From NCBI GenBank assembly GCA_017303505.1, contig JAFLCP010000002.1, forward strand, positions 1-64,000: a stretch of 64,000 nt of DNA. Reading direction: 5' to 3'. The stretch is from Planctomycetota bacterium. GTDB lineage: Bacteria; Planctomycetota; Planctomycetia; Pirellulales; Pirellulaceae. A program made the translations under genes and the position numbers. The notes below the pieces were generated by a model, which saw nothing but the letters and a program-made list of their open reading frames with translations, was not told the origin of the DNA and searched no databases. Numbering within the stretch: the first letter of the stretch is position 1; each line of letters starts with the position of its first letter. Positions 1-64,000 of the stretch are shown here, piece by piece.

Positions 1-19
1 GGTAAACAACGGCACGAAG

Positions 20-838
20 ATGGATGAAAAATCGTCGCCAACCTCGTTAGCGTTCATCTTCGGCGCTAGTAATGTGCGGAGAGGTTTACCCAGTTTATTA
101 CAAACCACATGTAATACTCTCGGAACACGCTGGGATCTTATCGTAACGGCAGGTCATGGACGCAGTTATGGGGCCACAAGTCATGTTTTGGGACGTGGAT
201 TACCGGGCATCATTCAAGCGCAGTGGTCTCAACATCTTCAACGTGTTGCCGAATGTCGGTGGGCGTTATTTACTGACGTTGGAAATGACTTGCTCTATGG
301 TAGAACGCCCGTTGAAATCGGTGAGTGGTTAGAGCATTGTGTCGCCGTTTTGCATCGCAACAACACGTCGATCACGATCGTTGGACTCCCTTTCGAGGTT
401 CTAAAACGTGTCGATAGGAAAAAATTTTTGCTTCTTCGAACAATTTTTTTTCCAAAAAGTGATCTCGATTTTTTGACCGTTGTCGAGCGCATTGAACGTC
501 TTGAAGAGACTGTTCGTTTGATCGCGCAGCGCTATCAAACAATGTATGTTGAACCATCTTCAACATGGTATGGATATGATCCAATTCATGTCACGTATGG
601 TTGTTACGATGCGTTGTGGCAACAATCGCTGCCATGGATGAATGATAAAAAAAGCCCATTTTTTATTGGTGAAAATGATGCGCGTGATAATTCGTCGCGC
701 AGCGCAATCGCGCGTTGGCGTTGGATGTTGAAATTGTTTTTCATTCGCGCGCACGAACAAACTTGGTTCACATTTCAACGCTCGATGAAACAACCTGCGC
801 TGCATGTTGATGCGCTGCGCAATGTCTGGTTCTATTGA
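20..838 (+). CDS. SGNH/GDSL-family hydrolase
   Basis: Serine hydrolase of the SGNH superfamily (esterase, lipase or carbohydrate deacetylase; substrate not predictable). All blocks are visible in order: block I FGASNVRRG with nucleophile Ser17, block II Gly in GHGRSYG (about 45-51), block III VGND with Gly88/Asn89, and block V DPIH with Asp187/His190. There is no signal peptide in the given frame. The reading frame is open to the left edge of the window, so the true start may lie upstream of the ATG used here. The last 60 residues after the catalytic His are basic and aromatic and match nothing I recognise. Family call is firm, specific function unknown. Confidence 0.8.
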   Translation: MDEKSSPTSLAFIFGASNVRRGLPSLLQTTCNTLGTRWDLIVTAGHGRSYGATSHVLGRGLPGIIQAQWSQHLQRVAECRWALFTDVGNDLLYGRTPVEIGEWLEHCVAVLHRNNTSITIVGLPFEVLKRVDRKKFLLLRTIFFPKSDLDFLTVVERIERLEETVRLIAQRYQTMYVEPSSTWYGYDPIHVTYGCYDALWQQSLPWMNDKKSPFFIGENDARDNSSRSAIARWRWMLKLFFIRAHEQTWFTFQRSMKQPALHVDALRNVWFY

Positions 839-1106
839 AAAATGGGTTGTTAGAAGTCGAAAAAAAAGTTGTACCGTTGTTGAAAAAATGTCGAAAAGAT
901 GTTGCATTCAATCGCCAGTTGCGTACAAATACACGACATAGGAAGTCGTTAGCTATCTTTCACTCAGTCGTCAATGAGTTCTCTAAAAAGAAATCGACGA
1001 CGGTTGAAGGTGAGGTAGATGCGACAGTGATATGTGAGTCACTATCAGATGTCGGTGGTGGCAACCGGCTCACAGGGTAGTGACTCGAGGAATCAAATAA
1101 GTTTTC

Positions 1107-1113
1107 GGAGGAG
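1107..1113 (+). promoter_or_regulatory. strong Shine-Dalgarno deciding the GTG start
   Basis: GGAGGAG lies 6 bases before the GTG at 1120. Most genes in this window have weak or no Shine-Dalgarno, so this marks a strongly translated gene and fixes the start of the histone-like protein. Confidence 0.75.
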
Positions 1114-1119
1114 AAAACA

Positions 1120-1272
1120 GTGGCCAAGAAAAAAGCTGGTGCTAAGAAGGCAGTTAAGAAGGCTCCTGCCAAGAAGGCAGCCAAAGGTGTGAAGAAGGCA
1201 GCGAAGAAGGTAGCTAAGAAGGCTGCCAAGAAAGCTCCTGCTAAGAAAGCAACCAAGAAGGCTGCTGTCTAA
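1120..1272 (+). CDS. Lys/Ala-rich histone H1-like DNA-binding protein
   Basis: Small 50-residue protein made almost entirely of Lys, Ala, Val and Pro in repeats such as KKAAKK and KKAPAKK, resembling the C-terminal tail of eukaryotic histone H1 and bacterial Hc1/AlgP-type proteins. It most likely binds nucleic acid non-specifically in the cytoplasm. The start is a GTG chosen because a strong Shine-Dalgarno GGAGGAG (1107-1113) sits 6 bases upstream and nothing else in the frame is supported. A strong intrinsic terminator follows at 1331, so it is probably a monocistronic, well-expressed gene. The antisense frame reads as a long Ala/Leu/Phe-rich peptide, which is an artefact of the repeat codons. 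Confidence 0.85.
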   Translation: MAKKKAGAKKAVKKAPAKKAAKGVKKAAKKVAKKAAKKAPAKKATKKAAV

Positions 1273-1330
1273 TTCCTTGGTGGAGGCCAGTTGCAGCGGC
1301 GTAAGTCGCTTGTAATGGATCGCCCAAGCG

Positions 1331-1377
1331 AACCGCTGTCGATCATGCCAAAAGCGTGGTCGACAGCGGTTTTTTTT
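1331..1377 (+). terminator. Rho-independent terminator
   Basis: Perfect 12-bp inverted repeat AACCGCTGTCGA / TCGACAGCGGTT (1331-1342 and 1360-1371) with a 17-base loop, followed by a run of T. It lies 58 bases after the histone-like gene and would terminate its transcript. Confidence 0.9.
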
Positions 1378-1591
1378 GATACCGCTCTATCCAATAGTTC
1401 CAATCTCAAATTGAGAATTGGAGATTGTCTGTTTTAGCTGGTTTGTCAGGTTTGACATGGCAGATAGCCCGGCCAGAATACCCGCCAACGCCCCCAGCCC
1501 ACTATTGGCATGGATGTAGGCCAAGGCCTTGAGCAGCCAGCACATCTTTTTTAATGAGTGTTCACGGGGAACGGCGTCTTTCTCCCGTCCA

Positions 1592-1618
1592 CATAGCCTC
1601 CGCTGCGCTCCGGCTATG
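1592..1618. other. short inverted repeat downstream of mrp
   Basis: CATAGCC (1592-1598) and GGCTATG (1612-1618) form a 7-bp stem with a GC-rich 13-base loop just past the 3' end of the minus-strand mrp gene. It may help end or stabilise that transcript, but no T-run follows. Apart from this and the terminator at 1331, the 1273-1644 gap shows nothing. Confidence 0.4.
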
Positions 1619-1644
1619 CGGTAAACAGACCCCAGCGGTGGACT

Positions 1645-2727
1645 TTAGCCGAGGACTGGGAGCGAAACTTTCGGCGGAGCGACCATATTCCGTTGGGCTA
1701 AATCGCGAACGAGCGAGCGGACAATCTTTTCGATCGGTACACCGCAAATCGGGTCCTGCAATACTTGATCCAGTCGACCTTCGTCCGATTCTTGACGCAT
1801 CGCAATGTTGATCGGAACCTCGCCCAAGAAAGGCACCGTTAGTTCTTCCGCTTTCCTGCGCGCTCCACCATGACCAAAGATGTCGTATCGCTTTCCATTG
1901 TCTGGGCAGATAAAGCCACTCATGTTCTCGACAACGCCCAGCAAAGGGATTTTAGTTTTCTGGAACATGGATATCGCTTTAACCGCATCGAGCAACGCGA
2001 CTTCTTGTGGTGTGCAGACGACAACGGCTCCCGTTAATGGCAACAGCTGCGAAAGGGTTAGGGCAATATCACCTGTTCCTGGCGGCATATCGATGATCAA
2101 GTAATCAAGTGGACCCCAGTTGGTGTCACGCAAGAATTGAGTGATGCTTCCATGAAGCATAGGACCACGAAAGATCACAGCTTGATCTTTCTCTACCAAA
2201 AAACCCATCGACATCACCGGCATGCTTCCGAACATGCGTGGCTGGATTTTTCCGTCGATCACTTCGGGACGACCTTCGAGATTGAGCAGATGCGGAATAC
2301 TTGGCCCGTAGATATCCGCATCCATTAAGCCCACGCGAGCTCCCATTCGCTTCAGCGTCAATGCGATGGATGCAGCGATGGTACTTTTGCCAACACCACC
2401 TTTGCCTGAACCTACAGCGATCACGGAGCGTACGCGCAAACCGACTTGTCCAATCGTCGGTGGTGGGCGATCGATGGTGCTGATGGTGATGTCGATCTTT
2501 TTGAAGTTAGGAAACTTCGCCTGAATCGTTTCAACCGCTCGCTGCTGAAATTCGTCAGCTATAGGCAAGCTGTGGGTGCCGAGTGCGATTTCGGCTGTTA
2601 AAGAATCATCGGTCCAGGCAATATTTCGAACCTGATCGGACTTCGACAATGAACGCCCTGTTTCCGGATCGCTTAGAAGCCCAATCGCTTGTTCGATCGC
2701 GGCGAGTGTAATATTCGAGTTCGACAT
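1645..2727 (-). CDS. mrp: Mrp/NBP35-family iron-sulfur cluster carrier ATPase
   Basis: Cytosolic P-loop ATPase of the Mrp/ApbC family, which carries and delivers Fe-S clusters to apoproteins. The first ~90 residues form an MIP18 (DUF59)-type domain, followed by the deviant Walker A motif GSGKGGVGKST (about 107-117), the DADIYGPS switch and the IDMPPGTGD Walker B-like motif. Length (360 aa) is normal for the family. The C-terminal CxxC that binds the bridging cluster in many Mrp proteins is not intact: the segment reads FICPDNGKRYDIFG, with only one Cys at that place. It stands alone between the histone-like gene and a small unknown gene. Confidence 0.92.
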   Translation of the reverse strand: MSNSNITLAAIEQAIGLLSDPETGRSLSKSDQVRNIAWTDDSLTAEIALGTHSLPIADEFQQRAVETIQAKFPNFKKIDITISTIDRPPPTIGQVGLRVRSVIAVGSGKGGVGKSTIAASIALTLKRMGARVGLMDADIYGPSIPHLLNLEGRPEVIDGKIQPRMFGSMPVMSMGFLVEKDQAVIFRGPMLHGSITQFLRDTNWGPLDYLIIDMPPGTGDIALTLSQLLPLTGAVVVCTPQEVALLDAVKAISMFQKTKIPLLGVVENMSGFICPDNGKRYDIFGHGGARRKAEELTVPFLGEVPINIAMRQESDEGRLDQVLQDPICGVPIEKIVRSLVRDLAQRNMVAPPKVSLPVLG

Positions 2728-2884
2728 GTTTGTTCCTCAACGGCAAAGCTTGGTTCTCGATCGGTTCATCCAAGGCTTGGCAGTGAAATAGTGGATTGCG
2801 GCTGCATCACTGTAGTCAGCGTTCAACTACCAAAGGTTATTCGATCAAGCGAGATCGTAGGAGGGGGCGTTACGCACACTTAGG

Positions 2885-3277
2885 CTAGGTAGATCTGTGC
2901 GGATATTCAGTAGCCAATAGCTTCGGAAGCCAATGGCACAAGCTTAATGCGTCAGGAATGAGCAAATGTGCGCCTGCTTCTAGTAAAGGAATTTGTTCTG
3001 CAGGTTGGGTCGGAGAGCCCAAAACAATCCTCAGTGTGTTTGGAAAGTCCTGCCGCAATTGCCAAAGGCCATGCCAATTGAGCGTGGGGGCATCGGGGCT
3101 GTAAGTCCAGCTGATGATGTGAGACTGTGGTTCAGAGGGCGTTTGCAGAGGCGAAGCGGGGCGGTGACAACGGATATCAAGTTGGATGGGTTTGGGGAGT
3201 CGCGGCTCAACGATCGAACGAACTAGCCCAAGCCAGTGAAGAGGTTCGGTTTCATAATGGAGCCAATGAAGTGTCAT
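2885..3277 (-). CDS. hypothetical protein, possibly receiver-like fold
   Basis: A 130-residue protein I do not recognise. Its second half runs LRQDFPNTLRIVLGSP...LLEAGAHLLIPDA, which resembles the beta4-alpha4-beta5 segment of response-regulator receiver domains, where an AGA is followed by a strand and a lysine. The phospho-acceptor Asp region is not recognisable and the usual Lys is absent. The gene starts 48 bases after the NtrC-like regulator on the same strand, so the two are probably co-transcribed and may act together. The receiver-like reading is tentative. Confidence 0.55.
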   Translation of the reverse strand: MTLHWLHYETEPLHWLGLVRSIVEPRLPKPIQLDIRCHRPASPLQTPSEPQSHIISWTYSPDAPTLNWHGLWQLRQDFPNTLRIVLGSPTQPAEQIPLLEAGAHLLIPDALSLCHWLPKLLATEYPHRST

Positions 3278-3325
3278 GTGGAGTGTTGTGTGCGATGAAC
3301 TAATGAGGCGTGGTTACACGAGCTG

Positions 3326-4882
3326 TCATTTTTTTGACGGATCATCGAGAGGTACGAAATCGATGGCCGCGAAATCATCCGCTGCGGCAGTCGTTTTGGG
3401 TTGCTCTGTTTCCGTGAAGATGGATTCTTTGTTGTCGACATCCTGTTCTGGCTCATTCACGCTCTCCATATCGGCAGCCACGATCTGGAGTTGTGCTAAG
3501 CGACGCAGCAATCGAGCACGACTGATGCCAAGTTTCCTGGCCGTTAACGCTCGGTTGCCACGACTCTCTTGCAGTGTCTTTTCCAGTAGACTCTTTTCAA
3601 GCTCCAGCAATACTTGATCGAGATCGAGTGATGTGTTGGGTACGGTTGGAACAGCTTTGCCACCGATGTAAGTTCGAAGTGCGAGTGGCAAATCATTCGG
3701 CTCGATGAGAAATCTTGCAGTGGGTAATTCAATCGATTGGATCAAGGCTCGCAGTTCTGTGAGATCTCCATTCCATGGATAAGCGATGAGCGTTTCGATG
3801 GCAGAGTTGCTGAACGCATAGGTGATCCCCTTACCGATCGGCGCAGAGTGATTCAGGATCCGAGTCGCAATCGCAGGGATATCCTCAGGGCGTTCTCGCA
3901 GCGGCGGTATGTCGACAATAAACACGCGGAGATGTTGATCGATAATTGCGCTTCGATGAGGAGTGGAGTCTGCGGTGTTCGAAATAATCTCCGTCGCGAA
4001 AATCTGCGGCGGTCGATGTGATATCAGCCAGTCTTCAAGCACGGCAAAGGCGTTTTCGTGAAGCTTCGCAAGGTCTTCGATCAACACGGTCGTTTCCAGA
4101 AACTCGCCATGCAGTTTTAGTGGCAGCGACAGATCAAGGGCGCTGCGCAACATCTCTCCGTCGAGAGTTCGGGCAGAGAGCGGCATGAACTGATAGCCGG
4201 CCGATGATGTCTGAGATCGCTTAAAGCGTTGCAGCCAAATTGCTTTGGCTAAGTCATGAGCTGCGTTAGTATCTTGAGCACGAATAAGGACTGGCGTATT
4301 CGTAGCAATGGCCAATTGAACTTGCTGAAGGGTCTTGCGAATTTGTGGCGAGGTCCCGCACAGGCAATCCAATTGCGTCGTATCCGTCCAGCGTTTGCGA
4401 AATTGAAGAAGTTCGTTTTGTAGCGAACTGGACGGAGCTACAGAGAGCGGAGCAACAGGTTTGTTTGCCTGACAATCATTCGATGTTGCAGTTGAAGAGG
4501 CTAAAGACGTTGAATGGTCTAGCGTGATGAGGCATCCAAAGACGGTCCGCTGTGGATCGACGAGTGGCAGGAAATTCGCGATGTCATACGGAGATGGTGA
4601 ATCTCCAGGCGAGAGTAATGGAGGGTCAATTCTTCGTTGGCAAGCCAATCCAGTCCAAGCTTCAGCAGGGGGCATGAGGCACGCTGGAAGGAGATTGTCG
4701 TCGGCCGCCTGGAAAGGGCTGAATGCCTCGTTAAAGAATTGCAGTTGGCCATCCTGATCGACCGCAGCCACAGGGGTCGCGCCATTATCAAGCCACTTAC
4801 TGAAGGCTCGCGATTTGGGTCGAGGAGTTGGACTGGTCATAGATAAGTCGCTGGAAAATCGAATCGGAACGGGAGGCCCCAT
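3326..4882 (-). CDS. degenerate NtrC-like (sigma54 activator family) regulator with Fis HTH
   Basis: Architecture of a bacterial enhancer-binding protein: an N-terminal PAS-like segment (about 30-130), an AAA+-derived central domain (about 165-400) with the family signature IPPLRERPEDIPAIA, and a C-terminal Fis-type helix-turn-helix (about 430-475) followed by an acidic tail. The ATPase looks inactive. The Walker A position reads LIRAQDTNAAHDLAK with no GxxGxGK, and the GAFTGA loop that contacts sigma54 is missing. It therefore probably binds DNA and a partner or ligand without activating sigma54 polymerase. The gene is followed closely by the small gene at 2885. Confidence 0.7.
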   Translation of the reverse strand: MGPPVPIRFSSDLSMTSPTPRPKSRAFSKWLDNGATPVAAVDQDGQLQFFNEAFSPFQAADDNLLPACLMPPAEAWTGLACQRRIDPPLLSPGDSPSPYDIANFLPLVDPQRTVFGCLITLDHSTSLASSTATSNDCQANKPVAPLSVAPSSSLQNELLQFRKRWTDTTQLDCLCGTSPQIRKTLQQVQLAIATNTPVLIRAQDTNAAHDLAKAIWLQRFKRSQTSSAGYQFMPLSARTLDGEMLRSALDLSLPLKLHGEFLETTVLIEDLAKLHENAFAVLEDWLISHRPPQIFATEIISNTADSTPHRSAIIDQHLRVFIVDIPPLRERPEDIPAIATRILNHSAPIGKGITYAFSNSAIETLIAYPWNGDLTELRALIQSIELPTARFLIEPNDLPLALRTYIGGKAVPTVPNTSLDLDQVLLELEKSLLEKTLQESRGNRALTARKLGISRARLLRRLAQLQIVAADMESVNEPEQDVDNKESIFTETEQPKTTAAADDFAAIDFVPLDDPSKK

Positions 4883-4923
4883 ATCTCGATTTTAGGCAGC
4901 GGTAGACCAGATAGGTAATAGAA

Positions 4924-4963
4924 AACAAAAATCCCGACCTGAAAGAGGTTTCAAGTCGGGATT
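4924..4963 (-). terminator. Rho-independent terminator
   Basis: Read on the minus strand, AATCCCGACTTGAAA pairs with the complementary arm around a short loop and is followed by TTTTTG. It lies 33 bases past the stop of the secreted Tyr-rich protein gene and separates it from the NtrC-like regulator. Confidence 0.85.
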
Positions 4964-4995
4964 CAAATGGGATGATTCTGATCGAACCGAGTGAT

Positions 4996-5325
4996 TTAGA
5001 ACACGTCGGTGATGAAATGGTGGCCCCAGTGGTAGCGGCGGCTAGATGGGTATTCGTTGTGCCATTTCTTGTTGTACACAGGAATTTGCATTTCGGCTGG
5101 GTAACGATAGTACAAGCTGTTGCTGCTGCGGTAGTACTCGTTGCCGTAGAAGTTCTGTGGATAGTACACGAACGGATAGTGGTAGAAGCGGTGATAATCA
5201 CGACCACCGGTTTGTCCACCAGGAACTCGACCGTAAGCGTATGGATCTTGGGCATTGGCCTGAGAGCTAGTCAGCACACACAAGCCGACCGCCAGAAGCG
5301 ATCCCAACAAGATTTTTTGGAACAT
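4996..5325 (-). CDS. small secreted Tyr/His-rich protein
   Basis: A 109-residue protein with a clear signal peptide (MFQKILLGSLLAVGLCVL..., likely cleaved after ANA near residue 25). The mature part is rich in Tyr, His, Arg and Pro with YYP-type motifs, typical of small exported proteins of planctomycetes whose role is unknown. It is likely periplasmic or wall-associated. It has its own terminator, so it is probably monocistronic. No catalytic motif is visible. Confidence 0.7.
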   Translation of the reverse strand: MFQKILLGSLLAVGLCVLTSSQANAQDPYAYGRVPGGQTGGRDYHRFYHYPFVYYPQNFYGNEYYRSSNSLYYRYPAEMQIPVYNKKWHNEYPSSRRYHWGHHFITDVF

Positions 5326-5537
5326 ATTCGACGATCTCCATGCGAGCTGTTGCGTTTTTGGGGGTGGGGCAATGTTCCCACTCCGCCCTCGTAGCTTTGG
5401 ATCGGCAGGACTCGCGATCGAAATTTAAGGATTATCCCTTACAACCGGAAGTTGAGAATCAATAGGGAGAACTGGCACTTAGAGATGTTAAAATGTAGCG
5501 GTCAGCGAACGGGGATGGTCGGTCTGTCCGTGAATCG

Positions 5538-6320
5538 CTACTTAGGGAAGATACTTTGAGCAATTTCTTCTTCCCATTGATCCATCAAAGGCCAATCGAC
5601 CGCACAGGTACCAAAGTCTGACATGTGCAAATATGTCTTTACTCGATCGATAGTGCGATTGAGCATTACGGGGTCGCGACGGAACGCAGGACCGTGACTG
5701 GGGAGCAGCCAGGTAACATCGCTATCGCGAATACGTTCGAGAGATTTAATGAAACCTCGAATATCGCTGCCATGATGGGCATCGATCGCGCCCACACCAC
5801 CATCGCGGTAAATGTTGTCACCGCTAAACAACAGATCTCCCATGCGAAAAGCGAGTTGGCTATCAGTATGTCCAGGAGTGCACCATACCTGCAGTTCTAG
5901 CTTACCGACCTTGATAATATCGCCATCATTCACATGGTTTTCAACGGCAACTGGAGGCATATCAAGATGGATACCCTGAGCTTCAATTTCCGCAAACGTT
6001 TTCAAGCGGTCACCTACTTCGAGCAATTTCGCGGCAGCAGGATGAGCTGTCACGGTTGTCTTGAGCATTTGCTTGGCGAGTGCTAAACCTTGTCCATGAT
6101 CGACGTCGGCATGTGTAGCGATAATCGTTTTGCACTTTGAGAGTGGGAAATCGAGTTCACGGATAAGATCGATGATCTCTTCAACGCTTTCCTGATAACC
6201 GATGTCGATTAAAACCCATTCGTCTTGATCGAAGACTAGATAGATATTGCATCCGATAATGTGACCGGCTTGGAAATTCAATTCAATCACATTGGGGAAA
6301 AGTTCTTTGCGGGTCAGCAT
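5538..6320 (-). CDS. metallo-beta-lactamase fold hydrolase
   Basis: MBL-fold metal hydrolase of 260 residues with no signal peptide, hence cytosolic. Metal-ligand motifs appear in order: His70-x-Asp72-x-Asp74-His75 (THADVDH), His151 (PGHTDS), Asp168 (SGDNI) and His209 (PSHGP). The first motif has Asp72 where HxHxDH enzymes have the second His, so metal site 1 is altered. The family includes glyoxalase II-like thioesterases, lactonases and nucleases. The compact size and PGHT motif favour a glyoxalase II-like hydrolase, but the substrate is unknown. It is isolated by a 349-bp gap upstream. Confidence 0.82.
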
Positions 6321-6669
6321 GGTGGCTACTTTCTAATAAAACGCTGGCTACTCAGACCTGTCGAGCATCGTTTGGAAGACGCTCACAAGCGTTTTCCGCA
6401 GCATGCTCTTCAGGACTGCTGGCTTGAGTCGGGCTACTTCAGTGCCCCTTGCAATACCAACACAACGAAAAAGCAAAACAGTTCAACAACAAATCATCGC
6501 AAGTCCAGAATCGTGCAAGACCATCGCACGCAACTAGAACTGCGCGAATTCCAAACACACAACTTCGATGTACTTTTGGGCAATACCAGCAGTAAACCGC
6601 TTGAATGCGAAAAGAATATCCGGAAAAGTGACGTGCGGGGGAAATTCTACGTGATAAGGGGGAGATTAC
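6321..6669. other. intergenic region, no gene seen
   Basis: A 349-bp gap between the MBL hydrolase start and the 3' end of the epimerase gene. A plus-strand open frame crosses it but overlaps the hydrolase start and has a low-complexity product with no recognisable domain. I see no RNA gene, repeat or convincing terminator. It must hold the promoter of the hydrolase gene. Confidence 0.5.
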
Positions 6670-7527
6670 TCAAGGCTCTGCACAAGATGCCTTAATGCCT
6701 TCGCGAAAATCGGCGTAGCGACAGCGGTAGGAAAAGTCGTGATGTAACCGTGAAACATCGATCCGCTTATTGGATTCACTGCGGCGAGGCAGGGGAGAGG
6801 GTGAATCGGCGACCGCCAATGATTGCGAATCAATTTTCAGAAAATCGAGTAGGAATTGGTAGTAATCTGAACGACGTATAGGGGTGCCATCCGCGACCAA
6901 ATAGCGTGTTTGCGGATGATTTCTTTGCAAGGCTTCAACGCAATAGCCTGCGGCATCTTCGATATGGATGAGATTGAGATAAGTGTGGTCTTGCGGGTTT
7001 AGTGCTGCTTTCTGGCGCATTCGCTCGGCATTGGGGATGCGATCAGGGCCATAAAGTCCCGCCATTCGCAAAATGGTGACGTCATTTCCAAACTGTTTGA
7101 TCAACCAATCTTCGGCAGAAAGTGCGGCGATTCCACCGGGCCGCGTTGGTTGGCATGGGCTGTCCTCGTTCACCCAATCTCCATCATCTTGTGCATAAAC
7201 ACCGGTGGTACTGATATACACTATGCGTGGCCACGGCTTGGGCAATGCGGCAAATAGATTTGTTAACCCAAGAATATGGGTTTGTGGGGGAGGGACTCCC
7301 TCAACCGCTCGATGTGTTACCGCAACGAGCAAAGTGTCCACTCTGGGGAGGTTTGATAACGAAGAGGATTGCAGCCAATCGCCGCGGTGCGCCTGCCAGC
7401 CTCGCCGTTGGAACTCTTGGGCCCGCTCTTCTTGGCGGGTCAAAGCGTGTGTTTCGACTCCACTAGAAGATATTTTTGCGGCAACACGCTCACCCAAGTA
7501 ACCGCAACCTACAATAAAAATACTCAT
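6670..7527 (-). CDS. NAD(P)-dependent epimerase/dehydratase (extended SDR)
   Basis: Rossmann-fold SDR protein of about 285 residues. The chosen ATG gives MSIFIVGCGYLGERV, placing the GxGxxG dinucleotide motif at the N-terminus as usual. A further in-frame ATG 30 bases upstream (7557) would add ten residues. STTGVYAQ precedes the usual catalytic region, and the following ALSAEDWL segment stands where YxxxK is expected, so the catalytic Tyr/Lys pair is not obvious. It resembles the YeeZ-like group of short epimerases. The acceptor sugar or other substrate cannot be told from sequence. Confidence 0.75.
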   Translation of the reverse strand: MSIFIVGCGYLGERVAAKISSSGVETHALTRQEERAQEFQRRGWQAHRGDWLQSSSLSNLPRVDTLLVAVTHRAVEGVPPPQTHILGLTNLFAALPKPWPRIVYISTTGVYAQDDGDWVNEDSPCQPTRPGGIAALSAEDWLIKQFGNDVTILRMAGLYGPDRIPNAERMRQKAALNPQDHTYLNLIHIEDAAGYCVEALQRNHPQTRYLVADGTPIRRSDYYQFLLDFLKIDSQSLAVADSPSPLPRRSESNKRIDVSRLHHDFSYRCRYADFREGIKASCAEP

Positions 7528-7781
7528 CGTTATCTTTTCTATCGATCTGGCCGTCATAACGGTCTAGGTCGAACACACTTATCACTGTTACTGTCTTCTC
7601 GAATAGCCTACGCAATCGTCAAGCCCGACCCAATCGGACCTGCAATCTCCCTGTTCTAGGGGTGAAAATTCTGGTCGGAGGGTTTCAATCCGTCGCACTT
7701 TTGCGAATAATCGGACTATTGGGTTCGGACGAAACGAACGGTTTGTCGAGAACAGTAGGAACGACCGACAAGGGCTGCGGA

Positions 7782-9023
7782 ATGTCCCAGGCGTATTTGA
7801 CCCTTCGCAAAGGTGTCTTCGCGTATGCATCTAGCAATGCATATTCGATTCGATGCATCTCATTATTTCGATTGTATCGACAAAGCATTCCCGGCGCACT
7901 ACTTTTCTTTTCGCTGATTTTTCTGCTGAGTTCACCCGCTCATCTGCAGGGCCAAGAACAAGGGCGACGTCCTAAGTCGTCTGGTGCTACAGAAGTGCAG
8001 CCTGCACTTGCGATTGAAAACTCAAAATCAAATCCAGTGGTTGGCGCATCGAGTGAGGTTCGCGTAGCGAAGCCCATTATCTCGTCTGCTGGTTTAACGA
8101 CCGTTGGACTTGAATTAGGTTTGGAGCGAATTGCCAAAGGTGCAGAGCCGCAAACTGTCGAAGAACTCTTGGCGCTTGAATCGCAGCAAGCGAAAGTCGC
8201 TGAGAAAGTAAAACAAGTTACTGTGAATGTTCAACAAGGAAATTCACAAGGTAGCGGTGTGATCATCAGCGAAGATGGATACGTCTTAACTGCCGCGCAT
8301 GTGGCTGGCAAACCGAACCTCGACGCAACCGTGGTGATGTCCAATGGTCGACGTTATCGAGCCAAAACATTGGGGATGAATCGCAATGTAGACGCTGGCT
8401 TATTAAAAATCACTGATGAACCTGCTGAAGGTTGGCCGCATGCATCGATTGGTGAATCGAGCCGATTGTCGGAAGGCTCTTGGTGCGTGGCTGTTGGGCA
8501 TCCTGGTGGTTGGCAAGAGAAACGCGGTTCTGTTGTGCGTGTAGGTCGTGTGTTGGCAATGTTGCCAGGAACCATTGTTACCGACTGCTCTTTGATTGGC
8601 GGTGATAGTGGCGGGCCATTGTTTGATTTGAGTGGCCGATTGATCGGTATTCACAGTCGCATCGGTGCCGAAGTCACTGAGAACATGCATGTCCCAGTGG
8701 ATGAGTTTACCAAAAATTTCGAGCGATTGGTTTCTGGTGAAAAGTGGGGTGTATTGCCTGGCTATGAACCGATCATTGGAATCACAGGCGACGAACAAGA
8801 TGGGCGCGCGATCGTAACTAAAGTGAATGCAGGTGGTCCTGCTGAACGCGCTGGTCTCCAGGTAGGCGACGTGGTCGTTCGTTTTGATGGAACAGCGATT
8901 AGCTCCTTCCGCGAACTGCGTGAAGCAGTTCATGGTTGTTTGCCAGGTGATCATGTTCGAATCGAAGTGTCACGAGAAAATAAGATCCTGGCGCGAACCT
9001 TAGTCATTGGCTTGAAGAATTAG
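7782..9023 (+). CDS. HtrA/DegP-like trypsin-type serine protease with PDZ domain
   Basis: Exported S1C-type protease. A hydrophobic signal segment (ALLFFSLIFLLSS) precedes a linker, then a trypsin-like domain with an intact catalytic triad: His in LTAAHV, Asp in NVDAGLL and Ser in GGDSGGPL. A C-terminal PDZ domain covers the last ~90 residues (GPAERAGLQVGDVV...). It probably degrades or guards misfolded envelope proteins. The frame is open up to a GTG at 7662; I prefer the ATG at 7782, and a TTG at 7872 would give a more standard signal peptide. The next gene, a degenerate relative, follows within 30 bases, so they are likely one operon and may work as a pair. Confidence 0.88.
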   Translation: MSQAYLTLRKGVFAYASSNAYSIRCISLFRLYRQSIPGALLFFSLIFLLSSPAHLQGQEQGRRPKSSGATEVQPALAIENSKSNPVVGASSEVRVAKPIISSAGLTTVGLELGLERIAKGAEPQTVEELLALESQQAKVAEKVKQVTVNVQQGNSQGSGVIISEDGYVLTAAHVAGKPNLDATVVMSNGRRYRAKTLGMNRNVDAGLLKITDEPAEGWPHASIGESSRLSEGSWCVAVGHPGGWQEKRGSVVRVGRVLAMLPGTIVTDCSLIGGDSGGPLFDLSGRLIGIHSRIGAEVTENMHVPVDEFTKNFERLVSGEKWGVLPGYEPIIGITGDEQDGRAIVTKVNAGGPAERAGLQVGDVVVRFDGTAISSFRELREAVHGCLPGDHVRIEVSRENKILARTLVIGLKN

Positions 9024-9049
9024 ATTTGTCGCTTAACAAAAGTCACAAG

Positions 9050-10174
9050 ATGATGCAGCGCAGATGGGCTCGAATCGTTGAAGTCACAATCGCTGCATGT
9101 ACTGTCATTGCGGTGCTGGGATTCGCAATTTCAAAATTGTCTCAGCCGCTGGAAGTGAACGAACCGATCTCGTGGAATACTAACACTTCCTTTCTAACAG
9201 TGTGGGAGCCAGCACCTCAAGAACGAGCTGGTGCAGGTACGATTCAGCTTCCATCGACATTAAGCAATAAACAGCGCAACAACGCGTTAATGGTTCGCGC
9301 TTTTCGAACAGCTATCGGTGATAGCTGGAAATCGACAGTCCGCATCTTGAATGACGGGCGACAAGTGGCGTTAGGCGCTGTGGTCGATAAAGGTGGCTTC
9401 GTTATCTCTAAGGCCAGCGAGTTACCAGAAGGTGATTTTGATTGTCGTACATGGGACAACAAAATTGTTCGTGGACGTGTTAAAGCGACCGATGCGAATC
9501 TAGATCTCGCTTTGATTCAGGTAGATCGCGAAGATTTGCCGGTTGTAAAGTGGGCTGTGGATACCGTGTTGGTCGCAGGAGCCTGGGTCGGAACTACCGA
9601 CGCTCGCGAAACACCACAAGCGATTGGCGTCGTCAGTGTGCCTAGCCGCCCCGTAGCGCCGGAACGCGCCATTCTTGGCGTGCAACTCGCACCCGCAGAT
9701 ACTGGGGCTGCGGTGGTCTCGGTTGTACCAGGTTCAGGAGCTGAACGAGCTGGGTTGGAAGTTGATGATGTGATCTATGCGGTCAATGGTAAAGAGCTCG
9801 CTAGTCGACGAGAAGTTCTCGATACCATCGCCCAATATCGTGCTGGTCAACGACTTAAACTGTCAGTTCGCCGAGGCGAAAAAGAACTGACTATGGTTGC
9901 GAGATTGATGGATCTTACGTCATCGGTGCTCGACCCAACTGAAATGGAAGTGAACGGTCAGATCAGTGCCCGCTCAAGCGGTTTCGCCAAAGTCATTCAG
10001 CATGACACTGTCTTGACGCCGAACCAATGTGGTGGCCCACTCGTGAGCCTTAAAGGCGAAGTGGTCGGTGTCAATATTGCTCGTGCCAATCGAGTTAGCT
10101 CGTATGCTCTGCCAACCGATATCGTTCGCGAAACGGTTCAGCGGTTGAAGCAGAGCATTCCTAGCGGATCATAG
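9050..10174 (+). CDS. HtrA-like pseudo-protease with internal PDZ domain
   Basis: Membrane-anchored homologue of the protease upstream: an N-terminal transmembrane segment, a trypsin-like N-lobe, a PDZ domain, then the C-terminal part of the trypsin fold. The PDZ domain (GSGAERAGLEVDDVIYAVNG) thus sits inside the protease rather than after it. Catalytic residues are lost: the His site reads VISKAS and the nucleophile site reads PNQCGGPL with Cys for Ser. The Asp in NLDLALI is kept. It is probably a regulatory or scaffold partner rather than a protease, unless the Cys is active. I chose the ATG at 9050; a TTG at 9026 is possible. Confidence 0.75.
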   Translation: MMQRRWARIVEVTIAACTVIAVLGFAISKLSQPLEVNEPISWNTNTSFLTVWEPAPQERAGAGTIQLPSTLSNKQRNNALMVRAFRTAIGDSWKSTVRILNDGRQVALGAVVDKGGFVISKASELPEGDFDCRTWDNKIVRGRVKATDANLDLALIQVDREDLPVVKWAVDTVLVAGAWVGTTDARETPQAIGVVSVPSRPVAPERAILGVQLAPADTGAAVVSVVPGSGAERAGLEVDDVIYAVNGKELASRREVLDTIAQYRAGQRLKLSVRRGEKELTMVARLMDLTSSVLDPTEMEVNGQISARSSGFAKVIQHDTVLTPNQCGGPLVSLKGEVVGVNIARANRVSSYALPTDIVRETVQRLKQSIPSGS

Positions 10175-10262
10175 GGAGCTCGTTCGATGGATTAGCAGGA
10201 TGACTTGTGCTCATCCTGCATTTGAAATCCCTGGCCCCAGCAGCGCGAAAATAAAAGACGAA

Positions 10263-12872
10263 CTATTTCTTGACGTCGTCCTTGTCGTCATCCTCGTCTT
10301 CTTTGTCGTCTTCGTCCTTATCATCCTCGTCGCCGTCTTCTTCCTCCTCTTCTTCTTCCTCTTCACCAGCACCGCCAAAGACGAATGCAGCTCGGACGGG
10401 AGCAGGCATTGGAGAGTTGGGGCCTTTCACGCTTCGCCAGACGATGTCACCTAAGATCAAGTCATCGGCAGCATCTTCTTTAGAGAAGTCCATTTTTAGT
10501 GACTCAGTTGCGCCGAAGGCGTTGGGTGAGTTCACTTCGTTGAGATCGATTTGTGCAGGCTGTACTGTGTAAGGTGTTTCATCGAGTTTGCTGGAGAAGC
10601 TGTCATACATAGGTCGAGCGGCTGCATCGAATTGCGTCATTGGTTCAACACCCAAGATCAATTCCATGGTTCGCAGCATACTGGATGTGGAGTAGAGAGT
10701 GGAGTCAACCGTTCCGCGTCGAATGTAGGGGGAAATAGCGAGGCCAACGGTGCGATGTGCGTCGACGTGATCCGCTCCATTTTGGGCGTCATCTTCAACG
10801 ACAAAAATCGCCGATTCTTTCCAGTACTTCGATTTCGAAATCGCTTGAACTACCATGCCGAGCGCCAAATCGTTATCAGCGACCATAGCACGTGGTGTTG
10901 GTTTGCCAGGACGAGTTCCTGAGGTGTGGTCATTGCCCAATCGCAAGATCACCATTCCAGGTAAATTGTTTTCAGATTCGAATTGTTTGAAGCGAGTGAT
11001 AAATCGTTCCGCTCGCTTTACATCAGGGTAGTTGAGATCGTAGCCACGGAATTGGGGATCGAAATGTCCTTTCAAGGCTTCGATCTTGGTGTACGATGGG
11101 CTATCGATGGTAGGGCCGTTAGTGATGAATTCACCAAAGCTAAAGTAATCGACCCCAGCTCGTTTACATGCATCCCACAGATAACCGCTGGAGGGTTCTG
11201 CGATTTTTAGAGCCCCTTCGGCAGGATAAACAAATTTGTCTTTTCCTCCTCCGCGATACGACATGGGCCAACTCTTTTCCACGAAGTCGGTCGCGTAAGC
11301 TGCCATCGTCCATTCATGGCCATCGGCACTTACTTCGCTTTCAACGTAGAAGTTATCGAGCAATACAAATTGTTCAGCCAGGGCGTGGTGATTGGGGGTA
11401 ACATGGCGCGGGAATAGACAGAGATTGGGGTCGCCATTTCCTTGTGGCATATCACCGAACACTTGATCGTAAGTGCGATTCTCTTTGATGATATAGAAGC
11501 AATGTTTGATGGGACTGGGGTCGCCAACTTTGGCCGGGATTGGATTGTCGTTCTCGCGTCCTTTGTTGTTGACTGTGGAGTCTGCCTGCAATGGGCTTTG
11601 TGCCATGGCCTGGCGTGTCCAATCGGACATGGTCTTGGGGGATGGGGTTGGTACTACGCTAATGCTGCCCTGCAAAATGCCGCCGATGTATTGGCGAAGA
11701 TTGCGTGGAAGTTCCTTACCGGGTGCAGGACCTTGCGGATTGGGACGCGAGGTGAGGCCTTTGCCATTGGCAATAAGTATGTTCTCACCGTCAGCGCTAA
11801 GGCGAACCGAGGTGGGATACCAACCGGCGGGAATAAAACCTAACGAGCTAGACTTACCAAGTTCCTCGATGTTGAATACGGCCACGTTATTATTGCCTGC
11901 GTTGGCAGCGAACAACACTTTTTCATCCGCGGACACAGCAATGCTCGAAGGCGTGCTTCCATTCTTGGCTTTGGAATACAAGGCGGTTTGGATCACTTCA
12001 ACTTGTTTGTTGGTTTGTGTGTCGAACACGATAACCGTATTGTCATTGGCGCATGCGACCAACAAATATTTGTTGTCCTGCAGCAATTTCATTTCGCAGG
12101 GATGGGAACGCGTTGGCAATGTGCCGATTTGTTTCCAGGTCTTCAAGTCAATGATCGCAACGGCAGAACCACCCCAGAGACTGATGTAAGCGAGTTGACG
12201 CTGGGCGTCGATGGTTGCCGCATACGGATAGCTATCAGCTGCCATATCGAGCATTTCAAGCTTATCTGATTTGTTACCATCGAAGCGAGCGATCTTATGT
12301 CCCAAAACGCCGCATGTAAGATAACTGGTCGAGTCTGGGATCGGAGTGATGCCACAGGGGACAAATGTGCGAGCAACTTCGGCGATGCGGATCTGTTTGG
12401 GATTGCTGAGTAAACCGTCCGCATAATCGTATTGATGAATGACTTCGTATTCAGCACCGCTACATAGCAACTTCGACCCATCGTGTGAAAAGGTCAGACC
12501 ATAGAAGACCTGTGGCATCGATACTCGCGACCGAATTTTGTTGGTTTGCAAATCGAGCATGATAATTTCATGTTCGCCGTAGCCAGAATGAAGCACCGCT
12601 AGATAACGTTTGTCTGGAGCGGTGATCATGTTAACGGGGAAGTCACCGACGTTAATTTGGGTACCGACGGCACCTATGGTCCAGCCGTTGGGGAGAAGGA
12701 CTTCTCCACTTGCTAGAACGCCAGGCAGCTGAAGTGTTTTAGAGTTCGGCTTCGAGGACGCTGTCGATGGATCTTGCGCGATAGCGGGAGCAAGCAAACA
12801 GGTTGTCGCGAGAGCGATCGCAATGGGACGCACGACCAGTCTGCAAAACGGAAACGAGGCGGGAGGATACAT
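10263..12872 (-). CDS. secreted YncE-like beta-propeller / phosphoesterase fusion
   Basis: An 869-residue exported protein. After a signal peptide (cleaved near AIAQ, about 33) come seven-bladed YVTN/YncE-type repeats (about 40-380) with repeated strand motifs, then a phosphoesterase domain (about 450-800) of the acid phosphatase/phospholipase C group in the alkaline phosphatase superfamily, with IIKENRTYDQVFGDM, NHHALAEQF, SADGHEWTMAAY and VVEDDAQNGADHVDAH as metal and active-site segments. It ends in an extreme acidic tail (Glu then Asp/Lys, about 833-869). It probably hydrolyses extracellular phosphoesters, with the propeller as binding module. Monocistronic as far as seen. Confidence 0.85.
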   Translation of the reverse strand: MYPPASFPFCRLVVRPIAIALATTCLLAPAIAQDPSTASSKPNSKTLQLPGVLASGEVLLPNGWTIGAVGTQINVGDFPVNMITAPDKRYLAVLHSGYGEHEIIMLDLQTNKIRSRVSMPQVFYGLTFSHDGSKLLCSGAEYEVIHQYDYADGLLSNPKQIRIAEVARTFVPCGITPIPDSTSYLTCGVLGHKIARFDGNKSDKLEMLDMAADSYPYAATIDAQRQLAYISLWGGSAVAIIDLKTWKQIGTLPTRSHPCEMKLLQDNKYLLVACANDNTVIVFDTQTNKQVEVIQTALYSKAKNGSTPSSIAVSADEKVLFAANAGNNNVAVFNIEELGKSSSLGFIPAGWYPTSVRLSADGENILIANGKGLTSRPNPQGPAPGKELPRNLRQYIGGILQGSISVVPTPSPKTMSDWTRQAMAQSPLQADSTVNNKGRENDNPIPAKVGDPSPIKHCFYIIKENRTYDQVFGDMPQGNGDPNLCLFPRHVTPNHHALAEQFVLLDNFYVESEVSADGHEWTMAAYATDFVEKSWPMSYRGGGKDKFVYPAEGALKIAEPSSGYLWDACKRAGVDYFSFGEFITNGPTIDSPSYTKIEALKGHFDPQFRGYDLNYPDVKRAERFITRFKQFESENNLPGMVILRLGNDHTSGTRPGKPTPRAMVADNDLALGMVVQAISKSKYWKESAIFVVEDDAQNGADHVDAHRTVGLAISPYIRRGTVDSTLYSTSSMLRTMELILGVEPMTQFDAAARPMYDSFSSKLDETPYTVQPAQIDLNEVNSPNAFGATESLKMDFSKEDAADDLILGDIVWRSVKGPNSPMPAPVRAAFVFGGAGEEEEEEEEEDGDEDDKDEDDKEDEDDDKDDVKK

Positions 12873-13046
12873 GTTGTGAATCCTTGATAGGAGGAGTGAT
12901 TTATGTCACTTCTCCAGTGTAGCAAAAGTCGCTTTGCGAACTGAGTCTCGCTCGCAATTGACGCTGTTCTTCATCAAAAATTTGCTATTTATTGGACGCC
13001 TGCTCGGGTGAGTGGTGGTCGAAGCGGGCGAAGCTTTGCGTGCTGT

Positions 13047-14600
13047 TTAAGCGGCTTGCAAAACTTCTTCTCGCGGTAATTCGAGCGAGTTGTTGGCGAT
13101 GTCAGAACTTTGGATGGGAGGGGGCGTGTGAGAGGGTTGCGAGATACTTTGGAGTAAGTGATTACGGTGTTGCGAAGGGAAGAATGATTTCCAGGCGACG
13201 AAGGAAAGGGCAGGGGCTTGTTGTGGTTTGGTTTCAAGCCATGCCAACAAGTTGCTGCGCAGTTGCAGGAACGCCATTTGGATGTTCGGGACCATGGGGC
13301 GATCGATATTCCACAAGAGTCCTAAGGCACAGAGGCGTCCAAGTGTAGATACAAAAAAGAGTGTGTGATATGTAGAGGGAGTGGCACCCATGTAAGACAA
13401 GTACCACCCACCTAGTAATGAGCCACAAAACCAGGCGCTAGTGTTGGCGAGATTGTAGTGAGTTAGGACGCGCGTTCGCTGAGATGAAGGAAGCGTATCG
13501 AAGAACATCAAGAAGAAACCAAGTTCATAGGCTGCCCAGGCAGTGCCGCTGGCAGCTTGTACAAACAGCAACCATGCAAACGAGTTGCTCACATTCCACA
13601 TGGCTGCGAGTGGAACGATGCTAATGGCACCTGTCCATAATAGCCAACGGGCTCCACGCTTCTGCGCGAGGTAACCCCAGATGGGCATAGAGATAGCTTT
13701 GGCGATAAACGAAATTGAAAGTATGGACACAAAGGCAGCGTAGGAGAACGATAGCTGCTTGAGCATAAAGGGAGTGAAGTAGGGACCGGACATCTGTACC
13801 ATACCTTGAACGATCGCCAGGAAAAGTACTAAGCGATACCCTCGCGAGAGACTCATTTCGCTTTGGCAGCGATGCGCGTCGGTTGAGCCGCGCGAGTCGA
13901 CAATTCGCAAGTTCGGTCGCTCAGATCTGGCAGCGATGTTGAGCATGGACATTTGATCGGCGTGTTGGCCCTGATGTTTGAGCAACAGCAAAACGCTGAT
14001 CAAGCGAAAGCAACCTGCGAGGAAGAACAGGATGCCGAAGCCGAAGAGCAGTTTATCATTGGATCTGGCGGTATGAAGAATCAGTCCGCCAGCCAGGAAG
14101 CCGCATAGTGTGCAGAGTTGATTGGTGCGTGAACGACGTGCAAAGAATGTGGAACGCAGGGATCTGGGAACGATATGGCCCATCCAAGTGTTCCAGGCTG
14201 GGCCTGCTGCAAGGCCACCACCCCAGTAAATCGAAGCTAAGAAGAACAGTAAGGCCGTGGAAATTTGACCTGTCCACGCCGCAACAACTAATGGGAAGAA
14301 TGCGAGTGCTTGAAGCGTGCAAGATAACGCGATCCAGCGTTGATAAGAACCAACTAAGGAAATCGCACGCAACGAAAAGGTTTGTAGGATGCCACCTGCG
14401 AGAATAGGGAGGCTGGCGATCCAGCCTGCGGTAACTTCCCCTAAACCTGCCGCTAAGGCAAAGGCGGGAATGTAGTGTTCGCCAAAGCCGACCATCGCCC
14501 CCCAGCAGCCACCATCACCGACACTGCACCGCAGATTGCCTTTCAATGTATTGAAACGCGAAGCCGCACTACTATCGGGCGACGAATTATGAGCGATCAT
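13047..14600 (-). CDS. major facilitator superfamily (MFS) transporter
   Basis: A 517-residue integral membrane protein with about twelve hydrophobic segments in two sets of six, joined by a long charged loop (about 215-250), which is the MFS layout. The motif between helices 2 and 3 is weak. The C-terminal ~70 residues are soluble, rich in Pro, Ser and Gln, and match nothing known to me. Substrate cannot be predicted. The neighbours are unrelated, and the zinc-ribbon gene upstream on the same strand is 46 bases away, so the two could share a transcript. Confidence 0.8.
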   Translation of the reverse strand: MIAHNSSPDSSAASRFNTLKGNLRCSVGDGGCWGAMVGFGEHYIPAFALAAGLGEVTAGWIASLPILAGGILQTFSLRAISLVGSYQRWIALSCTLQALAFFPLVVAAWTGQISTALLFFLASIYWGGGLAAGPAWNTWMGHIVPRSLRSTFFARRSRTNQLCTLCGFLAGGLILHTARSNDKLLFGFGILFFLAGCFRLISVLLLLKHQGQHADQMSMLNIAARSERPNLRIVDSRGSTDAHRCQSEMSLSRGYRLVLFLAIVQGMVQMSGPYFTPFMLKQLSFSYAAFVSILSISFIAKAISMPIWGYLAQKRGARWLLWTGAISIVPLAAMWNVSNSFAWLLFVQAASGTAWAAYELGFFLMFFDTLPSSQRTRVLTHYNLANTSAWFCGSLLGGWYLSYMGATPSTYHTLFFVSTLGRLCALGLLWNIDRPMVPNIQMAFLQLRSNLLAWLETKPQQAPALSFVAWKSFFPSQHRNHLLQSISQPSHTPPPIQSSDIANNSLELPREEVLQAA

Positions 14601-14646
14601 TTAGGTATGGCTGACGTCTTGTCAAACCACCGGCCGTAGGATTGCA

Positions 14647-14922
14647 CTAGTAAACATCAAAGAATCGGTGTGAGGTTCCACCTTCACCGATACGAAACGA
14701 GACAGGTTTTCCGCAACGCGGACAACTGCCGCGGTAAGCTGTGCCATCAGCCGCTATGAATATTCGGGCGTAAACTTGGCAGCAATGAAAGTGGACGCCG
14801 AGAAATGGGCGTGCCGTCGATGAAGAGGGCGATCTATCTGTGGTTCGCGATTCAGGTTCGCACACCAAGTCAAGTTCGCTTGTGATTTCAGTAGCTGCAG
14901 GTTTAGAGTTGGAATGATTCAT
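14647..14922 (-). CDS. small zinc-ribbon-like protein
   Basis: A 91-residue soluble protein. The C-terminal half has HFHCCQVYARIF and, 20 residues on, CPRCGKPVSFRIG; together these give four Cys plus His that could bind one zinc. Proteins of this shape are widespread in planctomycetes with no assigned role. The N-terminal half is Ser/Thr/Glu-rich and probably disordered. It lies just upstream of the MFS gene on the same strand. Confidence 0.65.
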   Translation of the reverse strand: MNHSNSKPAATEITSELDLVCEPESRTTDRSPSSSTARPFLGVHFHCCQVYARIFIAADGTAYRGSCPRCGKPVSFRIGEGGTSHRFFDVY

Positions 14923-15143
14923 CAGCGGTGTCCGGCTTACCTCACCGTTAGGGTTTGACTAATCGGCGTTATGGATTTATCGGCGCGGGGAATCCACAAA
15001 ATCGATAAATTCTCTCGGTCTTGTCAGGGCGCGGAAGTCGTTGTGTTTTTGTCCGTTTCACCGAGGGAAATGCTGTTTAAATGCACTTCCAGGGCTGGGG
15101 ACGCACATTGATATTGCCTTGAAAGTGGGAATTTCCTAGGCTC

Positions 15144-15728
15144 GTGATTGGGCAGGATGCTCGCAAAAATGCCGAATCGGCAACGGAAGATTGTTTTCCA
15201 TTAACGCCAAGGAGAGGCGACTTCATCGCCACGGATGGGGTGGAATACGCCATTAATCGCTGTACAAGACGTTGTTCCGTTGGGGAACGTCCTCTCGAAC
15301 CGGGAGAGCATTATTTCTCCGTCATTGTTTCCAATGATGACGATGTGCGGCGTGTTGATATTGCTGAAGCGAATTGGACCAATCCTCCTGAAGGCGCAGT
15401 AGGCTGGTGGAAGTCTCAGATACCGCAGGCGACCACAGTCGTCTTGAAGCCGGCTCCGGATGCGGTGTTGCTAGAGACTCTTTCTCATTTATGTGATCAA
15501 CCTGGGCGTGGCTCGCTAGCTTTCTTGTTGGCAGTGCTTCTTGTTCGGCGTCATTTATTGGTGGAACCGGACAGCTTTGAAGACGCTAAAGCGACTGACG
15601 ATACTTGGGTGCTGCATGATCCGACGGATGGGCGAGAGTATCGTGTACCACGCAAGTGGCCCACAAAACGGGAGGCCGAGCGTCTCCAAAAAGAACTTCA
15701 TGAATTGCTTTATTGCGAGGCGACCTAA
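15144..15728 (+). CDS. conserved planctomycete-type hypothetical protein
   Basis: A 194-residue soluble protein I cannot place in a named family. Near the N-terminus it has INRCTRRCSVGERPLEPGEHYFSV, where the Cys pair and Gly/Pro turn resemble a small metal-binding or DksA-like finger. The middle is helical (LETLSHLCDQPGRGSLAFLLAVLLVRR) and the end is basic and charged. The GTG start is the first in frame; there is no clear Shine-Dalgarno. The following gene starts one base after its stop, so the two are translationally coupled and likely share a function. Confidence 0.65.
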   Translation: MIGQDARKNAESATEDCFPLTPRRGDFIATDGVEYAINRCTRRCSVGERPLEPGEHYFSVIVSNDDDVRRVDIAEANWTNPPEGAVGWWKSQIPQATTVVLKPAPDAVLLETLSHLCDQPGRGSLAFLLAVLLVRRHLLVEPDSFEDAKATDDTWVLHDPTDGREYRVPRKWPTKREAERLQKELHELLYCEAT

Positions 15729-15729
15729 G

Positions 15730-16677
15730 ATGAGTCGATATGGGTTGTGTCTCGTGATAACCGTGATGTTGGTGAGTGCGAGTGGTGCCACTTGTGCGAA
15801 GCATCGAACGATCAAGGAGTTTCAGCCTGAAGTCGTTTGGAAGGAGATGCCCACCATTGAGCAAGTGATGGAGCAAGTCAATGGTTCGCGTCGCATACAG
15901 CAATTGCAGTCATCGACGATCACATTGAAGTTAGATGCCCCTGGAACGCCCGCATTGAGTGCAAATTTATCGATCGAACGTCCGCGTCGGTTGCGATTGC
16001 AGGCTCGTGTGTCGCGATTGATGGGGAACGAGTTGGATATGGGGAGTAATGAGCAAGTGTTTTGGTTGCAGACGATGCGTCCTCAGCCGACATTGTTTTA
16101 CGCTCAGCATCAGCAATTTGAACAGTTGACAGCCCGCAAAGTTTTGCCGGTTTCACCTGATTGGATCATCGAGGCGTTGGGGTTACCGGAGATGAATCCC
16201 GCGGATATTCACGAAGGTCCGATTCAGCGTGCGGATGGATTATTGGAAGTGCGTTCTCAGATTGGGACGGCTTTAGGAACCACGCGGCGGATTTTGGTGT
16301 TGGATCGAAGTGGCTTGGTGCGAGAAATCATTTTGTATGATGCTCAAGGAAATTTGGTGGCACAGGCGAAGCAAACGGAGCACGAAAATTATCCTGGCGT
16401 GAACTATGCGTTGCCGCATCATGTGCAGATCCGGCTTTTGCCTGCGGGCGAGCCGGAGATCAATTTTGATATTGATGTTGGGTTCTATTTGGTCAATGAA
16501 TTGATGGGGAATGATCCGCAGCGCTGGACGATGCCTGATCCTGCGGGGTTGAGTGTGATTGATTTGGTTCAGTTTGCGCAAGGCCAGCAAGTGGCGCCGA
16601 TTCCGCCGAACTATCATCCTGAGTGGATGGAGCGTGAGGCGATGGCAATTCCCTACCGTGGCTTCGAACGTCGCTAG
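15730..16677 (+). CDS. exported hypothetical protein, possibly LolA-like fold
   Basis: A 315-residue protein beginning at an ATG one base after the upstream stop; an earlier in-frame start inside the upstream gene is not needed. The N-terminus is a signal peptide (MSRYGLCLVITVMLV...GATC), with a Cys that might be lipidated although the lipobox is imperfect. The mature part alternates strands typical of LolA/LppX-like lipoprotein-binding barrels (LSIERPRRLRLQARV, VFWLQT, REIILYDAQGNLVAQAK). It may carry or bind lipids at the envelope. The stop codon overlaps a GCTAGCA boundary of the repeat cluster that follows. Confidence 0.6.
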   Translation: MSRYGLCLVITVMLVSASGATCAKHRTIKEFQPEVVWKEMPTIEQVMEQVNGSRRIQQLQSSTITLKLDAPGTPALSANLSIERPRRLRLQARVSRLMGNELDMGSNEQVFWLQTMRPQPTLFYAQHQQFEQLTARKVLPVSPDWIIEALGLPEMNPADIHEGPIQRADGLLEVRSQIGTALGTTRRILVLDRSGLVREIILYDAQGNLVAQAKQTEHENYPGVNYALPHHVQIRLLPAGEPEINFDIDVGFYLVNELMGNDPQRWTMPDPAGLSVIDLVQFAQGQQVAPIPPNYHPEWMEREAMAIPYRGFERR

Positions 16678-16742
16678 CATTTCCCCCAGTCCTCCCACAT
16701 GGTGCCAGGCACCTTGTTTTGGGCTTTCCACCATTGCTAGCA
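16673..16742. repeat. short unit of the GGTGCCAGGCACC repeat cluster
   Basis: Bounded by GCTAGCA at both ends with one GGTGCCAGGCACC palindrome (16701-16713) inside. It overlaps the stop codon of the preceding gene. It appears to be a shortened version of the two longer units that follow. Confidence 0.7.
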
Positions 16743-16926
16743 TTTCCCCTCGAAGCCTTCCCATATGGTGCCAGGCACCATGTTGTTTGCGGCCAAAACC
16801 ACTCATTGGAAGGGGCTTTGGCATCGCTCAAGCTTCGTTATTAGCTATTTGTGGGGGTTTTTCGGGTCCTGCCTGAAGGCAACTTGGTGCCAGGCACCCT
16901 ATTTTGGGCTTGGGGCTTTGCTAGCA
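16736..16926. repeat. GGTGCCAGGCACC-bearing repeat unit, copy A
   Basis: A 191-bp unit flanked by GCTAGCA and holding two perfect palindromes GGTGCCAGGCACC (16767-16779 and 16886-16898). It is a direct duplicate of 17184-17372 with scattered substitutions. It has no coding frame worth calling. Such palindromes are scattered through planctomycete genomes; they could form cruciforms or RNA hairpins. Confidence 0.85.
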
Positions 16927-17183
16927 TTGTATAGGCGATCTTGTGGTTGTCACGCCGATAGGTGTTTTCTTTGGGGTGGACTTAGTTGTGGAGTGTCGTT
17001 TGGTGGGTTAAGCGGCATTGAGAAATCAAAGTTCTGCGCATTAGAAGCAAATAAATGCTTAAGCGGCAGTAGTTTAGTAGCGCTAACCGCGAGTCGGTTC
17101 CTTGGATGAGGTCGTTCGTTGTGTTTCTGTTCCAATTGAATCCCGCGCATGTCGATAGTCATCTCTAGTGCAACCCAACTGCC
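16927..17183. other. unique spacer between repeat copies
   Basis: About 257 bp between the two duplicated units. The only structure I see is a repeated AAGCGGCA (17011 and 17061 areas). There is no convincing gene, RNA or terminator. Confidence 0.4.
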
Positions 17184-17372
17184 GCTAGCATTTTCTCCGC
17201 CCTTCCATATGGTGCCAGGCACCCTGTTGATTGCGGTCAAAATCACTCATTGGAAGGGGGGTTTGGTTCATTCAAGCTTCATGTCTAGTTATTTGTGGGG
17301 GTTTTCCGGTCCTGCCTGAAGGCAACTTGGTGCCAGGCACCCTATTTTGTTGGGCTTGGAGTTTTGCTAGCA
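17184..17372. repeat. GGTGCCAGGCACC-bearing repeat unit, copy B
   Basis: A 189-bp near-copy of 16736-16926, again bounded by GCTAGCA, with palindromes at 17211-17223 and 17329-17341. A diverged palindrome GGTGCCAGACACC follows at 17389-17401. Confidence 0.85.
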
Positions 17373-17522
17373 ATACAGTGGGCCAAATGGTGCCAGACAC
17401 CCTGATGATTCAGCAAACTCGGCTTACAAATTGGATGCGAGCGAATACGCTGTGCGAAAGTTCGAAAAATATGCAGCAATGGTAGCGACGGGAAAAGAAT
17501 CGCTTTAGCATCTGAGGCATCT

Positions 17523-18251
17523 ATGCAAATCACCGCAGCTCAAGTCAAAAAGGAACTCCAGGCTTCTGCTAGCAAACAACGAGCAGAGAAGTCCAAGCGG
17601 TTCTTCAAAACGGGCGAAGGTCAGTATGCGGAATCCGATCAGTTCTGCGGTGTGACTGTCCCAGATCAACGCAAAGTTGCCAAGCTGTATCGGGAACTGC
17701 CGCTCTCCGAAATCGATCAACTGCTGACCGACCCTATCCACGAGTATCGCCTAACGGCAATCTTCATCTTAGTCGATCAGTTTTCACGTAGCCTCAAGCG
17801 ATCGAAAAAGGACCCTTCCGCCAATCCAAAACATTGGGTCGACTATCTGCTTTCTCGCACTGCCCATATCAACAATTGGGACCTCGTCGACAGCTGCGCG
17901 TATCAAATTCTCGGCGAATATCTACTCACGCTCAAAGACCGATCGTTATTGAATTCCCTCGCAAAGTCCTCCAACATTTGGGAGCAACGTCTTGCTATCA
18001 TTGCTAACAAGGCTCTTATCCGCGAAGGTGAATTCAAGCCCCTCCTAAAATTAGCCAACAAGTTTCTCTCTTCCAGACATGACCTCATTCACAAAGCGGT
18101 CGGGTGGATGCTCCGAGAGGTTGGCGAACAAGATCTGGCCACGCTCCTCGCGTTCCTAGACCAACAAGCATCCAAAATGCCACGCACGATGCTGCGTTAT
18201 GCCATCGAAAAGCTAACCAGCAATCAACGGAAACACTACCTTGATCAATGA
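17523..18251 (+). CDS. AlkD-like DNA alkylation repair glycosylase
   Basis: A 242-residue all-helical HEAT-repeat protein of the AlkC/AlkD family, which excises N3- and N7-alkylated purines from DNA. The residues lining the AlkD DNA groove are present: Trp119 and Asp123 in NNWDLVD, Arg156 in WEQRLAI and Trp195 in AVGWML, with spacing like the Bacillus cereus enzyme. Length is normal. It acts in the cytoplasm on double-stranded DNA. It stands alone after the repeat cluster, so its promoter probably lies in or next to the repeats. Confidence 0.88.
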   Translation: MQITAAQVKKELQASASKQRAEKSKRFFKTGEGQYAESDQFCGVTVPDQRKVAKLYRELPLSEIDQLLTDPIHEYRLTAIFILVDQFSRSLKRSKKDPSANPKHWVDYLLSRTAHINNWDLVDSCAYQILGEYLLTLKDRSLLNSLAKSSNIWEQRLAIIANKALIREGEFKPLLKLANKFLSSRHDLIHKAVGWMLREVGEQDLATLLAFLDQQASKMPRTMLRYAIEKLTSNQRKHYLDQ

Positions 18252-18516
18252 TAATCGCAAACAGCGTTGCTCTTCCTGGCAAGCCATTCTGATTTCCCCC
18301 CCAACTGCTATCGCATTTTAATTTTGGATCTGTGCCACCCATTTGATATGTCCTAGAGCTTCACCGATTCCAGCTCAAGACATTCCATTTATGGGGCTTT
18401 TTCCGTATAGTGTTTGATTCCACAACACAAATAAAAATCTGGCGCAGAGTTTTTTGTTTCGATCAATAACGATCGACAGTTTGAGTTCGCCATTCGCTTC
18501 GGTAAGGCTTGTTATC

Positions 18517-19641
18517 ATGTTCGCTCGACCAATGTGTTTGGCCTTCGTGTGGTTTTGTTTTTTTTCGTCGACATCTGTATTTGCTCAACAAACTTCATTT
18601 TGGAAACCACAGAAGACATGGGTTTTTGTGGCTGGATTAGTTGAATGGGAAGACGAGAAATTCCTTGATTTCCCTCAAGAGAACCGGCAAGATATAAAGC
18701 TTGTTGAAGCCTTCCAAGAGTTGGGTGTGCCACGCGACCAAATTCTGTATCTCCAAGATAAAGACGCAACAACAAGTCGAGTGGTCCAGGAATTCGAAGG
18801 CTTCATATCAAAACCGAGCCAAGATGATTTGTTGGTCGTCTACTATTGTGGTCATGGATACAACACCGATAACCATACTCAAACCTATCTCGCTACCTAT
18901 GACGCTACGGACAAAAAGTTAGGTGTGCGCATCGGCGCGATCCTTGTCACTATTGAGCGGTTATTCAAAGGGAAACGTGTCATCATCGCTGCCGATCATT
19001 GTTGTTCAGGAGGTCTAGCCGAATCGCTGAAGCAACTCAATAACTCCAAGCATTCTTACGCAGCTTTTTGTTCGGCGCACGTAAATTCTGTTGCAACCGA
19101 TGCTTGGACATTCACCGAGACAATCATAGATGGACTAAAAGGGGAGAAATGGATCGATGATGATGGTGATGGCCTGATAACATTAGGCGAAGTTGCTTCA
19201 AACATAGAACTAGACATGTCGTTCGCGCATGATCAAATGCCTCAGTTTCAATTCACGGGTAATTTTCAACGCACAGATGTGTTAGCATTGTGCGAGAAGT
19301 CCACGGAAAAACGACTCGGGACTCGGCTTGAAGTGTTGGACGAAGGGAAATGGTATTCAGGCTTCGTCAAAAAGGTGAGGGATAACCAGTTCTTTATTCA
19401 CTACTATGGTTGGCCCAAGAGTGAAGAAGAATGGGTGACCAAGGATCGAATTCGCAAACAGAAAAGAGAGACGCACGAAGTCGGCACGCAGTTGTGGGCG
19501 ATGTCCGCCGGCGTATGGGAGAAGGGGCGCGTGCTTCGAGTCAAAAACGGTTTGCACCTCATCAAGTTCGAAGACTGGGGACCAGAATGGAATGAATGGG
19601 TTCCCTATCAACGAACTTCACTGACCGAAAAAGAAAAATAG
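18517..19641 (+). CDS. exported metacaspase (peptidase C14) with Tudor-knot-like domains
   Basis: A 374-residue protein with a signal peptide (MFARPMCLAFVWFCFF...VFAQ), which is why I start at this ATG rather than the upstream TTG at 18454. The caspase-like p20 domain (about 30-235) has the catalytic dyad His113 in YYCGHG and Cys162 in ADHCCSGG. A calcium-binding EF-hand-like loop DDDGDGLITLGE follows. The last 120 residues hold two small beta-barrels of Tudor-knot/chromo-barrel type, each ending in a W-E-W-V motif (EEEWVTKDRI and WNEWVPYQRT). It would cleave after Arg or Lys, if active, outside the cytoplasm. The role of the barrels is unknown. Confidence 0.8.
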   Translation: MFARPMCLAFVWFCFFSSTSVFAQQTSFWKPQKTWVFVAGLVEWEDEKFLDFPQENRQDIKLVEAFQELGVPRDQILYLQDKDATTSRVVQEFEGFISKPSQDDLLVVYYCGHGYNTDNHTQTYLATYDATDKKLGVRIGAILVTIERLFKGKRVIIAADHCCSGGLAESLKQLNNSKHSYAAFCSAHVNSVATDAWTFTETIIDGLKGEKWIDDDGDGLITLGEVASNIELDMSFAHDQMPQFQFTGNFQRTDVLALCEKSTEKRLGTRLEVLDEGKWYSGFVKKVRDNQFFIHYYGWPKSEEEWVTKDRIRKQKRETHEVGTQLWAMSAGVWEKGRVLRVKNGLHLIKFEDWGPEWNEWVPYQRTSLTEKEK

Positions 19642-19656
19642 CTTGTCCGAAACCGT

Positions 19657-19701
19657 CTATGGTAGCGTGCATGAAGGGCTCTTGCGTTCACGCTACCATA
19701 G
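19657..19701. terminator. hairpin between convergent genes
   Basis: Perfect 13-bp inverted repeat CTATGGTAGCGTG / CACGCTACCATAG with a 19-base loop, 15 bases after the metacaspase stop and 28 before the aldolase stop on the other strand. No T-run follows on the plus strand, so it may be a Rho-independent-like block or an mRNA-stabilising hairpin shared by both genes. Confidence 0.55.
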
Positions 19702-19728
19702 GAAAAAAGTTAGACAGGTCCGGACCAA

Positions 19729-20742
19729 CTATTTCTTCAATTCGCTCATGATCTGTTGCACAATGCGATCGATCAAGGCAGCGTCTTGCGAGAGAGTTGC
19801 TATCTTGTCGCGAGATAATGCCATGCCATGCAAATCGACTTGTGGCATGCCCGACAATTGTTTCGCAATAATCTGCTGAGCCGCTTCTGCAGCTTGCATT
19901 TGCGAAGGGGACAACGGTTGGCGACTGCGACCCATATCCCAACCTCGTACTTTGACCCCGCGTCGGAAGCCCTCAGGGAATTCCGCACAGCTAATCATCG
20001 CATCAAATAATGGGATCAATTGATACTGCAGTTGAATGGCATGTTGCCACTGTCCATCACGCACGGCTCGATAAATCGCACCAGTCAATTCTGGAACAAT
20101 ACCGCTCGTCGCGTTCGTCCCACCATCGCAACCGGCAATCAACATCGGAGCCAACGCAGCTTCCCAACCCGTCAAGAAACAGAAGTCAGGGCGATGAGGG
20201 CGAATGGCAGCCATCATACGCATCATGTTCGGCAAGTCGCCCGAACTATCTTTGATGCCCACGATTCGCGGACAATCAAGTGCCAAACGTGTCACCGTCT
20301 GCACATCAATCGGCGAAGCAAACAACGGAATGTTGTACAGCGTCACTGGTACGCGAGCAGCATCGGCGATCTCTTTGAAATACTGATAGACCGCTTCGGG
20401 GCTCAACTTGTAATAAAACGGAGCCACAATCGCTACAGCGGCAACGCCCATGTCGCCATATGCGTTGCAAGCGTTGATGGTTTCTTGAACGTTGGCTTCT
20501 GCCGCACCCGCCAAAATGGGAACTCGTCCCTTCACGTGATCCGCCAACACTTTTACGATTCTACGTCGCTCTTCCGCAGTAAAACGCGTGAATTCCCCTG
20601 TGCTTCCATTCGGATAAAGCCCATCCACACCTTTTTCTATCAACCAATCGACATAGCTGCAGAGCATGTCTTCATCGACTCGCCCTTGTTTGTCCAGCGG
20701 CGTAATGTTGGGTGTGAAGATGCCAGAAAGGGGGGAGGCCAT
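19729..20742 (-). CDS. DapA/NanA-family aldolase (dihydrodipicolinate synthase family)
   Basis: Class I aldolase or lyase with a TIM barrel. Visible signature residues are NGSTGE (45-50), the general acid/base Tyr136 in LYNIP and the Schiff-base Lys164 in GIKDSSGD. The GSTGE rather than TTGE loop argues against a true dihydrodipicolinate synthase and for a sugar-acid or N-acetylneuraminate lyase-like member. At 337 residues it is about 40 longer than the family norm because of a helical C-terminal extension. It sits convergent with the metacaspase gene and has no pathway neighbours, so the substrate is unknown. Confidence 0.85.
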
Positions 20743-21029
20743 CGAAGTAATCCAAGTCGTTAAATCTGGGGGAGGTGGGTAGACTTTGACAGATTGTAGT
20801 TTATGGAATCGATCTAGGGAAATTGAACGGGCGGTAAGTGGTGAGAAAAAGTGGTTGTTGAGTAGTTATTAAGGGTGGTGAGGTGACGCATTGAACCGAT
20901 GGGGAGTCGAAGCTGCGGTGAGTCAACTCCACGGTGCGTTCCGCAGCCGGATATTTGGCTCGTCGAAGATCGCGCGCCAACGAATCGAAACAATCGGGAC
21001 ATGTTTGCCGCAAGTCCGCTGCACGCACC

Positions 21030-22778
21030 CTACTTCAATGCTCGAAGAGTGATGCGATGAATTCGGTAGCGGCAATCGTAGGCGCCGATGAACAAACGGT
21101 TCTTATTCGGGGTTTCCCAATACTCAGACAGTGATAACTCTCTCGCGTTCCCTTTCCAATCAATAATTGGCTGGCCATCCACTTCCACTCGTACACCCGC
21201 TTTACGAACTGTAACGACAACTTGCGAAATTCGATTCTGCACCAAAAGCGCGCGGTCGACTGTTGTTTCATTGCCAACGTTCTGACCACCAATATTTTCT
21301 ATCGCGCTCAGATGTGAACTTTCGACTCGATAGTTCAGCAAAACCAAAAAACGATTCTGCTCGTTACTCTGTCCTAATATCAGGCCGTTCGCATCATCCA
21401 ACGGCTCAACCACATAAACCATTTGGTACTCTTCAGGGGCTTCCACCGGCAATTCCAAGCGTGCACCGTACGCTTTGGGCGATTCGAGTTTTCCATCTTT
21501 CCATGTCCATTGGCCTAACACTGCGACTAAGTCCTTCGGTAATTCCTTCAAGACATCCACTTCTTTTTCAAAGCGAAGAGTCATCGGAGGAGCAGGTTCG
21601 TCGCTGGAGATCTTCTTTGGCTCAGTGACGACCTGCAGATCAACCGAAACCGCGTCCTCCGGCACAGGGAATTTATTTTCGGTCGCTCGCACTTGAAAGT
21701 ACCCATACAACTCTGCTTGCGACTGATCCTTCGCAGTGACACGTATTCGATAACTAACTGGGGTCGCGCGATCGAATGTACCCAGTTCGATGAGTTGTGG
21801 TGGCGCTGAAAGTTCGGCTTCTCCATATTGCTTAACGACCATCCATGGAGCTCCAAAGCGTGTTTGCACTTCAACAGTTACGGAGGCTAGAGCAACACTA
21901 TCAGGCCAGGTACACCGGAGTTGCACTTTTTCATTTGGCTTCGGAACCGCAGGCGCAGGAATGGCCGTGAACTTCGAGAAGAGTGTGTCTTTATCGAATT
22001 CTTGTGGTTTCCAACCGAGCTTTCGTTTTTGCGTCGGATCTACATACGATTCATGGATCCAACCATAATACTGCCCAAGGCTCATCACCGATGGGTTGGC
22101 ATCGTCGGTATGTGGTAAGCCAATGGTATGGCCTACACCTTCATGATAGACAACGCAATCGCTTCCCGAGTAAGGTACGCGCCAACCATCGGCACTCACC
22201 AATCCCCAGCCCTTGCCGACGTTGTCCCAATAAACGGCTCGAGCCCCACCTGACTCGGCACCCGGAAAATGCCGCCCCTGGTTGTAGTTTCCTTCAAATT
22301 CCAATTTGCCATTCTTGGGTCGAACGCGAAAGAAATCGTCTAGCGGACGCCAATTGATTTCGCTCATCACCAAAAGTATCGGAAAAACATCATCAGTAGC
22401 ACGTCCAAACTTCAAACCCTTATCGACTTCTTCCATCGTCTTGAAATAGATTTGATTGGCGTCACCCACACGCAATTGCTCCGTCGTAAATCGCGATTCA
22501 AAGACCTCAGGGCGAACCTTCACACTCAATTTCGACTGGCCCTGAAACTCTCGCTCATGAAATTGCTCGATTCGTTTCGCGTAATAGTCAAGCCGCTCCC
22601 TCCAATCGCTGATCGGTTGTCGATCTTTGGGAACGAAATAGACCATGGTCACTTCGATTTGATCGATGGAGTAGCGGCCATCCCAGGTCTTGAGTTGTCC
22701 CTTTGTTTGATGAGTAAGGTTCAATATCGTGGCAAGAAACAGTATGAAAAGAAGCGGATAATTGAAACATGGTCTCAT
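21030..22778 (-). CDS. secreted metallopeptidase-like protein with variant zinc motif
   Basis: A 582-residue exported protein (signal peptide ending near residue 28). The zinc motif reads YHEGVGHTIGLPHTDD (His212, Glu213, His217, His223). It matches the metzincin HExxHxxGxxH except for one extra residue between Glu213 and the second His, so it is HExxxH. A VMSLG about ten residues later could be the Met-turn. The C-terminal ~150 residues look like a concanavalin-type beta-sandwich (DUF1080-like). It may be an extracellular protease or a binding protein; activity is uncertain because of the altered spacing. Confidence 0.68.
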   Translation of the reverse strand: MRPCFNYPLLFILFLATILNLTHQTKGQLKTWDGRYSIDQIEVTMVYFVPKDRQPISDWRERLDYYAKRIEQFHEREFQGQSKLSVKVRPEVFESRFTTEQLRVGDANQIYFKTMEEVDKGLKFGRATDDVFPILLVMSEINWRPLDDFFRVRPKNGKLEFEGNYNQGRHFPGAESGGARAVYWDNVGKGWGLVSADGWRVPYSGSDCVVYHEGVGHTIGLPHTDDANPSVMSLGQYYGWIHESYVDPTQKRKLGWKPQEFDKDTLFSKFTAIPAPAVPKPNEKVQLRCTWPDSVALASVTVEVQTRFGAPWMVVKQYGEAELSAPPQLIELGTFDRATPVSYRIRVTAKDQSQAELYGYFQVRATENKFPVPEDAVSVDLQVVTEPKKISSDEPAPPMTLRFEKEVDVLKELPKDLVAVLGQWTWKDGKLESPKAYGARLELPVEAPEEYQMVYVVEPLDDANGLILGQSNEQNRFLVLLNYRVESSHLSAIENIGGQNVGNETTVDRALLVQNRISQVVVTVRKAGVRVEVDGQPIIDWKGNARELSLSEYWETPNKNRLFIGAYDCRYRIHRITLRALK

Positions 22779-22936
22779 GCCGTCTCAGACCTTTGTAAAA
22801 AGCTCAAGAGCAACTGCGTCATCATGGGCTCCCATCATACGTATCGCAGCGCAAGTCTTGGTTAGTTTACAACAACGTGTGTTAACGTGGATAAGACCGC
22901 GTGAAATCCATATCGCTTTTTCCTAAAGTGGCCCCA

Positions 22937-25018
22937 CTACAGAGTTCGATTGGGTGGAGGTGGCGAGAACCATGGGTTTTCGGGGGGCAGAATCAAACCC
23001 AAAACAAACTTTGGGAACTCCCATAGGGGTGTTGGAGGCGGGGCGCTACTCGGCACCTGGGGGCCGCTCACTGGATTTCCTGAAGGATCAATCAAGATAG
23101 GACCTTCATCGTCCGAAACCGACGCGCCTCGCAAGGTCGTGTTTGAGGCCACAATTCTTCTTCCACTGTTCGCCAACGCAGTGAAACGAAAAGTGTGTTT
23201 GCCGGCTTGCAACCAAATCAGGTTGCGTGCCGAGTTTCCTGCCTTACAGATAATGGTCGCTTCGGCACGTCCCGTATCACTGTAGATCGTCAATTGAACG
23301 GCTTGGTTTACTTTGTCCGTCGAATTCACATTGAGTGCAAATTTGAAAAGCTGTGTTTTGTAAGTGGTCATTGTCCCCATAGCTTCGGCTGCTGTCGCTG
23401 TCAGTCGAACTTGTTGAATCGTTTCGAGGCTAGAATTTGTTGTTGCAATATCTGTGACTAGAAGATAGTTGACGGGGGTATCATTCGGCTGGAGCATTGC
23501 GACGACGATAATGTACTGAGCATTGGGCGTGACCCGAGCAAGCTCAACGTCTATATCGCCGTCGGAATGATAAGTAATGGTTGGCCTCAGTATCTTGAAG
23601 CTCGAATCAAGCAACGTGACTGAAAATTGCTGGTACGATGTGGCAAGCGGTCTGAGGTGCACCATCATCGAACCAGTAGCGTCTGCAGCAGCACGTACGG
23701 AAAAACAATCGACATCATTCTTAAGTGCCGTACCAACGCTTTCGTATCGCGAACCCGGCGCCATTCCGATCGGAGAAATCAGTTGGGTTGCCGTAGAGGG
23801 TGAGTCATTCGTTCCCAACTCCGTATCAACCGCTCCTGCAAGCTCGAATAGTCGATCCTCGAACGACTCGTCATCAACGTCCGAAAAGGACTGGCCGTCG
23901 TCGTCTTCCACGTGCCATAGCGAAGCGGGAACGGCGGGTTGATTCACGTTCAATTCAAGTTCGTAGTCGCCAAACTCAAACTCTGGAATTCCATTCCATT
24001 CGACGACAAGATAGCGAGTTTCGTCGGGATAAAAACTAGTGAGCTCTTTCGTTACGCTATTGTCTAATGGCGATTCAGAACTTGCGGTGTCGATAACCCG
24101 TCCTTCATCGTCGAGAATGGTCACTTTGGGACAGAGAAGACTAAGTCCTCTGCAGTTCACTGTCACCCAGAGTTTGTCGCTAAGAGTATTGCCTCGAATT
24201 CGGTACACATCTACATCTTGCGACGCATTGATTCGACCTCTGACTGTTTGACTGGAGTTGATGACAAAATCTGCTGACCAGTTGATGATGGAAGCAGTGG
24301 CGATACTCTCATTTCCTTGGCGGTCTTCGTAAGGATCATTCGCACGTGGGCCATAAAGGAACTGCACATTCTGGACATCGAACGGCGACAAAGACTGGCG
24401 TCTTCCCGCATAGCGATAGTACATGACGCTTTCTGGATCAAAGTTGTCATCAACTAGACCGATAGTGTTGCCAAGTTCATGTAATGCGACTGAAAAAAGG
24501 TCTGCTCGTTCAGCTACAATCTGAGTCGTTTCCGGACTCTGAATCTCGTAGATCGTGTTGGTGTCTAGCAGAATATCGCCTGCCCATGTACCAGCAGTGG
24601 GATGGTAAGGTATTGCGTTTCCAAGAACATTTGTCTGGGGAAAAGCTCCGAAGCGAATATCGCCAAACCTCGGATCACTTTGAGACAGTCCGGGTGTACC
24701 GAAATCTCTCGGAGAATCGCCAACGAGAGCAAAGTTGATACCGCTATTTCGCGACCATTCCTGACAAGCTTTCAGAATCTCTATGCGGTATTGCTTTTCA
24801 TCCATAGTCGCTTTGAGGTGTTGGTGAATTTCATTTCGAAATATTCCGATGCCAACACTATCAGGAGCAAAGCTGACGGTGACTGGATTCTGTGGCCAAA
24901 CCTGCGGCGGCAGAGCCGAGAGTTGTGCACAGACCGATTGCTGCGAGGAAGTTGACAACACCATCACGAGTGAAACTACGCAGATGAAACGAGCGATTGA
25001 GAGAGTCATTGTATTCAT
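22937..25018 (-). CDS. secreted matrixin-like protein, probably catalytically dead
   Basis: A 693-residue exported protein with a signal peptide (about 1-31). The N-terminal domain follows the matrixin pattern, including a Met-turn SVMYYRY (Met199), but the zinc motif reads HELGNTIGLVDD: His180 and Glu181 are kept, while the second His is Asn184 and the third is Asp190. Zinc binding is therefore probably lost. Two pre-peptidase-type beta domains follow (about 250-355 and 400-520), then a Pro-rich tail. It lies on the same strand downstream of the kinase gene with a 35-bp gap, so it may be regulated with the sigma/kinase operon and serve as an exported binding protein. Confidence 0.68.
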   Translation of the reverse strand: MNTMTLSIARFICVVSLVMVLSTSSQQSVCAQLSALPPQVWPQNPVTVSFAPDSVGIGIFRNEIHQHLKATMDEKQYRIEILKACQEWSRNSGINFALVGDSPRDFGTPGLSQSDPRFGDIRFGAFPQTNVLGNAIPYHPTAGTWAGDILLDTNTIYEIQSPETTQIVAERADLFSVALHELGNTIGLVDDNFDPESVMYYRYAGRRQSLSPFDVQNVQFLYGPRANDPYEDRQGNESIATASIINWSADFVINSSQTVRGRINASQDVDVYRIRGNTLSDKLWVTVNCRGLSLLCPKVTILDDEGRVIDTASSESPLDNSVTKELTSFYPDETRYLVVEWNGIPEFEFGDYELELNVNQPAVPASLWHVEDDDGQSFSDVDDESFEDRLFELAGAVDTELGTNDSPSTATQLISPIGMAPGSRYESVGTALKNDVDCFSVRAAADATGSMMVHLRPLATSYQQFSVTLLDSSFKILRPTITYHSDGDIDVELARVTPNAQYIIVVAMLQPNDTPVNYLLVTDIATTNSSLETIQQVRLTATAAEAMGTMTTYKTQLFKFALNVNSTDKVNQAVQLTIYSDTGRAEATIICKAGNSARNLIWLQAGKHTFRFTALANSGRRIVASNTTLRGASVSDDEGPILIDPSGNPVSGPQVPSSAPPPTPLWEFPKFVLGLILPPENPWFSPPPPNRTL

Positions 25019-25053
25019 ATTGTGCCTTAACTTGCATGCATTTTATGGGCGAC

Positions 25054-28020
25054 TTACTGTGTCACCTGCTGAATTGTGCTGACTCCGTTCAAGATAGTAG
25101 TAAATGTTGCATTGCCTCTTAAGTTAGCTAGGTCGCGGTCGGTCGCTAACAGATTCCCTCCATAACCAGGTGCCAGTGCGCGAGCCAAATGCGCGAGAGC
25201 TTGGTCTTGCATCGATTTGGCATCGTTTCCGGTCGCTAACAGAGAGTAAACGCAACTGATTTGATAATGAATCTGTGGCGAAGGATTGAGGCGATGGCAT
25301 TGTTCCAAATCGGCAAGTGCCATGCCTCGTTGATTTTCGCGAGCATAAAGTACTGCGCGACCCGTTAAAGCCGGGGCATAGTCCGGATCACGCTGCAACA
25401 ATTCCGTGAGTACTCCAATAGCCTCCTCACGACGATTTAGGTACTCACTAAGCACATGGGCTCTGTTTTGGCCTGCCGTGAAATACATACTCTCAAAAGT
25501 CTGGGCTTTTTCGAAATCTAGTAAAGCGTCTTCCGGAGACTGTGTTAACCTTGCAAGCCCTCGAAATACCCAGTCTTCCGGCATTTGCGGAGTTTGGTCG
25601 AGTACTGACTTGAGCAATTGATCGGCGTCGGAGGTTTTTCCTATTGCTCGAAGATTCCTGCTGAGAGCCATTGCATATCGATGCGATGCAGGTACTTCGG
25701 CCATCGCTTTCGTGAGTTGCTTCACCGCCGCTTGATGGTCCTTCATTCGTTCATAGACGAGACCACGGTTGTACCAAATCGTCGCGAGTTTCGGTTCCAA
25801 TCGTTCCGCTTTTTCATAACAAGCTAACGCTCGATCATATTGAGTCATCCAGTAATTGCAGTTTCCTTGTGCGATTAAAGTGATCGCGCACTGAGGTGCG
25901 GCAGCTTCTGCTGCTGCAAATGAAGTTCTTGCCTCCTGATACCGTCGTTGTTCCAGATAAATCTGTCCTTGCAGAAACCAGCAAACAAATCTGTTGGGAC
26001 TCTTGGCAATTTCCATTTGAAGAAGGTCCAAAGCGAGCTCAAGATCTCGTTGGAAATAAAGTTGGGTGATCCGTTCAATCGGTGACAGGTTTTCGGAGTG
26101 TTCAGCGTCAAGTAAATACTGACTCGGTTGCCGCTCAATGATTCTGCTAAGGTAGGCAGCTGTTTCGCGAACATCCATTTGTTTTTCAGGTGGCAAGTAG
26201 GCAATAAGATGCCCCCGCATTGGCTCTGTCGAGGATGGATAGAAACACTGAAGAGCGAGCTTTCCAAGTTTCTTGCCCTCCTCTCTTGAACCACCATCTG
26301 CGTAGAATAAGTTTGCTTCCGCGTTGCGGGCGAGTGCTTTGAATGATGTGTAGGTTTCGTTGGCTATATTGGTTCGTGCACTAATCATCCAAAAATAAAT
26401 GGAAAAGACAGCGACAATGGCCGCCGTGACTCCAAGCAGGAGACTAGCCGCAAGTTTAAGTGCGGATTGGTTTCTGCGGGCAAACTTAATCAGCCGCTCC
26501 TGGATGCCGCGATTGGGTGCGTATTTCAAAGGAAGCAACGACTGCTGACGAAGCAGATCTTCTCGCAGTTGGCTTGCTGATTGGTAACGCTGCGTTGGAT
26601 CTTTGGCCAAGCATTTCATCACAATTGCGGCGAGATCCCTCGGAACTTGCGGATTGATATGATTTGGCAATTCGATTTTTTGTTGGTGTCGTTCAAAAGA
26701 TAATTCCACGGGGGAGTGTGTCAGCGAACTAAAATCGACAGGGTGTTTTCCTGTAAGGAGTTCGTAGAGCACAACCCCGATCGAGTAGATATCACTCGCC
26801 ACCGACGAACGGTCTTGGGATTCCATGAGTCCCAAAAGTTGCTCGGGCGCCATGTAGGGTAACGTACCGCCTGCTGATGTTTTCTTTTCGGATCCCTGCA
26901 ACTGGTTCCGGCTGAGATTGAAGTCTAGTAGCATGATGCTACCATCGAAGCCGAGCAAGACATTGGCAGGCTTTATGTCGCCGTGAAGCAGGTTCTTGCC
27001 ATGTGCATATTCGAGTCCGGAAACCATGTCGATCGCAACGCGAACAACGGTTTGTATCGAATTGAGTGGTAACCATTTTTCGAGAGGCGGACGACGTCCT
27101 ATTTCATGATCGGATTCGAGCGAGAGAAATTGATTCACTTCGCGATTGGAGCTTTGAAGCCGTTGCCTGTCCACTTCAACAGCATGGACCAGTTCCGCTC
27201 CCGAGAGCATTTGGCTTTGCGAATGGTGGATCGACTTCTGCTTGGCGAATTGAAGCGCGTCACGCAAGGTGATTGAGCCCAAAAATGGCATACAAAGAAT
27301 AAAAAATCCCTCTACATTCTGCGTTGAGTACAGAGGGACAATATTGGAATGTTGCAGCTTCGCGAGCTTCTGAGATTCGCCCATTGGCAAAGATGTAATT
27401 TTGAGAACTACGACTCTGTTGGCAAGCGATTTCTGGGTTGCCAGATAGACTCTGCTAAAAGCACCGTGTCCCAGAAGTTGAAGTAATCGAAAGTCTCCTA
27501 ACTCTTCGTTGGGCTCAAATGCTCGATTGGAATCACCATCCCGAATAGAGGAATTTGGTGACGTCATTGGCTCTACGATGCGTGCTGTATCCGATTGTGC
27601 TTGCTGTGTGAATTTCTTGCTGTGTAACTGCGGGTCGCTTGAAAATGCCTCTTTGAAACTGATCGTTTCCAATTCAGACAGTTGCTCACCCAGCATATTG
27701 GCGTAGTATTCTCGTCGCAGTGTAACTCCATGGATACGATGTAAGCGGCGATCCTCGAATAATAGACTCTTGAGCACCGTCGAGGAGGATCGTATTTCTG
27801 GGAAATCAGTGACTATTTTGGCGAGATAATCCCTTTCGCCTTTGCCCCAATTCCATTCCAACCAAATCCGCAGAATCTCTGAGACTGCTTCCTCATACAT
27901 TGGCGAGTCTGATGACGGAAAGTACGAACGAAGATCCAAACGTACTTTGGAACGGAGATCCCTTTCAAAACAATCAATCAATTCAAAGATTGTATAGTTT
28001 TCAGATTGGATTTCGTTCAT
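25054..28020 (-). CDS. transmembrane Ser/Thr protein kinase with TPR repeats
   Basis: A 988-residue Hanks-type kinase. A helical N-terminal region (1-150) precedes the kinase domain (about 177-490): glycine loop GHGAFSRV, Lys207, catalytic loop HGDIKPAN (Asp348) and DFN instead of DFG (Asp366, Asn368), plus APEQ. One transmembrane helix (about 520-543) leads to at least eight TPR motifs (about 640-980). The kinase faces the cytoplasm and the TPRs the other side. It follows an ECF sigma gene by 52 bases, the standard planctomycete arrangement in which kinase and sigma factor are functionally linked. HGD and DFN are mild departures; Mg-binding Asp is kept. Confidence 0.9.
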   Translation of the reverse strand: MNEIQSENYTIFELIDCFERDLRSKVRLDLRSYFPSSDSPMYEEAVSEILRIWLEWNWGKGERDYLAKIVTDFPEIRSSSTVLKSLLFEDRRLHRIHGVTLRREYYANMLGEQLSELETISFKEAFSSDPQLHSKKFTQQAQSDTARIVEPMTSPNSSIRDGDSNRAFEPNEELGDFRLLQLLGHGAFSRVYLATQKSLANRVVVLKITSLPMGESQKLAKLQHSNIVPLYSTQNVEGFFILCMPFLGSITLRDALQFAKQKSIHHSQSQMLSGAELVHAVEVDRQRLQSSNREVNQFLSLESDHEIGRRPPLEKWLPLNSIQTVVRVAIDMVSGLEYAHGKNLLHGDIKPANVLLGFDGSIMLLDFNLSRNQLQGSEKKTSAGGTLPYMAPEQLLGLMESQDRSSVASDIYSIGVVLYELLTGKHPVDFSSLTHSPVELSFERHQQKIELPNHINPQVPRDLAAIVMKCLAKDPTQRYQSASQLREDLLRQQSLLPLKYAPNRGIQERLIKFARRNQSALKLAASLLLGVTAAIVAVFSIYFWMISARTNIANETYTSFKALARNAEANLFYADGGSREEGKKLGKLALQCFYPSSTEPMRGHLIAYLPPEKQMDVRETAAYLSRIIERQPSQYLLDAEHSENLSPIERITQLYFQRDLELALDLLQMEIAKSPNRFVCWFLQGQIYLEQRRYQEARTSFAAAEAAAPQCAITLIAQGNCNYWMTQYDRALACYEKAERLEPKLATIWYNRGLVYERMKDHQAAVKQLTKAMAEVPASHRYAMALSRNLRAIGKTSDADQLLKSVLDQTPQMPEDWVFRGLARLTQSPEDALLDFEKAQTFESMYFTAGQNRAHVLSEYLNRREEAIGVLTELLQRDPDYAPALTGRAVLYARENQRGMALADLEQCHRLNPSPQIHYQISCVYSLLATGNDAKSMQDQALAHLARALAPGYGGNLLATDRDLANLRGNATFTTILNGVSTIQQVTQ

Positions 28021-28072
28021 GATGCCGGCCTTGAATTGCGATTCTTTTTGTTTGCGGTCGAGTCCGTGGGAG

Positions 28073-28669
28073 TTAGGGAGTAAAGTAGCGGCATAATCTG
28101 TCTCGAAAAGCTTGCAGTTCTCGCTCTACTGTCCGCCGCGAACGCCCGCATTTTTCTGAGATATCTTCAATCGAGTATCCTTCCAGTCTCCGACGAATAA
28201 TCTCCTGCTGTACCTCGGAGACTTCAGCGAGTAACTCATCAATCGTGGAGCAGAGTTCAAAAAGTGCCAGATTGTCTGTGGAGTTCGATTGGATGATGTC
28301 TAAATCGTCCATCTGACATTGTTTGCGAATGTCACGCCGTTGGGACTGTAGATAGTCCGCCTTAGCATTGATTTTTCGCATAGCGATAACGGTGAGGAGG
28401 TTAAACAAGTCAGCACCCTCGGGTGCGACATACTCGCCGTTGCTGGCGCGTTTGAAAAAACTCTTGAATACCGATTGAACAATATCTTCTGGATCTACTT
28501 GCGACTGCAGGAAGACCGCTATTCTCTGCTTAGCGATTCCCAACAAACCATTGGCATGGCGATGATAGAATTGCGTTGCCGCATCGTTGTCGCCGTGCTC
28601 TACACGCCTCAGTAAGGAGCGATCTGTTGCAAGAGCTTGGTCATTACGTTGAGGATGGCTGTCGTGCAT
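28073..28669 (-). CDS. ECF RNA polymerase sigma factor
   Basis: A 198-residue sigma factor of the extracytoplasmic function type. Region 2 includes DPEDIVQSVFKSFFKRA and the following RKINAKADY; region 4 is the helix-turn-helix YSIEDISEKCGRSRRTVERELQAFRDRL. There is no long linker domain. It redirects RNA polymerase to a specific promoter set. The gene leads an operon with the transmembrane kinase downstream. In related planctomycete groups, phosphorylation by the neighbouring kinase replaces an anti-sigma factor; that is likely here because no anti-sigma gene is nearby. Confidence 0.9.
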   Translation of the reverse strand: MHDSHPQRNDQALATDRSLLRRVEHGDNDAATQFYHRHANGLLGIAKQRIAVFLQSQVDPEDIVQSVFKSFFKRASNGEYVAPEGADLFNLLTVIAMRKINAKADYLQSQRRDIRKQCQMDDLDIIQSNSTDNLALFELCSTIDELLAEVSEVQQEIIRRRLEGYSIEDISEKCGRSRRTVERELQAFRDRLCRYFTP

Positions 28670-28677
28670 ATGTGTTT

Positions 28678-28718
28678 ACAACAAGTAAATCCGTTGATCG
28701 CGAGAAGCGATCAACGGA
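28678..28718 (-). terminator. hairpin terminator after the repeat-protein gene
   Basis: On the minus strand, TCCGTTGATCGC and GCGATCAACGGA form a perfect 12-bp stem with a 5-base loop, followed by TTTACTTGTT. It lies 31 bases after the stop of the secreted repeat protein and upstream of the sigma gene, insulating the two. Confidence 0.75.
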
Positions 28719-28748
28719 AGGGTAAGTTCGATCGAATAGGAATTCCGA

Positions 28749-29705
28749 TTATGGGAAGATTTCAAACTCTTTAATGTCCGTCTTTACCAGTCCCAAAACT
28801 CCGTTATCCACATAGGTGTCAGTTCCGAAACCTCCTTCAAAAACTGCATCCAGTTCTGCAAAGACCGTCGTGCCTGTGAACGAGTCGTTACCGGAATCTA
28901 ATGAGACGGTGATGTTTTTGGCAGAGGCGACGTTCTCAAACGATACCTGATCGTTTTCAGTGCCCGCAAAGACACCGATATCTTCGAGTGCACTCACGTC
29001 GATTAGCGATACAACATCAGCACCCATGTCCGTTGAGATCATAGACCCCAAACCCGAGACCTTTGACAACGAAACAGAGTCATTGCCACCTTTGGTTTCG
29101 ACGTAAAAGAAATCGCCCGTCGATGTCTGGCTAATGCTTACAAGATCTCGTTGTTCATCACCGACAACGGTAAGAGCAAAGCCCACGGTGAAGCCGGAGA
29201 TCTGGCTATTCAACGCGCCAATTTGCCCATCGATCATTGCGTCGCCACCTACACTCCAGTTCGCCAAGCGTACCGTCTCGTTGCCAGCCTCGCCAGTTAC
29301 AATTAAGTTACCGCCTACGGTGGTTGGCAAAGCCCCAGAGCGAAAAGCGTCGTTTCCTTCACCCAGGTTTACCGAAAGGTCATTTGCGATCTGCATGCCG
29401 TTGATGATGACATCATCGTCGCCACCATTCATAAGCAATTCCACCGCGTTGATAGTTGGCAAGCGCAGTCTCAATGCGGGCAGCCCGTTCACCGTTGTTC
29501 CCTGCCGTCCGGTAACAAGAACGTCGCCATTGTTCGCTCGTGCTATTGTAATTCGATTTGCCAAATTGTCGCCCTGAATCACCAATAGTTCACCTTCCAA
29601 TGCAGCTTGAACATTGTTGGCATACGTCGATGCCCCCATGGCTACTGTACTAACAAGTACACCCCCAAGCATCAGGAGGCTTCGAATCGAAAAAAAGGAA
29701 CTCAT
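28749..29705 (-). CDS. secreted beta-repeat protein
   Basis: A 318-residue exported protein; the start is fixed by a Shine-Dalgarno GGAGA 9 bases upstream of the ATG. The signal peptide ends near AYAN. The mature part is built of repeats of about 20-25 residues with GGDD, GGND, GEGND and DSGND followed by hydrophobic strands, resembling right-handed beta-helix or hemolysin-type calcium-binding surface proteins, though the exact nonapeptide GGxGxDxUx is not met. It is probably anchored at the cell surface. It is bounded by a terminator and is not part of the sigma/kinase operon. Confidence 0.7.
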   Translation of the reverse strand: MSSFFSIRSLLMLGGVLVSTVAMGASTYANNVQAALEGELLVIQGDNLANRITIARANNGDVLVTGRQGTTVNGLPALRLRLPTINAVELLMNGGDDDVIINGMQIANDLSVNLGEGNDAFRSGALPTTVGGNLIVTGEAGNETVRLANWSVGGDAMIDGQIGALNSQISGFTVGFALTVVGDEQRDLVSISQTSTGDFFYVETKGGNDSVSLSKVSGLGSMISTDMGADVVSLIDVSALEDIGVFAGTENDQVSFENVASAKNITVSLDSGNDSFTGTTVFAELDAVFEGGFGTDTYVDNGVLGLVKTDIKEFEIFP

Positions 29706-29898
29706 TTCATTCTCCAATTACATTTGTGTTGTGCGTTTCAACCAGCGGGAAAGTCCGCTACACAAATGAAATGGGAAATACCTGGAGCAACCCGCCAGAA
29801 AGTTCTCGCTTTTTCGGCGAAAAACGGCGCTGAAAAGGCGATTTAGTTATCCTCTTTACCAAGCGTTGATTCGCGAAATGAGTTACCAGAGGAAGGGT

Positions 29899-32800
29899 TT
29901 ACAGATCTTTGAGCAATTCATCGCACCAAAACAGAATCGAGTCGAAATGGTTTTGGTGAAGTAATTCTTTGACTTTGATCCACGCTTGATGACTTTCCCA
30001 TTGCTTTTGGCGACGATAGTCGGCGGAGGCGAGACTCAATTGTCGCCGTAGTCGCAATAGCTCTCGTACCGCGTCGCGTACAGGTTGCGATTGAGTTTGA
30101 TTCAAAGCGCGTTCGATGTGCCAAGTCACTTCATCGATCCGATCCCACGTAGCGGATTCGCCGATCATGATGTGTTGATGCAAATGCTGCAATCGCGATG
30201 AACGATGTTGCAGCAACAAGCTCTGCAGGGCAGGGTGGATAAAATAATGAGTCGACTCGGGCAACGTTTTGGCAATGTCGATGATCAAATCTTCTGGTTG
30301 ACGGAATCGTTGATAGATTCGATCGCTTCGAGTATCCCGAACCAGTACACCCAACAATCCTGTCATATACAGATCGCGAAAGGGATGGTTCAAGTCTTGG
30401 TGTGTTTCCGTGTAATAGGAAAGGTCAGCCGCAGTCAGGCCATTGAACTCCGCGCTGATTTTCTCGGCTTCCTGACGACTGAGAATGTTGCTGGTAATGC
30501 GTTCCAAAAATGCATAGCGTGTCTCGGGATCATGCAAACATTGCAAGAAAGCCCGCATCTCATCGAAGATACCCGTTACCAAGCCCGATGTACTGGTCTG
30601 CGATACCAAATGGCAATAATTGGTTTCGGAAAGTTGATCTTGATTGGCTGAAAGAGTTGAGGCTAGCACTACCAAATCGCGCGGGCGCCCAAACGTATGG
30701 CGGCGCAAATATTGAAACGCATCCTCCGGCATATTGCGATAAGGATTGCGAATCATATTGAGTCGCGTAAACTCTTTGAAGTTATCGCAACCTTCATACT
30801 CGCGAGCCAACTGATCCATCATCTCTTCCAGTTGTTCAGGCGTGTAACGAAGGATGCTCGTAGCGCTGTAGAGATTAGCTTTGGTATCGGAGTGATAACT
30901 AACAAAAGCCTCCTGGCGAATCGTACAAAAAATTCGTACATGCCGATTCGCATTCATCAGTTCCCAAGCAGCTTCAATCAAGCCGGCTTGCAAATGGATC
31001 CACATCGCGGTTCCGAACTGGCTGATCGCTTGGTCCACTTTATCGATAAAGAAATATGTGGCGCTGTGAATGCGGCGAAAGGTCCGGTCCAGGAATGTGT
31101 CGCTGTCGTTGAGCAAGCGATTGAGTTTATTCGGCGAGATGTGCAAGAGTTCTTTGAAGACTAAAGTTGGATCCATACGATCGCCGAGTAGCCAATTGCG
31201 AATTCCCTCTGGAAATGGACTTAGATTCAATGAATCCTCGGGATTCAACAAGCCTCGATGTTGTGAAATCGCCGAGATTCTCAACGCCATCATCCAAAAG
31301 CGTTTGGCCGTTTTGAGATCACCCAGCAAATCTTCGTACTGTCGCGAGAGGTCGCGCAGTTCGCTCATGAAATCCAAAAACGGATGGCTTTGTGGAACGA
31401 GGCAAAGTGGTTGTTGTTTAGGTTGTGCTTCATATTCTTGACTGAGCTTATATCGCTTCAGAGATAACAGTAGTGTTTTGCCGAGCCCCTTCGTGCCAGA
31501 GATGAAGTACTTGTTGCGTTGATTCATGTAGTCGCGAACGATTTCGTTGTAATAGACAACGTTCGCTAGTTCTTCGATGTCGATTTGGTTGGCATCGGTC
31601 GCCCAGAGGTGACTGCCATTGCGTGTCGTTCGAGGTTGAGGAGTGGCAAGATTCGGTACTGCCGGGATTTGATGCAATTCCAGCGAACTCTTGATGCGAT
31701 TTAGCGTATTATCAGGATTGTTTCTTTCCCAGGAAATGGCCGAGGCTGAGCCGAGCAAGGCAAACCAGCTTGGTGGTTGCATTTGCAATTCGTACGATGA
31801 AATGTCCACCAGAACAGGAAGTATGGGCTTCTCTTTCTTAGCAGTTATTCGAACTTCGCGCTCAAAATCACGATTGGTGAGAGAACTTTTGGAGATCAAC
31901 AAGATCGACGAATAGGCGCTATCGATAGCTTCATCTTGTTGTTGAGAGTTGGAAATGCCGGGCAAGGCATCGCGATGAAAACACCAAGCTGAGTAACCGA
32001 ACTTTTTGAGTCCATTCGCGAGTACGCAGGCTGTAAGGGAATCTTCGCCCATGTGCGAAATGCAGACCGAGACACGGCGATTGGGGGAAGTGAATAGCGG
32101 GATCGGTCGGGTTGAAGTGCCCAGTTCAGCAGCTTCTGCAAAAGCTTTGGCAAAAGCACCGCAACTCGAGTAACGTGCTTCCGGAGCTTTTCGAAGAGCG
32201 CGATGCAGAACTCGCTCAATCGCTTGATAGTTGGGCGTGGCTTGATGCGACAAACTTGGTGGCGGTTCGTTGAGATGTTGTCTTAAGACATGAATCGCTT
32301 TTTTGCCGCCGAAGCACGGCCGTCCGACCAACAGTTCGTATGCGATGACTGCTAACGAATATTGATCCGCTCGACCATCAGTCACTTCGCCCATGACTTG
32401 CTCGGGCGAAGAGTAGGCCGCTGTCCCGCTATATTTTCCAGTGCCAACTGCTTTGGCGAGTTGTTGAGCGAGGCCAAAGTCGAGAATCTTCGGTTCGCCA
32501 TTGGGTGCAAAGCAGATATTCTCTGGTTTCAGATCGCGATGAATGATTCCGCGAGCGTGGGCGAAGTCAATCGCCTCGGCTAAAGGGCGAAGTACGAGTG
32601 ACACTTCTTCGGGTGTAAGCGTCTTGCGAGCGATTAGCAATTCGCGGAGTGTTTTCCCTTCGACATATTCAAAGACGATGTACGGATGGTTGAGATGTTT
32701 ACCGAAATCGAAGACGGTTGCGATACCAGGATGCAGCAAGGCTGCGTTCAGTCGAGCTTCGTGCAGCAGTAGATCGGTCGAAGTGACGTTGTGTTTCTTT

Positions 32801-33045
32801 TCCCAGTTAAGAACCTTCAATACCACCTGCCGATCAAGGTCGGTATCAAGACTAAGAAAGACCTTGCCCATGCCGCCTGAACCGAGCATCGATAGAATGC
32901 GATATCGATTGGCGATGAGCCCACCGATCGGAAAGGCTTCCTCAATCCCATCGGTACTGGAGTCGCTCTGTGCACTGACCGCTTCACCATTATCGTTAAG
33001 GGTGAGGAACACGGTGCTTTCATCAATGTAATTCGCGGCATCCAT
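29899..33045 (-). CDS. Ser/Thr kinase-TIR-P-loop ATPase fusion
   Basis: A 1048-residue soluble multidomain protein. The kinase domain (about 45-305) is complete: GSGGMG, Lys77, HRDLKPEN (Asp171), DFG (Asp189) and SPEQ. It is followed by a TIR domain (about 323-455), with VSVCISHMGED, SAWCFHRD and DFEREVRI, where Glu396 is in the place of the TIR NADase glutamate. A P-loop ATPase comes next: Walker A GTKGLGKT (517-524) and a Walker B-like YFFIDKVDQA (about 670), with helical C-terminal repeats. There is no transmembrane segment. The layout recalls STAND-type sensors used in immunity or signalling. The gene is divergent from another giant kinase. Confidence 0.85.
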   Translation of the reverse strand: MDAANYIDESTVFLTLNDNGEAVSAQSDSSTDGIEEAFPIGGLIANRYRILSMLGSGGMGKVFLSLDTDLDRQVVLKVLNWEKKHNVTSTDLLLHEARLNAALLHPGIATVFDFGKHLNHPYIVFEYVEGKTLRELLIARKTLTPEEVSLVLRPLAEAIDFAHARGIIHRDLKPENICFAPNGEPKILDFGLAQQLAKAVGTGKYSGTAAYSSPEQVMGEVTDGRADQYSLAVIAYELLVGRPCFGGKKAIHVLRQHLNEPPPSLSHQATPNYQAIERVLHRALRKAPEARYSSCGAFAKAFAEAAELGTSTRPIPLFTSPNRRVSVCISHMGEDSLTACVLANGLKKFGYSAWCFHRDALPGISNSQQQDEAIDSAYSSILLISKSSLTNRDFEREVRITAKKEKPILPVLVDISSYELQMQPPSWFALLGSASAISWERNNPDNTLNRIKSSLELHQIPAVPNLATPQPRTTRNGSHLWATDANQIDIEELANVVYYNEIVRDYMNQRNKYFISGTKGLGKTLLLSLKRYKLSQEYEAQPKQQPLCLVPQSHPFLDFMSELRDLSRQYEDLLGDLKTAKRFWMMALRISAISQHRGLLNPEDSLNLSPFPEGIRNWLLGDRMDPTLVFKELLHISPNKLNRLLNDSDTFLDRTFRRIHSATYFFIDKVDQAISQFGTAMWIHLQAGLIEAAWELMNANRHVRIFCTIRQEAFVSYHSDTKANLYSATSILRYTPEQLEEMMDQLAREYEGCDNFKEFTRLNMIRNPYRNMPEDAFQYLRRHTFGRPRDLVVLASTLSANQDQLSETNYCHLVSQTSTSGLVTGIFDEMRAFLQCLHDPETRYAFLERITSNILSRQEAEKISAEFNGLTAADLSYYTETHQDLNHPFRDLYMTGLLGVLVRDTRSDRIYQRFRQPEDLIIDIAKTLPESTHYFIHPALQSLLLQHRSSRLQHLHQHIMIGESATWDRIDEVTWHIERALNQTQSQPVRDAVRELLRLRRQLSLASADYRRQKQWESHQAWIKVKELLHQNHFDSILFWCDELLKDL

Positions 33046-33378
33046 AGTGGCTTGAGTCTTGGATTTATGAGGCGGGGAGGATAGTTGGGATAGGTTGAGT
33101 GGCCCTCATCGCCGCTCTCGTTATGGTAGACTAATTTTCAGTTGCGAGCAACGGTTGTGCCCATCGGCACAATAGGGTTTCGGAATTCGTTCGGGAATCA
33201 CTATTGATTCTCGATGCGATACCCAAAACCGATCAAAAAAATCGAGTTTATTTAGTCGGCGATGTTATACTGCCGCCAAAGCAAGTTAGTCCAAAGCGGC
33301 CGAAGGTTTAGGCATTCATGCCAAGGTGTTTCCGACGGCAAGACATAGAGAAGTCAGTAGTACCAGTTGGGGTAACGA
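33046..33378. promoter_or_regulatory. shared promoter region of two divergent kinases
   Basis: A 333-bp gap between the divergent kinase genes with no gene. A TATACT (33266-33271) could be a -10 element for the plus-strand gene, with a weak -35 about 17 bases upstream. No other motif stands out on either strand. Both promoters must be here, so the two proteins may be co-regulated. Confidence 0.4.
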
Positions 33379-36300
33379 ATGGAACCGTCGGAGCAAGATC
33401 AGACATCGAATTGGTCGGTGCCAACGGAAGGTTTACGCAACAGCGATTCCTCGAAAAAAATGCCCATTGCTGTTCCGGAGCGAATAGGTCGCTACAAGAT
33501 TGAGTCCAAGTTGGGCAAAGGGGGCTTTGGTGATGTCTACAAAGCCAGAGACTTAGAATTGCACCGCTCGGTCGCCATTAAGATCTCTATCCCCAATAAT
33601 TCCACAGCGGAAGTGGAAGCGATCTTTTTGAACGAAGCGCGAGTGGTGGCAAGCTTGGATCACCCTTGTATTGTTCCTGTATATGACATCGGGCGGCTTG
33701 ACTCGGGCGAATTTTATATGGTCTCGCGGTTGATCGACGGTGGTGATCTCAGCCACTTCATGCGACAGCAGAGTCCCGACCGTGCGTGGATTATCGAGTC
33801 TGTGGCACGTATCGCTGACGCCCTCCAATATGCCCATGCTAAAGGCTTGGTTCATCGAGATGTTAAGCCGAGCAACATCCTCTTGGATAAAGATGGATTA
33901 GTTTATCTGACGGACTTTGGGATCACGCTGCGCGAAGAGCAGGTCGGCAGCGGTAATGATTATGCGGGGACACCTGCCTATATGAGTCCCGAGCAAGCTC
34001 GTGGCGAAGGTCATTTGGTGGACAATCGGAGTGACATTTATAGCTTGGGCGTTGTGTTTTACGAACTTTTAACCGGACGTCGCCCGTTTCGCTCCCAGCA
34101 GCAGCTTGAGTTGATGCGTCTCATTGCAACATCCGAGGTGCGCACCCCGAGACTATTCTGCAAAGATCTGAATTCTGAGATTGAGCGTGTATGTCTGAAG
34201 GCTCTGGCGCGACGAGCAGTGGATCGCTATTCACTTGCCGCTGATTTCGCCAAAGAGCTACGGAGAATTTCGGCAAGCGTCACAGCGAAGCCGTCCGATG
34301 AGACAGCTGCGCCCTATAAGACACTGGCGACAGTTGACGTACCTCAGGCGGAAAATCAACGCCCGCGAAAAGTCGAAGATGACCTTACCCCCGACACGCC
34401 GATATCGACACCACTGCGAAACGTTAAGCAAGATCAGGTGGCCGTTGTGCCAAAAGGCCTGCGTTCCTTTGATGCGAACGACGCAAATTTCTTTTTGTCA
34501 TTGCTGCCCGGTCCGTATGATGCAACAGGTTTACCAGAGACATTGCGGAGTTGGAAGCAACGTATCGAGAACAAGAATCAGAGTGCGATGCGGGTCGGCT
34601 TAGTTTATGGCCCATCAGGTTGTGGAAAATCGTCATGGGTCAAGGCAGGGCTCATTCCTCGGCTTACTTCTGATGTAGAGACAATTTACATCGAGGCGAG
34701 TACGGCAGATACCGAGTCTCGTTTGAATCAGGCCATCAAAGATTTGTTTCCAGAAGTCCAGGGTAACTCCTTACACGAGTCGTTGGCCAACGTTCGTCGA
34801 CGTCGCGTTCTGGGGCGACAGCAAAAGTTGCTGTTGGTGATTGATCAATTCGAGCAATGGCTATTTGCTCACAACGATTACATTCAGACGGATCTGGCGA
34901 TTGCACTTCGCCAGTGCGATGGAGTACAGATTCAGTGTCTCCTATTAGTGCGAGACGATTTTTGGTTATCGGTGAGCCGATTCTTGCGGGAGTTGGAAAT
35001 CCCAATTCTGGAGGGAGAGAACAGCTCGATGGTCGATTTGTTTGAAATCGACCATGCTGAGAAAGTCCTTGGCCTATTTGGCGTGGCGTACAACAAGCTG
35101 CCACAAGAATTTAGTGCTTGGAGTTCAGAACAGAAGGCATTTGTCGAACAGGCGATTCGCGGATTGGCAATCGAACGGAAGGTGAGCCCTGTTCGTCTTT
35201 CCGTATTTGCAGAAATGATGCGCAAGTGGCCCTGGCTTCCATCATCATTACAAGAGGTGGGTGGAACTGAAGGTGTTGGTGTTACTTTTTTGGAAGAAAC
35301 ATTTTCATCACGCTATGCGCCGGCAGAGTTTCGGGTGCATGAATCGGGCGTTCGAGCCGTGTTTCGGGCGTTGCTTCCGTCAATCGGGACTGATATCAAA
35401 GGACACAAAAGAAGTTTTTCCGAGTTGAGCCAAGCAGCAGGCTATTCTGAACAGTCGGCAGATTTTCGAGAGCTTATTCACTTGCTCGATCGTAGATTAC
35501 GGTTGATTACTCCAGTCGATGAAAATGCCATCGTGAGCACTCGTTCATCGGCGTCGAAGCTTGACCAGTCAGTCAATGTCAACAAACGAGAAGATATATC
35601 GCCCAATTTGGGAAACGGTATTAGCTATCAGTTAACGCACGATTTTTTGGTCACATCGATTCGTGATTGGTTGGCGCTGAATCTGAGTCGGACTGTTGCA
35701 GGTCGTGCCGAATTGAGATTAGATGAGAGAACACGTAACTGGGATATCTTGAGGCAGAATCGATACCTACCGAGTTTTGGCGAATGGTTACAAATATTGA
35801 CCTGGACCAAGCGCAAGAATTGGTTGGTCAATCAAAAGGAAATGATGGCCCATGCGGGGCGATACTATGGGACCAGGACTCTATTGATTTCTGCGGTCGG
35901 TATGTTGTTGCTATGTGGTTGTTGGATAGGTGTAAGCCAGATATTGCAAAGACAGAGAATCGAAGGGGAGGGGAGTCTTTTTGCACAACAAGTTATCGAC
36001 CAACCTATGGAGTTTATTCCTAATCTCATCGAAGCTGAACGAGCTTCAGGGAGTGTTCATCTCCCCGCTTTGTTCAAGCAACGCGAAGTAAATTTGACGG
36101 CTGAGAAGCGTTTGAGAGTAGAAGCAGCCTTGCTAACGCTGGGCGATGATCATCAGGCATTCGACTACTTGAAAGAAAATTGGGGTGTGATGCCGCCTCA
36201 ACTGGTTTCAATGACCGCCCCTCAAATGTTGGCTCACGATAAACAATTTGCCGAACAGACGCACAAAATTTTAATCGTGCCAGAAGCAATTCAGTCGCGT

Positions 36301-38667
36301 CAAGCCGAACTTGCCTATTGGGGAGCTTTGGCGAACTATGAATCGCCGTCATTTTCTTGGGACAACTCGCATGCGAATCGCGTTGTTCAGTGTTTTCGAT
36401 TTCTCGAAATCGGAGAAGTAAATCGTTGGGTGAGTATTTTCCCTGCTCAGCGGCTGCTGTTTATTCAGGAGCTGAAAACTGAGATTGAGAACCTCGATGG
36501 GAATTGGACAAGTGAAATGATCACGGCTTTGGCGACATCGCTCGACATAGACGATCACGAGCTCTTGTTGATGGCGTTGAAACGAATCGATGTCAGGCAC
36601 ATAAAAACATTTTGCTCAGCGATGGCAAAACATCGACTGAAAGTTTTAGGGCCATTGAAATCTGGCGTCAAATCGCGCGAAGTAGATAAAACTGAGCATG
36701 AGCTCAAATATGCAATTGATTCGGAGGAGAACGCCGGGAGGCTAACGCTGATGAAGGCCAAGAAGGCTCTGGCTTTGATGCATCTGGGGGAACATGATGC
36801 CGCCTGGTTGGCAACGAATAACTCGCTCTATCCCAGATTAGAAACGGCGATCATTGAGAATCTTGCCGAATCAGGGGTGAGTTTCGATTCCATGTTATCG
36901 CTGATCGATTCCACCAAAGACCCGAATGTCCTCCGCGCACAAATCCTGGCTATGGGAACCTATCCGACCGAAACGTTGAGCCAAGCTCAAATTGAACGCG
37001 CTTGTAAGTTTCTATCGGATTTGTACAAGACTACCGAACATGGCTTTCTTCGGTCAGCATGTCGCTGGACCGTGGACCAAATTGACAATCGTTTTCAAAT
37101 GGAGAACAAGCAAGCTGTTGCGGCTGATCGTGAAAAGACCTGGTTTGTTAACTCTAAAGGGGATGAATTTTTTGTGCTCCCAGGTCCCATGCAAGGACTT
37201 GTCGGACAGTCGCCTTTGGAATGGAAGAAGCAGGCGATTGAAGTATCGGGGCAGCATCGAGTGTTGATTCCATATAGTTTTGCTGTTGGTATTCATGAAG
37301 TTACGATCCGAGATTTTCTTCCGTGTTTCTTAGAGTGGAGAGAACATTTTCGAGAAAAACTCTCTTCCGACTTTGGGTGGGCAGCGCGAAGTTTAGATTC
37401 GCCGATTGGCAGCTTGGAGTATTATGACGCTGTACGATATTGCCGATGGTTGGGTGAAAAGGAAATGATCCCCGAAACGGAGCAGTGTTATCCAAAGGTT
37501 GAGGAAATTGGCCCCGACATGGATTTGCCTGCGGACTTTCTAACTAGAAAGGGATATCGTTTGCCAACACGAGAAGAGTGGGAAATCGCCTGCAGCGGCG
37601 GTGTTAATACTCGATTCTATTGGGGAGGTGACGCAGCGGCGAGTGATCTGTTCGGTTGGTTCCAATCGAACTCAAACGATCGGATGCACCCTGTAGGCAA
37701 AAAGATGCCCAATCGACTAGGCCTATTTGACGCGCAAGGCAATGCATACGAGTGGACGTCGACACCTGAAGCCCCTTATCCAGCCTTTGTGGTTAGCGAT
37801 TCTATTTTGCTGAACGAACATCCCACCAAGGTTGAGGCTGGGGGGAAAGGTGTATTAAAAGGTGGCGAATTTGTTTCCAATCCGATCGAGCATTCTATCG
37901 GGACTCGCTGGGGACAACCTAATGAACATAGTTGGCCTGCATCCGGATTCAGGCTTGCCAGAACCATTGAAGCCTTCCCGCTGGTTGTTATGTTGTCGCG
38001 AAATCATGGAGATTTTGTGGAGTATGTCGCCAACACGGTGGACATTGAGGTTCAATGCGAAGATCCCTCATTGACCGTAACAAAGAAAGTTAACGGAAAT
38101 CAAACCACCATACGCTTCATGCAAACAGGAACGGAGAAGCGAGCGAAGAAATTCGGTTTTCGCGTTCTCAAAGGGAATCATCAAGTATCGGTCGTAGGGG
38201 AAACGATGTCAGGTGAAGCGTCCCTAAGAATTTTCCCAATTAACTCGCTGACGACCATTTCAAGTATTGCTTGTCCTGCAGATTGGGATGGCGATCTCGC
38301 AGCCGCTAAGGTTGAAAAGGTGTCTTGTGATTTGTCTGACTTGGAATCAACCATCATACAGGCCAAACAAAAGTTTGATGGAAAGAAAGGATTCTTGGTC
38401 GAGATGGAAATCGATGTTATTGGTGGCGATTATGAATTATCCCTGGGCGGCTGGATGAGAAGTCGTGTTCAAGTGAACCAAGAGAAAGTAATTGATTACT
38501 GGCCGAATTCAGCCGTCTTGACCAACATCGCGCACGTGTCGCTTCACGCAGGAAAGAATCAAGTTCAAATGGAGATTTTCAATTCCGATGTCTCAGAAGA
38601 TTTTCAATTTGACCTCAGACCCATTCTCTACTTTCCCCACAAACGTGACGAAGCAGACATTAAATGA
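33379..38667 (+). CDS. giant Ser/Thr kinase with nSTAND-type NTPase and formylglycine-generating-enzyme domain
   Basis: A 1762-residue protein. A complete kinase domain (about 38-300) has GKGGFG (46-51), Lys68, HRDVKPSN (Asp161) and DFG (Asp179). It is followed by an nSTAND-like NTPase: Walker A GPSGCGKSS (411-419), Walker B LLLVIDQFEQW (about 483-493) and a winged-helix part. A transmembrane helix (about 834-856) leads to a helical region and an FGE-sulfatase (SUMF1-type) domain (about 1297-1530) with GYRLPTREEWEIAC, NRLGLFDAQGNAYEWT and SGFRLAR. The last 230 residues are beta-rich. A kinase coupled to an energy-dependent switch with an outside sensor domain is the simplest reading. Confidence 0.88.
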   Translation: MEPSEQDQTSNWSVPTEGLRNSDSSKKMPIAVPERIGRYKIESKLGKGGFGDVYKARDLELHRSVAIKISIPNNSTAEVEAIFLNEARVVASLDHPCIVPVYDIGRLDSGEFYMVSRLIDGGDLSHFMRQQSPDRAWIIESVARIADALQYAHAKGLVHRDVKPSNILLDKDGLVYLTDFGITLREEQVGSGNDYAGTPAYMSPEQARGEGHLVDNRSDIYSLGVVFYELLTGRRPFRSQQQLELMRLIATSEVRTPRLFCKDLNSEIERVCLKALARRAVDRYSLAADFAKELRRISASVTAKPSDETAAPYKTLATVDVPQAENQRPRKVEDDLTPDTPISTPLRNVKQDQVAVVPKGLRSFDANDANFFLSLLPGPYDATGLPETLRSWKQRIENKNQSAMRVGLVYGPSGCGKSSWVKAGLIPRLTSDVETIYIEASTADTESRLNQAIKDLFPEVQGNSLHESLANVRRRRVLGRQQKLLLVIDQFEQWLFAHNDYIQTDLAIALRQCDGVQIQCLLLVRDDFWLSVSRFLRELEIPILEGENSSMVDLFEIDHAEKVLGLFGVAYNKLPQEFSAWSSEQKAFVEQAIRGLAIERKVSPVRLSVFAEMMRKWPWLPSSLQEVGGTEGVGVTFLEETFSSRYAPAEFRVHESGVRAVFRALLPSIGTDIKGHKRSFSELSQAAGYSEQSADFRELIHLLDRRLRLITPVDENAIVSTRSSASKLDQSVNVNKREDISPNLGNGISYQLTHDFLVTSIRDWLALNLSRTVAGRAELRLDERTRNWDILRQNRYLPSFGEWLQILTWTKRKNWLVNQKEMMAHAGRYYGTRTLLISAVGMLLLCGCWIGVSQILQRQRIEGEGSLFAQQVIDQPMEFIPNLIEAERASGSVHLPALFKQREVNLTAEKRLRVEAALLTLGDDHQAFDYLKENWGVMPPQLVSMTAPQMLAHDKQFAEQTHKILIVPEAIQSRQAELAYWGALANYESPSFSWDNSHANRVVQCFRFLEIGEVNRWVSIFPAQRLLFIQELKTEIENLDGNWTSEMITALATSLDIDDHELLLMALKRIDVRHIKTFCSAMAKHRLKVLGPLKSGVKSREVDKTEHELKYAIDSEENAGRLTLMKAKKALALMHLGEHDAAWLATNNSLYPRLETAIIENLAESGVSFDSMLSLIDSTKDPNVLRAQILAMGTYPTETLSQAQIERACKFLSDLYKTTEHGFLRSACRWTVDQIDNRFQMENKQAVAADREKTWFVNSKGDEFFVLPGPMQGLVGQSPLEWKKQAIEVSGQHRVLIPYSFAVGIHEVTIRDFLPCFLEWREHFREKLSSDFGWAARSLDSPIGSLEYYDAVRYCRWLGEKEMIPETEQCYPKVEEIGPDMDLPADFLTRKGYRLPTREEWEIACSGGVNTRFYWGGDAAASDLFGWFQSNSNDRMHPVGKKMPNRLGLFDAQGNAYEWTSTPEAPYPAFVVSDSILLNEHPTKVEAGGKGVLKGGEFVSNPIEHSIGTRWGQPNEHSWPASGFRLARTIEAFPLVVMLSRNHGDFVEYVANTVDIEVQCEDPSLTVTKKVNGNQTTIRFMQTGTEKRAKKFGFRVLKGNHQVSVVGETMSGEASLRIFPINSLTTISSIACPADWDGDLAAAKVEKVSCDLSDLESTIIQAKQKFDGKKGFLVEMEIDVIGGDYELSLGGWMRSRVQVNQEKVIDYWPNSAVLTNIAHVSLHAGKNQVQMEIFNSDVSEDFQFDLRPILYFPHKRDEADIK

Positions 38668-38763
38668 TGCGTTCGGAGGTTCCATGACCGAACGAAAGCC
38701 CATGCGATTTCACGGAATACCGTTTTCGGTCGGTGGAGTTGTGGGCAGTTTAGCTTTGCTCCG

Positions 38764-41016
38764 TTGGTTATTGTGAAGGATGAACGCTTGACACAAAAAT
38801 CAGATAATTCGTCGGATAGTCTCTGGCATTGGGGGATCGCGGCTGCCGTTGCATTTGGGTTTTTAATTTACTTCCGACTCTATTTTTCGCAGTTGTTGGT
38901 TTCCGGTTTTCCCAATGCGGGAACACGGGCGATATTATTTTTTCGAGCCCTGATTCCTGATACGTTCGTGCAAGATTGGACGGCCGACGGCAAACTCCCG
39001 CTCGGTTTTTTGGATCGCGTTCCACTCTGGCTGGCGGCTGCGTTCTGGTATGGACTGGCTTGGTGGATCGGCGATGTGTTTCTAAAACGCTTGACACTGA
39101 CGCCCTTGAATCGAAACGTTAGCTCTGCTCGTTGGCTCGCAGTGCGGCATCCCCTAGCCATTGCTTTGGGATTAGGGATGTTGTCCTTGACGACGTTCCT
39201 GGTCGGATGTTTGGGTTGGCTTAGACAACCTTGGGGAATGATGGCCGCTTTGGCGATCTGGATTGCCATTGGAGTGATCAGTTGTCTCAAGGGCAAAAAG
39301 TGTGATGGCCTTCCTTCGCTGTCTGAGAGCGAAATTGAAAACTCCGCGCTCAATTCACTCGCACGTCGATTTACGCAACTGTTTCAAATCACCTTCGCAG
39401 TTTGTTGCATTTATTATTCGATCAGCTCTGCTATGGCTCCTATCGAATTCGATGTGCTCGAATATCACTTGCAAGCGCCGAAAGAGTTTTGGCAGCAAGG
39501 AGCCATCACCTTCTTGCCGCATAACATTTATGCCAACATGCCTTTGGGTATCGAGATGCATCCGCTCGCGTGGATGGCGTTGGTCGGAGGTGATCACGGT
39601 TGGTGGTGGGGAGCATTGATCGGCAAAGTGATCATCGGCTGGATGGCACCGCTTACCGCATGGCTGTTAGCTGCATCTCTCTTTGAATATTGTCGACGGT
39701 CAAATGCGACGGAACACGAACGGTCTTATGCGATGCTGATCGCCTTAGGTGGCGCGGTGCTGTATTTGACTTTACCGGGAATTGCGGAAGTATCGCAGTT
39801 TGGCCAAATTGATGCTGCCTTGGCTCTCTACGTGCTCGCAACGGTTGTAGTCGCGTTTCATTATTCATTTGGACAAGACGATCACAATCAGCAGACTACC
39901 GTTGTGCTATTGGGATTGTTTGCTGGGCTCGCATTTGCAGCGAAGTATCCCGCATTGATGTTTGCAGTATTTCCGGCAGCGTTGGTCATTGCGGTGAAAG
40001 AATGGCGTTTGCCCATCGATGTCAAACGAATCTCGACGCGGCTTGCATGGTTTGTTGTAGCTGTTTTGGTGACAGCTGGCCCTTGGCTGGTGAAAAATGC
40101 TGTGCTCAGTGGTAACCCTGTTTACCCTTTGGCGGGAAACGTTTTTGGTGGTCGTACACTCGACAAAGAAAAGATCGAACAATGGCAAAAGGCGCATGCG
40201 ATTCCAGCAGTCAAAGATGCACAAGGTAACGAGGTGCGATTTTCATGGAATCAAGCGGTCGCCTCATTGCAGCAGATTGCTTATAAGTCGCCCATTCCAA
40301 GTGCGATTTTTGTGCCGATGTTGTTACTTGGTGTTTTCTATCTACCTCGTCGGGAAACGTGGTGGTGGGTAGCGTGGTTGATGGTCGGGCTGGCAGTGTG
40401 GTGGTTCTTGTCGCATCGTTTGGATCGTTTTTGGCTCCCTTTGTTACCCATTGCAGCGTGGTTAGCAGCGCGGGCGATCCTTCCACTCGCTAAGACTGCG
40501 GCCGGTATTCCGCTGGCGGCGGTGTTGACCGTGGGGATCTCCTATTCGCTTTTATATTTTGCATCGCCCCCTGGTAATGATCCACGGTACTTGGTCAGCC
40601 TTAATGCCCAGCGTACGGATTGGAAAAACGAAGAGTTTACGCGAGTATCGATGTCCATCGGATGGCTGAACGAGAATTTGAAGCCCACGGATCGTGTATT
40701 GATGGTTGGGCAAGCTGCGGTCTTCGATGTGGCTGTGCCTTGTGACTACAGCACCTGTTTTGACGATTCCAAATGGGACGAGATTGCAAAAGCCACAAGC
40801 CCTGCGGATCGCATTAAAAAATTCAAAGAGTTAGGTATCACATATGTTTGCATTCACTGGGGTGAAATCGAACGTTATCGCAGCCCCGGTAATTATGGTT
40901 TTCGCTCCAAGATCACACAGCCGCAAGTTGCCGAATTTATCTCCACCGGTGTATTGTCCATGGTTGAGACAGGCAAAGAACTCGGAGGCGTGAGCATGTT
41001 GAAAGTGAATGAGTAG
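38764..41016 (+). CDS. polytopic membrane protein of GT-C glycosyltransferase type
   Basis: A 750-residue protein with at least twelve hydrophobic helices and a soluble C-terminal part. After the second third, EFDVLEYHLQAPKEFW stands in the place of the first periplasmic loop of GT-C enzymes (PMT/ArnT/GT39), where an acidic pair binds the lipid-linked sugar. It probably transfers a sugar from a polyprenyl phosphate donor to an acceptor on the outer face of the membrane. The frame starts at TTG 38764; a GTG nine bases on is an alternative, and neither has a clear ribosome site. It follows the giant kinase on the same strand by 96 bases. Confidence 0.7.
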   Translation: MVIVKDERLTQKSDNSSDSLWHWGIAAAVAFGFLIYFRLYFSQLLVSGFPNAGTRAILFFRALIPDTFVQDWTADGKLPLGFLDRVPLWLAAAFWYGLAWWIGDVFLKRLTLTPLNRNVSSARWLAVRHPLAIALGLGMLSLTTFLVGCLGWLRQPWGMMAALAIWIAIGVISCLKGKKCDGLPSLSESEIENSALNSLARRFTQLFQITFAVCCIYYSISSAMAPIEFDVLEYHLQAPKEFWQQGAITFLPHNIYANMPLGIEMHPLAWMALVGGDHGWWWGALIGKVIIGWMAPLTAWLLAASLFEYCRRSNATEHERSYAMLIALGGAVLYLTLPGIAEVSQFGQIDAALALYVLATVVVAFHYSFGQDDHNQQTTVVLLGLFAGLAFAAKYPALMFAVFPAALVIAVKEWRLPIDVKRISTRLAWFVVAVLVTAGPWLVKNAVLSGNPVYPLAGNVFGGRTLDKEKIEQWQKAHAIPAVKDAQGNEVRFSWNQAVASLQQIAYKSPIPSAIFVPMLLLGVFYLPRRETWWWVAWLMVGLAVWWFLSHRLDRFWLPLLPIAAWLAARAILPLAKTAAGIPLAAVLTVGISYSLLYFASPPGNDPRYLVSLNAQRTDWKNEEFTRVSMSIGWLNENLKPTDRVLMVGQAAVFDVAVPCDYSTCFDDSKWDEIAKATSPADRIKKFKELGITYVCIHWGEIERYRSPGNYGFRSKITQPQVAEFISTGVLSMVETGKELGGVSMLKVNE

Positions 41017-41021
41017 GGGAG

Positions 41022-41129
41022 GTAGGGTGTGTTACGCGATTCAATGATTGGCGCGACGAATGGATATAAAATGGAATGTCGCAATGGCCGGGATGTTGGT
41101 TCAAGAGTGAATCGCTTCACACACCCTAC
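41022..41129. repeat. 108-bp MITE-like palindrome
   Basis: Terminal inverted repeats of 22 bp (41022-41043 and 41108-41129) that match at 20 positions, beginning GTAGGGTGTGT, enclose 64 bp. The element lies between the convergent GT-C gene and the iron operon and overlaps the stop codon of the Cys-rich gene. It has no coding capacity. It could be a mobile miniature element or a bidirectional transcription block. Confidence 0.7.
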
Positions 41130-41350
41130 AACTTACGAATCTCGGAGAGAGGAATGAACGTCGTGGAGTCCTGGTCATTGGCGTCGCGAGGCTGACTGCA
41201 ACGTGAAGGACAACTAGAACAACCAGAACTGCAACCCGTTGTTGATGAACCTTTGATCGATAAAAAGATTCGCTGCAACAACAAAGCAAACGCTCCGCTC
41301 ACAATGAGCAGCACTGCTAGGCCTTGTAAAAGTTGAGCGAAATCAGACAT
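41126..41350 (-). CDS. FeoB-associated Cys-rich membrane protein
   Basis: A 74-residue protein: an N-terminal transmembrane helix (LLQGLAVLLIVSGAFALLLQ) followed by a Cys cluster GCSSGCSSCPSRC. This layout matches the FeoB-associated Cys-rich proteins found after feoB in many bacteria, thought to help ferrous iron uptake at the inner membrane. I use the ATG at 41350, 22 bases after feoB; a longer frame starting inside feoB is not needed. Last gene of the feo operon. Confidence 0.78.
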   Translation of the reverse strand: MSDFAQLLQGLAVLLIVSGAFALLLQRIFLSIKGSSTTGCSSGCSSCPSRCSQPRDANDQDSTTFIPLSEIRKL

Positions 41351-41372
41351 AAAAGTTCTGCGGTCGAGTGAA

Positions 41373-43667
41373 TTAACCTGGAACGTTGCCACCAAAACTA
41401 CTGGCGACGACAAACGCGATCCAAGCTCCAACATACGCTAACGTAGTCATGTACACAAAAGTAAAAGCGGCCCATTTCCAAGAATTCGTTTCGCGTTGAA
41501 TGGTCATAATGGTGGCCGCACATTGAGCACACAACGCAAAGAACACCATGATCGACAGTGCGACCGGGAAATTAAAAACAGGCTTACCATCCGGCCAGTT
41601 TGCATTAACCAAAGCGTCGCGCAAACCTTCGTCATCTTCCGCAACTTCGCCACCCAAACTGTAAATAGTCCCCATCGTTGCAATGATCACTTCACGGGCA
41701 GGGAACGACGCAATCACACCCACACCGATCTTCCAGTCCCAACCCAAGGGACGCACGACCGGTTCTATCGCATGGCCCGCATAACCTAAAAAGCTCTTCT
41801 CGATCGCTTCACCACCCAAAACCATCTCTTCGGATGCTAAAGCTGAGATTTGCGAATCGAGTAACGCAATCTGAGACCGTACCGACTCGTCATTGGTTTC
41901 TTCAACCGCTGGTAACGCCGCTAACTCAGCTTGCAGTCCCTCACGATTGGCTTCGAGCTCGTGAATCTGAGAGCGATCGGCAGGAAAATAACTGGCCGCC
42001 CACACGATCACCGAAGTGCAGAATATCAATGAGCCCGCCCGCGTGACAAAGGCCCAACCACGTTCCCAAACGCGATGAAAGACAACTCGCAGCGAAGGCC
42101 ATTTATAAGGTGGCAGCTCCATCACAAACGGCGGCATCTCTCCTTTGAACAATGTCTTGCGCAACAGAAAAGCGATCGGAACGGCAATCAACGCTCCCAG
42201 GCTTTGCATGAATAACAGCGTGAGACCTTGCAACCCGACCCAGCCTCCAAGCCAAGTTGTTCCAGGTACGAATGTGCCAATGAGCAATAAGTACACCGGC
42301 AATCGAGCCGAGCAACTCATCAAAGGTGCGACGAGTATGGTCACAAATCGTTCGGTTCGATTTTCGATAGTTCGCGTGGCCATAATGCCAGGCACTGCGC
42401 ACGCAAACGAGGACATCAACGGCACAAACGACTTTCCGCTTAAGCCTAATCGCGTCATGAGTTTGTCCATGACAAACGCAGCCCGCGCCATATATCCACA
42501 ATCTTCCAGAACGCCAATGAACAAAAAGAGGAGCAATATCTGTGGCAGGAAAACGATCACCGAGCCGACACCCGCGACGATGCCATCGACTAGCAAACTT
42601 CGTAACATGCCCGGTGGTAACAGCGAGCTTATTCCATCGCCGGCAAAGCTCTGAACCGATTCGATCAGCAACATGCCTGGTTCAGCCCAGCTATAAATCG
42701 CCTGGAAGACGATGAACATCACCGCCGCAAACAGAATCAGACCCCACCAACGATGCGTGACGACTTTGTCTATGCGATCGCTCCAGGTGAGTCGTTCATG
42801 CAATGGACGTCGCACTACGTCGGTGAGCGTTTCGCGAATCCACTGATAACGCACTCGCGTTTCGACGGTTGGGACACGACAATTTTGCGACGCCAGTGTC
42901 TCGCGTACCGCTTCGATCTTGGACGGTAATTCGGGGAGATTATGTTTCTTAGCAAAAATCTCTAAACCTTGATTGCCACAATCCAGCACCAATCTTTCGA
43001 TCCAGGGAAGGGGCGTATCTTGAACCCCTTTCGAAGCCATCCAATCCTTAAGTTGCTGCGACTGTTCATGTAGCGCTGCGGGTAGCGGGCTTGAAATTTC
43101 AGGCTTAGCAGAATCTGTGACTTGTCGAATGGCCAGCCGCAATGTTTCAATCCCAACCTTGCGAGCTGCGGCTGTGGTGATGATGGGTGTAGAGAGCCGC
43201 TTCTTCAGCATCTCTAAGTCGATCTCAATACTCTCCTGTGCGATGCGGTCCCACATGTTGAGAACCAGTATCGTCGGCAGTCCAAGATCGCAGACTTGGG
43301 AGAAGAGGTATAGGTTGCGATCGAGATTCGTAGCATCGGCAACAACGATCACCGCATCAAGCGATGGGACATCTGCTTGCCGGCCCAGCAAAACATCAAC
43401 GGAAACTTGTTCGTCGAGCGTTCGTGCGGCCAAGCTGTAAGTGCCAGGCAAGTCGATGATCTGCACCTCGCCTTGCGGATCTTTGTATGTGCCAATTTTC
43501 TTTTCGACGGTCACACCCGGGTAATTGCCAATGCGAGTCGGGACGCCGCAGAGTGCTGAAAAAACCGTGCTTTTGCCGGTATTGGGGTTTCCGATCAACG
43601 CGACCCGCAAAGATGCTCGCTGCGATTTACTGCCGGGCGTAGGTGATGTGGGGTCGGGCGAAACCAT
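41373..43667 (-). CDS. feoB: ferrous iron transporter FeoB
   Basis: Inner-membrane Fe(II) transporter. The N-terminal G domain has G1 GNPNTGKST, the G2/G3 region ending DLPGTYSL and G4 NMWD, followed by a helical GDI-like part. The membrane part contains two Gate-type repeats, seen in CGYMARAAFVMD and SCSARLPVYLLL, with Cys residues lining the path. I start at the ATG at 43667; an in-frame TTG at 43718 would overlap feoA. Length (764 aa) is normal. It is the third gene of feoA-feoA-feoB-Cys-rich, likely induced by iron lack. Confidence 0.95.
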   Translation of the reverse strand: MVSPDPTSPTPGSKSQRASLRVALIGNPNTGKSTVFSALCGVPTRIGNYPGVTVEKKIGTYKDPQGEVQIIDLPGTYSLAARTLDEQVSVDVLLGRQADVPSLDAVIVVADATNLDRNLYLFSQVCDLGLPTILVLNMWDRIAQESIEIDLEMLKKRLSTPIITTAAARKVGIETLRLAIRQVTDSAKPEISSPLPAALHEQSQQLKDWMASKGVQDTPLPWIERLVLDCGNQGLEIFAKKHNLPELPSKIEAVRETLASQNCRVPTVETRVRYQWIRETLTDVVRRPLHERLTWSDRIDKVVTHRWWGLILFAAVMFIVFQAIYSWAEPGMLLIESVQSFAGDGISSLLPPGMLRSLLVDGIVAGVGSVIVFLPQILLLFLFIGVLEDCGYMARAAFVMDKLMTRLGLSGKSFVPLMSSFACAVPGIMATRTIENRTERFVTILVAPLMSCSARLPVYLLLIGTFVPGTTWLGGWVGLQGLTLLFMQSLGALIAVPIAFLLRKTLFKGEMPPFVMELPPYKWPSLRVVFHRVWERGWAFVTRAGSLIFCTSVIVWAASYFPADRSQIHELEANREGLQAELAALPAVEETNDESVRSQIALLDSQISALASEEMVLGGEAIEKSFLGYAGHAIEPVVRPLGWDWKIGVGVIASFPAREVIIATMGTIYSLGGEVAEDDEGLRDALVNANWPDGKPVFNFPVALSIMVFFALCAQCAATIMTIQRETNSWKWAAFTFVYMTTLAYVGAWIAFVVASSFGGNVPG

Positions 43668-43686
43668 GGGTGGCCAGAAACCTGAA

Positions 43687-43923
43687 TCAGGTTGAATCCT
43701 TAAGCAATTCGATTTCAACTCGAGTTGCTTCTAGTTTGCGAAGTGAAAGTCTCGAACTGCGATAGGCGAACTCTAACGGTTCCCCCATGGGAGCTTTGCC
43801 AAGCAGTCGAACGACTTCTCCTTCAATAAGCCCCATCTCCATTAACCGTAGGGCCAACGTATCGTCTCCGACGACCTGAATGATGGTGCCCTGTTGCCCC
43901 ACCTTTAGATCTGCCAAGTTCAT
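43687..43923 (-). CDS. feoA: FeoA-family SH3-like protein (second copy)
   Basis: A 78-residue SH3-like protein required for FeoB function. The FeoA signature is seen in LADLKVGQQGTIIQV and LRLMEMGLIEGEVVRLL. The start ATG overlaps the stop of the upstream feoA copy as ATGA, so the two are translationally coupled, and feoB begins 19 bases after its end. An earlier start in the frame would lie inside the other feoA and is rejected. Confidence 0.9.
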   Translation of the reverse strand: MNLADLKVGQQGTIIQVVGDDTLALRLMEMGLIEGEVVRLLGKAPMGEPLEFAYRSSRLSLRKLEATRVEIELLKDST

Positions 43924-44195
43924 GCGGATGCAGCAACTGGCTGAGTCGCATTGGCGATTTCGACAAAAATCTCGGTTCCCTCTTCGAGTCGCAGGCTTAG
44001 GCGTTTCCCAGCCATGGCAACGATGCAAGGTGTACCGGGGCGAATCATTTGAACTTCGGTACCGACACTCAATCCCATTTCATCGAGGCGATGCAGGGTG
44101 GTAGTGTCACCGAACAGGTCAACGATCCGAGCACGTTCGTTGCTGCGAAGAATATGTATTGGAAGGATAGCGGAGTTTTCTGGCAGGCTGATCAT
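43920..44195 (-). CDS. feoA: FeoA-family SH3-like protein (first copy)
   Basis: A 91-residue FeoA-type protein, leading the iron operon. It has the same fold signature as its neighbour (LHRLDEMGLSVGTEVQMIRPG, split over residues 34-54) but a longer N-terminal strand pair and a C-terminal Ala-rich tail. The two copies are clearly diverged, so the duplication is old. A 17-bp palindrome sits just upstream of the start and may be a metal-dependent repressor site. Confidence 0.88.
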   Translation of the reverse strand: MISLPENSAILPIHILRSNERARIVDLFGDTTTLHRLDEMGLSVGTEVQMIRPGTPCIVAMAGKRLSLRLEEGTEIFVEIANATQPVAASA

Positions 44196-44215
44196 CGAAG
44201 GATGGTCCCGTGAAA

Positions 44216-44232
44216 TTGAGACTCAGTTTCAA
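44216..44232 (-). promoter_or_regulatory. candidate metalloregulator operator of the feo operon
   Basis: TTGAGACTCAGTTTCAA is a 17-bp near-palindrome (three mismatch positions, one central) ending 21 bases before the first feoA start. Its length and place are right for a DtxR/MntR- or Fur-type operator, but it does not match a textbook consensus. Confidence 0.45.
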
Positions 44233-44442
44233 CTGCGTCTCTGAAGTATATTCGATTCGTTGCGCCAAGAAAATGAGGTTTCTTCAACTACAGCTGTGAA
44301 AATTGCAATTCGATTTGGGGCGGTTTTCCTCAAAGGTGGTAATTTGGGGGTTGAGTGTGTCAGCTTGAACCGCTAATCTGCTCATTACGGGGGGTGGATA
44401 TCCGCCAGCCGGATTTGGACAAGCAGAGGGCAGGGAGGCGCC

Positions 44443-46503
44443 ATGAGCTTAGATATACGGTCGACTCACAACCAATCTGGAAGCCCCGATTCCCGCCGGG
44501 CTTCTCTAACCTTCACATTCGAACCGTCACCGGAGGGGCAGAAGGACTTGCTCGCCGACTCCCGGCGTTGGCTGCTCGATCGACAAGCCGCCGATGGATC
44601 TTGGTGCGGATACCTCGAAGGTGACTCGATTTTGGAAAGCGAATACTTGCTGCTGCAAGTGTTTCTGGGGCGCGAACAAACCGATATCTGTCGCCGCCTG
44701 GCCCGAGGCTTAGCCGCTCAGCAACAAGAACATGGGGGATGGTCTCAATATCCAGGTGGCGATCTCGAAGTCAGCGCCAGCGTCAAAGCGTATTGGGCAT
44801 TGAAGTTGATGGGCTATGATCCCGAGTCGGCACCGATGAAGAAGGCTCGTGACGCCATTCGCCGCGCTGGAGGCGCCGATGCGGTGAATAGTTTTACTCG
44901 ATTCTATCTCGCGCTCCTCGGGCAACTCGATTACAAATATTGTCCTGCTGTTCCCCCTGAAGCCATCTTCTTGCCTGCTTGGTTTCCCATCAACATCTAT
45001 CGTATCAGCGCTTGGTCGCGAACGATGTTGATCCCGCTCGCTTTGGTCTGGGCATTCCGACCCACGAAAGAGCTCCCCGAACATTTGCGAATCGATGAAC
45101 TGTTTATTCAACCACCAGAAAAATGGAAACCGCTCCGAGCGCCCGGTCTCCCCGATGCTCAGCAGTTCTTCTCTTGGGAGAAATTTTTCTATGGCTGTGA
45201 TCGCTGGCTAAAGAGATTAGAAGCGTATCGCATTCGACCGCTGCGCAAACTGGCGATCCATCGTTGCCAAAAATGGATGCTTGATCGTTTTGTAGATAGT
45301 GATGGACTTGGGGCAATCTTTCCACCTATTGTGTGGAGTCGCATTGTTCTCAAAGCATTAGGCTACGCAGAAGATTCGACAGAGGTGCGGTATTGTGATG
45401 AGCAACTGGAGATGCTCATTCGACCTGACGAGGTAGGGGATCAACTCAGGCTTGAGCCATGTAAATCGCCGGTGTGGGATACGGCGATTTCGCTGCGCGG
45501 CTTGGCTGCGGCAGGTTACACCGTAAAGAATGCAGAAGTCGAGCGAGCAATTGATTGGCTCCTCTCAAAACAAGTAACTCAGCCTGGTGATTGGCAAGTG
45601 AATGTCAAAGCAGAGCCGGCTGGCTGGTACTTCGAGTATCACAATGAGTTTTATCCCGATACCGATGATACCTCGATGGTTCTAATTGCATTGCGCGATT
45701 TCTTGGGCGATGAGGTGCTGCAAGCTCGCGGTCCCAAAGCCACGGTTTCCTTAGCCAAGAAACATGTTCAGCGTTGGGCCGATATTCATTCGGCTGCGGA
45801 ACGTTCGTTGGCTTGGCTCATTGCGATGCAAAACGCTGATGGTGGTTGGGGTGCATTCGATAAGAACAATAACGCTGAGTTCTTATGTTATGTCCCATTC
45901 GCCGATCACAATGCGATGATCGATCCGAGTACGCCCGATATTACCGCTCGCATTGTGGAGTCTTTGGCAGCATGGGGTTACGGACGAGAACATTCCGTCA
46001 TTCAACGCGCCATCGAATATGTGCGTAAGCATCAAGAAGCCGATGGTAGTTGGTACGGACGCTGGGGTGTCAACTACATTTACGGCACTTGGCAAGTATT
46101 GGTAGGGCTCAAGGCCGCAGGTGTGGAATCCACCGATCCGATGTTGCAGCGGGGTGCAGAGTGGTTGCTTTCCAAACAGCAGTCTGATGGTGGCTGGGGT
46201 GAATCACCGCGCAGCTATGAAGATCCGGAATGGCATGGGCGTGGTCCAGTAACCGCCTCGCAAACGGCCTGGGCACTCTTGGGCTTGATGGCTGTGTTGC
46301 CGATGGAACATGCGGCTATTCAGCGAGGCTTACAGTGGCTGCTTAATCACCGCAATGCTGCGGGGACTTGGGACGAGAGTGAGATGACGGGGACAGGTTT
46401 TCCAAGAGTCTTTTATTTGCGTTATTGGATGTACTCACATTACTTCCCAATGATGGCGATCGGCAAATATCAACAATGGTGCGAACAGCGAGAGGAAATG
46501 TAA
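44443..46503 (+). CDS. shc: squalene-hopene cyclase
   Basis: Membrane-associated triterpene cyclase that converts squalene to hopene/hopanol. The catalytic DxDD motif is PDTDDTSMV (about 408-416), and several QW repeats are visible (for example QNADGGWGAF, KQQSDGGWGES and the N-terminal DRQAADGSWCGY). Length (686 aa) is normal. The ATG is preceded by GGGAGG. It is the first gene of an operon with hpnH (3 bases after the stop) and hpnG, giving the route from squalene to ribosyl-type extended hopanoids. Confidence 0.95.
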   Translation: MSLDIRSTHNQSGSPDSRRASLTFTFEPSPEGQKDLLADSRRWLLDRQAADGSWCGYLEGDSILESEYLLLQVFLGREQTDICRRLARGLAAQQQEHGGWSQYPGGDLEVSASVKAYWALKLMGYDPESAPMKKARDAIRRAGGADAVNSFTRFYLALLGQLDYKYCPAVPPEAIFLPAWFPINIYRISAWSRTMLIPLALVWAFRPTKELPEHLRIDELFIQPPEKWKPLRAPGLPDAQQFFSWEKFFYGCDRWLKRLEAYRIRPLRKLAIHRCQKWMLDRFVDSDGLGAIFPPIVWSRIVLKALGYAEDSTEVRYCDEQLEMLIRPDEVGDQLRLEPCKSPVWDTAISLRGLAAAGYTVKNAEVERAIDWLLSKQVTQPGDWQVNVKAEPAGWYFEYHNEFYPDTDDTSMVLIALRDFLGDEVLQARGPKATVSLAKKHVQRWADIHSAAERSLAWLIAMQNADGGWGAFDKNNNAEFLCYVPFADHNAMIDPSTPDITARIVESLAAWGYGREHSVIQRAIEYVRKHQEADGSWYGRWGVNYIYGTWQVLVGLKAAGVESTDPMLQRGAEWLLSKQQSDGGWGESPRSYEDPEWHGRGPVTASQTAWALLGLMAVLPMEHAAIQRGLQWLLNHRNAAGTWDESEMTGTGFPRVFYLRYWMYSHYFPMMAIGKYQQWCEQREEM

Positions 46504-46506
46504 AAC

Positions 46507-47607
46507 ATGACAGTACCTTGGCAACAAAGTGTGGCCGTCTTGCGTCACGTTTTTCGCAATCGCTGGCGCGGCAATAAACGATACGCTCTAGTGTTGATGT
46601 TGGAGCCTCTCATGCGCTGCAACTTAGCCTGTGTGGGATGTGGAAAGATTCAGCATCCCGCTGAAGTGCTGCGCCGAAACGTTTCTCCTGAACAATGTTT
46701 TCAGGCAGTCGAGGAATGTGAAGCCCCAGTGGTTGCTATACCGGGCGGTGAACCGTTGCTGCATCCACAAATCGACAGCATCGTGGATGGATTGGTGGCA
46801 CGCAAAAAGTATGTGTATCTTTGCACCAACGCAATCAAGTTGCAGGAATCATTACACAAGTTCAAGCCTTCACGCTACCTAGCCTTCTCGGTTCATATGG
46901 ACGGCATGCAGGCGACCCATGATGCTTCGGTGAATCGGCAGGGCGTTTTTGATATTGCCATCGAAGCCATTCAAGCAGCTCGCGCAAAGGGTTTTCGTAT
47001 CACGACCAATACCACCATCTTTAATCATTCTAGTTTGGATGATTTGGCTGCGTTATTTGATCGGCTGATGGGACTGGGCGTGGAAGGAATGATGATTGCT
47101 CCTGGCTACGCTTATTCCAAGGCGCCTGACCAGCATGGATTTATGGGGCGCGAGAATTCGCATGCGTTGTTTGATCAAATTTTGGGTGATCCTCGAGCGC
47201 GACGTTGGAAGTTCAATCAATCGCCACTCTACCTCGAGTTCTTACGGGGCAATTACTCGTTGGATTGCACGGCCTGGGGGAGTCCCACCTATAACGTATT
47301 TGGCTGGCAGAAGCCTTGTTACTTGATGGACGAAGGGTATGTGTCGTCTTACAAAGAGCTTTTGGAGAGTACGGATTGGTCCAAGTATGGGCACGCAAGT
47401 GGCAACGCGAAGTGCGCGAATTGTTTGATGCATTGTGGTTTTGAGCCGACGGCTGTAGAGGCAACACTCGGCAGTATGAGCGGATTTTGGTCTACGGTCA
47501 GGACGGTGTTGGGACCACGTCGTCCTGCTCGGCCTAAGCATGAACCGCTCGCGCCAGTATCGCTTGAACCATCGCTACCCTTTGTGGCCTTGCGTGATTT
47601 ACGCTAG
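46507..47607 (+). CDS. hpnH: adenosyl-hopene transferase HpnH (radical SAM)
   Basis: Radical SAM enzyme that adds the 5'-deoxyadenosyl group to hopene in the first step of C35 hopanoid side-chain building. The 4Fe-4S triad is Cys38, Cys42 and Cys45 (RCNLACVGC), with GGEPLLHP as the SAM-binding motif and a C-terminal Cys group KCANCLMHCG. Length (366 aa) fits the family. It lies 3 bases after shc and 2 bases before hpnG. Confidence 0.95.
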   Translation: MTVPWQQSVAVLRHVFRNRWRGNKRYALVLMLEPLMRCNLACVGCGKIQHPAEVLRRNVSPEQCFQAVEECEAPVVAIPGGEPLLHPQIDSIVDGLVARKKYVYLCTNAIKLQESLHKFKPSRYLAFSVHMDGMQATHDASVNRQGVFDIAIEAIQAARAKGFRITTNTTIFNHSSLDDLAALFDRLMGLGVEGMMIAPGYAYSKAPDQHGFMGRENSHALFDQILGDPRARRWKFNQSPLYLEFLRGNYSLDCTAWGSPTYNVFGWQKPCYLMDEGYVSSYKELLESTDWSKYGHASGNAKCANCLMHCGFEPTAVEATLGSMSGFWSTVRTVLGPRRPARPKHEPLAPVSLEPSLPFVALRDLR

Positions 47608-47609
47608 TT

Positions 47610-48344
47610 ATGCATTCCAGAAATGCCGATTATCTTTTTCTCTTTCCGTTACAGATTGAGGCCTCAGCGACCTTGAAGCGTTTCAAGGCTCGCCGTGTTG
47701 CTCGTTGGAAAAATGGAAGTTGTTATCGGATCGAGTATCGGCGATATCGATGCGATGTTTTGGTAGGCGGTTCGGCGCATCGAGTGGTTGACGTCTTCCG
47801 AAGTTGGGAGCAATGGAGCGGCTTTCGCACCACTTGTCATTTAGCGGAACTCAACATTGGATTGTTTGGTTTCGCAGGTGCGCTCGCCACGGAACTAAAA
47901 CAAGGTGATCTTTGTTGGTTTGAAGAGCTGCATTGTTTGCATGAGCCTGTGCTTAGTACGGAGGCGCAGGGGTTTTCACGCCCGCGACAGGGAAGGTTGT
48001 TAACCTCGTCCACGATTGTGGCTCAGCAGCGAGAGCGAGTTGAATTGCGAGCGCAGACGCAAGCGGATGCGGTCGACATGGAAGCGTACTGGATTGCGCG
48101 AGAACTCCAATCCTATGGCCGGCAGTTGAGCTGTTGTCGGGTGATCAGCGATGATGGACGAGAGGATTTGCCCGCTTGGGTTGTCGGGTTGTTTGAAGCT
48201 AAGACTTCGCGGCAGATGATTCAAAGAGCTTTGGTGTCGGCGGTAACTCACCGCGAAGCGGCGCGTTGGCTGTGGAGAATGAAACGAGCTGCGGGGAAAC
48301 TTTCGCAGCGGCTGGCGGATGAAATTGAGGGAATAGTGGGATGA
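47610..48344 (+). CDS. hpnG: HpnG-like hopanoid nucleosidase (phosphorylase family)
   Basis: A 244-residue protein of the PNP/UDP nucleosidase superfamily. The motif VDMEAYWIARELQ (about 152-164) is the substrate-binding VDMExxA signature, and LGLFGFAGALATELKQGD-like residues form the central strand and loop. In hopanoid pathways HpnG removes adenine from adenosylhopane made by HpnH, and the gene order here supports that role. Sequence identity looks moderate, so the assignment leans on context. Confidence 0.82.
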   Translation: MHSRNADYLFLFPLQIEASATLKRFKARRVARWKNGSCYRIEYRRYRCDVLVGGSAHRVVDVFRSWEQWSGFRTTCHLAELNIGLFGFAGALATELKQGDLCWFEELHCLHEPVLSTEAQGFSRPRQGRLLTSSTIVAQQRERVELRAQTQADAVDMEAYWIARELQSYGRQLSCCRVISDDGREDLPAWVVGLFEAKTSRQMIQRALVSAVTHREAARWLWRMKRAAGKLSQRLADEIEGIVG

Positions 48345-48379
48345 TATTGAGTTGGGGTTCCCTGTCGTCGCTCTTACTT

Positions 48380-48466
48380 CGTACTTCGTAATTCGTAATT
48401 CGTCGTCGTAATTCGTCGTCGTCCTCGAATCGTCGATGACGATGACGATGACGATGACGAAGTACG
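48380..48466. repeat. simple-sequence palindrome (TTCGTAA/GATGAC repeats)
   Basis: Tracts of TTCGTAATTCG, CGTCGT and about four tandem GATGAC units, closed by a perfect 10-bp inverted repeat CGTACTTCGT (48380-48389) / ACGAAGTACG (48457-48466). It follows hpnG and could form one long imperfect hairpin. The rest of 48345-48605 holds nothing recognisable. Confidence 0.75.
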
Positions 48467-48605
48467 ATCACGAGCTACGAGGGCCCAGCGGAAGAGTCGA
48501 GGTTAACGGAAAGTCGAGTCCGTCATAATTTTCTGGACAAGGATAGGCAAATCGCAAATAATATTACCGCCAGTCTTTGATCGTTAGAATCTGCGGCACG
48601 AACAC

Positions 48606-48905
48606 ATGCGTTGCAAAAAGTGCGGACACAATTGGCGGCTTCACTCCCATGGGCTGGGATCGTCTGATCCTCCAGGTGGCTTCTTGCGATTATTGGGTTT
48701 ATTTCTTGCGGTGGGGAGCGTCGCGGCCTACTTTGCTTACTATGGGTCGATGATAGGGATTGCTGTCGTGGTTTTTTGTGGGCTGTCGTCGATTTGCACT
48801 TTGGGGGCGGTCTTAACGGGGATGATCGATCAACGGGCCTACAATGGGCCAAACTGTCCGGAATGTGGGGAACGCGTGGATGAGATTTGGCCTTGGTCGG
48901 AATGA
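48606..48905 (+). CDS. small membrane protein with split zinc ribbon
   Basis: A 99-residue protein with CKKCG at the N-terminus, two transmembrane helices in the middle (FLRLLGLFLAVGSVAAYFAY and IGIAVVVFCGLSSICTLGAV) and CPECGER near the C-terminus. The two CxxC knuckles could meet across the membrane hairpin and bind one zinc in the cytoplasm. Function unknown. It is the last gene before the integron array. Confidence 0.65.
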   Translation: MRCKKCGHNWRLHSHGLGSSDPPGGFLRLLGLFLAVGSVAAYFAYYGSMIGIAVVVFCGLSSICTLGAVLTGMIDQRAYNGPNCPECGERVDEIWPWSE

Positions 48906-49519
48906 ATTCCGTTCCTCACCGGCGAGCTATTGACGGGTAGCAATCACAACGACGGTTCGTTTAACGCTGAAGAGTGGCAGAGCACTGCTGTTGGCGCGAC
49001 CATTTCTTGTCTGTGATTGTCGCAGTGATTTTAATACCCTGCCTGAGTCTTTTGGGCATTTGGATGTAGCGAGTGGATGCTGGTTCGGGCGAGTCTGTGG
49101 CGGGGTGAACGAAGAGAAATTACGTCTCTAAGTTTGCTGAGTGAATCCAGGTGAGCGAGTTATTCCCCCCTTGCTTGTGGTGTGTGGCTTCAAGGGAGCG
49201 CTTGCTAATTTTGTTGACTTTGGAAGTTCGATTCCTTAAAACTCAATTCTCGTTCTGTCGCTAATTCTTGTTCAAACTTAAATCTTTTTGGGTTGTCATC
49301 TTTAGTAGTGCTATTAGGTTCAAAGATTTGGTGAATGTGAACGGTTTAGGAAGCCTGGCTGTCCAACGAAGGGATGGCAAATGAAGCGCGATGTGCGACG
49401 TGGTTGTTGAAGAACGACTGCCACCGACGGGAACGAAGTGCGTACCGACCGTTGCATGGCTCGGAGGTTGTAGCGCGGAGTGGCCATGCACTTGGGCAGG
49501 GTGTTTTCTAGCGTTTTTC
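48906..49519. other. left flank of the integron array, no gene seen
   Basis: 614 bp without a convincing gene. A minus-strand frame of 76 codons (49261-49491) is low-complexity and unsupported. A hairpin GCATGGC / GCCATGC lies near 49454-49490. I looked for an integron integrase or attI here and found neither; this is where they would be expected for an array in this orientation. Confidence 0.5.
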
Positions 49520-49601
49520 GTTTAACCCGTAGCCGTAGCGCATGCGGAGGCTAGGTCCGCGTTGGACTCGTCACCTTATGCGTGCTGCCATCACGTTAGA
49601 T
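49520..49601 (+). repeat. attC-like site 1 (non-coding unit)
   Basis: 82 bp from GTTTAAC to GTTAGAT, both matching the RYYYAAC and GTTRRRY core consensus. The arms pair imperfectly (TAACCCGTAGCC... with ...GCCATCACGTTA). No gene precedes it. Confidence 0.75.
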
Positions 49602-49689
49602 GTTTCTGCAGGCAGTGTTGTTAGTTTTCCAGTGCATGCATCGCCACATGCCCTGTTTATGCCAAGCTCAAATCAAACAGCAGGATTTC

Positions 49690-49771
49690 GTTTAACCCGT
49701 AGCCGTAGCGCATGCGGAGGCTAGGTCCGCGCTAGACTCGTCACCTTATGCGTGCTGCCATCACGTTAGAT
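49690..49771 (+). repeat. attC-like site 2 (non-coding unit)
   Basis: Near-identical to site 1: GTTTAAC to GTTAGAT, 82 bp. The 88-bp spacer from site 1 has no gene and is similar in sequence to the next spacer. Confidence 0.75.
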
Positions 49772-49858
49772 ATCTCTACAGGCAGTGCTGCAAGTTTCCG
49801 AGTCCATGCATCGCCACTTTCCCGACCATACCAAGCTCAAGTCAAACAGCCTGATTTC

Positions 49859-49940
49859 GTTTAACCCGTAGCCGCAGCGCATGCGGAGGCTAGGTCCGCG
49901 CTGGTCTCGTCACCTTATGCGTGCAATCACGACGTTGGAT
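49859..49940 (+). repeat. attC-like site 3 (non-coding unit)
   Basis: GTTTAAC to GTTGGAT, 82 bp, close to sites 1 and 2. The preceding 87-bp spacer carries the shared CCAAGCTCAAGTCAAACAG. Confidence 0.75.
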
Positions 49941-50065
49941 ATCTCTACAGGCAGTGTTGTTAGTTTCACCGTCGGAGCACCGCCTCCCGTCCTGTGCGGG
50001 AGGTTCTCGCGCCTGCATAGCTACTTCGCGACCATGCCAAGCTCAAGTCAAACAGTAGGGATTTC

Positions 50066-50136
50066 GTTTAACCCGTACGCCGAAGGCTAGGCGGGTTTTC
50101 GCTGGACTCACCTATGCGTGTTAACTAGCGTTCGAC
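50066..50136 (+). repeat. attC-like site 4 (non-coding unit, shortened)
   Basis: GTTTAAC to GTTCGAC, 71 bp, with a shorter and diverged centre. Its 125-bp upstream spacer is the same family as the others with an inserted hairpin (CCTCCCG/CGGGAGG region, 49983-50004). Confidence 0.65.
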
Positions 50137-50682
50137 AGCATTTCGCAGCCGGTACTATGTCCCAGCAACCGATTCAAGAGTCCGCAGGAATTGGGCTAGA
50201 TTTTGGTACCAGATCTGCGGCCAATCAGGGCTACTTACCTTCTTGTTGGAAGTAAGCATGTAGCACATATACCAAAGAGTTCCTGTCACTAAATATACAG
50301 TGCGAGAAAATCGATACTTGATCTATCTACAGTCAATGTTTTTCCATCGAAAACAGATCCTTTTTCGAGCAATTTTTAGGTTTACAGGTCCATCAGGCAC
50401 GATTCGAATCGCTAGCAATTCACAACCCAAAATGCTGGCAATCGTGATTTCTCAGAAGGTGCATCGCGGTGAAGCTAACTTCTGGTGGTGATCGAGTGAG
50501 CCCGGTGTGGAAAGTTCAATCCGGCAATAACTGGTTACTGTCGGAAGGCGATTCCGACAATAATTTTCTCGACACGGTGTGAAAAAGCTGGAATAATCCA
50601 AGAGAACGGGCTGGGTAATGGTATTCCGGAATTATTGTCGGAACCCAGACCGGAATAATTATAAGTTACTCCACAGAAATGT
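50137..50682. other. non-coding leader before the first coding cassette gene
   Basis: 546 bp with no convincing gene. Its right end (50540-50660) holds the inverted repeat listed separately. A short stem CTTACCTTC / GAAGTAAG lies near 50234. If the array has an internal promoter, this is a likely place. Confidence 0.45.
50540..50655. repeat. long inverted repeat with GGAATAATT motifs
   Basis: TTCCGACAATAATT (50552-50565) and its perfect complement AATTATTGTCGGAA (50630-50643) enclose 64 bp, and the flanks pair further. Related GGAATAAT motifs recur at about 50590, 50624 and 50652. It ends about 27 bases before the first coding cassette gene. Confidence 0.75.
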
Positions 50683-51228
50683 ATGAACGGATCGAATTCG
50701 GACTTTGTTCCGCCACAGCTACGAGATCTGTGTGAGCCATTGGCGGATGGTGACAATCCGTTTGGAGATTGCGTCGCGGACGACGGGAATAACACGTGGT
50801 CTTGCCGCGTCAAGTGTTCATGTGGCGAGACAGACACATTCACCATCAGGATGGGCAACTCCTCATTGGATGGGTGGGTCTCGGGCAAGTTCGGCGGTGA
50901 TCAGCGTACGGACATCCAGTGTGAGGACTGCGGACTGGCGATTCCTTTCTTTGATGACGGCCTTCACGGATACAATGCTGTCGTTTGCGATGACCGGAGG
51001 TTGCTCCCCGCTGAATATCGAGAACGCAATGCTTCACTGTTGAAGGATTTCACATGTGACTGTGGAAACAGGACGTTTTCAGTGTTCGTGCTCGTGCGTT
51101 ATGATTGTGGCGACCTCGAAGGTATTCCCATATCACAAATTGGTGATTCCTACGGATCGTTCTATGCAGTTGCTAGATGCTCATCATGTCAGAAGATGGA
51201 GTCCATAGCCGATGCCGAAACTGCGTAG
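50683..51228 (+). CDS. cassette gene: Cys-rich hypothetical protein
   Basis: A 181-residue soluble protein, the first clear coding cassette. It has four CxC/CxxC pairs (CSCG, CEDCG, CDCG, CSSC) spaced through the sequence, suggesting two zinc-ribbon-like units. I do not recognise the family. It is followed 3 bases later by attC site 5. It has a long non-coding leader with an inverted repeat, unlike the other cassettes. Confidence 0.65.
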   Translation: MNGSNSDFVPPQLRDLCEPLADGDNPFGDCVADDGNNTWSCRVKCSCGETDTFTIRMGNSSLDGWVSGKFGGDQRTDIQCEDCGLAIPFFDDGLHGYNAVVCDDRRLLPAEYRERNASLLKDFTCDCGNRTFSVFVLVRYDCGDLEGIPISQIGDSYGSFYAVARCSSCQKMESIADAETA

Positions 51229-51231
51229 GCG

Positions 51232-51322
51232 GAGTAACAATGGGTTGGACGCGGAGGCCTCGAAAGCGTCGTTTTGAAATGGTTGATCTTTTGCTCGGCC
51301 CCGGTCAACCCCGACGTTCGTC
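51232..51322 (+). repeat. attC site 5
   Basis: 91 bp, GAGTAAC to GTTCGTC. Inner arms ATGGGTTGGACGCGGAGGCC and the 3' GGCCCCGGTCAACCCCGAC pair well. Confidence 0.9.
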
Positions 51323-51342
51323 GAATAGAAACTTTGTGCGAG

Positions 51343-51633
51343 ATGGTCGTTGCCGTACCCGAAGTTCGCGAAATGGTCGCCGCTGCTCGAAAGTTCGTGG
51401 ATGGCGAACTTCACTTCTCGGCCCTCGTCGGTCCTATTGCATTATGTGAATGGTGGTCTCGAGTAAACGGCGAACATTCTGCAGTACACGTTCTTGCAAA
51501 GCGATGGGAGTTGCTGGTGGATCGGACATGGAATGAATATGGACAACATGCAAATTCGTTGACGGTAGACGAATTGCGGCAAGAATTACTGCGGGACATC
51601 GAGGCCTGGTACCGTGAACCGACAGGAACTTGA
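51343..51633 (+). CDS. cassette gene: hypothetical protein
   Basis: A 96-residue helical soluble protein (VREMVAAARKFVDGELHF, then ALCEWWSRV) with no family I can name. The frame is open from inside attC 5 (ATG at 51274), but I start at 51343, past the site. Its end overlaps the next gene by 20 bases, so this cassette carries two genes. Small helical proteins of this shape include immunity-type proteins; that is only a possibility here. Confidence 0.6.
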   Translation: MVVAVPEVREMVAAARKFVDGELHFSALVGPIALCEWWSRVNGEHSAVHVLAKRWELLVDRTWNEYGQHANSLTVDELRQELLRDIEAWYREPTGT

Positions 51634-51844
51634 AGAGGAGGTTGATCGCATAATTGCTGGCAACCAACAGCTCGGATTGCGTGAGCATTTGCTTGCATCG
51701 CACCTGTTCACATTCGGCTTGCCAGTCGACGTCCGGTGCCCGCAATGCGACAGCGCGATTGTTGAGACGCCATTTCCAGGCAACAATGGAGCTAACATTA
51801 ATTGTAACTGTGGCGCATGCAGGGGATCCATGCGAGGACTATAA
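51614..51844 (+). CDS. cassette gene: small CxxC protein overlapping its neighbour
   Basis: A 76-residue protein starting at GTG inside the end of the preceding gene in another frame. An N-terminal helix (NRQELEEEVDRIIAG) is followed by CPQC and CNCGAC, enough for one zinc site. Function unknown. The overlap implies translational coupling. attC site 6 starts 11 bases after the stop. Confidence 0.6.
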   Translation: MNRQELEEEVDRIIAGNQQLGLREHLLASHLFTFGLPVDVRCPQCDSAIVETPFPGNNGANINCNCGACRGSMRGL

Positions 51845-51855
51845 CACCGAAACCC

Positions 51856-51945
51856 GACGAACCAAGCGTTGAACGCGAGCGGGCGATCACGCCGGCTTTG
51901 AAGTCAAGGTCTAACGCGCCCGCCGCGTTAACGCAGTCGTTCTGC
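51856..51945 (+). repeat. attC site 6
   Basis: 90 bp, GACGAAC to GTTCTGC, with inner arms CGTTGAACGCGAGCGGGCG and CGCCCGCCGCGTTAACGC. Confidence 0.9.
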
Positions 51946-51957
51946 CACTGAATTCCG

Positions 51958-52956
51958 ATGCTCACAAATGAACAAGCACTTGAGATCATCAGGCAACACG
52001 ACGAGTGCTACGTCGTGTGGGCAATCGACAAGAACGCCATCATCGCCGTTCATCCAATCCCAAAAGATGCCACCGCGAAAGAGCGGTTCTCAGCATTGGC
52101 TGGCATGTCAACAGACTACCGAGGACCAACCAAAGGGCGTTTTCTGGCATCCAGTACCACGACACTCCAGACACTCATTGATGAATCAAAGGAAACCGAA
52201 CGAATCACCACTCGCGTTGCCATTTTCAACACTTGGAAGAACTGCACGGTCGACCAGTTAATTGACATCATCGTCAATGCAGACTTCTCGGGGCCGATGG
52301 ATGTTTTTCACGGTACTAGCCACATCATAGAACGCCTATACAAGATCTTCGGGCCGTTCCTGTCATTATCTCAGATCAATCGGCTGGACGCCTTTTCGCA
52401 CTCGGCGATTTTGCACCATGAACAAGAGAAAGGCCAAAAGGAACTGGACTGCTACCTGTGCGTGCTTACTAATGACCCGGCAAGGTTGCAACACATCTGG
52501 ACAATACACAAATCTCGAAAAAGTGGATGGCCATCGTGGTCTGCATTTGTCGATGCTGCAGGAGACCTGGCAACCGACAACGGAGAGATTATTGATCATC
52601 TCATTTCCGTCGTAGAGAAATCACTAATGTTTGGGCCTCGCTTCGACGCAATGGTTGGATTGGGTAAGATTGGGTCGAATTCGGGTGAACGAGCGGCGAA
52701 AGTGATCTTGGGCGCGATTTACGACAGCAGCGAACACGTCACTGCAGTGCGTGATTGCGTCGTTCGCAGGATTCGAACTCCGTCGTCGGAATGGTCGATG
52801 TGTCGTTCGTGCTATCATGGATACGTCGATGATATGGCTTATCAATTACCTAGCGTCAAAGCATGCAGAGACTGCCTCGGCATTGGCGCTGTCCCATCCG
52901 TGGCAGAACCAAGCGGTGAACGGGAACCGCCGATGGCGCGGGATTTGGATTCATAG
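51958..52956 (+). CDS. cassette gene: hypothetical protein with attC-encoded tail
   Basis: A 332-residue soluble protein, the longest in the array. I do not recognise it. The middle is helical and may hold HEAT-like helices (AMVGLGKIGSNSGERAAKVI). Near the C-terminus CRSCYHGY...ACRDCLG gives two CxxC pairs able to bind a metal. The last ~17 residues (AEPSGEREPPMARDLDS) are translated from attC site 7, whose centre supplies the stop codon. The gene starts 13 bases after attC site 6. Confidence 0.68.
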   Translation: MLTNEQALEIIRQHDECYVVWAIDKNAIIAVHPIPKDATAKERFSALAGMSTDYRGPTKGRFLASSTTTLQTLIDESKETERITTRVAIFNTWKNCTVDQLIDIIVNADFSGPMDVFHGTSHIIERLYKIFGPFLSLSQINRLDAFSHSAILHHEQEKGQKELDCYLCVLTNDPARLQHIWTIHKSRKSGWPSWSAFVDAAGDLATDNGEIIDHLISVVEKSLMFGPRFDAMVGLGKIGSNSGERAAKVILGAIYDSSEHVTAVRDCVVRRIRTPSSEWSMCRSCYHGYVDDMAYQLPSVKACRDCLGIGAVPSVAEPSGEREPPMARDLDS

Positions 52957-52993
52957 TCTTTTGGCGGCGGCCCCGCTACCGCCGACGTTCTGC
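52903..52993 (+). repeat. attC site 7 (partly translated)
   Basis: 91 bp, GCAGAAC to GTTCTGC. Its left half encodes the C-terminus of the preceding gene. Confidence 0.92.
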
Positions 52994-53019
52994 TATTCAA
53001 TCTGGAGTAATACATAAAA

Positions 53020-53607
53020 ATGGGAATGCACCTTGGCTTGATTGCTGCAAAAGCGCCCGTCGCCAAATTGAAGGCCGCATTTTTTACCGTTTGCCCCCAG
53101 TTTGAACTCGTTGAGACGAAAGAAGACTTCATCCATGCCGACGAGGTATGGGCTTGGAAAGAAGCGAACGAGGAATTCGTTTCAGCGGCTGATTGGAGTT
53201 TGGATACGCCGGGAAAATCTGTGTATATGTTCTGGCAAGACGGACAGTGGGCCTTGCTGCTAGACCCTGAATACACACTCGCTTCAGATGAGGATGTGTT
53301 GCTGGACCTGAGTTCGGAACTCGGCACTGTTGTATCGTTTATCGTAGAATCCGCGAGTGGCTGCGCGTTCTTCTGGTATCTTGAAAATGGCTCACTCCGC
53401 CGAAAGATTTGCAACAACGATGGCGAAATAGAGATAGATGGCGAACCACTTGCCGAGGAATTGGGCATCGATCCGAATAACTATTACATGGATGAAACCG
53501 AATCTCTCTGGAAAGCGTTTGGTATCGCCCCGTACGAAAAATTCCAGTCGCCGATCGGATGTATCGCTGTCAGCGTAATCGACCGCACGGATTACAATGA
53601 TGACTGA
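53020..53607 (+). CDS. cassette gene: hypothetical protein
   Basis: A 195-residue acidic soluble protein of unknown family, rich in aromatic residues (YMFWQDGQWALLLDPEY, FFWYLENGSLRR). The alternating strand-helix pattern and overall composition are like small polymorphic-toxin immunity or SMI1-like proteins, but no defining motif is seen. The stop lies 6 bases before attC site 8. Confidence 0.65.
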   Translation: MGMHLGLIAAKAPVAKLKAAFFTVCPQFELVETKEDFIHADEVWAWKEANEEFVSAADWSLDTPGKSVYMFWQDGQWALLLDPEYTLASDEDVLLDLSSELGTVVSFIVESASGCAFFWYLENGSLRRKICNNDGEIEIDGEPLAEELGIDPNNYYMDETESLWKAFGIAPYEKFQSPIGCIAVSVIDRTDYNDD

Positions 53608-53613
53608 AAACAA

Positions 53614-53705
53614 GCCGAACAATCCATTGCATCGAAGTGGCGGATAGACCGAATCGACCTTTAGAATCTTTACTTGCCGCCACTCGATGAATGGTGGCGT
53701 TCGTC
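53614..53705 (+). repeat. attC site 8
   Basis: 92 bp, GCCGAAC to GTTCGTC; outer arms AATCCATTGCATCGAAGTGG and CCACTCGATGAATGGTGGC pair closely. Confidence 0.92.
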
Positions 53706-53720
53706 GATTGAGTATTTTGG

Positions 53721-54143
53721 ATGCCACGCGAGTACCAAGACTACAGTTTCGTGGTCACGCAAGTCGCGGGACGTCGTTTAAAACGTTTAGTTGGTGCAGT
53801 AATAGATGAGGCGAGTGACACAGCACCCTGCGTCGTCTTTGCCCAGCTAGATGAACCGCAAGAATGGCATCGCTTCTTCCTTCAGGCTCGCATCGCATTC
53901 TGGGAAATCTGGGACGACCAGAAAATTGAAGAGGAAATGGACGACTTCAACGGCGATGATGTCCGTCTAGTGGATTACGCGCAATTGATTGGCGGATTGC
54001 CAATACGAATCGAGACAGCCGCTGCCTACGCCGACGCCGAGGATGTGACACACATTAAATTACTGTTCGAGAATGGTCGGTCGATGACGTTGACGCCAGA
54101 TTCGCCCGACATGGAATCAAACTTCCACATCATCGTCTCGTAG
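53721..54143 (+). CDS. cassette gene: hypothetical protein
   Basis: A 140-residue acidic soluble protein, mixed alpha/beta, with no family I can name. Strand-like segments (CVVFAQLDE, THIKLLFENGRSMTL) flank a helix with acidic residues. It starts 15 bases after attC site 8 and ends 10 bases before site 9. Confidence 0.62.
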   Translation: MPREYQDYSFVVTQVAGRRLKRLVGAVIDEASDTAPCVVFAQLDEPQEWHRFFLQARIAFWEIWDDQKIEEEMDDFNGDDVRLVDYAQLIGGLPIRIETAAAYADAEDVTHIKLLFENGRSMTLTPDSPDMESNFHIIVS

Positions 54144-54153
54144 CGTACAATTC

Positions 54154-54244
54154 GACGAACCAAGCGATGCACGCAAGTCGCCGGTCGGCCGCGAATTTGA
54201 ATCATAGTTTTTTGGCGGCGACTGCGTGATCGCAAGCGTTCGTC
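54154..54244 (+). repeat. attC site 9
   Basis: 91 bp, GACGAAC to GTTCGTC. Very close in sequence to sites 22 and 25. Confidence 0.93.
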
Positions 54245-54256
54245 CGCCAGAGCATT

Positions 54257-54739
54257 ATGAAGCAACCGCTGCGTATCGACGGCACTCAACTGGAGCAAGA
54301 CGATATCGCGTTGTATCGACGCCTGGTTCGTGATGTCTGCTTCCTCTACCACGAGTTGTCCGCGTACCGGCACATCATGGGTGACCTGGATTACGCGAAT
54401 GACTACCCACTCGAATACTGGATGCTGATAAACCGTATCGACACTGGCCGGAGCGACGATCGATTTATCAGGGGAGGAATTCTGCTTATAATGCTTGCGA
54501 TGCTCCAAGATGCCTTCGATGGATCGGGCGATCACATTTCGCGTCACGTCAAGGACATCTCCCGCGAACTAAACCGATTTATCCCTGAAGATGATATGAT
54601 GTTTCGGCTGGCTGAATCGGTCGAGCATGGATTGCGACTGTTGGCAAGTTCGGGATCCGCTGGCGATCGATTCAACACTGATGCTTGTTGGGCCTACGAC
54701 GCGTTCATTCGGAAATACTTCGCGGATGGGGCCACTTGA
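54257..54739 (+). CDS. cassette gene: helical hypothetical protein
   Basis: A 160-residue, nearly all-helical soluble protein (DDIALYRRLVRDVCFLYHELSAY...). I do not recognise it. It starts 12 bases after attC site 9, too close for its own promoter. Confidence 0.62.
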   Translation: MKQPLRIDGTQLEQDDIALYRRLVRDVCFLYHELSAYRHIMGDLDYANDYPLEYWMLINRIDTGRSDDRFIRGGILLIMLAMLQDAFDGSGDHISRHVKDISRELNRFIPEDDMMFRLAESVEHGLRLLASSGSAGDRFNTDACWAYDAFIRKYFADGAT

Positions 54740-54755
54740 CCGCACTCCGAAGGCG

Positions 54756-54846
54756 GACGAACCATCGCATGCACGGGAGCGGCGGTGGCAGGCGTTTTTT
54801 GAAATCAAAGTCAACTCCCGCCGCCCCGTGATGCGGGTCGTTAGCC
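54756..54846 (+). repeat. attC site 10
   Basis: 91 bp, GACGAAC to GTTAGCC, with paired arms CGCATGCACGGGAGCGGCGG and CCGCCGCCCCGTGATGCG. Confidence 0.92.
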
Positions 54847-54863
54847 GCTGAAGGATAGGGCCG

Positions 54864-55301
54864 ATGATCTCCCATGCTGCTTTCGGCAAGCTGCGACTCG
54901 CCCAGTTCCTTCCGGATGCCGAGATCGCCGAACTCGACAACTGGGAGTTCTTGGATCACCTGTGGGTTGGCGAGGCGGTGGGCTTTTCCGAGTGGCTGCG
55001 GCTGGAAAACAAACCTGAAACACTTCGGTCACTCGCCATTGATTTCAGCGAATTTCCGGCCCCTGCTGCTGCCGACGTGTTGCGGACCATCGATCTCGGT
55101 GTTCGGGCTGGAGTGAAGCTCGACAAGCTTTGCGAAATGATGGGCGAACCCACGAAGGAGCATCGGTTTGCGAACGATCGAGTTTCCTATGAGTTCGTCG
55201 TCCCAGGACCTCCCACATACGATATATCATGTACGGTTCTCAACAATGGTGGGCTGACGTATCTTGTGGTCGTGGTACCCTTGCCGAAGGGCAGCAGCTA
55301 A
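54864..55301 (+). CDS. cassette gene: hypothetical protein
   Basis: A 145-residue soluble protein with a helical N-terminal half and a strand-rich end (YEFVVPGPPTYDISCTVL, then LTYLVVVVPL). Family unknown. Its TAA stop is the TAAC of the left core of attC site 11. Confidence 0.62.
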   Translation: MISHAAFGKLRLAQFLPDAEIAELDNWEFLDHLWVGEAVGFSEWLRLENKPETLRSLAIDFSEFPAPAAADVLRTIDLGVRAGVKLDKLCEMMGEPTKEHRFANDRVSYEFVVPGPPTYDISCTVLNNGGLTYLVVVVPLPKGSS

Positions 55302-55386
55302 CAAAAAAATCCACCCGAGTTGCCGATCGGGCGTTTCATGAAATCAAAGTCTCTTGGCGGCAACCGGGTGTTTTTCGTCGTTACCT
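55296..55386 (+). repeat. attC site 11
   Basis: 91 bp, AGCTAAC to GTTACCT. The left core supplies the stop codon of the preceding gene. Confidence 0.9.
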
Positions 55387-55395
55387 GACTGACCA

Positions 55396-56055
<660 letters not shown>

Positions 56056-56088
56056 GTCAGAGAAGACAAACTACGAGAAGCTCTTGAA

Positions 56089-56544
56089 ATGAAACCACCA
56101 GTAGCTCGTACCGAGATGCTCATTCGCCGTCCCGTTCATGAGGTTTACCGGGCGTTTATAGATCCAACGGTAACCGCCAATTTCTGGTTCTCGCGCGGAA
56201 GCGATTCATTGATTCAAGGCGGCTCTGTCAAATGGTATTGGGACATGTACGGAGTCACTGCCGATGTAGCTGTGATCGCTCTCGAAGAGAACCAACGCAT
56301 TCTGATTCATTGGCCTACTCCAGTCGAATGGCAGTTTTCACCGCGCGGTGACAACGCGACAATGGTGACCATTATCGCCTCTGGGTTTACAGGAACCGAA
56401 GACGAACAAGTGGCTAGCGCAATTGACTCGATGGGTGGTTTCAGTTTCACCCTGGCTGGCTGCAAGGCATGGCTAGAGCACTCAATCCGTCTGAATCTTG
56501 TTCTCGACCACAGTCCAGATCATCACGTCAAACGAGACGCCTAA
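56089..56544 (+). CDS. cassette gene: SRPBCC/AHSA1-like protein
   Basis: A 151-residue START-like domain of the activator-of-Hsp90 homologue (AHSA1) type. Seen are RPVHEVYRAFIDPTVTANFWFS at the start, a GGSVKWYWDMYG turn, the strand pairs and a C-terminal helix. This fold makes a deep ligand pocket; the ligand is unknown. Its TAA stop is part of the attC 13 left core. Confidence 0.8.
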   Translation: MKPPVARTEMLIRRPVHEVYRAFIDPTVTANFWFSRGSDSLIQGGSVKWYWDMYGVTADVAVIALEENQRILIHWPTPVEWQFSPRGDNATMVTIIASGFTGTEDEQVASAIDSMGGFSFTLAGCKAWLEHSIRLNLVLDHSPDHHVKRDA

Positions 56545-56629
56545 CAATCGGTTCAACCGGAGCCGCGGGTCGCGCGGTCTCTGAAATCAATGTTGGTTGG
56601 CCGCGGCCCGGTTAACCGTGTCGTTCGCG
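56539..56629 (+). repeat. attC site 13
   Basis: 91 bp, GCCTAAC to GTTCGCG; arms CGGTTCAACCGGAGCCGCGG and CCGCGGCCCGGTTAACCG. The left core matches the classical GCCTAAC. Confidence 0.94.
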
Positions 56630-56661
56630 GATCGTGGGAACCAGTCAGTTTGGAGAGCTCA

Positions 56662-56967
56662 ATGATTGGTTCGCGACTGTTTTACTTTGGCACGCAAGAA
56701 GAAGTGCGACTGGCTGATCGCGTAGCAATTCGTCGATTGCTTCGGAAAGAGCTACAAGGAACGGTGACATACATTCCAGGAATATCTCCACAACACGGAG
56801 ACCTTGAGTACGAGGACGTTAGGCAATGGGCAATTACATGTGAAAACGGCTCGACCTATCCAATTCTCTATGACCCCGATAACTTTCAACCTCCCAAAAA
56901 GATTCGACTGATAGGTCGGAGAGTTACAAACGAATTTGAATTACCAGACAAGCTCGAGCAAACCTAA
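56662..56967 (+). CDS. cassette gene: hypothetical protein
   Basis: A 101-residue soluble beta-rich protein of unknown family. The start is the ATG at 56662 because GGAGAG precedes it; the frame is open back into attC site 13 (56590), whose translation is not needed. An 84-bp untranslated stretch separates its stop from attC site 14. Confidence 0.62.
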   Translation: MIGSRLFYFGTQEEVRLADRVAIRRLLRKELQGTVTYIPGISPQHGDLEYEDVRQWAITCENGSTYPILYDPDNFQPPKKIRLIGRRVTNEFELPDKLEQT

Positions 56968-57051
56968 TAGTTGTGATTCGACAGCACTTGAATGCCCGGG
57001 CGACTATGCACTAAGATCAAATGTCGATCGGTGGTTCACGACAATCGAATC

Positions 57052-57140
57052 CGCGAACAATCCGATGGACCGTAGCGGGGATCGGCCGCTTCCTGATGGA
57101 AAATTTAATTGCCCCCGCTCGGTCATCGGGGCCGTTAACC
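57052..57140 (+). repeat. attC site 14
   Basis: 89 bp, CGCGAAC to GTTAACC. Its centre is close to that of site 16. Confidence 0.9.
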
Positions 57141-57195
57141 GCGTGACGACTGCCAGAGTCTCTTGATATGACATAGGACACCGCGAAGTTCTCTG

Positions 57196-57570
57196 ATGCA
57201 TTCAACAGGCAGCTCCTACTTGCTACGACAGTCTCCCGGTGCCGAACAATTTGGCGGTGCTTCCGTGAAAGTATGTCCGAAACGTGGCGATACCGGTTCA
57301 CTTCATATTCGTTTGACTGATTTTCGCACACACGAGATGTTGGGCGACGACGCGGAGTTTCTAAGGGGTATTTCAGAAAAGGCATACGAGCGATTTGTTC
57401 GTGACTACATGCTTGCAAATAACGACTGGGATGTTGAGATTTTCGATTTTGCATACCACCCAATCGATACTGGCGAGCGGACCGTGCACGTTGCCGTATA
57501 TAATGCGCTGGTGTCGGCATTCGCTGCGTGGGATCATACACTCGCAATTTGGAGCCGAAGACGCGGGTAA
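57196..57570 (+). CDS. cassette gene: hypothetical protein, faintly EF-G domain IV-like
   Basis: A 124-residue soluble protein. The order FGGASVKVCPKRGDTG, a helix (FLRGISEKAYERFV) and WDVEIFDFAYHPIDTGERT...NALVSAF recalls elongation factor G domain IV (GxAxVxVxP...VxDxxVxLxxxxYHxVDS), though shortened. Whether it is related is uncertain. The TAA stop comes from attC site 15. Confidence 0.6.
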   Translation: MHSTGSSYLLRQSPGAEQFGGASVKVCPKRGDTGSLHIRLTDFRTHEMLGDDAEFLRGISEKAYERFVRDYMLANNDWDVEIFDFAYHPIDTGERTVHVAVYNALVSAFAAWDHTLAIWSRRRG

Positions 57571-57654
57571 CAATCGCATGCAACGGGGCCGGCGGTCGGG
57601 TCGGTTTTGAAGTCAACGCATCTCGCGCCGGCCCGCTGATGCGTTTCGTTTGCC
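57565..57654 (+). repeat. attC site 15
   Basis: 90 bp, GGGTAAC to GTTTGCC. The left core supplies the stop codon of the preceding gene. Confidence 0.92.
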
Positions 57655-57685
57655 TTCTAGCTACATCACCCTACTTTGAGCAGCC

Positions 57686-58099
57686 ATGTCAAATCTATCC
57701 GCATTCTTCGTTGCCTCGAAATCCGATGCGAAATCCTACATGAATCAAGACTTTAGCGTTATTCCACGCGACTCCATTGTGGAAGCTTCTGGGATCACTG
57801 ATCTTGAAGTCAGTACGTTGTATGCGCTCGTGAAGCGAGAAGAATTTGATTTTGACAAGCATGAATTTGAACCATCGGATGAATCCGATGCATGGAGCCT
57901 ATATCGGCTACCGAGCCGATTTGTGAAGGCACTTGTTGGATTGCAGGAATCGGAAATTGATTCTATTTGTGAATATTGGGCTAACACAGAAGAAATGGCT
58001 TGCGAAGCGGAACCGTTGGTTCCACTAGTTCAGAGTTTGCGGCGAATTGCGGCATTGGTTGAGAAAGGTCGGGACCTCTACTTCTGTTGTTCTTTGTGA
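57686..58099 (+). CDS. cassette gene: hypothetical protein
   Basis: A 137-residue acidic, largely helical protein of unknown family (two helical blocks around an acidic loop EFDFDKHEFEPSDESDAW). It starts 32 bases after attC site 15 and ends 49 bases before site 16. Confidence 0.62.
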   Translation: MSNLSAFFVASKSDAKSYMNQDFSVIPRDSIVEASGITDLEVSTLYALVKREEFDFDKHEFEPSDESDAWSLYRLPSRFVKALVGLQESEIDSICEYWANTEEMACEAEPLVPLVQSLRRIAALVEKGRDLYFCCSL

Positions 58100-58148
58100 A
58101 CTACTCTAGTACTAACACATTCCATCGGCATTATTGGAAAAACGGATG

Positions 58149-58238
58149 GCAGAACAATCCGATGGACCGAAGCGGTGGATCGGCCGCTTTCTGATGGAAA
58201 CTTTACCTACCATCGCTCGGTCATCGGTGGCGTTCTGC
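58149..58238 (+). repeat. attC site 16
   Basis: 90 bp, GCAGAAC to GTTCTGC, arms CCGATGGACCGAAGCGG and CGCTCGGTCATCGG. Confidence 0.92.
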
Positions 58239-58271
58239 CATAATTCGTCGTGTAATGAGGTCGATAGATCA

Positions 58272-58829
58272 GTGTGGGCTCGCGTATCTCAGATTCCCGC
58301 AAAAGAATTTGCATCCTATGCAACGCCAAGGCTGCTAAGTGGCGAGGAACTACCTCATGCCGATTTTGCGTCCGGCATTATGCTTAGCTACGAAAAACTC
58401 TTTGTGCCCATAATACGCGGTGGTAAAACGGCCCCCGTTGGACTTGCGCTCGACTCTGTCCCGATTCTTAATGCTGCGGCTGCTGAGTTTTTCAGCGAGA
58501 ATCTATCTGGCCAAATACAACTTATCTCCGCAAGAAGCGAAACAGCGGATTCCCTTTGGGTTTGCAACATACTGAATATGCTCGACTGCATCGATCAAGA
58601 CCGCACCAAAGCTGAGTACTATCCTGACAACTATCCGCTAGTGCATTTACGAGGAAAGATAAAAACGGCTTTTAGGATCAACTTGCTAAAGGATCGCGTT
58701 GGCTTGTGCCCAGTTTTTCGCTTAAATCTGAATCCGATTCCGCTCGTCGCGACCAAGCACTTCATTCACGAACTTAATCGACAACATCTCTTTGGGCTTG
58801 AACCGAATCCATTTCCTGCCTACGAATAG
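58272..58829 (+). CDS. cassette gene: Imm11/DUF1629-like protein
   Basis: About 185 residues from the first GTG past attC site 16; the open frame reaches back through the whole site to 58134, so the start is uncertain. The second half reads CNILNMLDCIDQDRTKAEYY, later VFRLNLNPIPLVATKHFI and HLFGLEPNPF, the order of landmarks seen in Imm11 (DUF1629) proteins, which are immunity partners of polymorphic toxins. No toxin gene is adjacent. Confidence 0.6.
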   Translation: MWARVSQIPAKEFASYATPRLLSGEELPHADFASGIMLSYEKLFVPIIRGGKTAPVGLALDSVPILNAAAAEFFSENLSGQIQLISARSETADSLWVCNILNMLDCIDQDRTKAEYYPDNYPLVHLRGKIKTAFRINLLKDRVGLCPVFRLNLNPIPLVATKHFIHELNRQHLFGLEPNPFPAYE

Positions 58830-58833
58830 AATG

Positions 58834-58925
58834 GCAGAACCAAGCGTTGGACGCGGAGTCGCCGATCGCATCGTTCCTTAAATCCATGTTGATTGGCGGC
58901 GACCCGGTCAACGCAAACGTTCGGC
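58834..58925 (+). repeat. attC site 17
   Basis: 92 bp, GCAGAAC to GTTCGGC, 4 bases after the preceding stop. Confidence 0.92.
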
Positions 58926-58976
58926 CTTTCCATAAGGTTGGCGTGTGGCTATCGCATTCGAGGGGAGAAGCAGCGA

Positions 58977-59390
58977 ATGAACGAACACGAAGAGTCATTC
59001 ATCACTGCCTTTATCTCAACAGAGAAGCAAGACAGGTATCGATTTTTGCTCGGCAGCGACGACCCAAAACGGCGCATTGAATGTCTCGACCGACTCAATC
59101 ACTGCCGCGACTTGAACGAGAAGTTTGCGACTTGGCTGCCTCGCAATCCTCGCTCAACGACTCGGAACGCTGCGATCGCGGCAATGCTGCGGGAAAGAGG
59201 CAGCCCAGACCTGGTTTATGTGCTCGCGTGCTCGTGTCCTGCGGATGGTCAGACTATTCCATTGCTCGAAGCAATGGACCAAACAACGGCTGCCGGATGG
59301 GGCACAATCATTTCCTGTGTTCCCGGCAAATTGGCCTACTACTTTGATGAGGAAGGGGCAAGGCGAGCGATACTCGAACGTAAATCGTGA
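58977..59390 (+). CDS. cassette gene: hypothetical protein
   Basis: A 137-residue soluble protein of unknown family, helical at the start and with an alpha/beta end (LVYVLACSCPADGQTIPL, GTIISCVPGKLAYYF). The ATG is preceded by GGGGAG, one of the better ribosome sites in the array; the earlier in-frame start at 58893 lies inside attC site 17. Confidence 0.65.
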   Translation: MNEHEESFITAFISTEKQDRYRFLLGSDDPKRRIECLDRLNHCRDLNEKFATWLPRNPRSTTRNAAIAAMLRERGSPDLVYVLACSCPADGQTIPLLEAMDQTTAAGWGTIISCVPGKLAYYFDEEGARRAILERKS

Positions 59391-59407
59391 AACGACGCTG
59401 ACCTACG

Positions 59408-59498
59408 GCCGAACAAGACGGTCAACCCGAGCGGCGGATCGGCCGTTTTCTGAAATTGAAGTTTTTTAGCCGCCGCCAGGTTACCTTTGTCGTTATCC
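59408..59498 (+). repeat. attC site 18
   Basis: 91 bp, GCCGAAC to GTTATCC, with arms CCGAGCGGCGG and CCGCCGCCAGG. Confidence 0.9.
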
Positions 59499-59512
59499 GT
59501 CTAAACTTGAGC

Positions 59513-59959
59513 ATGAAGATTAGCGGCCTTGCCAACCAGTGGATGACGCGCGACGGATTGTTCGCCAGTTTTGATTCAGAACCCTACACCGATCGCAACG
59601 GCAGACTCGACATTCGTGATCAGATGGTGCTCAAACTGCTTGCGCATTTGGAATCGCTCGATGGGAATGATATATACGTTGGCACCTCGCACTCGTTGCT
59701 GAATTTCAACACGCGTGACGTAGTGCGTTACTCGGACCGCGTACCGCCGTTTGCATTCATGCACGTCGCCTGGGGATCGCCAAAACACGATTGTTGGGTG
59801 TATCGAGTTTCCTCACGCAGGCTCGATCGTGGACGTCCGACGTCCGACTGGTACGATGTAGACTGTACTAGTGTTGCGGAAGCGGCGAACCTGATCGTCG
59901 ACGCGTTAGCGTATGCAGAAGTACCTCAGCGCCCGAAACCGCTTCACAATGACGGATAA
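59513..59959 (+). CDS. cassette gene: hypothetical protein
   Basis: A 148-residue soluble alpha/beta protein of unknown family. The start is the ATG 14 bases after attC site 18; the open frame back to 59456 would translate the site. The TAA stop is part of attC site 19. Confidence 0.62.
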   Translation: MKISGLANQWMTRDGLFASFDSEPYTDRNGRLDIRDQMVLKLLAHLESLDGNDIYVGTSHSLLNFNTRDVVRYSDRVPPFAFMHVAWGSPKHDCWVYRVSSRRLDRGRPTSDWYDVDCTSVAEAANLIVDALAYAEVPQRPKPLHNDG

Positions 59960-60043
59960 CAATCACGTGCGCCGAAGTCGCGGACGGTGCTTTTGGGCAA
60001 TCGAACGTCACATTCCGCGACTCGGTGACGTATGTCGTTATTT
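59954..60043 (+). repeat. attC site 19
   Basis: 90 bp, GGATAAC to GTTATTT. The left core carries the stop of one gene; an ATG at 60032, just before the right core, is in frame with the next. Confidence 0.92.
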
Positions 60044-60055
60044 GCATTGAGTGAA

Positions 60056-60451
60056 ATGATGAGTCTCGTGCTCAAAGCGGATGGCACCTACTGCTCGGTG
60101 CGAGATGAAAACGACGCGGTGCTGTCGTATGACGCGGCGCAAAAACTCGCTGCTCAAGAGGCGATGCGTGACCTTCAAACAACGGATCAAGCGATTTCGT
60201 ATGTTCTTTACCGTTACGATGATTATCATCATGTGACAATCACCTTTGATGACTCTAAGAACGGAGTTTATGAGATCAGGCCTTTGTCATTGACTGAACG
60301 AAGTCCCGAGGAACGAATCGATGAGCGCAGAATATTGGAGGTCGCACGACAGGATAGGCGGATGAATGCGGTCCGACTGTTCATGCGATTACACGGTTGT
60401 TCCCTCAGGGATGCTATACTAGGCGTAGCGAATCTTGAGTCGCCAAATTGA
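60056..60451 (+). CDS. cassette gene: hypothetical protein
   Basis: A 131-residue soluble protein with a strand-rich first half and a helical, basic end (DRRMNAVRLFMRLHGCSLRD). The end could be a UBA- or ribosomal L7/L12-like helical hairpin, as in some planctomycete small proteins. The ATG at 60032, inside attC site 19, would add eight residues; I prefer 60056. Confidence 0.6.
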   Translation: MMSLVLKADGTYCSVRDENDAVLSYDAAQKLAAQEAMRDLQTTDQAISYVLYRYDDYHHVTITFDDSKNGVYEIRPLSLTERSPEERIDERRILEVARQDRRMNAVRLFMRLHGCSLRDAILGVANLESPN

Positions 60452-60462
60452 ACTAGTACTGC

Positions 60463-60554
60463 AAATAACAGAGGGTTGCAGACGAAGCCCTCGGTCAGCC
60501 GCCGTGACTTGCGTTGAGTCATCTGCTCGGGCTCGCTGAACCCTGTCGTTCCCC
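60463..60554 (+). repeat. attC site 20
   Basis: 92 bp, AAATAAC to GTTCCCC; arms AGAGGGTTGCAGACGAAGCCC (split 60470-60490) and GGGCTCGCTGAACCCTG. Confidence 0.9.
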
Positions 60555-60583
60555 GACTGAAATGGTCACCGTCTTAAACACCA

Positions 60584-60952
60584 ATGGATACAACAACTTA
60601 CAAGCTGGCGCGTGCGATTGGTGGTTGCTGCCACTTTGCGGAAACGACTGTTTCGGTCGTGCGCAATGTTTCTACAAGCGCTGCAGTCATTGCGCCTCAC
60701 CTCGATGATCTAGAACTGGCATGGGCGTTGCCCCACGCTCTCACCGGAGCTCAACAGGCATTGGTAGAATCCGGACTGGCCGGAACGTCCGTCGAGATTA
60801 CCGGCCTTCGTGTGACAGAATGTGACTCCAATCCGCACATCGTTGCAGTGTCAGCATATATCGCCGCAACCCAGGCACTTTCCGCTGACCGTTTGTTACG
60901 ACCCTTCGTCGTTGATGGGCGGCTGAACTTCCCTTCGATTGCATCACGATAG
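60584..60952 (+). CDS. cassette gene: hypothetical protein, faintly EF-G domain IV-like
   Basis: A 122-residue soluble protein. The stretch ALTGAQQALVESGLAG, then VEITGLRVTECDSNPH and VSAYIAATQAL, follows the C-terminal half of EF-G domain IV (AL..SGLAGYPV.DV.VTL.D...H.VDSS..AF..A...A). It may be a free-standing relative of this domain; another cassette (57196) shows similar traces. No GTPase domain is present. Function unknown. Confidence 0.6.
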   Translation: MDTTTYKLARAIGGCCHFAETTVSVVRNVSTSAAVIAPHLDDLELAWALPHALTGAQQALVESGLAGTSVEITGLRVTECDSNPHIVAVSAYIAATQALSADRLLRPFVVDGRLNFPSIASR

Positions 60953-60997
60953 GTACCCTGTTTCCCTGCGTATCATTGCTCCGTACACTGAAACCGC

Positions 60998-61087
60998 GGG
61001 GAACCAAGCGATGCACCTCAGCCGCGAAATGAGGCGTTTTGAAGTGGTAGATCTCTCGTCGTGGCGAGATGATCGCAGACGTTATCT
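60998..61087 (+). repeat. attC site 21
   Basis: 90 bp, GGGGAAC to GTTATCT. Confidence 0.9.
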
Positions 61088-61103
61088 GCTTTGAGAACCT
61101 GTC

Positions 61104-61514
61104 GTGGAGAAAGCTGACCGAATTAGAAATGCGGCGGATCGTGCAGCTAGAATGCAATACTATGAGCGCCAGGAAACGGCAATGACAGCATTCATTGAGA
61201 CTTGCCGTGCATTCATGACTGCGGAACAATGGGACGATTATTACCCCGAGGCCAAGAGATCTGCGGGCGAAACGTTTCACATCGTTACCGCCCTGATCTT
61301 TGCACTGGGGAAAATTCAAACGCCAATTGTTCCAGAACTTCGAGAAGCGATTGAGTCCGTAATCGAGGTGTGCGGAATTGATCGAAATCGTTGGACAGAC
61401 CTAAGAGCCCTAAACTACGATACGTACTGGAGAGCACAATATGGATATGATGGCGACGGCGAAGGCGACGCACGCTACTATCGTCCTCACTCACCATCAG
61501 AACCAGGCGGATAA
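61104..61514 (+). CDS. cassette gene: hypothetical protein
   Basis: A 136-residue helical soluble protein starting at GTG, of unknown family, with an acidic Gly/Asp/Tyr-rich end (YGYDGDGEGDARYYRP). The TAA stop is part of the left core of attC site 22. Confidence 0.6.
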   Translation: MEKADRIRNAADRAARMQYYERQETAMTAFIETCRAFMTAEQWDDYYPEAKRSAGETFHIVTALIFALGKIQTPIVPELREAIESVIEVCGIDRNRWTDLRALNYDTYWRAQYGYDGDGEGDARYYRPHSPSEPGG

Positions 61515-61599
61515 CCAAGCGATGCACGCAAGTCGCCGGTCGGCCGCAAACATGAATCATAGTTTTTCCGCGGCGACTGCGTGATCGCAGACGTTCTGG
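61509..61599 (+). repeat. attC site 22
   Basis: 91 bp, GGATAAC to GTTCTGG. Nearly identical to site 9 over most of its length. Confidence 0.92.
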
Positions 61600-61608
61600 C
61601 ATCGAAAT

Positions 61609-61986
61609 ATGAATCCACAAACTGTCATTGATGAATCACGTCCGATGCTCAGTGAGTTTCTTCGCGACATCGGATTGCGTCGTGAAACCGATTCTCTCGA
61701 ACTATCGCGGCTACTCGGACCGTTCAGTACTTGGATTGAATTCCAAACCGTTCAAGATGAAGATCGATTCTATTTGGCATCTCGAATTGGCGCGTTCATC
61801 TGCGAGTATATGATTGACTCTGGACTTGCCTCTCGTACGATTGTCGACAATCGAATAGTGCTTCGTATGCGATTCGCCCATCAGGTGGTACGAGAATTCG
61901 ATCCATATCCGGTCGCGCTTGGGATTGCGGATAAAACAACAACTCTGCAACAATTCCTGGATGCAGTTTGCAGTAAACCGCAATAA
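61609..61986 (+). CDS. cassette gene: hypothetical protein
   Basis: A 125-residue helical protein of unknown family, with no motif I recognise. It starts 9 bases after attC site 22, so it can hardly have its own promoter. Confidence 0.62.
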   Translation: MNPQTVIDESRPMLSEFLRDIGLRRETDSLELSRLLGPFSTWIEFQTVQDEDRFYLASRIGAFICEYMIDSGLASRTIVDNRIVLRMRFAHQVVREFDPYPVALGIADKTTTLQQFLDAVCSKPQ

Positions 61987-61989
61987 AAT

Positions 61990-62081
61990 GCGGAACCACG
62001 CCATGCACACGGAGCACTCGAAAACGCGGATTGGCAATGGTTGCCTCACTCCTCGTGCCCGGTGATGGCTGGCCGTTATGA
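61990..62081 (+). repeat. attC site 23
   Basis: 92 bp, GCGGAAC to GTTATGA. The inner arms pair less well than in other sites. Confidence 0.82.
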
Positions 62082-62102
62082 ACCATTGTCGTTGAGAAGG
62101 CG

Positions 62103-62654
62103 ATGCAAGACGTCGACACCCTAATCGAGTTGATCCGAGACCGTCGGAACCAGGAAGCGTTGCATCTGCTCAATGCGTCGCCGGACCTGGCCACCGCACA
62201 CTCGAACCGAGAAGGGCAGCTTCACGGCGCTTCACCGCTTCACTGGGCCGCACACCGCAACGCCACCGAATTGTGCGAACGATTGATCGAACTGGGCGCC
62301 GATGTAAACGACTCGGCAAGCGACTGGTGGTTGACTCCACTCTCCTGGGGCGCGGATGCTGGTAGCGCTGAAGCCATAGAGCTATTGTTGCAGCACGGTG
62401 CCGACGTGAATCAGGATGCCATCGTCGGCACGACTGCCCTTCATGCCGCTGCGATGGGCGGTTCCTCTCAGGGCAAACGTGATCCGCAGGCGTACGCAAG
62501 AACTGCTGAGATACTTATCGCCAATGGCGCGGACATCAACCGGCGTACTACCAAAGGGCGAACGGCGTTGGATGATGCGATCGAAAGAACAAACGCGGTG
62601 GTTGTCGCCGTCCTGCAAAATCACGGCGCTCGATCGTCCAACGGGTCCCACTGA
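62103..62654 (+). CDS. cassette gene: ankyrin-repeat protein
   Basis: A 183-residue protein made of about four to five ankyrin repeats (for example SPLHWAAHRNATELCERLIE followed by LGADVN; TALHAAAMGG; ILIANGADINRRTTKGRTAL). It is a soluble protein-protein binding module with no enzyme domain. The partner is unknown. It is the most easily recognised fold in the array. Confidence 0.88.
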   Translation: MQDVDTLIELIRDRRNQEALHLLNASPDLATAHSNREGQLHGASPLHWAAHRNATELCERLIELGADVNDSASDWWLTPLSWGADAGSAEAIELLLQHGADVNQDAIVGTTALHAAAMGGSSQGKRDPQAYARTAEILIANGADINRRTTKGRTALDDAIERTNAVVVAVLQNHGARSSNGSH

Positions 62655-62659
62655 AAGGT

Positions 62660-62750
62660 GCATAACCAAGCGGTCAACGGGAGCCGCCGATATCGCGAGT
62701 TTTGAAATCATCGTTTTTTGACGGCGGCCCCGTTACCGCTGTCGTTATTG
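62660..62750 (+). repeat. attC site 24
   Basis: 91 bp, GCATAAC to GTTATTG; close to sites 7 and 12. Confidence 0.93.
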
Positions 62751-62786
62751 CCATGCAAGGAAACACTTACGAGTACGGGCCTCCAA

Positions 62787-63191
62787 ATGACAGACGAGCG
62801 TCATTTCACTTCCTATGCGCATCAGGACTTAGATCGCAAGAAGATCATCAAATACGCAAAGCAATTCGACGGCGTTGATATGACGCAGTTGATTGGCGCT
62901 GATGACTCAAAATTTCCGTTTCTCGTTCGATCCGACGACGACACTTACGAACTACTATTCTGGAACCGAACATGTGGAATGATGATCTACATTGATGAGG
63001 ATCCCGTTCGAGCTTATGCTACGCTACAATACATGCTTGAACGGGCCTATCCGGTTTTTGATTCCATTGAACAGGCAGAGCAATGGTCAGTGGCTCACGC
63101 TTGGCCACGCGGTCCATTCCCTTTGACTCCCGAAAAGGCAGAACCAAGCGATGCACCCAAGTCGCCGGTTGGCCGCGAATTTCAATCCTAG
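62787..63191 (+). CDS. cassette gene: hypothetical protein with attC-encoded tail
   Basis: A 134-residue soluble protein of unknown family starting at the ATG past attC site 24. Strand-like segments (FPFLVRSDDDTYELLFW, CGMMIYIDED) precede a helix. The last ~17 residues (AEPSDAPKSPVGREFQS) are translated from attC site 25, in the same frame relation as the gene at 51958. Confidence 0.62.
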   Translation: MTDERHFTSYAHQDLDRKKIIKYAKQFDGVDMTQLIGADDSKFPFLVRSDDDTYELLFWNRTCGMMIYIDEDPVRAYATLQYMLERAYPVFDSIEQAEQWSVAHAWPRGPFPLTPEKAEPSDAPKSPVGREFQS

Positions 63192-63229
63192 TTTTTTGGC
63201 GGCGACATGGGTGATCGCCGCCGTAATGT
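63138..63229 (+). repeat. attC site 25 with mutated right core
   Basis: About 92 bp, GCAGAAC to GTAATGT. The stems match site 9 closely, but the conserved GTT of the right core is GTA, which should impair recombination at this junction. Confidence 0.82.
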
Positions 63230-63240
63230 GACAAACTCCG

Positions 63241-63762
63241 ATGAACACAACCGATCATTCAATCACACGCCGACGGGCACTATCATTGGTCGGAGTCTCG
63301 TTGACAACCGTCCATTTCGGATGTTCTCGCGAGGAACCCGTTGCTCCTCAAGTTGGCACCGTTCCAGCTGATGATGCCCCGATCGAAAACAAACCTGACG
63401 AAAAACACAGAGAATCCATGAACCTGCATTACCTTGAAATTGTAACGACTGATGTAGATGCGGCTTGCAAACTCTATTCACAGATACATGGCGTAACCTT
63501 TGGCGATGCCGTACAAAATCTAGGCGGCGCTCGTACCGCAAACTTCAAAAATGGCGGAATGATGGGCATTCGCGCTCCTATGCACGCTGGAGAGAAACCA
63601 GTCACCAGAGCGTACATTCTCGTCGAGAATATCGAATCAAGCGTGGCCGATGCCGTCAAGGCGGGTGCTAAGATCGCCGTTCCGCCGATGAAGATCGAAG
63701 GTCATGGGCAATGTGCAATTTACTTCCTAGGTGGGATCGAAGCAGGCCTTTGGCAACTCTGA
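63241..63762 (+). CDS. cassette gene: exported VOC-fold (glyoxalase-like) protein
   Basis: A 173-residue protein. The N-terminus has three Arg and a hydrophobic stretch ending in Cys (RRRALSLVGVSLTTVHFGC), so it may be a Tat-type or lipoprotein signal, though the lipobox is imperfect. The rest is a VOC domain (LHYLEIVTTDVDAACKLYS, VTRAYILVENIESSVADAVK, GIEAGLWQL). Metal ligands of glyoxalases are only partly present. It is the only cassette product with an export signal. Confidence 0.78.
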   Translation: MNTTDHSITRRRALSLVGVSLTTVHFGCSREEPVAPQVGTVPADDAPIENKPDEKHRESMNLHYLEIVTTDVDAACKLYSQIHGVTFGDAVQNLGGARTANFKNGGMMGIRAPMHAGEKPVTRAYILVENIESSVADAVKAGAKIAVPPMKIEGHGQCAIYFLGGIEAGLWQL

Positions 63763-63778
63763 GCCGAACCAAGGCGTC

Positions 63779-63869
63779 ACATGACAAAAAAATGCACGCG
63801 AGTTGCGGATCGCGCTTTTCCTGATGGTAAAGTCACTTGGCCGCAACCGCGTGATTTTAGTCGTTATTT
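63779..63869 (+). repeat. attC site 26 with altered left core
   Basis: 91 bp, ACATGAC to GTTATTT. The stems match site 11, but the left core has GAC in place of AAC. A fragment CCGAACCAAGGCG just before it (63765-63777) looks like the start of another attC. Confidence 0.78.
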
Positions 63870-63896
63870 GGCTCAAGATTCAGCCTGTCTTCAACA

Positions 63897-64000
63897 ATGA
63901 CGCGATCGCTAAAGCCGACATACTGCAAGCTCCACCAACGCGTTCTCGAAAAGACTCGCGTTAAAATCGTCTACGGATTCATCGCTGGAACGCCGAAATG
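63897..64000 (+). CDS. partial cassette gene at window edge
   Basis: An open frame of 34 codons from the ATG 28 bases after attC site 26, running off the window. The visible part is basic (MTRSLKPTYCKLHQRVLEK...). It fits the array pattern; nothing more can be said. Confidence 0.5.
   Translation, partial: MTRSLKPTYCKLHQRVLEKTRVKIVYGFIAGTPK

Follow-up and report, generated by a model that had tools for sequence, protein, structure and literature searches.

Two alternating palindromes in a planctomycete genome: one of many scattered repeat arrays with a probable link to a transposase

The window, a stretch of 64,000 nucleotides from a member of the Pirellulaceae (Planctomycetota), contains between positions 16673 and 17401 a cluster of short palindromes. 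This cluster is one of many repeat arrays scattered through the genome and probably linked to a transposase. The cluster is unusual in that two different palindromes, here termed R and N, alternate at regular spacing and are both better preserved than the DNA between them. Judged from sequence comparison, there is a good probability that the cluster is a BIME-like array built from the REP family of a divergent RAYT lineage in Pirellula-like planctomycetes, with N as a second RAYT/REP module. The system bears on the biological role of REPs and RAYTs, both of which are widespread. In one genus, the presence of a transposase clade varies between species together with that of its palindrome and of a second conserved palindrome. 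Comparisons of species that have the system with those that lack it can thus address which sequences RAYTs read and why the arrays are retained by their hosts.

R (GGTGCCAGGCACC) occurs five times exactly in the cluster, always on the forward strand (16701-16713, 16767-16779, 16886-16898, 17211-17223 and 17329-17341). A sixth copy, with one mismatch (GGTGCCAGACACC), lies on the same strand at 17389-17401. Dinucleotide shuffles of the whole window gave 0.03 chance matches on average, and the count of five perfect copies and one diverged copy in the initial annotation stands. All exact copies in the window share one orientation and alternate with N, whose core GCTAGC begins at 16673, 16736, 16920, 17184 and 17366 and additionally at 17568, within the next gene. 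N reads GCTAGCA at 16673-16679 and 17184-17190, and TGCTAGCA at 16735-16742, 16919-16926 and 17365-17372. The cluster is flanked by two forward-strand genes, namely an ORF ending at 16677, whose stop codon (TAG) is overlapped by the first GCTAGC, and a DNA alkylation repair gene (17523-18251; PF08713, E = 3.5e-55). Two direct repeats on the forward strand, unit A (16736-16926, 191 bp, arranged as N-R-linker-R-N) and unit B (17184-17372, 189 bp), are 84% identical and both begin and finish at GCTAGCA or TGCTAGCA. They are separated by a 257-bp spacer (16927-17183) without similarity to either unit. A short third unit (16673-16742) has N at each end, and its right-hand N is also the left end of unit A. 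The layout of two repeats of about 190 bp and a short third unit, bounded by GCTAGC(A), is therefore as initially annotated, except that the diverged R, which had been placed within the units, lies 16 bp past the last border and outside unit B.

The genome of the window (7.76 Mb in 295 contigs) contains 70 exact copies of R (43 forward, 27 reverse), against none for a reversed-string control. When up to two mismatches were allowed, 397 strand hits were found against 108 for the control. All but two of the 70 exact copies (68/70) are located outside of ORFs of at least 200 aa, which are ORFs rather than curated genes. R is thus a short, extragenic palindrome whose copies are many and above chance, as is expected of a REP. 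Its flanks are weakly conserved, with ACAn on one side and nTGT on the other. In single-stranded form, R could fold into a hairpin with a stem of 5 bp and a loop of 3 nt, and the flanks would extend the stem; the folding of seven pieces comprising R and its flanks was not convincingly better than that of shuffled sequences (z from +0.34 to -2.68). The tags GTAG, GTGG and CGTC were found 1, 0 and 1 times, respectively, in 140 flanks of 10 nt, which is below background. Inverted close pairs of R are the exception in this genome. One such case is a repeat of about 440 bp on contig C219 (locus L052, 4958-5814), with inverted R pairs 8 bp apart that resemble those beside a RAYT of the relative G013. 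A literature search, from which subscription papers were mostly absent and in which papers were judged by title, returned none placing the 13-mer GGTGCCAGGCACC or its 11-mer core, on either strand, in bacterial repeats. The main text of PMC12306157 contains neither the term Planctomycet nor GGTGCC.

The octamer TGCTAGCA is present at 198 sites in the genome, which is not above the count for its reversed string (224). At least 61 of these sites lie within 60 bp of R (one mismatch or fewer). Conversely, TGCTAGCA was found within 60 bp of 45 of the 70 exact copies of R, where about 0.2 were expected, and GCTAGC within the same distance of 55. R and N alternate along 27 stretches of the genome. 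Here and in other genomes, GCTAGCA is a real partner of the R palindrome, as the initial annotation implied. When the 62 bp beside each of 160 distinct half-sites were inspected, GCTAGC was present in 77. The gap between R and N was 14-27 bp in 52 of these, 28-31 bp in none and 32-38 bp in 15, with the other 10 lying farther away. The linkers differ between loci and have little sequence in common beyond some five positions next to R, where a weak nTGT is followed by G-rich sequence, and some three A/T positions next to N. Duplicated blocks of at least 100 bp were compared in 37 alignments. Mismatches were found at 36 of 1287 positions in R, 10 of 546 in N and 479 of 3580 in the linkers, with about 8% in the four bases beside the motifs. 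R and N therefore change 5-7 times less than the linkers, in a count where most pairs entered in both directions and where only motifs with a near-exact query copy were admitted, a condition that biases the comparison somewhat in their favour.

Searching the genome with the Pfam model Y1_Tnp (PF01797) gave five matches at four places, all without R nearby, and those on contigs C2, C113 (twice) and C90 were rejected as partner transposases for this reason. Partner RAYTs were recovered only with a query from a relative (G013), a RAYT-like ORF of 384 aa with R palindromes on either side, which gave seven protein matches in the genome of the window. Palindromes of R type were found near all four RAYTs inspected: on both sides of those on contigs C44 and C263, on one side of that on C17 and beside that on C227. 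The three full-length RAYTs of this genome and the G013 protein have H-x-H and Y-(I/V)-D-L-N motifs in common. Across the four aligned proteins H71, H73, Y189 and N193 are invariant, and the catalytic motifs are intact. The catalytic tyrosine and asparagine were assigned by analogy with Escherichia coli, in which the tyrosine is Y115. For the asparagine the counterpart is N119 of E. coli, according to PMC6006769. The three full-length proteins match the NCBIfam REP-associated tyrosine transposase with E-values of 4e-4 to 1e-6, and Pfam Y1_Tnp at about 1e-3. Curated cut-offs were not reached (best E-value for NF047646 1.9e-8, 34 of 80 bits, G013; for PF01797 9e-4, 19.8 of 23 bits, C44), and the proteins are consequently called RAYT-like by their motifs and context. 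A phmmer search of PDB chains with one RAYT gave no match. Several contigs stop inside or beside RAYT copies. A closer inspection of these copies revealed that homology stops 4-6 nt outside the outermost R, and not at N (end of C46, starts of C230 and C258; C123 compared with C227). Given the presence of R in the RAYT flanks and the end of homology at R, R is most likely the REP palindrome of this divergent RAYT (Y1/HUH) family.

When GTDB-type contigs were scanned for R with N following 14-44 bp later, 53 stretches were returned, 52 of which came from eight assemblies that are planctomycete by title. The remaining stretch, from Compostibacillus humi, was taken as a chance match. The R-N stretches form tandem arrays with periods mostly of 57-67 bp. 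Within the family, the pattern was present in 8 of 241 genomes, namely that of the window and seven from a second genus, and the reversed pattern in none. A RAYT subclade (64% identity or more) was found in six of the seven R-N genomes of the second genus and in none of its 20 others (27 genomes in all). RAYT matches in those 20 reach up to 42% identity over the full length, and about 55% only in short fragments. The exception, G127, carries R-N arrays without a RAYT of the subclade, in a genome that is 80% complete. All six RAYTs fetched from R-N genomes of the second genus have R within 1.5 kb. In two of these genomes (G121 and G126), the R arrays flanking RAYTs mostly read TGCTGGCA (complement TGCCAGCA) at the position of N. 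Among genomes of the second genus that lack the R-N pattern, R (one mismatch or fewer) is found 52-55 nt upstream of the start in 5 of 13 RAYTs, and R thus looks older than its pairing with N. Between the two R-N genera, RAYT identity is about 30%, and the R-N RAYTs form two clades on long branches; a single joint clade was neither supported nor rejected (p-AU = 0.42).

Related arrangements were also seen elsewhere. One genome, G021, contains 21 exact copies of R, no N in the arrays fetched and RAYT-like matches of about 28% identity; one of its arrays (locus L072, 3656-4830) repeats R without N at periods of 33 and about 65 bp, near the R-N-R spacing in the genome of the window. Other RAYTs of the family (loci L179, L183, L184, L187 and L087) lie near different but related repeated words, namely GTGCCACCCAC, AGGTGGGTGCC (nine times in L183) and GGTGGGTGGCA, which suggests that the palindromes co-vary with RAYT clade.

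The system resembles REPtrons (REP with RAYT, or TnpAREP) in having a multicopy, short extragenic palindrome that flanks Y1/HUH REP-associated transposase genes and occurs both in clusters and singly. However, it has no GTAG or GTGG tag, its RAYT is far from curated models and a second palindrome stands at fixed spacing. As in BIMEs, REPs are set in mosaic intergenic arrays, and the regular alternation of R and N is what is seen in a BIME. Here, in contrast, linker lengths but not linker sequences are kept between loci, and the second motif is itself a perfect palindrome. The GTAG and CGTC REP families include members in Rhodopirellula baltica and Opitutus terrae and show tandem reiteration with flanking DNA and dimers 20-100 bp apart, according to PMC3733652. 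Both features are shared with the present arrays, whereas the defining tag is absent from them. As GTAG and GTGG are nearly absent from the flanks, R was not filed as a GTAG REP. Class 3 TnpAY1 proteins of Planctomycetes are described in PMC6006769 as associated with atypical secondary structures, a CnGA foot and a Y----Q signature. These too are planctomycete Y1 transposases flanked by atypical repeated secondary structures, but the signature differs from the Y-(I/V)-D-L-N of the RAYTs found here. The inverted R pairs 8 bp apart beside the G013 RAYT are reminiscent of REPINs, while in the window the exact copies of R in one orientation, alternating with N, do not form REPINs.

If the RAYT acts on R at all, it would bind and cut beside it. 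N is a second, symmetric module whose distance to R is kept almost constant where two particular RAYT clades are present. Because N follows these clades, it most likely belongs to the RAYT/REP system. Within that system N would most likely be part of the RAYT substrate, for example a cleavage or joining site, with its palindromic form serving either strand. R-to-R modules would be gained, lost and tandemly multiplied between genes. The TnpAREP of E. coli cleaves at a CT dinucleotide, from which the idea of N as a cut site derives. The absence of N near the RAYT on C263, the presence of TGCTGGCA at the position of N in G121 and G126 and the end of homology at R all argue against N as the outer cleavage site. 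The absent tags, the unexceptional folding, the lack of a subclade RAYT in G127 and the low identity between the RAYTs of the two R-N genera count against the reading as a whole. A bolder version of the proposal is that of a two-part REP system, in which R and N, two different self-complementary motifs separated by about three (or four) turns of the helix, would together form the RAYT substrate in place of a single hairpin and its GTAG-type guide. Phased duplex or paired single strands would be read by the enzyme or by a partner, and the two-motif code would have arisen in, or passed to, two genera. We put this forward only tentatively.

A considerably less probable alternative is that R is a RAYT-derived REP and N the site of a host DNA-binding protein, the array being kept because the duplex is occupied by two proteins on the same face. 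In E. coli, REPs are known to be bound by host proteins, among them IHF and gyrase (PMC6006769). Both motifs are symmetric duplex sites, the length of the linker is kept while its sequence is free, and the sides of N are A/T-rich. Moreover, distances measured from centre to centre group around 32, 44 and 54 bp in the genome of the window and around 29, 37 and 48.5 bp in the other genomes, and the steps of about 10-11.5 bp are close to a helical turn. For these counts, pairs whose linkers resembled each other were merged (157 to 103 in the genome of the window; 393 to 91 at other loci, the Compostibacillus humi hit included). However, the tests for multiple modes were modest, both in the genome of the window (p = 0.015 against one mode, p = 0.045 against two) and in the others (p = 0.075 and p = 0.135), and R-R distances alone gave p = 0.25; a jitter test on the spacing was passed mostly owing to the main peak. 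The helical phasing of the distances is therefore no more than suggestive. That N tracks particular RAYT clades is not predicted for a general host protein, and favours N as a RAYT/REP module.

It is unlikely that R and N are merely hairpins of terminators or RNA-stability elements. The position of R between genes would suit such a role, but convergent gene pairs are not preferred: the 18 R clusters for which both neighbouring genes were seen comprise 7 convergent, 6 tandem and 5 divergent pairs, with 9 more clusters unplaced. Moreover, the palindromes are short, no regular T run follows them, their folding is unexceptional and arrays of up to eleven near-exact units would be needless for termination.

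The weakest alternative, a mobile or cassette-like unit of about 190 bp bounded by GCTAGCA, as the initial annotation had read the cluster, is very improbable and was rejected. Units A and B do finish exactly at GCTAGCA on both sides, but the whole genome holds no further copy, other blocks also end at R and such borders arise unaided from conserved motifs and free linkers. A genome-wide search with the 191-bp unit returned its second copy and the short third unit, the rest being matches of 15-50 bp, almost all of which surround R. A sharp border at GCTAGCA is for the most part to be expected if conservation extends to R and N at every locus but not to the linkers, since an alignment then stops at the last conserved motif. 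Of the suggestion that the block moves or duplicates, duplication holds, with further repeats in contigs C276, C239, C240, C46 and C219, and the two units in the window are a local duplication of R-N modules. No clean pair of empty and filled sites was found in searches with the downstream gene (60 genomes) and by tracing one array in the second genus. The DNA alkylation repair gene was present in 7 of the 60 genomes, that of the window included; the array was traced in 27 genomes, 20 of them with the neighbouring gene, and synteny was lost beside it.

Modules do turn over at sites that are kept. Orthologous arrays of the close species G133 and G126, with both flanks aligned, contain 10 and 11 near-exact copies of R, respectively. 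At another orthologous array, exact R is present once in G126 and G121 and three times in G127, where the extra modules sit between R and R and have other linkers.

Two further groups of repeats were seen in the window. Between 52900 and 63230 at least eight imperfect palindromes, each about 80-95 bp long, begin near 52900, 54150, 55960, 57050, 58145, 61508, 62655 and 63136. AAC is found close to their start and, in most of them, GTT close to their end. Intervals of about 0.5-3.4 kb, which contain small ORFs, separate the elements; from 48.5 to 64 kb, only one ORF reaches 250 aa or more. By its layout this region resembles a cassette array of the integron type, in which the elements would be attC-like sites, although a scan with a strict attC pattern gave no match. 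Tandem-like repeats are also found at 49516-50085, with copies at 49516, 49686 and 49855.

What the first reader, a model, noticed from the sequence alone, without database searches (positions are those of the whole stretch)
29899..33045. Kinase-TIR-ATPase fusion protein
One polypeptide joins a complete Ser/Thr kinase, a TIR domain keeping the NADase-type Glu (Glu396), and a P-loop ATPase with helical repeats. TIR plus STAND ATPase is the core of several antiviral and cell-death systems. A kinase fused in front suggests phosphorylation controls, or is controlled by, NAD cleavage or TIR signalling. It is a candidate for an undescribed defence or stress system.
Basis: partly seen in the sequence, partly recalled or inferred. 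Interest (0 to 1): 0.7.

Follow-up and report, generated by a model that had tools for sequence, protein, structure and literature searches.

The report
Kinase–TIR–ATPase switch protein of Planctomycetota
A rare planctomycete protein joins an intact protein kinase, a TIR domain and an immune-receptor-like ATPase in one chain; relatives in myxobacteria carry a nucleotide cyclase instead of the TIR, so it looks like a modular signalling switch, while evidence for an anti-phage role or NAD-cleaving activity is weak.

Summary
In detail: one 1048-aa minus-strand ORF (33045→29899) encodes kinase (48–297), TIR (~322–460) and a P-loop ATPase (~481–1048). It is not a chance fusion: 11 further planctomycete proteins share kinase–TIR–ATPase (42% identity end to end with the nearest complete-genome one), one more is TIR–ATPase only. 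The ATPase belongs to the NCBIfam 'Sll1717' family; its predicted fold is ORC/STAND-like (NBD, lid, winged helix) plus a short helical tail, with no repeat array. Kinase and ATPase catalytic residues are invariant. The TIR pocket is not: the catalytic Glu (E397, not E396) is E in 10 of 13 and D/Q in 3, and the usual aromatic four residues upstream is acidic in 11 of 13, against 0 of 30 other planctomycete TIRs. Myxobacterial relatives have kinase–ATPase with, in 4 of 6, a C-terminal class III cyclase and no TIR. The gene is rare (3 of 392 Planctomycetota genomes), has no conserved neighbours, no phage relatives and no known defence genes beside it. Best reading: an NLR-like ATP switch whose main output is the kinase, with TIR as assembly or altered-enzyme module. 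NADase-based defence stays possible but unsupported by context. New variant of a known kind.

The parts
29899..33045 (-). complete gene, 1048 aa kinase-TIR-ATPase protein (stop codon included)
   Evidence: end-to-end ortholog 42% identical
32155..32904 (-). Ser/Thr kinase domain, residues 48-297 (Pkinase E=6e-45); K77, E96, D171, N176, D189 all present
   Evidence: residues invariant in all 16 fused kinases of the alignment
31666..32082 (-). TIR domain, about residues 322-460
   Evidence: Pfam TIR_2; AlphaFold pLDDT 90; SARM1 TIR Z 18.4, SPARTA TIR Z 18.0
31957..31974 (-). BB-loop motif RDALPG, residues 358-363
   Evidence: RDxxPG in nearly all family TIRs; same motif in animal MAL, IL-1RAcP and oyster TIR-STING hits
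31855..31857 (-). putative catalytic Glu E397 of the TIR (acidic D393 at -4 where NADases usually have Trp)
30211..31605 (-). ORC/STAND-like ATPase core of the Sll1717 family, residues 481-945: NBD, lid, winged helix
   Evidence: NCBIfam NF047389 82.3 bits; fold matches SSO1545, Orc1/Cdc6, RPP1, NRC, CED-4
31474..31497 (-). Walker A GTKGLGKT, residues 517-524
   Evidence: K523 invariant in 18 of 18
31033..31053 (-). Walker B FFIDKVD, residues 665-671
   Evidence: D668 and D671 invariant in 18 of 18
30916..30918 (-). sensor-type arginine R710 (IFCTIR)
   Evidence: invariant in 18 of 18
30676..30690 (-). GxP-type motif GRPRD, residues 786-790
   Evidence: P788 and R789 invariant in 18 of 18
29902..30141 (-). 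C-terminal helical tail, residues 969-1048, not a recognised repeat array
   Evidence: secondary structure of the model

Best explanation
It is a cytosolic NLR-like signalling switch in one chain. Inferred cycle: the ORC/STAND-like ATPase holds the protein inactive with nucleotide bound; a trigger felt through the ATPase, its winged helix or the C-terminal helical tail leads to nucleotide exchange and oligomerisation; this brings the N-terminal kinases together so that they trans-phosphorylate and then phosphorylate downstream targets. The TIR between kinase and ATPase supplies homotypic TIR-TIR contacts that stabilise the assembly, and may keep a weak or altered nucleotide chemistry in some members. 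Shown here: domain make-up, strict conservation of kinase and ATPase catalytic residues, relaxed and remodelled TIR site, replacement of TIR by a nucleotide cyclase in myxobacterial relatives. Inferred: oligomerisation, order of events, trigger, targets and the biological purpose (stress or conflict signalling).
For: Kinase residues K, E, HRD, N and DFG are invariant in 16 of 16 fused kinases, and Walker A Lys, both Walker B Asp, sensor Arg and GxP Pro in 18 of 18 ATPases. The TIR catalytic Glu is E in 10 of 13, D in L015, Q in L024 and L026 (L003 and L011 read). ThsB E85Q is dead in a characterised TIR (PMC10022894). Position -4 is acidic in 11 of 13 but in 0 of 30 other planctomycete TIRs (Fisher p=1.4e-8). 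Myxococcota keep kinase-ATPase without any TIR; 4 of 6 end in a class III cyclase (profile E=4e-9 to Rv1900c). The ATPase fold matches oligomerising RPP1, NRC3/4, CED-4 and Orc/Cdc6. The BB loop resembles that of assembly-type TIRs of animals.
Against: No oligomerisation, kinase or ATPase activity was or could be measured. The structural Z of the TIR is as high for enzymatic SARM1 and SPARTA TIRs as for scaffold TIRs, so fold does not favour scaffold. One locus (L016) has TIR-ATPase without the kinase in frame, so the kinase is not indispensable there (its contig begins about 0.5 kb upstream). The lower Glu conservation alone is not significant against the background (p=0.075). The kinases of the two phyla are each monophyletic, but their common origin is neither supported nor rejected (p-AU 0.48), so the kinase may have been fused twice.
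Confidence: 0.42

Rival explanations
1. Kinase-gated TIR NADase effector: on infection or stress the ATPase oligomerises, aligned TIRs cleave NAD+ and arrest or kill the cell, and the kinase sets the threshold by phosphorylating the TIR or linker.
For: E397 is present in this protein and Glu in 10 of 13 relatives; TIR fold closest to SARM1 and SPARTA, both NADases active on oligomerisation; weak PADLOC similarity to SPARTA-type TIRs, E=5e-6; sporadic distribution, 3 of 392 genomes, as for accessory conflict genes; the Sll1717 ATPase family also occurs with a TIR-superfamily SEFIR domain at the C-terminus on a Butyrivibrio plasmid.
Against: Glu replaced by Gln or Asp in 3 of 13, acidic residue at -4 in 11 of 13; no defence genes or conserved partners nearby; no TIR at all in the myxobacterial branch.
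Confidence: 0.27
2. Housekeeping-type planctomycete Ser/Thr kinase with accessory domains, one of over 70 kinases of this genome, for development or environmental regulation and not for conflict; TIR only a docking surface.
For: 74 strong kinase matches in the genome; kinase-TPR next to an ECF sigma factor and kinase-nSTAND1-FGE next door; no conserved neighbours; kinase expansions with many accessory domains are typical of the phylum (PMC11032199).
Against: Too rare (3 of 392 genomes) for a housekeeping or developmental regulator; ATPase fold and TIR or cyclase partners are typical of conflict proteins (PMC7159879, PMC8195603).
Confidence: 0.2
3. A messenger-producing switch: kinase-ATPase is the chassis and the third domain makes a nucleotide second messenger, an NAD-derived one by TIR in Planctomycetota and a cyclic nucleotide by the class III cyclase in Myxococcota. 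Overlaps partly with the two readings above.
For: TIR and cyclase are mutually exclusive on the same ATPase clade; cyclase metal-binding Asp residues D13 and D56 invariant in 4 of 4; TIR and cNMP cyclase are listed as alternative signal-generating modules of other conflict systems in PMC7159879.
Against: Two of six myxobacterial-type members (L019, L023) have neither domain; the TIR pocket is altered in the family and lacks the Glu in some members; no messenger receptor gene was recognised nearby.
Confidence: 0.2
4. Artefact of assembly or frame-shift joining separate genes.
For: None found.
Against: Same architecture in 12 independent assemblies, including complete or isolate genomes.
Confidence: 0.01

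Closest known systems
Sll1717-family P-loop ATPases (NCBIfam NF047389)
   Same: ATPase part scores 82.3 bits against cut-off 75 over nearly the full profile
   Different: Those sampled in the phylum lack kinase and TIR_2; two have other extensions (a weak DRHyd/CAP12-TIR-like N-terminus in L065, a nuclease-like C-terminus judged by eye only in L066). No paper in the library names the family.
TIR-NLR / STAND receptors (plant RPP1 and bacterial STAND conflict proteins)
   Same: TIR N-terminal to an NBD-lid-WHD ATPase; fold match Z about 9-10
   Different: No LRR, TPR or WD sensor array recognised; N-terminal kinase; TIR pocket atypical
Kinase/TIR effectors with nSTAND1-FGS conflict systems (PMC8195603)
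   Same: Uses kinase and TIR as exchangeable modules on STAND ATPases; the divergent neighbour 33379-38667 is a kinase-nSTAND1-FGE protein of that kind
   Different: Here both kinase and TIR sit on one Sll1717-type ATPase with no FGS domain; not described in the passages read
Thoeris ThsB, SPARTA TIR-APAZ and SARM1 TIR NADases
   Same: TIR fold, Glu at the catalytic position
   Different: D393 instead of the usual Trp/aromatic at -4; no ThsA or Ago partner; TLR-like RDxxPG BB loop
TOMM kinase/cyclase fusion (TIGR03903) and PD-T4-6 defence kinases
   Same: Kinase similarity; kinase fused to other signalling modules
   Different: Similarity limited to the generic kinase domain and far below the TOMM curated cut-off

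Membership tests
Active Ser/Thr protein kinase (Hanks type) | VAIK Lys, alpha-C Glu, HRD Asp, Asn, DFG Asp | tested here: met
   K77, E96, D171, N176, D189 present and invariant in 16 of 16 fused kinases
TIR domain | TIR fold | tested here: met
   Pfam TIR_2 over cut-off; model pLDDT 90, SARM1 Z 18.4
TIR NADase | catalytic Glu at the alpha-C position | tested here: met
   E397 present in this protein; not invariant in the family: D in L015, Q in L024 and L026
TIR NADase | aromatic residue four before the Glu (Trp in SARM1 and AbTir) | tested here: not met
   D393; acidic in 11 of 13 family members versus 0 of 30 other planctomycete TIRs, 22 of 30 of which are Trp/Tyr. The Trp is needed for cyclisation in AbTir (PMC10937652), so this is a frequent, not a strictly defining feature
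TIR NADase | NAD+ cleavage | not testable with these tools
   needs a bench assay
Sll1717-family P-loop ATPase (NF047389) | score over the curated cut-off | tested here: met
   82.3 against 75 bits; some orthologs score just under, 63-71 bits
STAND / ORC-like ATPase | Walker A, Walker B, sensor Arg, GxP motif, NBD-lid-WHD fold | tested here: met
   motifs conserved in 18 of 18 apart from one G in GxP; fold matches ORC/Cdc6 and NLRs at Z 9-11, which cannot tell ORC from STAND
NLR-like receptor | superstructure-forming sensor repeats | tested here: inconclusive
   no Pfam repeat; short helical tail only; the tail was not folded and searched on its own
Known anti-phage defence system | full-length match to a system model, or partner or defence genes next to the gene in several genomes | tested here: not met
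   PADLOC hits of the full protein are kinase-only among those shown and of the ATPase none; neighbours show only generic kinase hits among those shown and single isolated hits in the window; no conserved neighbour
Thoeris | ThsA partner gene | tested here: not met
   no Thoeris model among the eight families hit by 39 window proteins nor among those listed for 71 neighbours of homologues (25 of 43 families shown)
EAD/FGS ternary conflict systems (PMC8195603) | effector-associated domain shared with a partner gene | not tested
   no EAD profiles available here

The most novel reading that the evidence does not exclude
An undescribed family of bacterial one-protein switches in which a Ser/Thr kinase and an ORC/STAND-like ATPase form a common chassis carrying interchangeable nucleotide-signal modules: TIR in Planctomycetota, class III nucleotide cyclase in Myxococcota. 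Protein phosphorylation and second-messenger production would be coupled in one oligomer.
Probability: 0.25. Interest if true: 0.7.

Novelty: new variant of a known kind. Interest (0 to 1): 0.5.

Why it matters
Animal TIR signalling runs through separate TIR adaptors and kinases (MyD88 and IRAK). Here kinase, TIR and an NLR-like ATPase sit on one bacterial chain, so it can be tested directly whether an ATP-driven assembly can switch on a kinase, and whether the TIR acts as glue or enzyme. The swap of TIR for a cyclase in myxobacterial relatives on the same ATPase family gives a natural experiment on which output matters.

Tried and rejected
A single-sequence search of genome and viral collections found nothing; an alignment-based search was needed. 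No relatives in IMG/VR or INPHARED phages; the only plasmid hits are remote: Butyrivibrio ATPase–SEFIR 28%, Undibacterium 25%. PADLOC 'PD-T4-6' and 'mad6' hits rejected as generic kinase similarity: the neighbouring kinases score equally. PDB search with the ATPase profile by sequence found nothing meaningful. A conserved operon was looked for and not found. Claim that Glu loss proves a dead TIR: rejected as too strong, p=0.075 against background and E397 present here. Shared origin of planctomycete and myxobacterial fused kinases: unresolved. A scaffold-type TIR cannot be told from an enzyme type by fold. Integron integrase: no match over the family cut-off in the genome, so the attC-like array is left as an aside. 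No paper describing this architecture was found, but the library lacks most subscription journals, and the supplementary architecture tables of PMC11032199 could not be read.

Full report
Observation. The interval 29899–33045 holds one 1048-codon ORF on the minus strand, ATG at 33045; the plus strand is full of stops. Pfam finds a full kinase domain (48–297, E=6e-45) and TIR_2 (327–416, E=4.7e-10), both over their cut-offs. The C-terminal half is named by NCBIfam as P-loop ATPase, Sll1717 family (503–942, 82.3 bits, cut-off 75). The genome (7.76 Mb, 295 contigs, Planctomycetota by its relatives) has a single TIR_2 match and a single Sll1717 match over the cut-off, against 74 strong kinase matches.

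Is the fusion real? Yes. Among 392 Planctomycetota genomes two others have it or its TIR–ATPase part. G291 carries kinase–TIR–ATPase, 42% identical over 1007 residues. An alignment-based scan of GTDB genomes found 18 loci. Twelve are planctomycete; ORFs and alignment show kinase–TIR–ATPase in ten of them (one, L013, with an N-terminal HTH_3 domain), TIR–ATPase without kinase in one (L016, the same locus as G150; its contig starts 0.5 kb upstream), and one cut by a contig end (L017). With the window and G291 that makes 12 kinase–TIR–ATPase proteins and 13 with TIR.

A second branch. Six loci, five of them in Myxococcota (Sorangium, Enhygromyxa twice, Plesiocystis, a Polyangia MAG) and one in an unnamed bacterial MAG (L023), carry kinase–ATPase with no TIR. 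Four of these end in a domain that a profile search matches to class III nucleotide cyclases (Rv1900c/lipJ 1ybt, E=4e-9; Ma1120), with both metal-binding Asp positions conserved. On the ATPase tree the TIR group and the Myxococcota-type group are each one side of a fully supported branch (100/100). Kinase trees with 33 background kinases also make each fused set one supported group, but leave open whether the two sets share an origin (p-AU 0.48). ATPase identity between the two groups averages 42%, kinase identity 32%. In the Firmicute Butyrivibrio a plasmid-borne relative is ATPase–SEFIR, that is, with a TIR-superfamily domain at the other end.

Kinase and ATPase. All catalytic kinase residues are invariant in 16 of 16 fused kinases; Walker A Lys, two Walker B Asp, a sensor-type Arg and the Pro of the GxP-like GRPRD motif are invariant in 18 of 18 ATPases. 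The AlphaFold model of the ATPase (pLDDT 86) matches SSO1545, Orc1/Cdc6, plant resistosomes, RdrA and CED-4, Z 9–11 for up to about 330 residues. So 'STAND-like' is fair as a fold statement, though ORC and STAND cannot be separated here. No long repeat array is present.

TIR. The model (pLDDT 90) is a clear TIR: SARM1 Z 18.4, SPARTA 18.0, MyD88 16.4. The Glu of the NADase site is E397. In the family it is E in 10 of 13, D in L015, Q in L024 and L026 (L003 and L011 read). On the kinase tree the two Gln carriers are separated by Glu carriers, so at least two changes at this site are likely. A Gln at this position abolished ThsB activity (PMC10022894). The residue four before the Glu, Trp in SARM1 and AbTir, is acidic in 11 of 13; among the 30 strongest TIR_2 hits in other Planctomycetota it is never acidic and is Trp/Tyr in 22, with Glu kept in 29 (Fisher p=1.4e-8 for the acidic residue, but only p=0.075 for Glu loss). 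None of those 30 TIR ORFs shows a kinase within the sequence held. The BB loop reads RDxxPG in nearly all members, like animal MAL, IL-1RAcP and oyster TIR-STING, the best PDB sequence hits. The TIR is therefore atypical in its pocket, intact in fold, and may be mainly an assembly element. This is inference; the protein in the window could still be active.

Context. The gene is flanked by a divergent kinase–nSTAND1–FGE protein (33379–38667, 333 bp away), of the FGS conflict type described in PMC8195603, and, beyond a 322-aa protein, by an ECF sigma factor and a kinase–TPR protein. This arrangement is not conserved: all-against-all comparison of neighbours in 17 loci gives no recurrent family other than kinases, one group found at three loci and one at two. 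PADLOC on 71 neighbours gives only kinase hits among the families listed, and on 39 window proteins eight isolated family hits. No relatives in phages or viral contigs. Occurrence is sparse: 3 of 392 Planctomycetota and 2 of 284 in the Myxococcota-centred set.

Interpretation. Selection has kept kinase and ATPase chemistry strictly and TIR chemistry loosely, and the third module differs between phyla. I therefore prefer a switch whose main output is phosphorylation, gated by an ATPase that probably oligomerises, with TIR as assembly or modified enzymatic module (0.42). A kinase-gated NADase (0.27), an ordinary kinase regulator (0.20) and a messenger-producing chassis (0.20) remain open; the last overlaps with the others. 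Defence is plausible from domain types and rarity, but no context evidence supports it.

Novelty. I found no description of kinase–TIR–Sll1717 proteins in the open library. Combining kinases, TIRs, cyclases and STAND ATPases is a known theme (PMC7159879, PMC8195603), so this is a new variant of a known kind.

Noticed in passing
window 50600-64000: Seven ~84-nt imperfect palindromic elements (AACnAAGCG...GCCGnCGTTA/C), spaced about 0.5-5.5 kb, among many small ORFs (CPCC, Imm11, ankyrin proteins): looks like an integron gene-cassette array with attC-like sites. No integron integrase over the family cut-off in the genome.
   Followed up: partly
window 18454-19638 (+): Caspase-like peptidase (Peptidase_C14) with a C-terminal Tudor-knot/chromo-like domain, an unusual pairing.
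   Followed up: no
window 33379-38667 (+): 1762-aa kinase-nSTAND1-FGE-sulfatase protein, divergent from the finding; matches the FGS conflict architecture of PMC8195603.
   Followed up: partly
L013 8504-12172: Ortholog with an extra N-terminal XRE-type HTH_3 domain before kinase-TIR-ATPase, suggesting DNA binding or transcriptional control.
   Followed up: no
L020, L021, L022, L025: Myxobacterial kinase-ATPase-class III cyclase proteins with a related ATPase; the usual cyclase transition-state Asn reads His (VHRLFR).
   Followed up: partly
L065 and L066: Other planctomycete Sll1717 ATPases with a weak DRHyd/CAP12-TIR-like N-terminal extension (L065) and a nuclease-like C-terminal extension judged by eye (L066).
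   Followed up: partly
window 44443-48341 (+): Squalene-hopene cyclase, DUF3463 radical SAM (HpnH-like) and a phosphorylase: an ordinary hopanoid biosynthesis cluster.
   Followed up: no
window 49489-49984: Three tandem copies of a ~170-nt repeat, 78-85% alike, in a gene-poor stretch.
   Followed up: no
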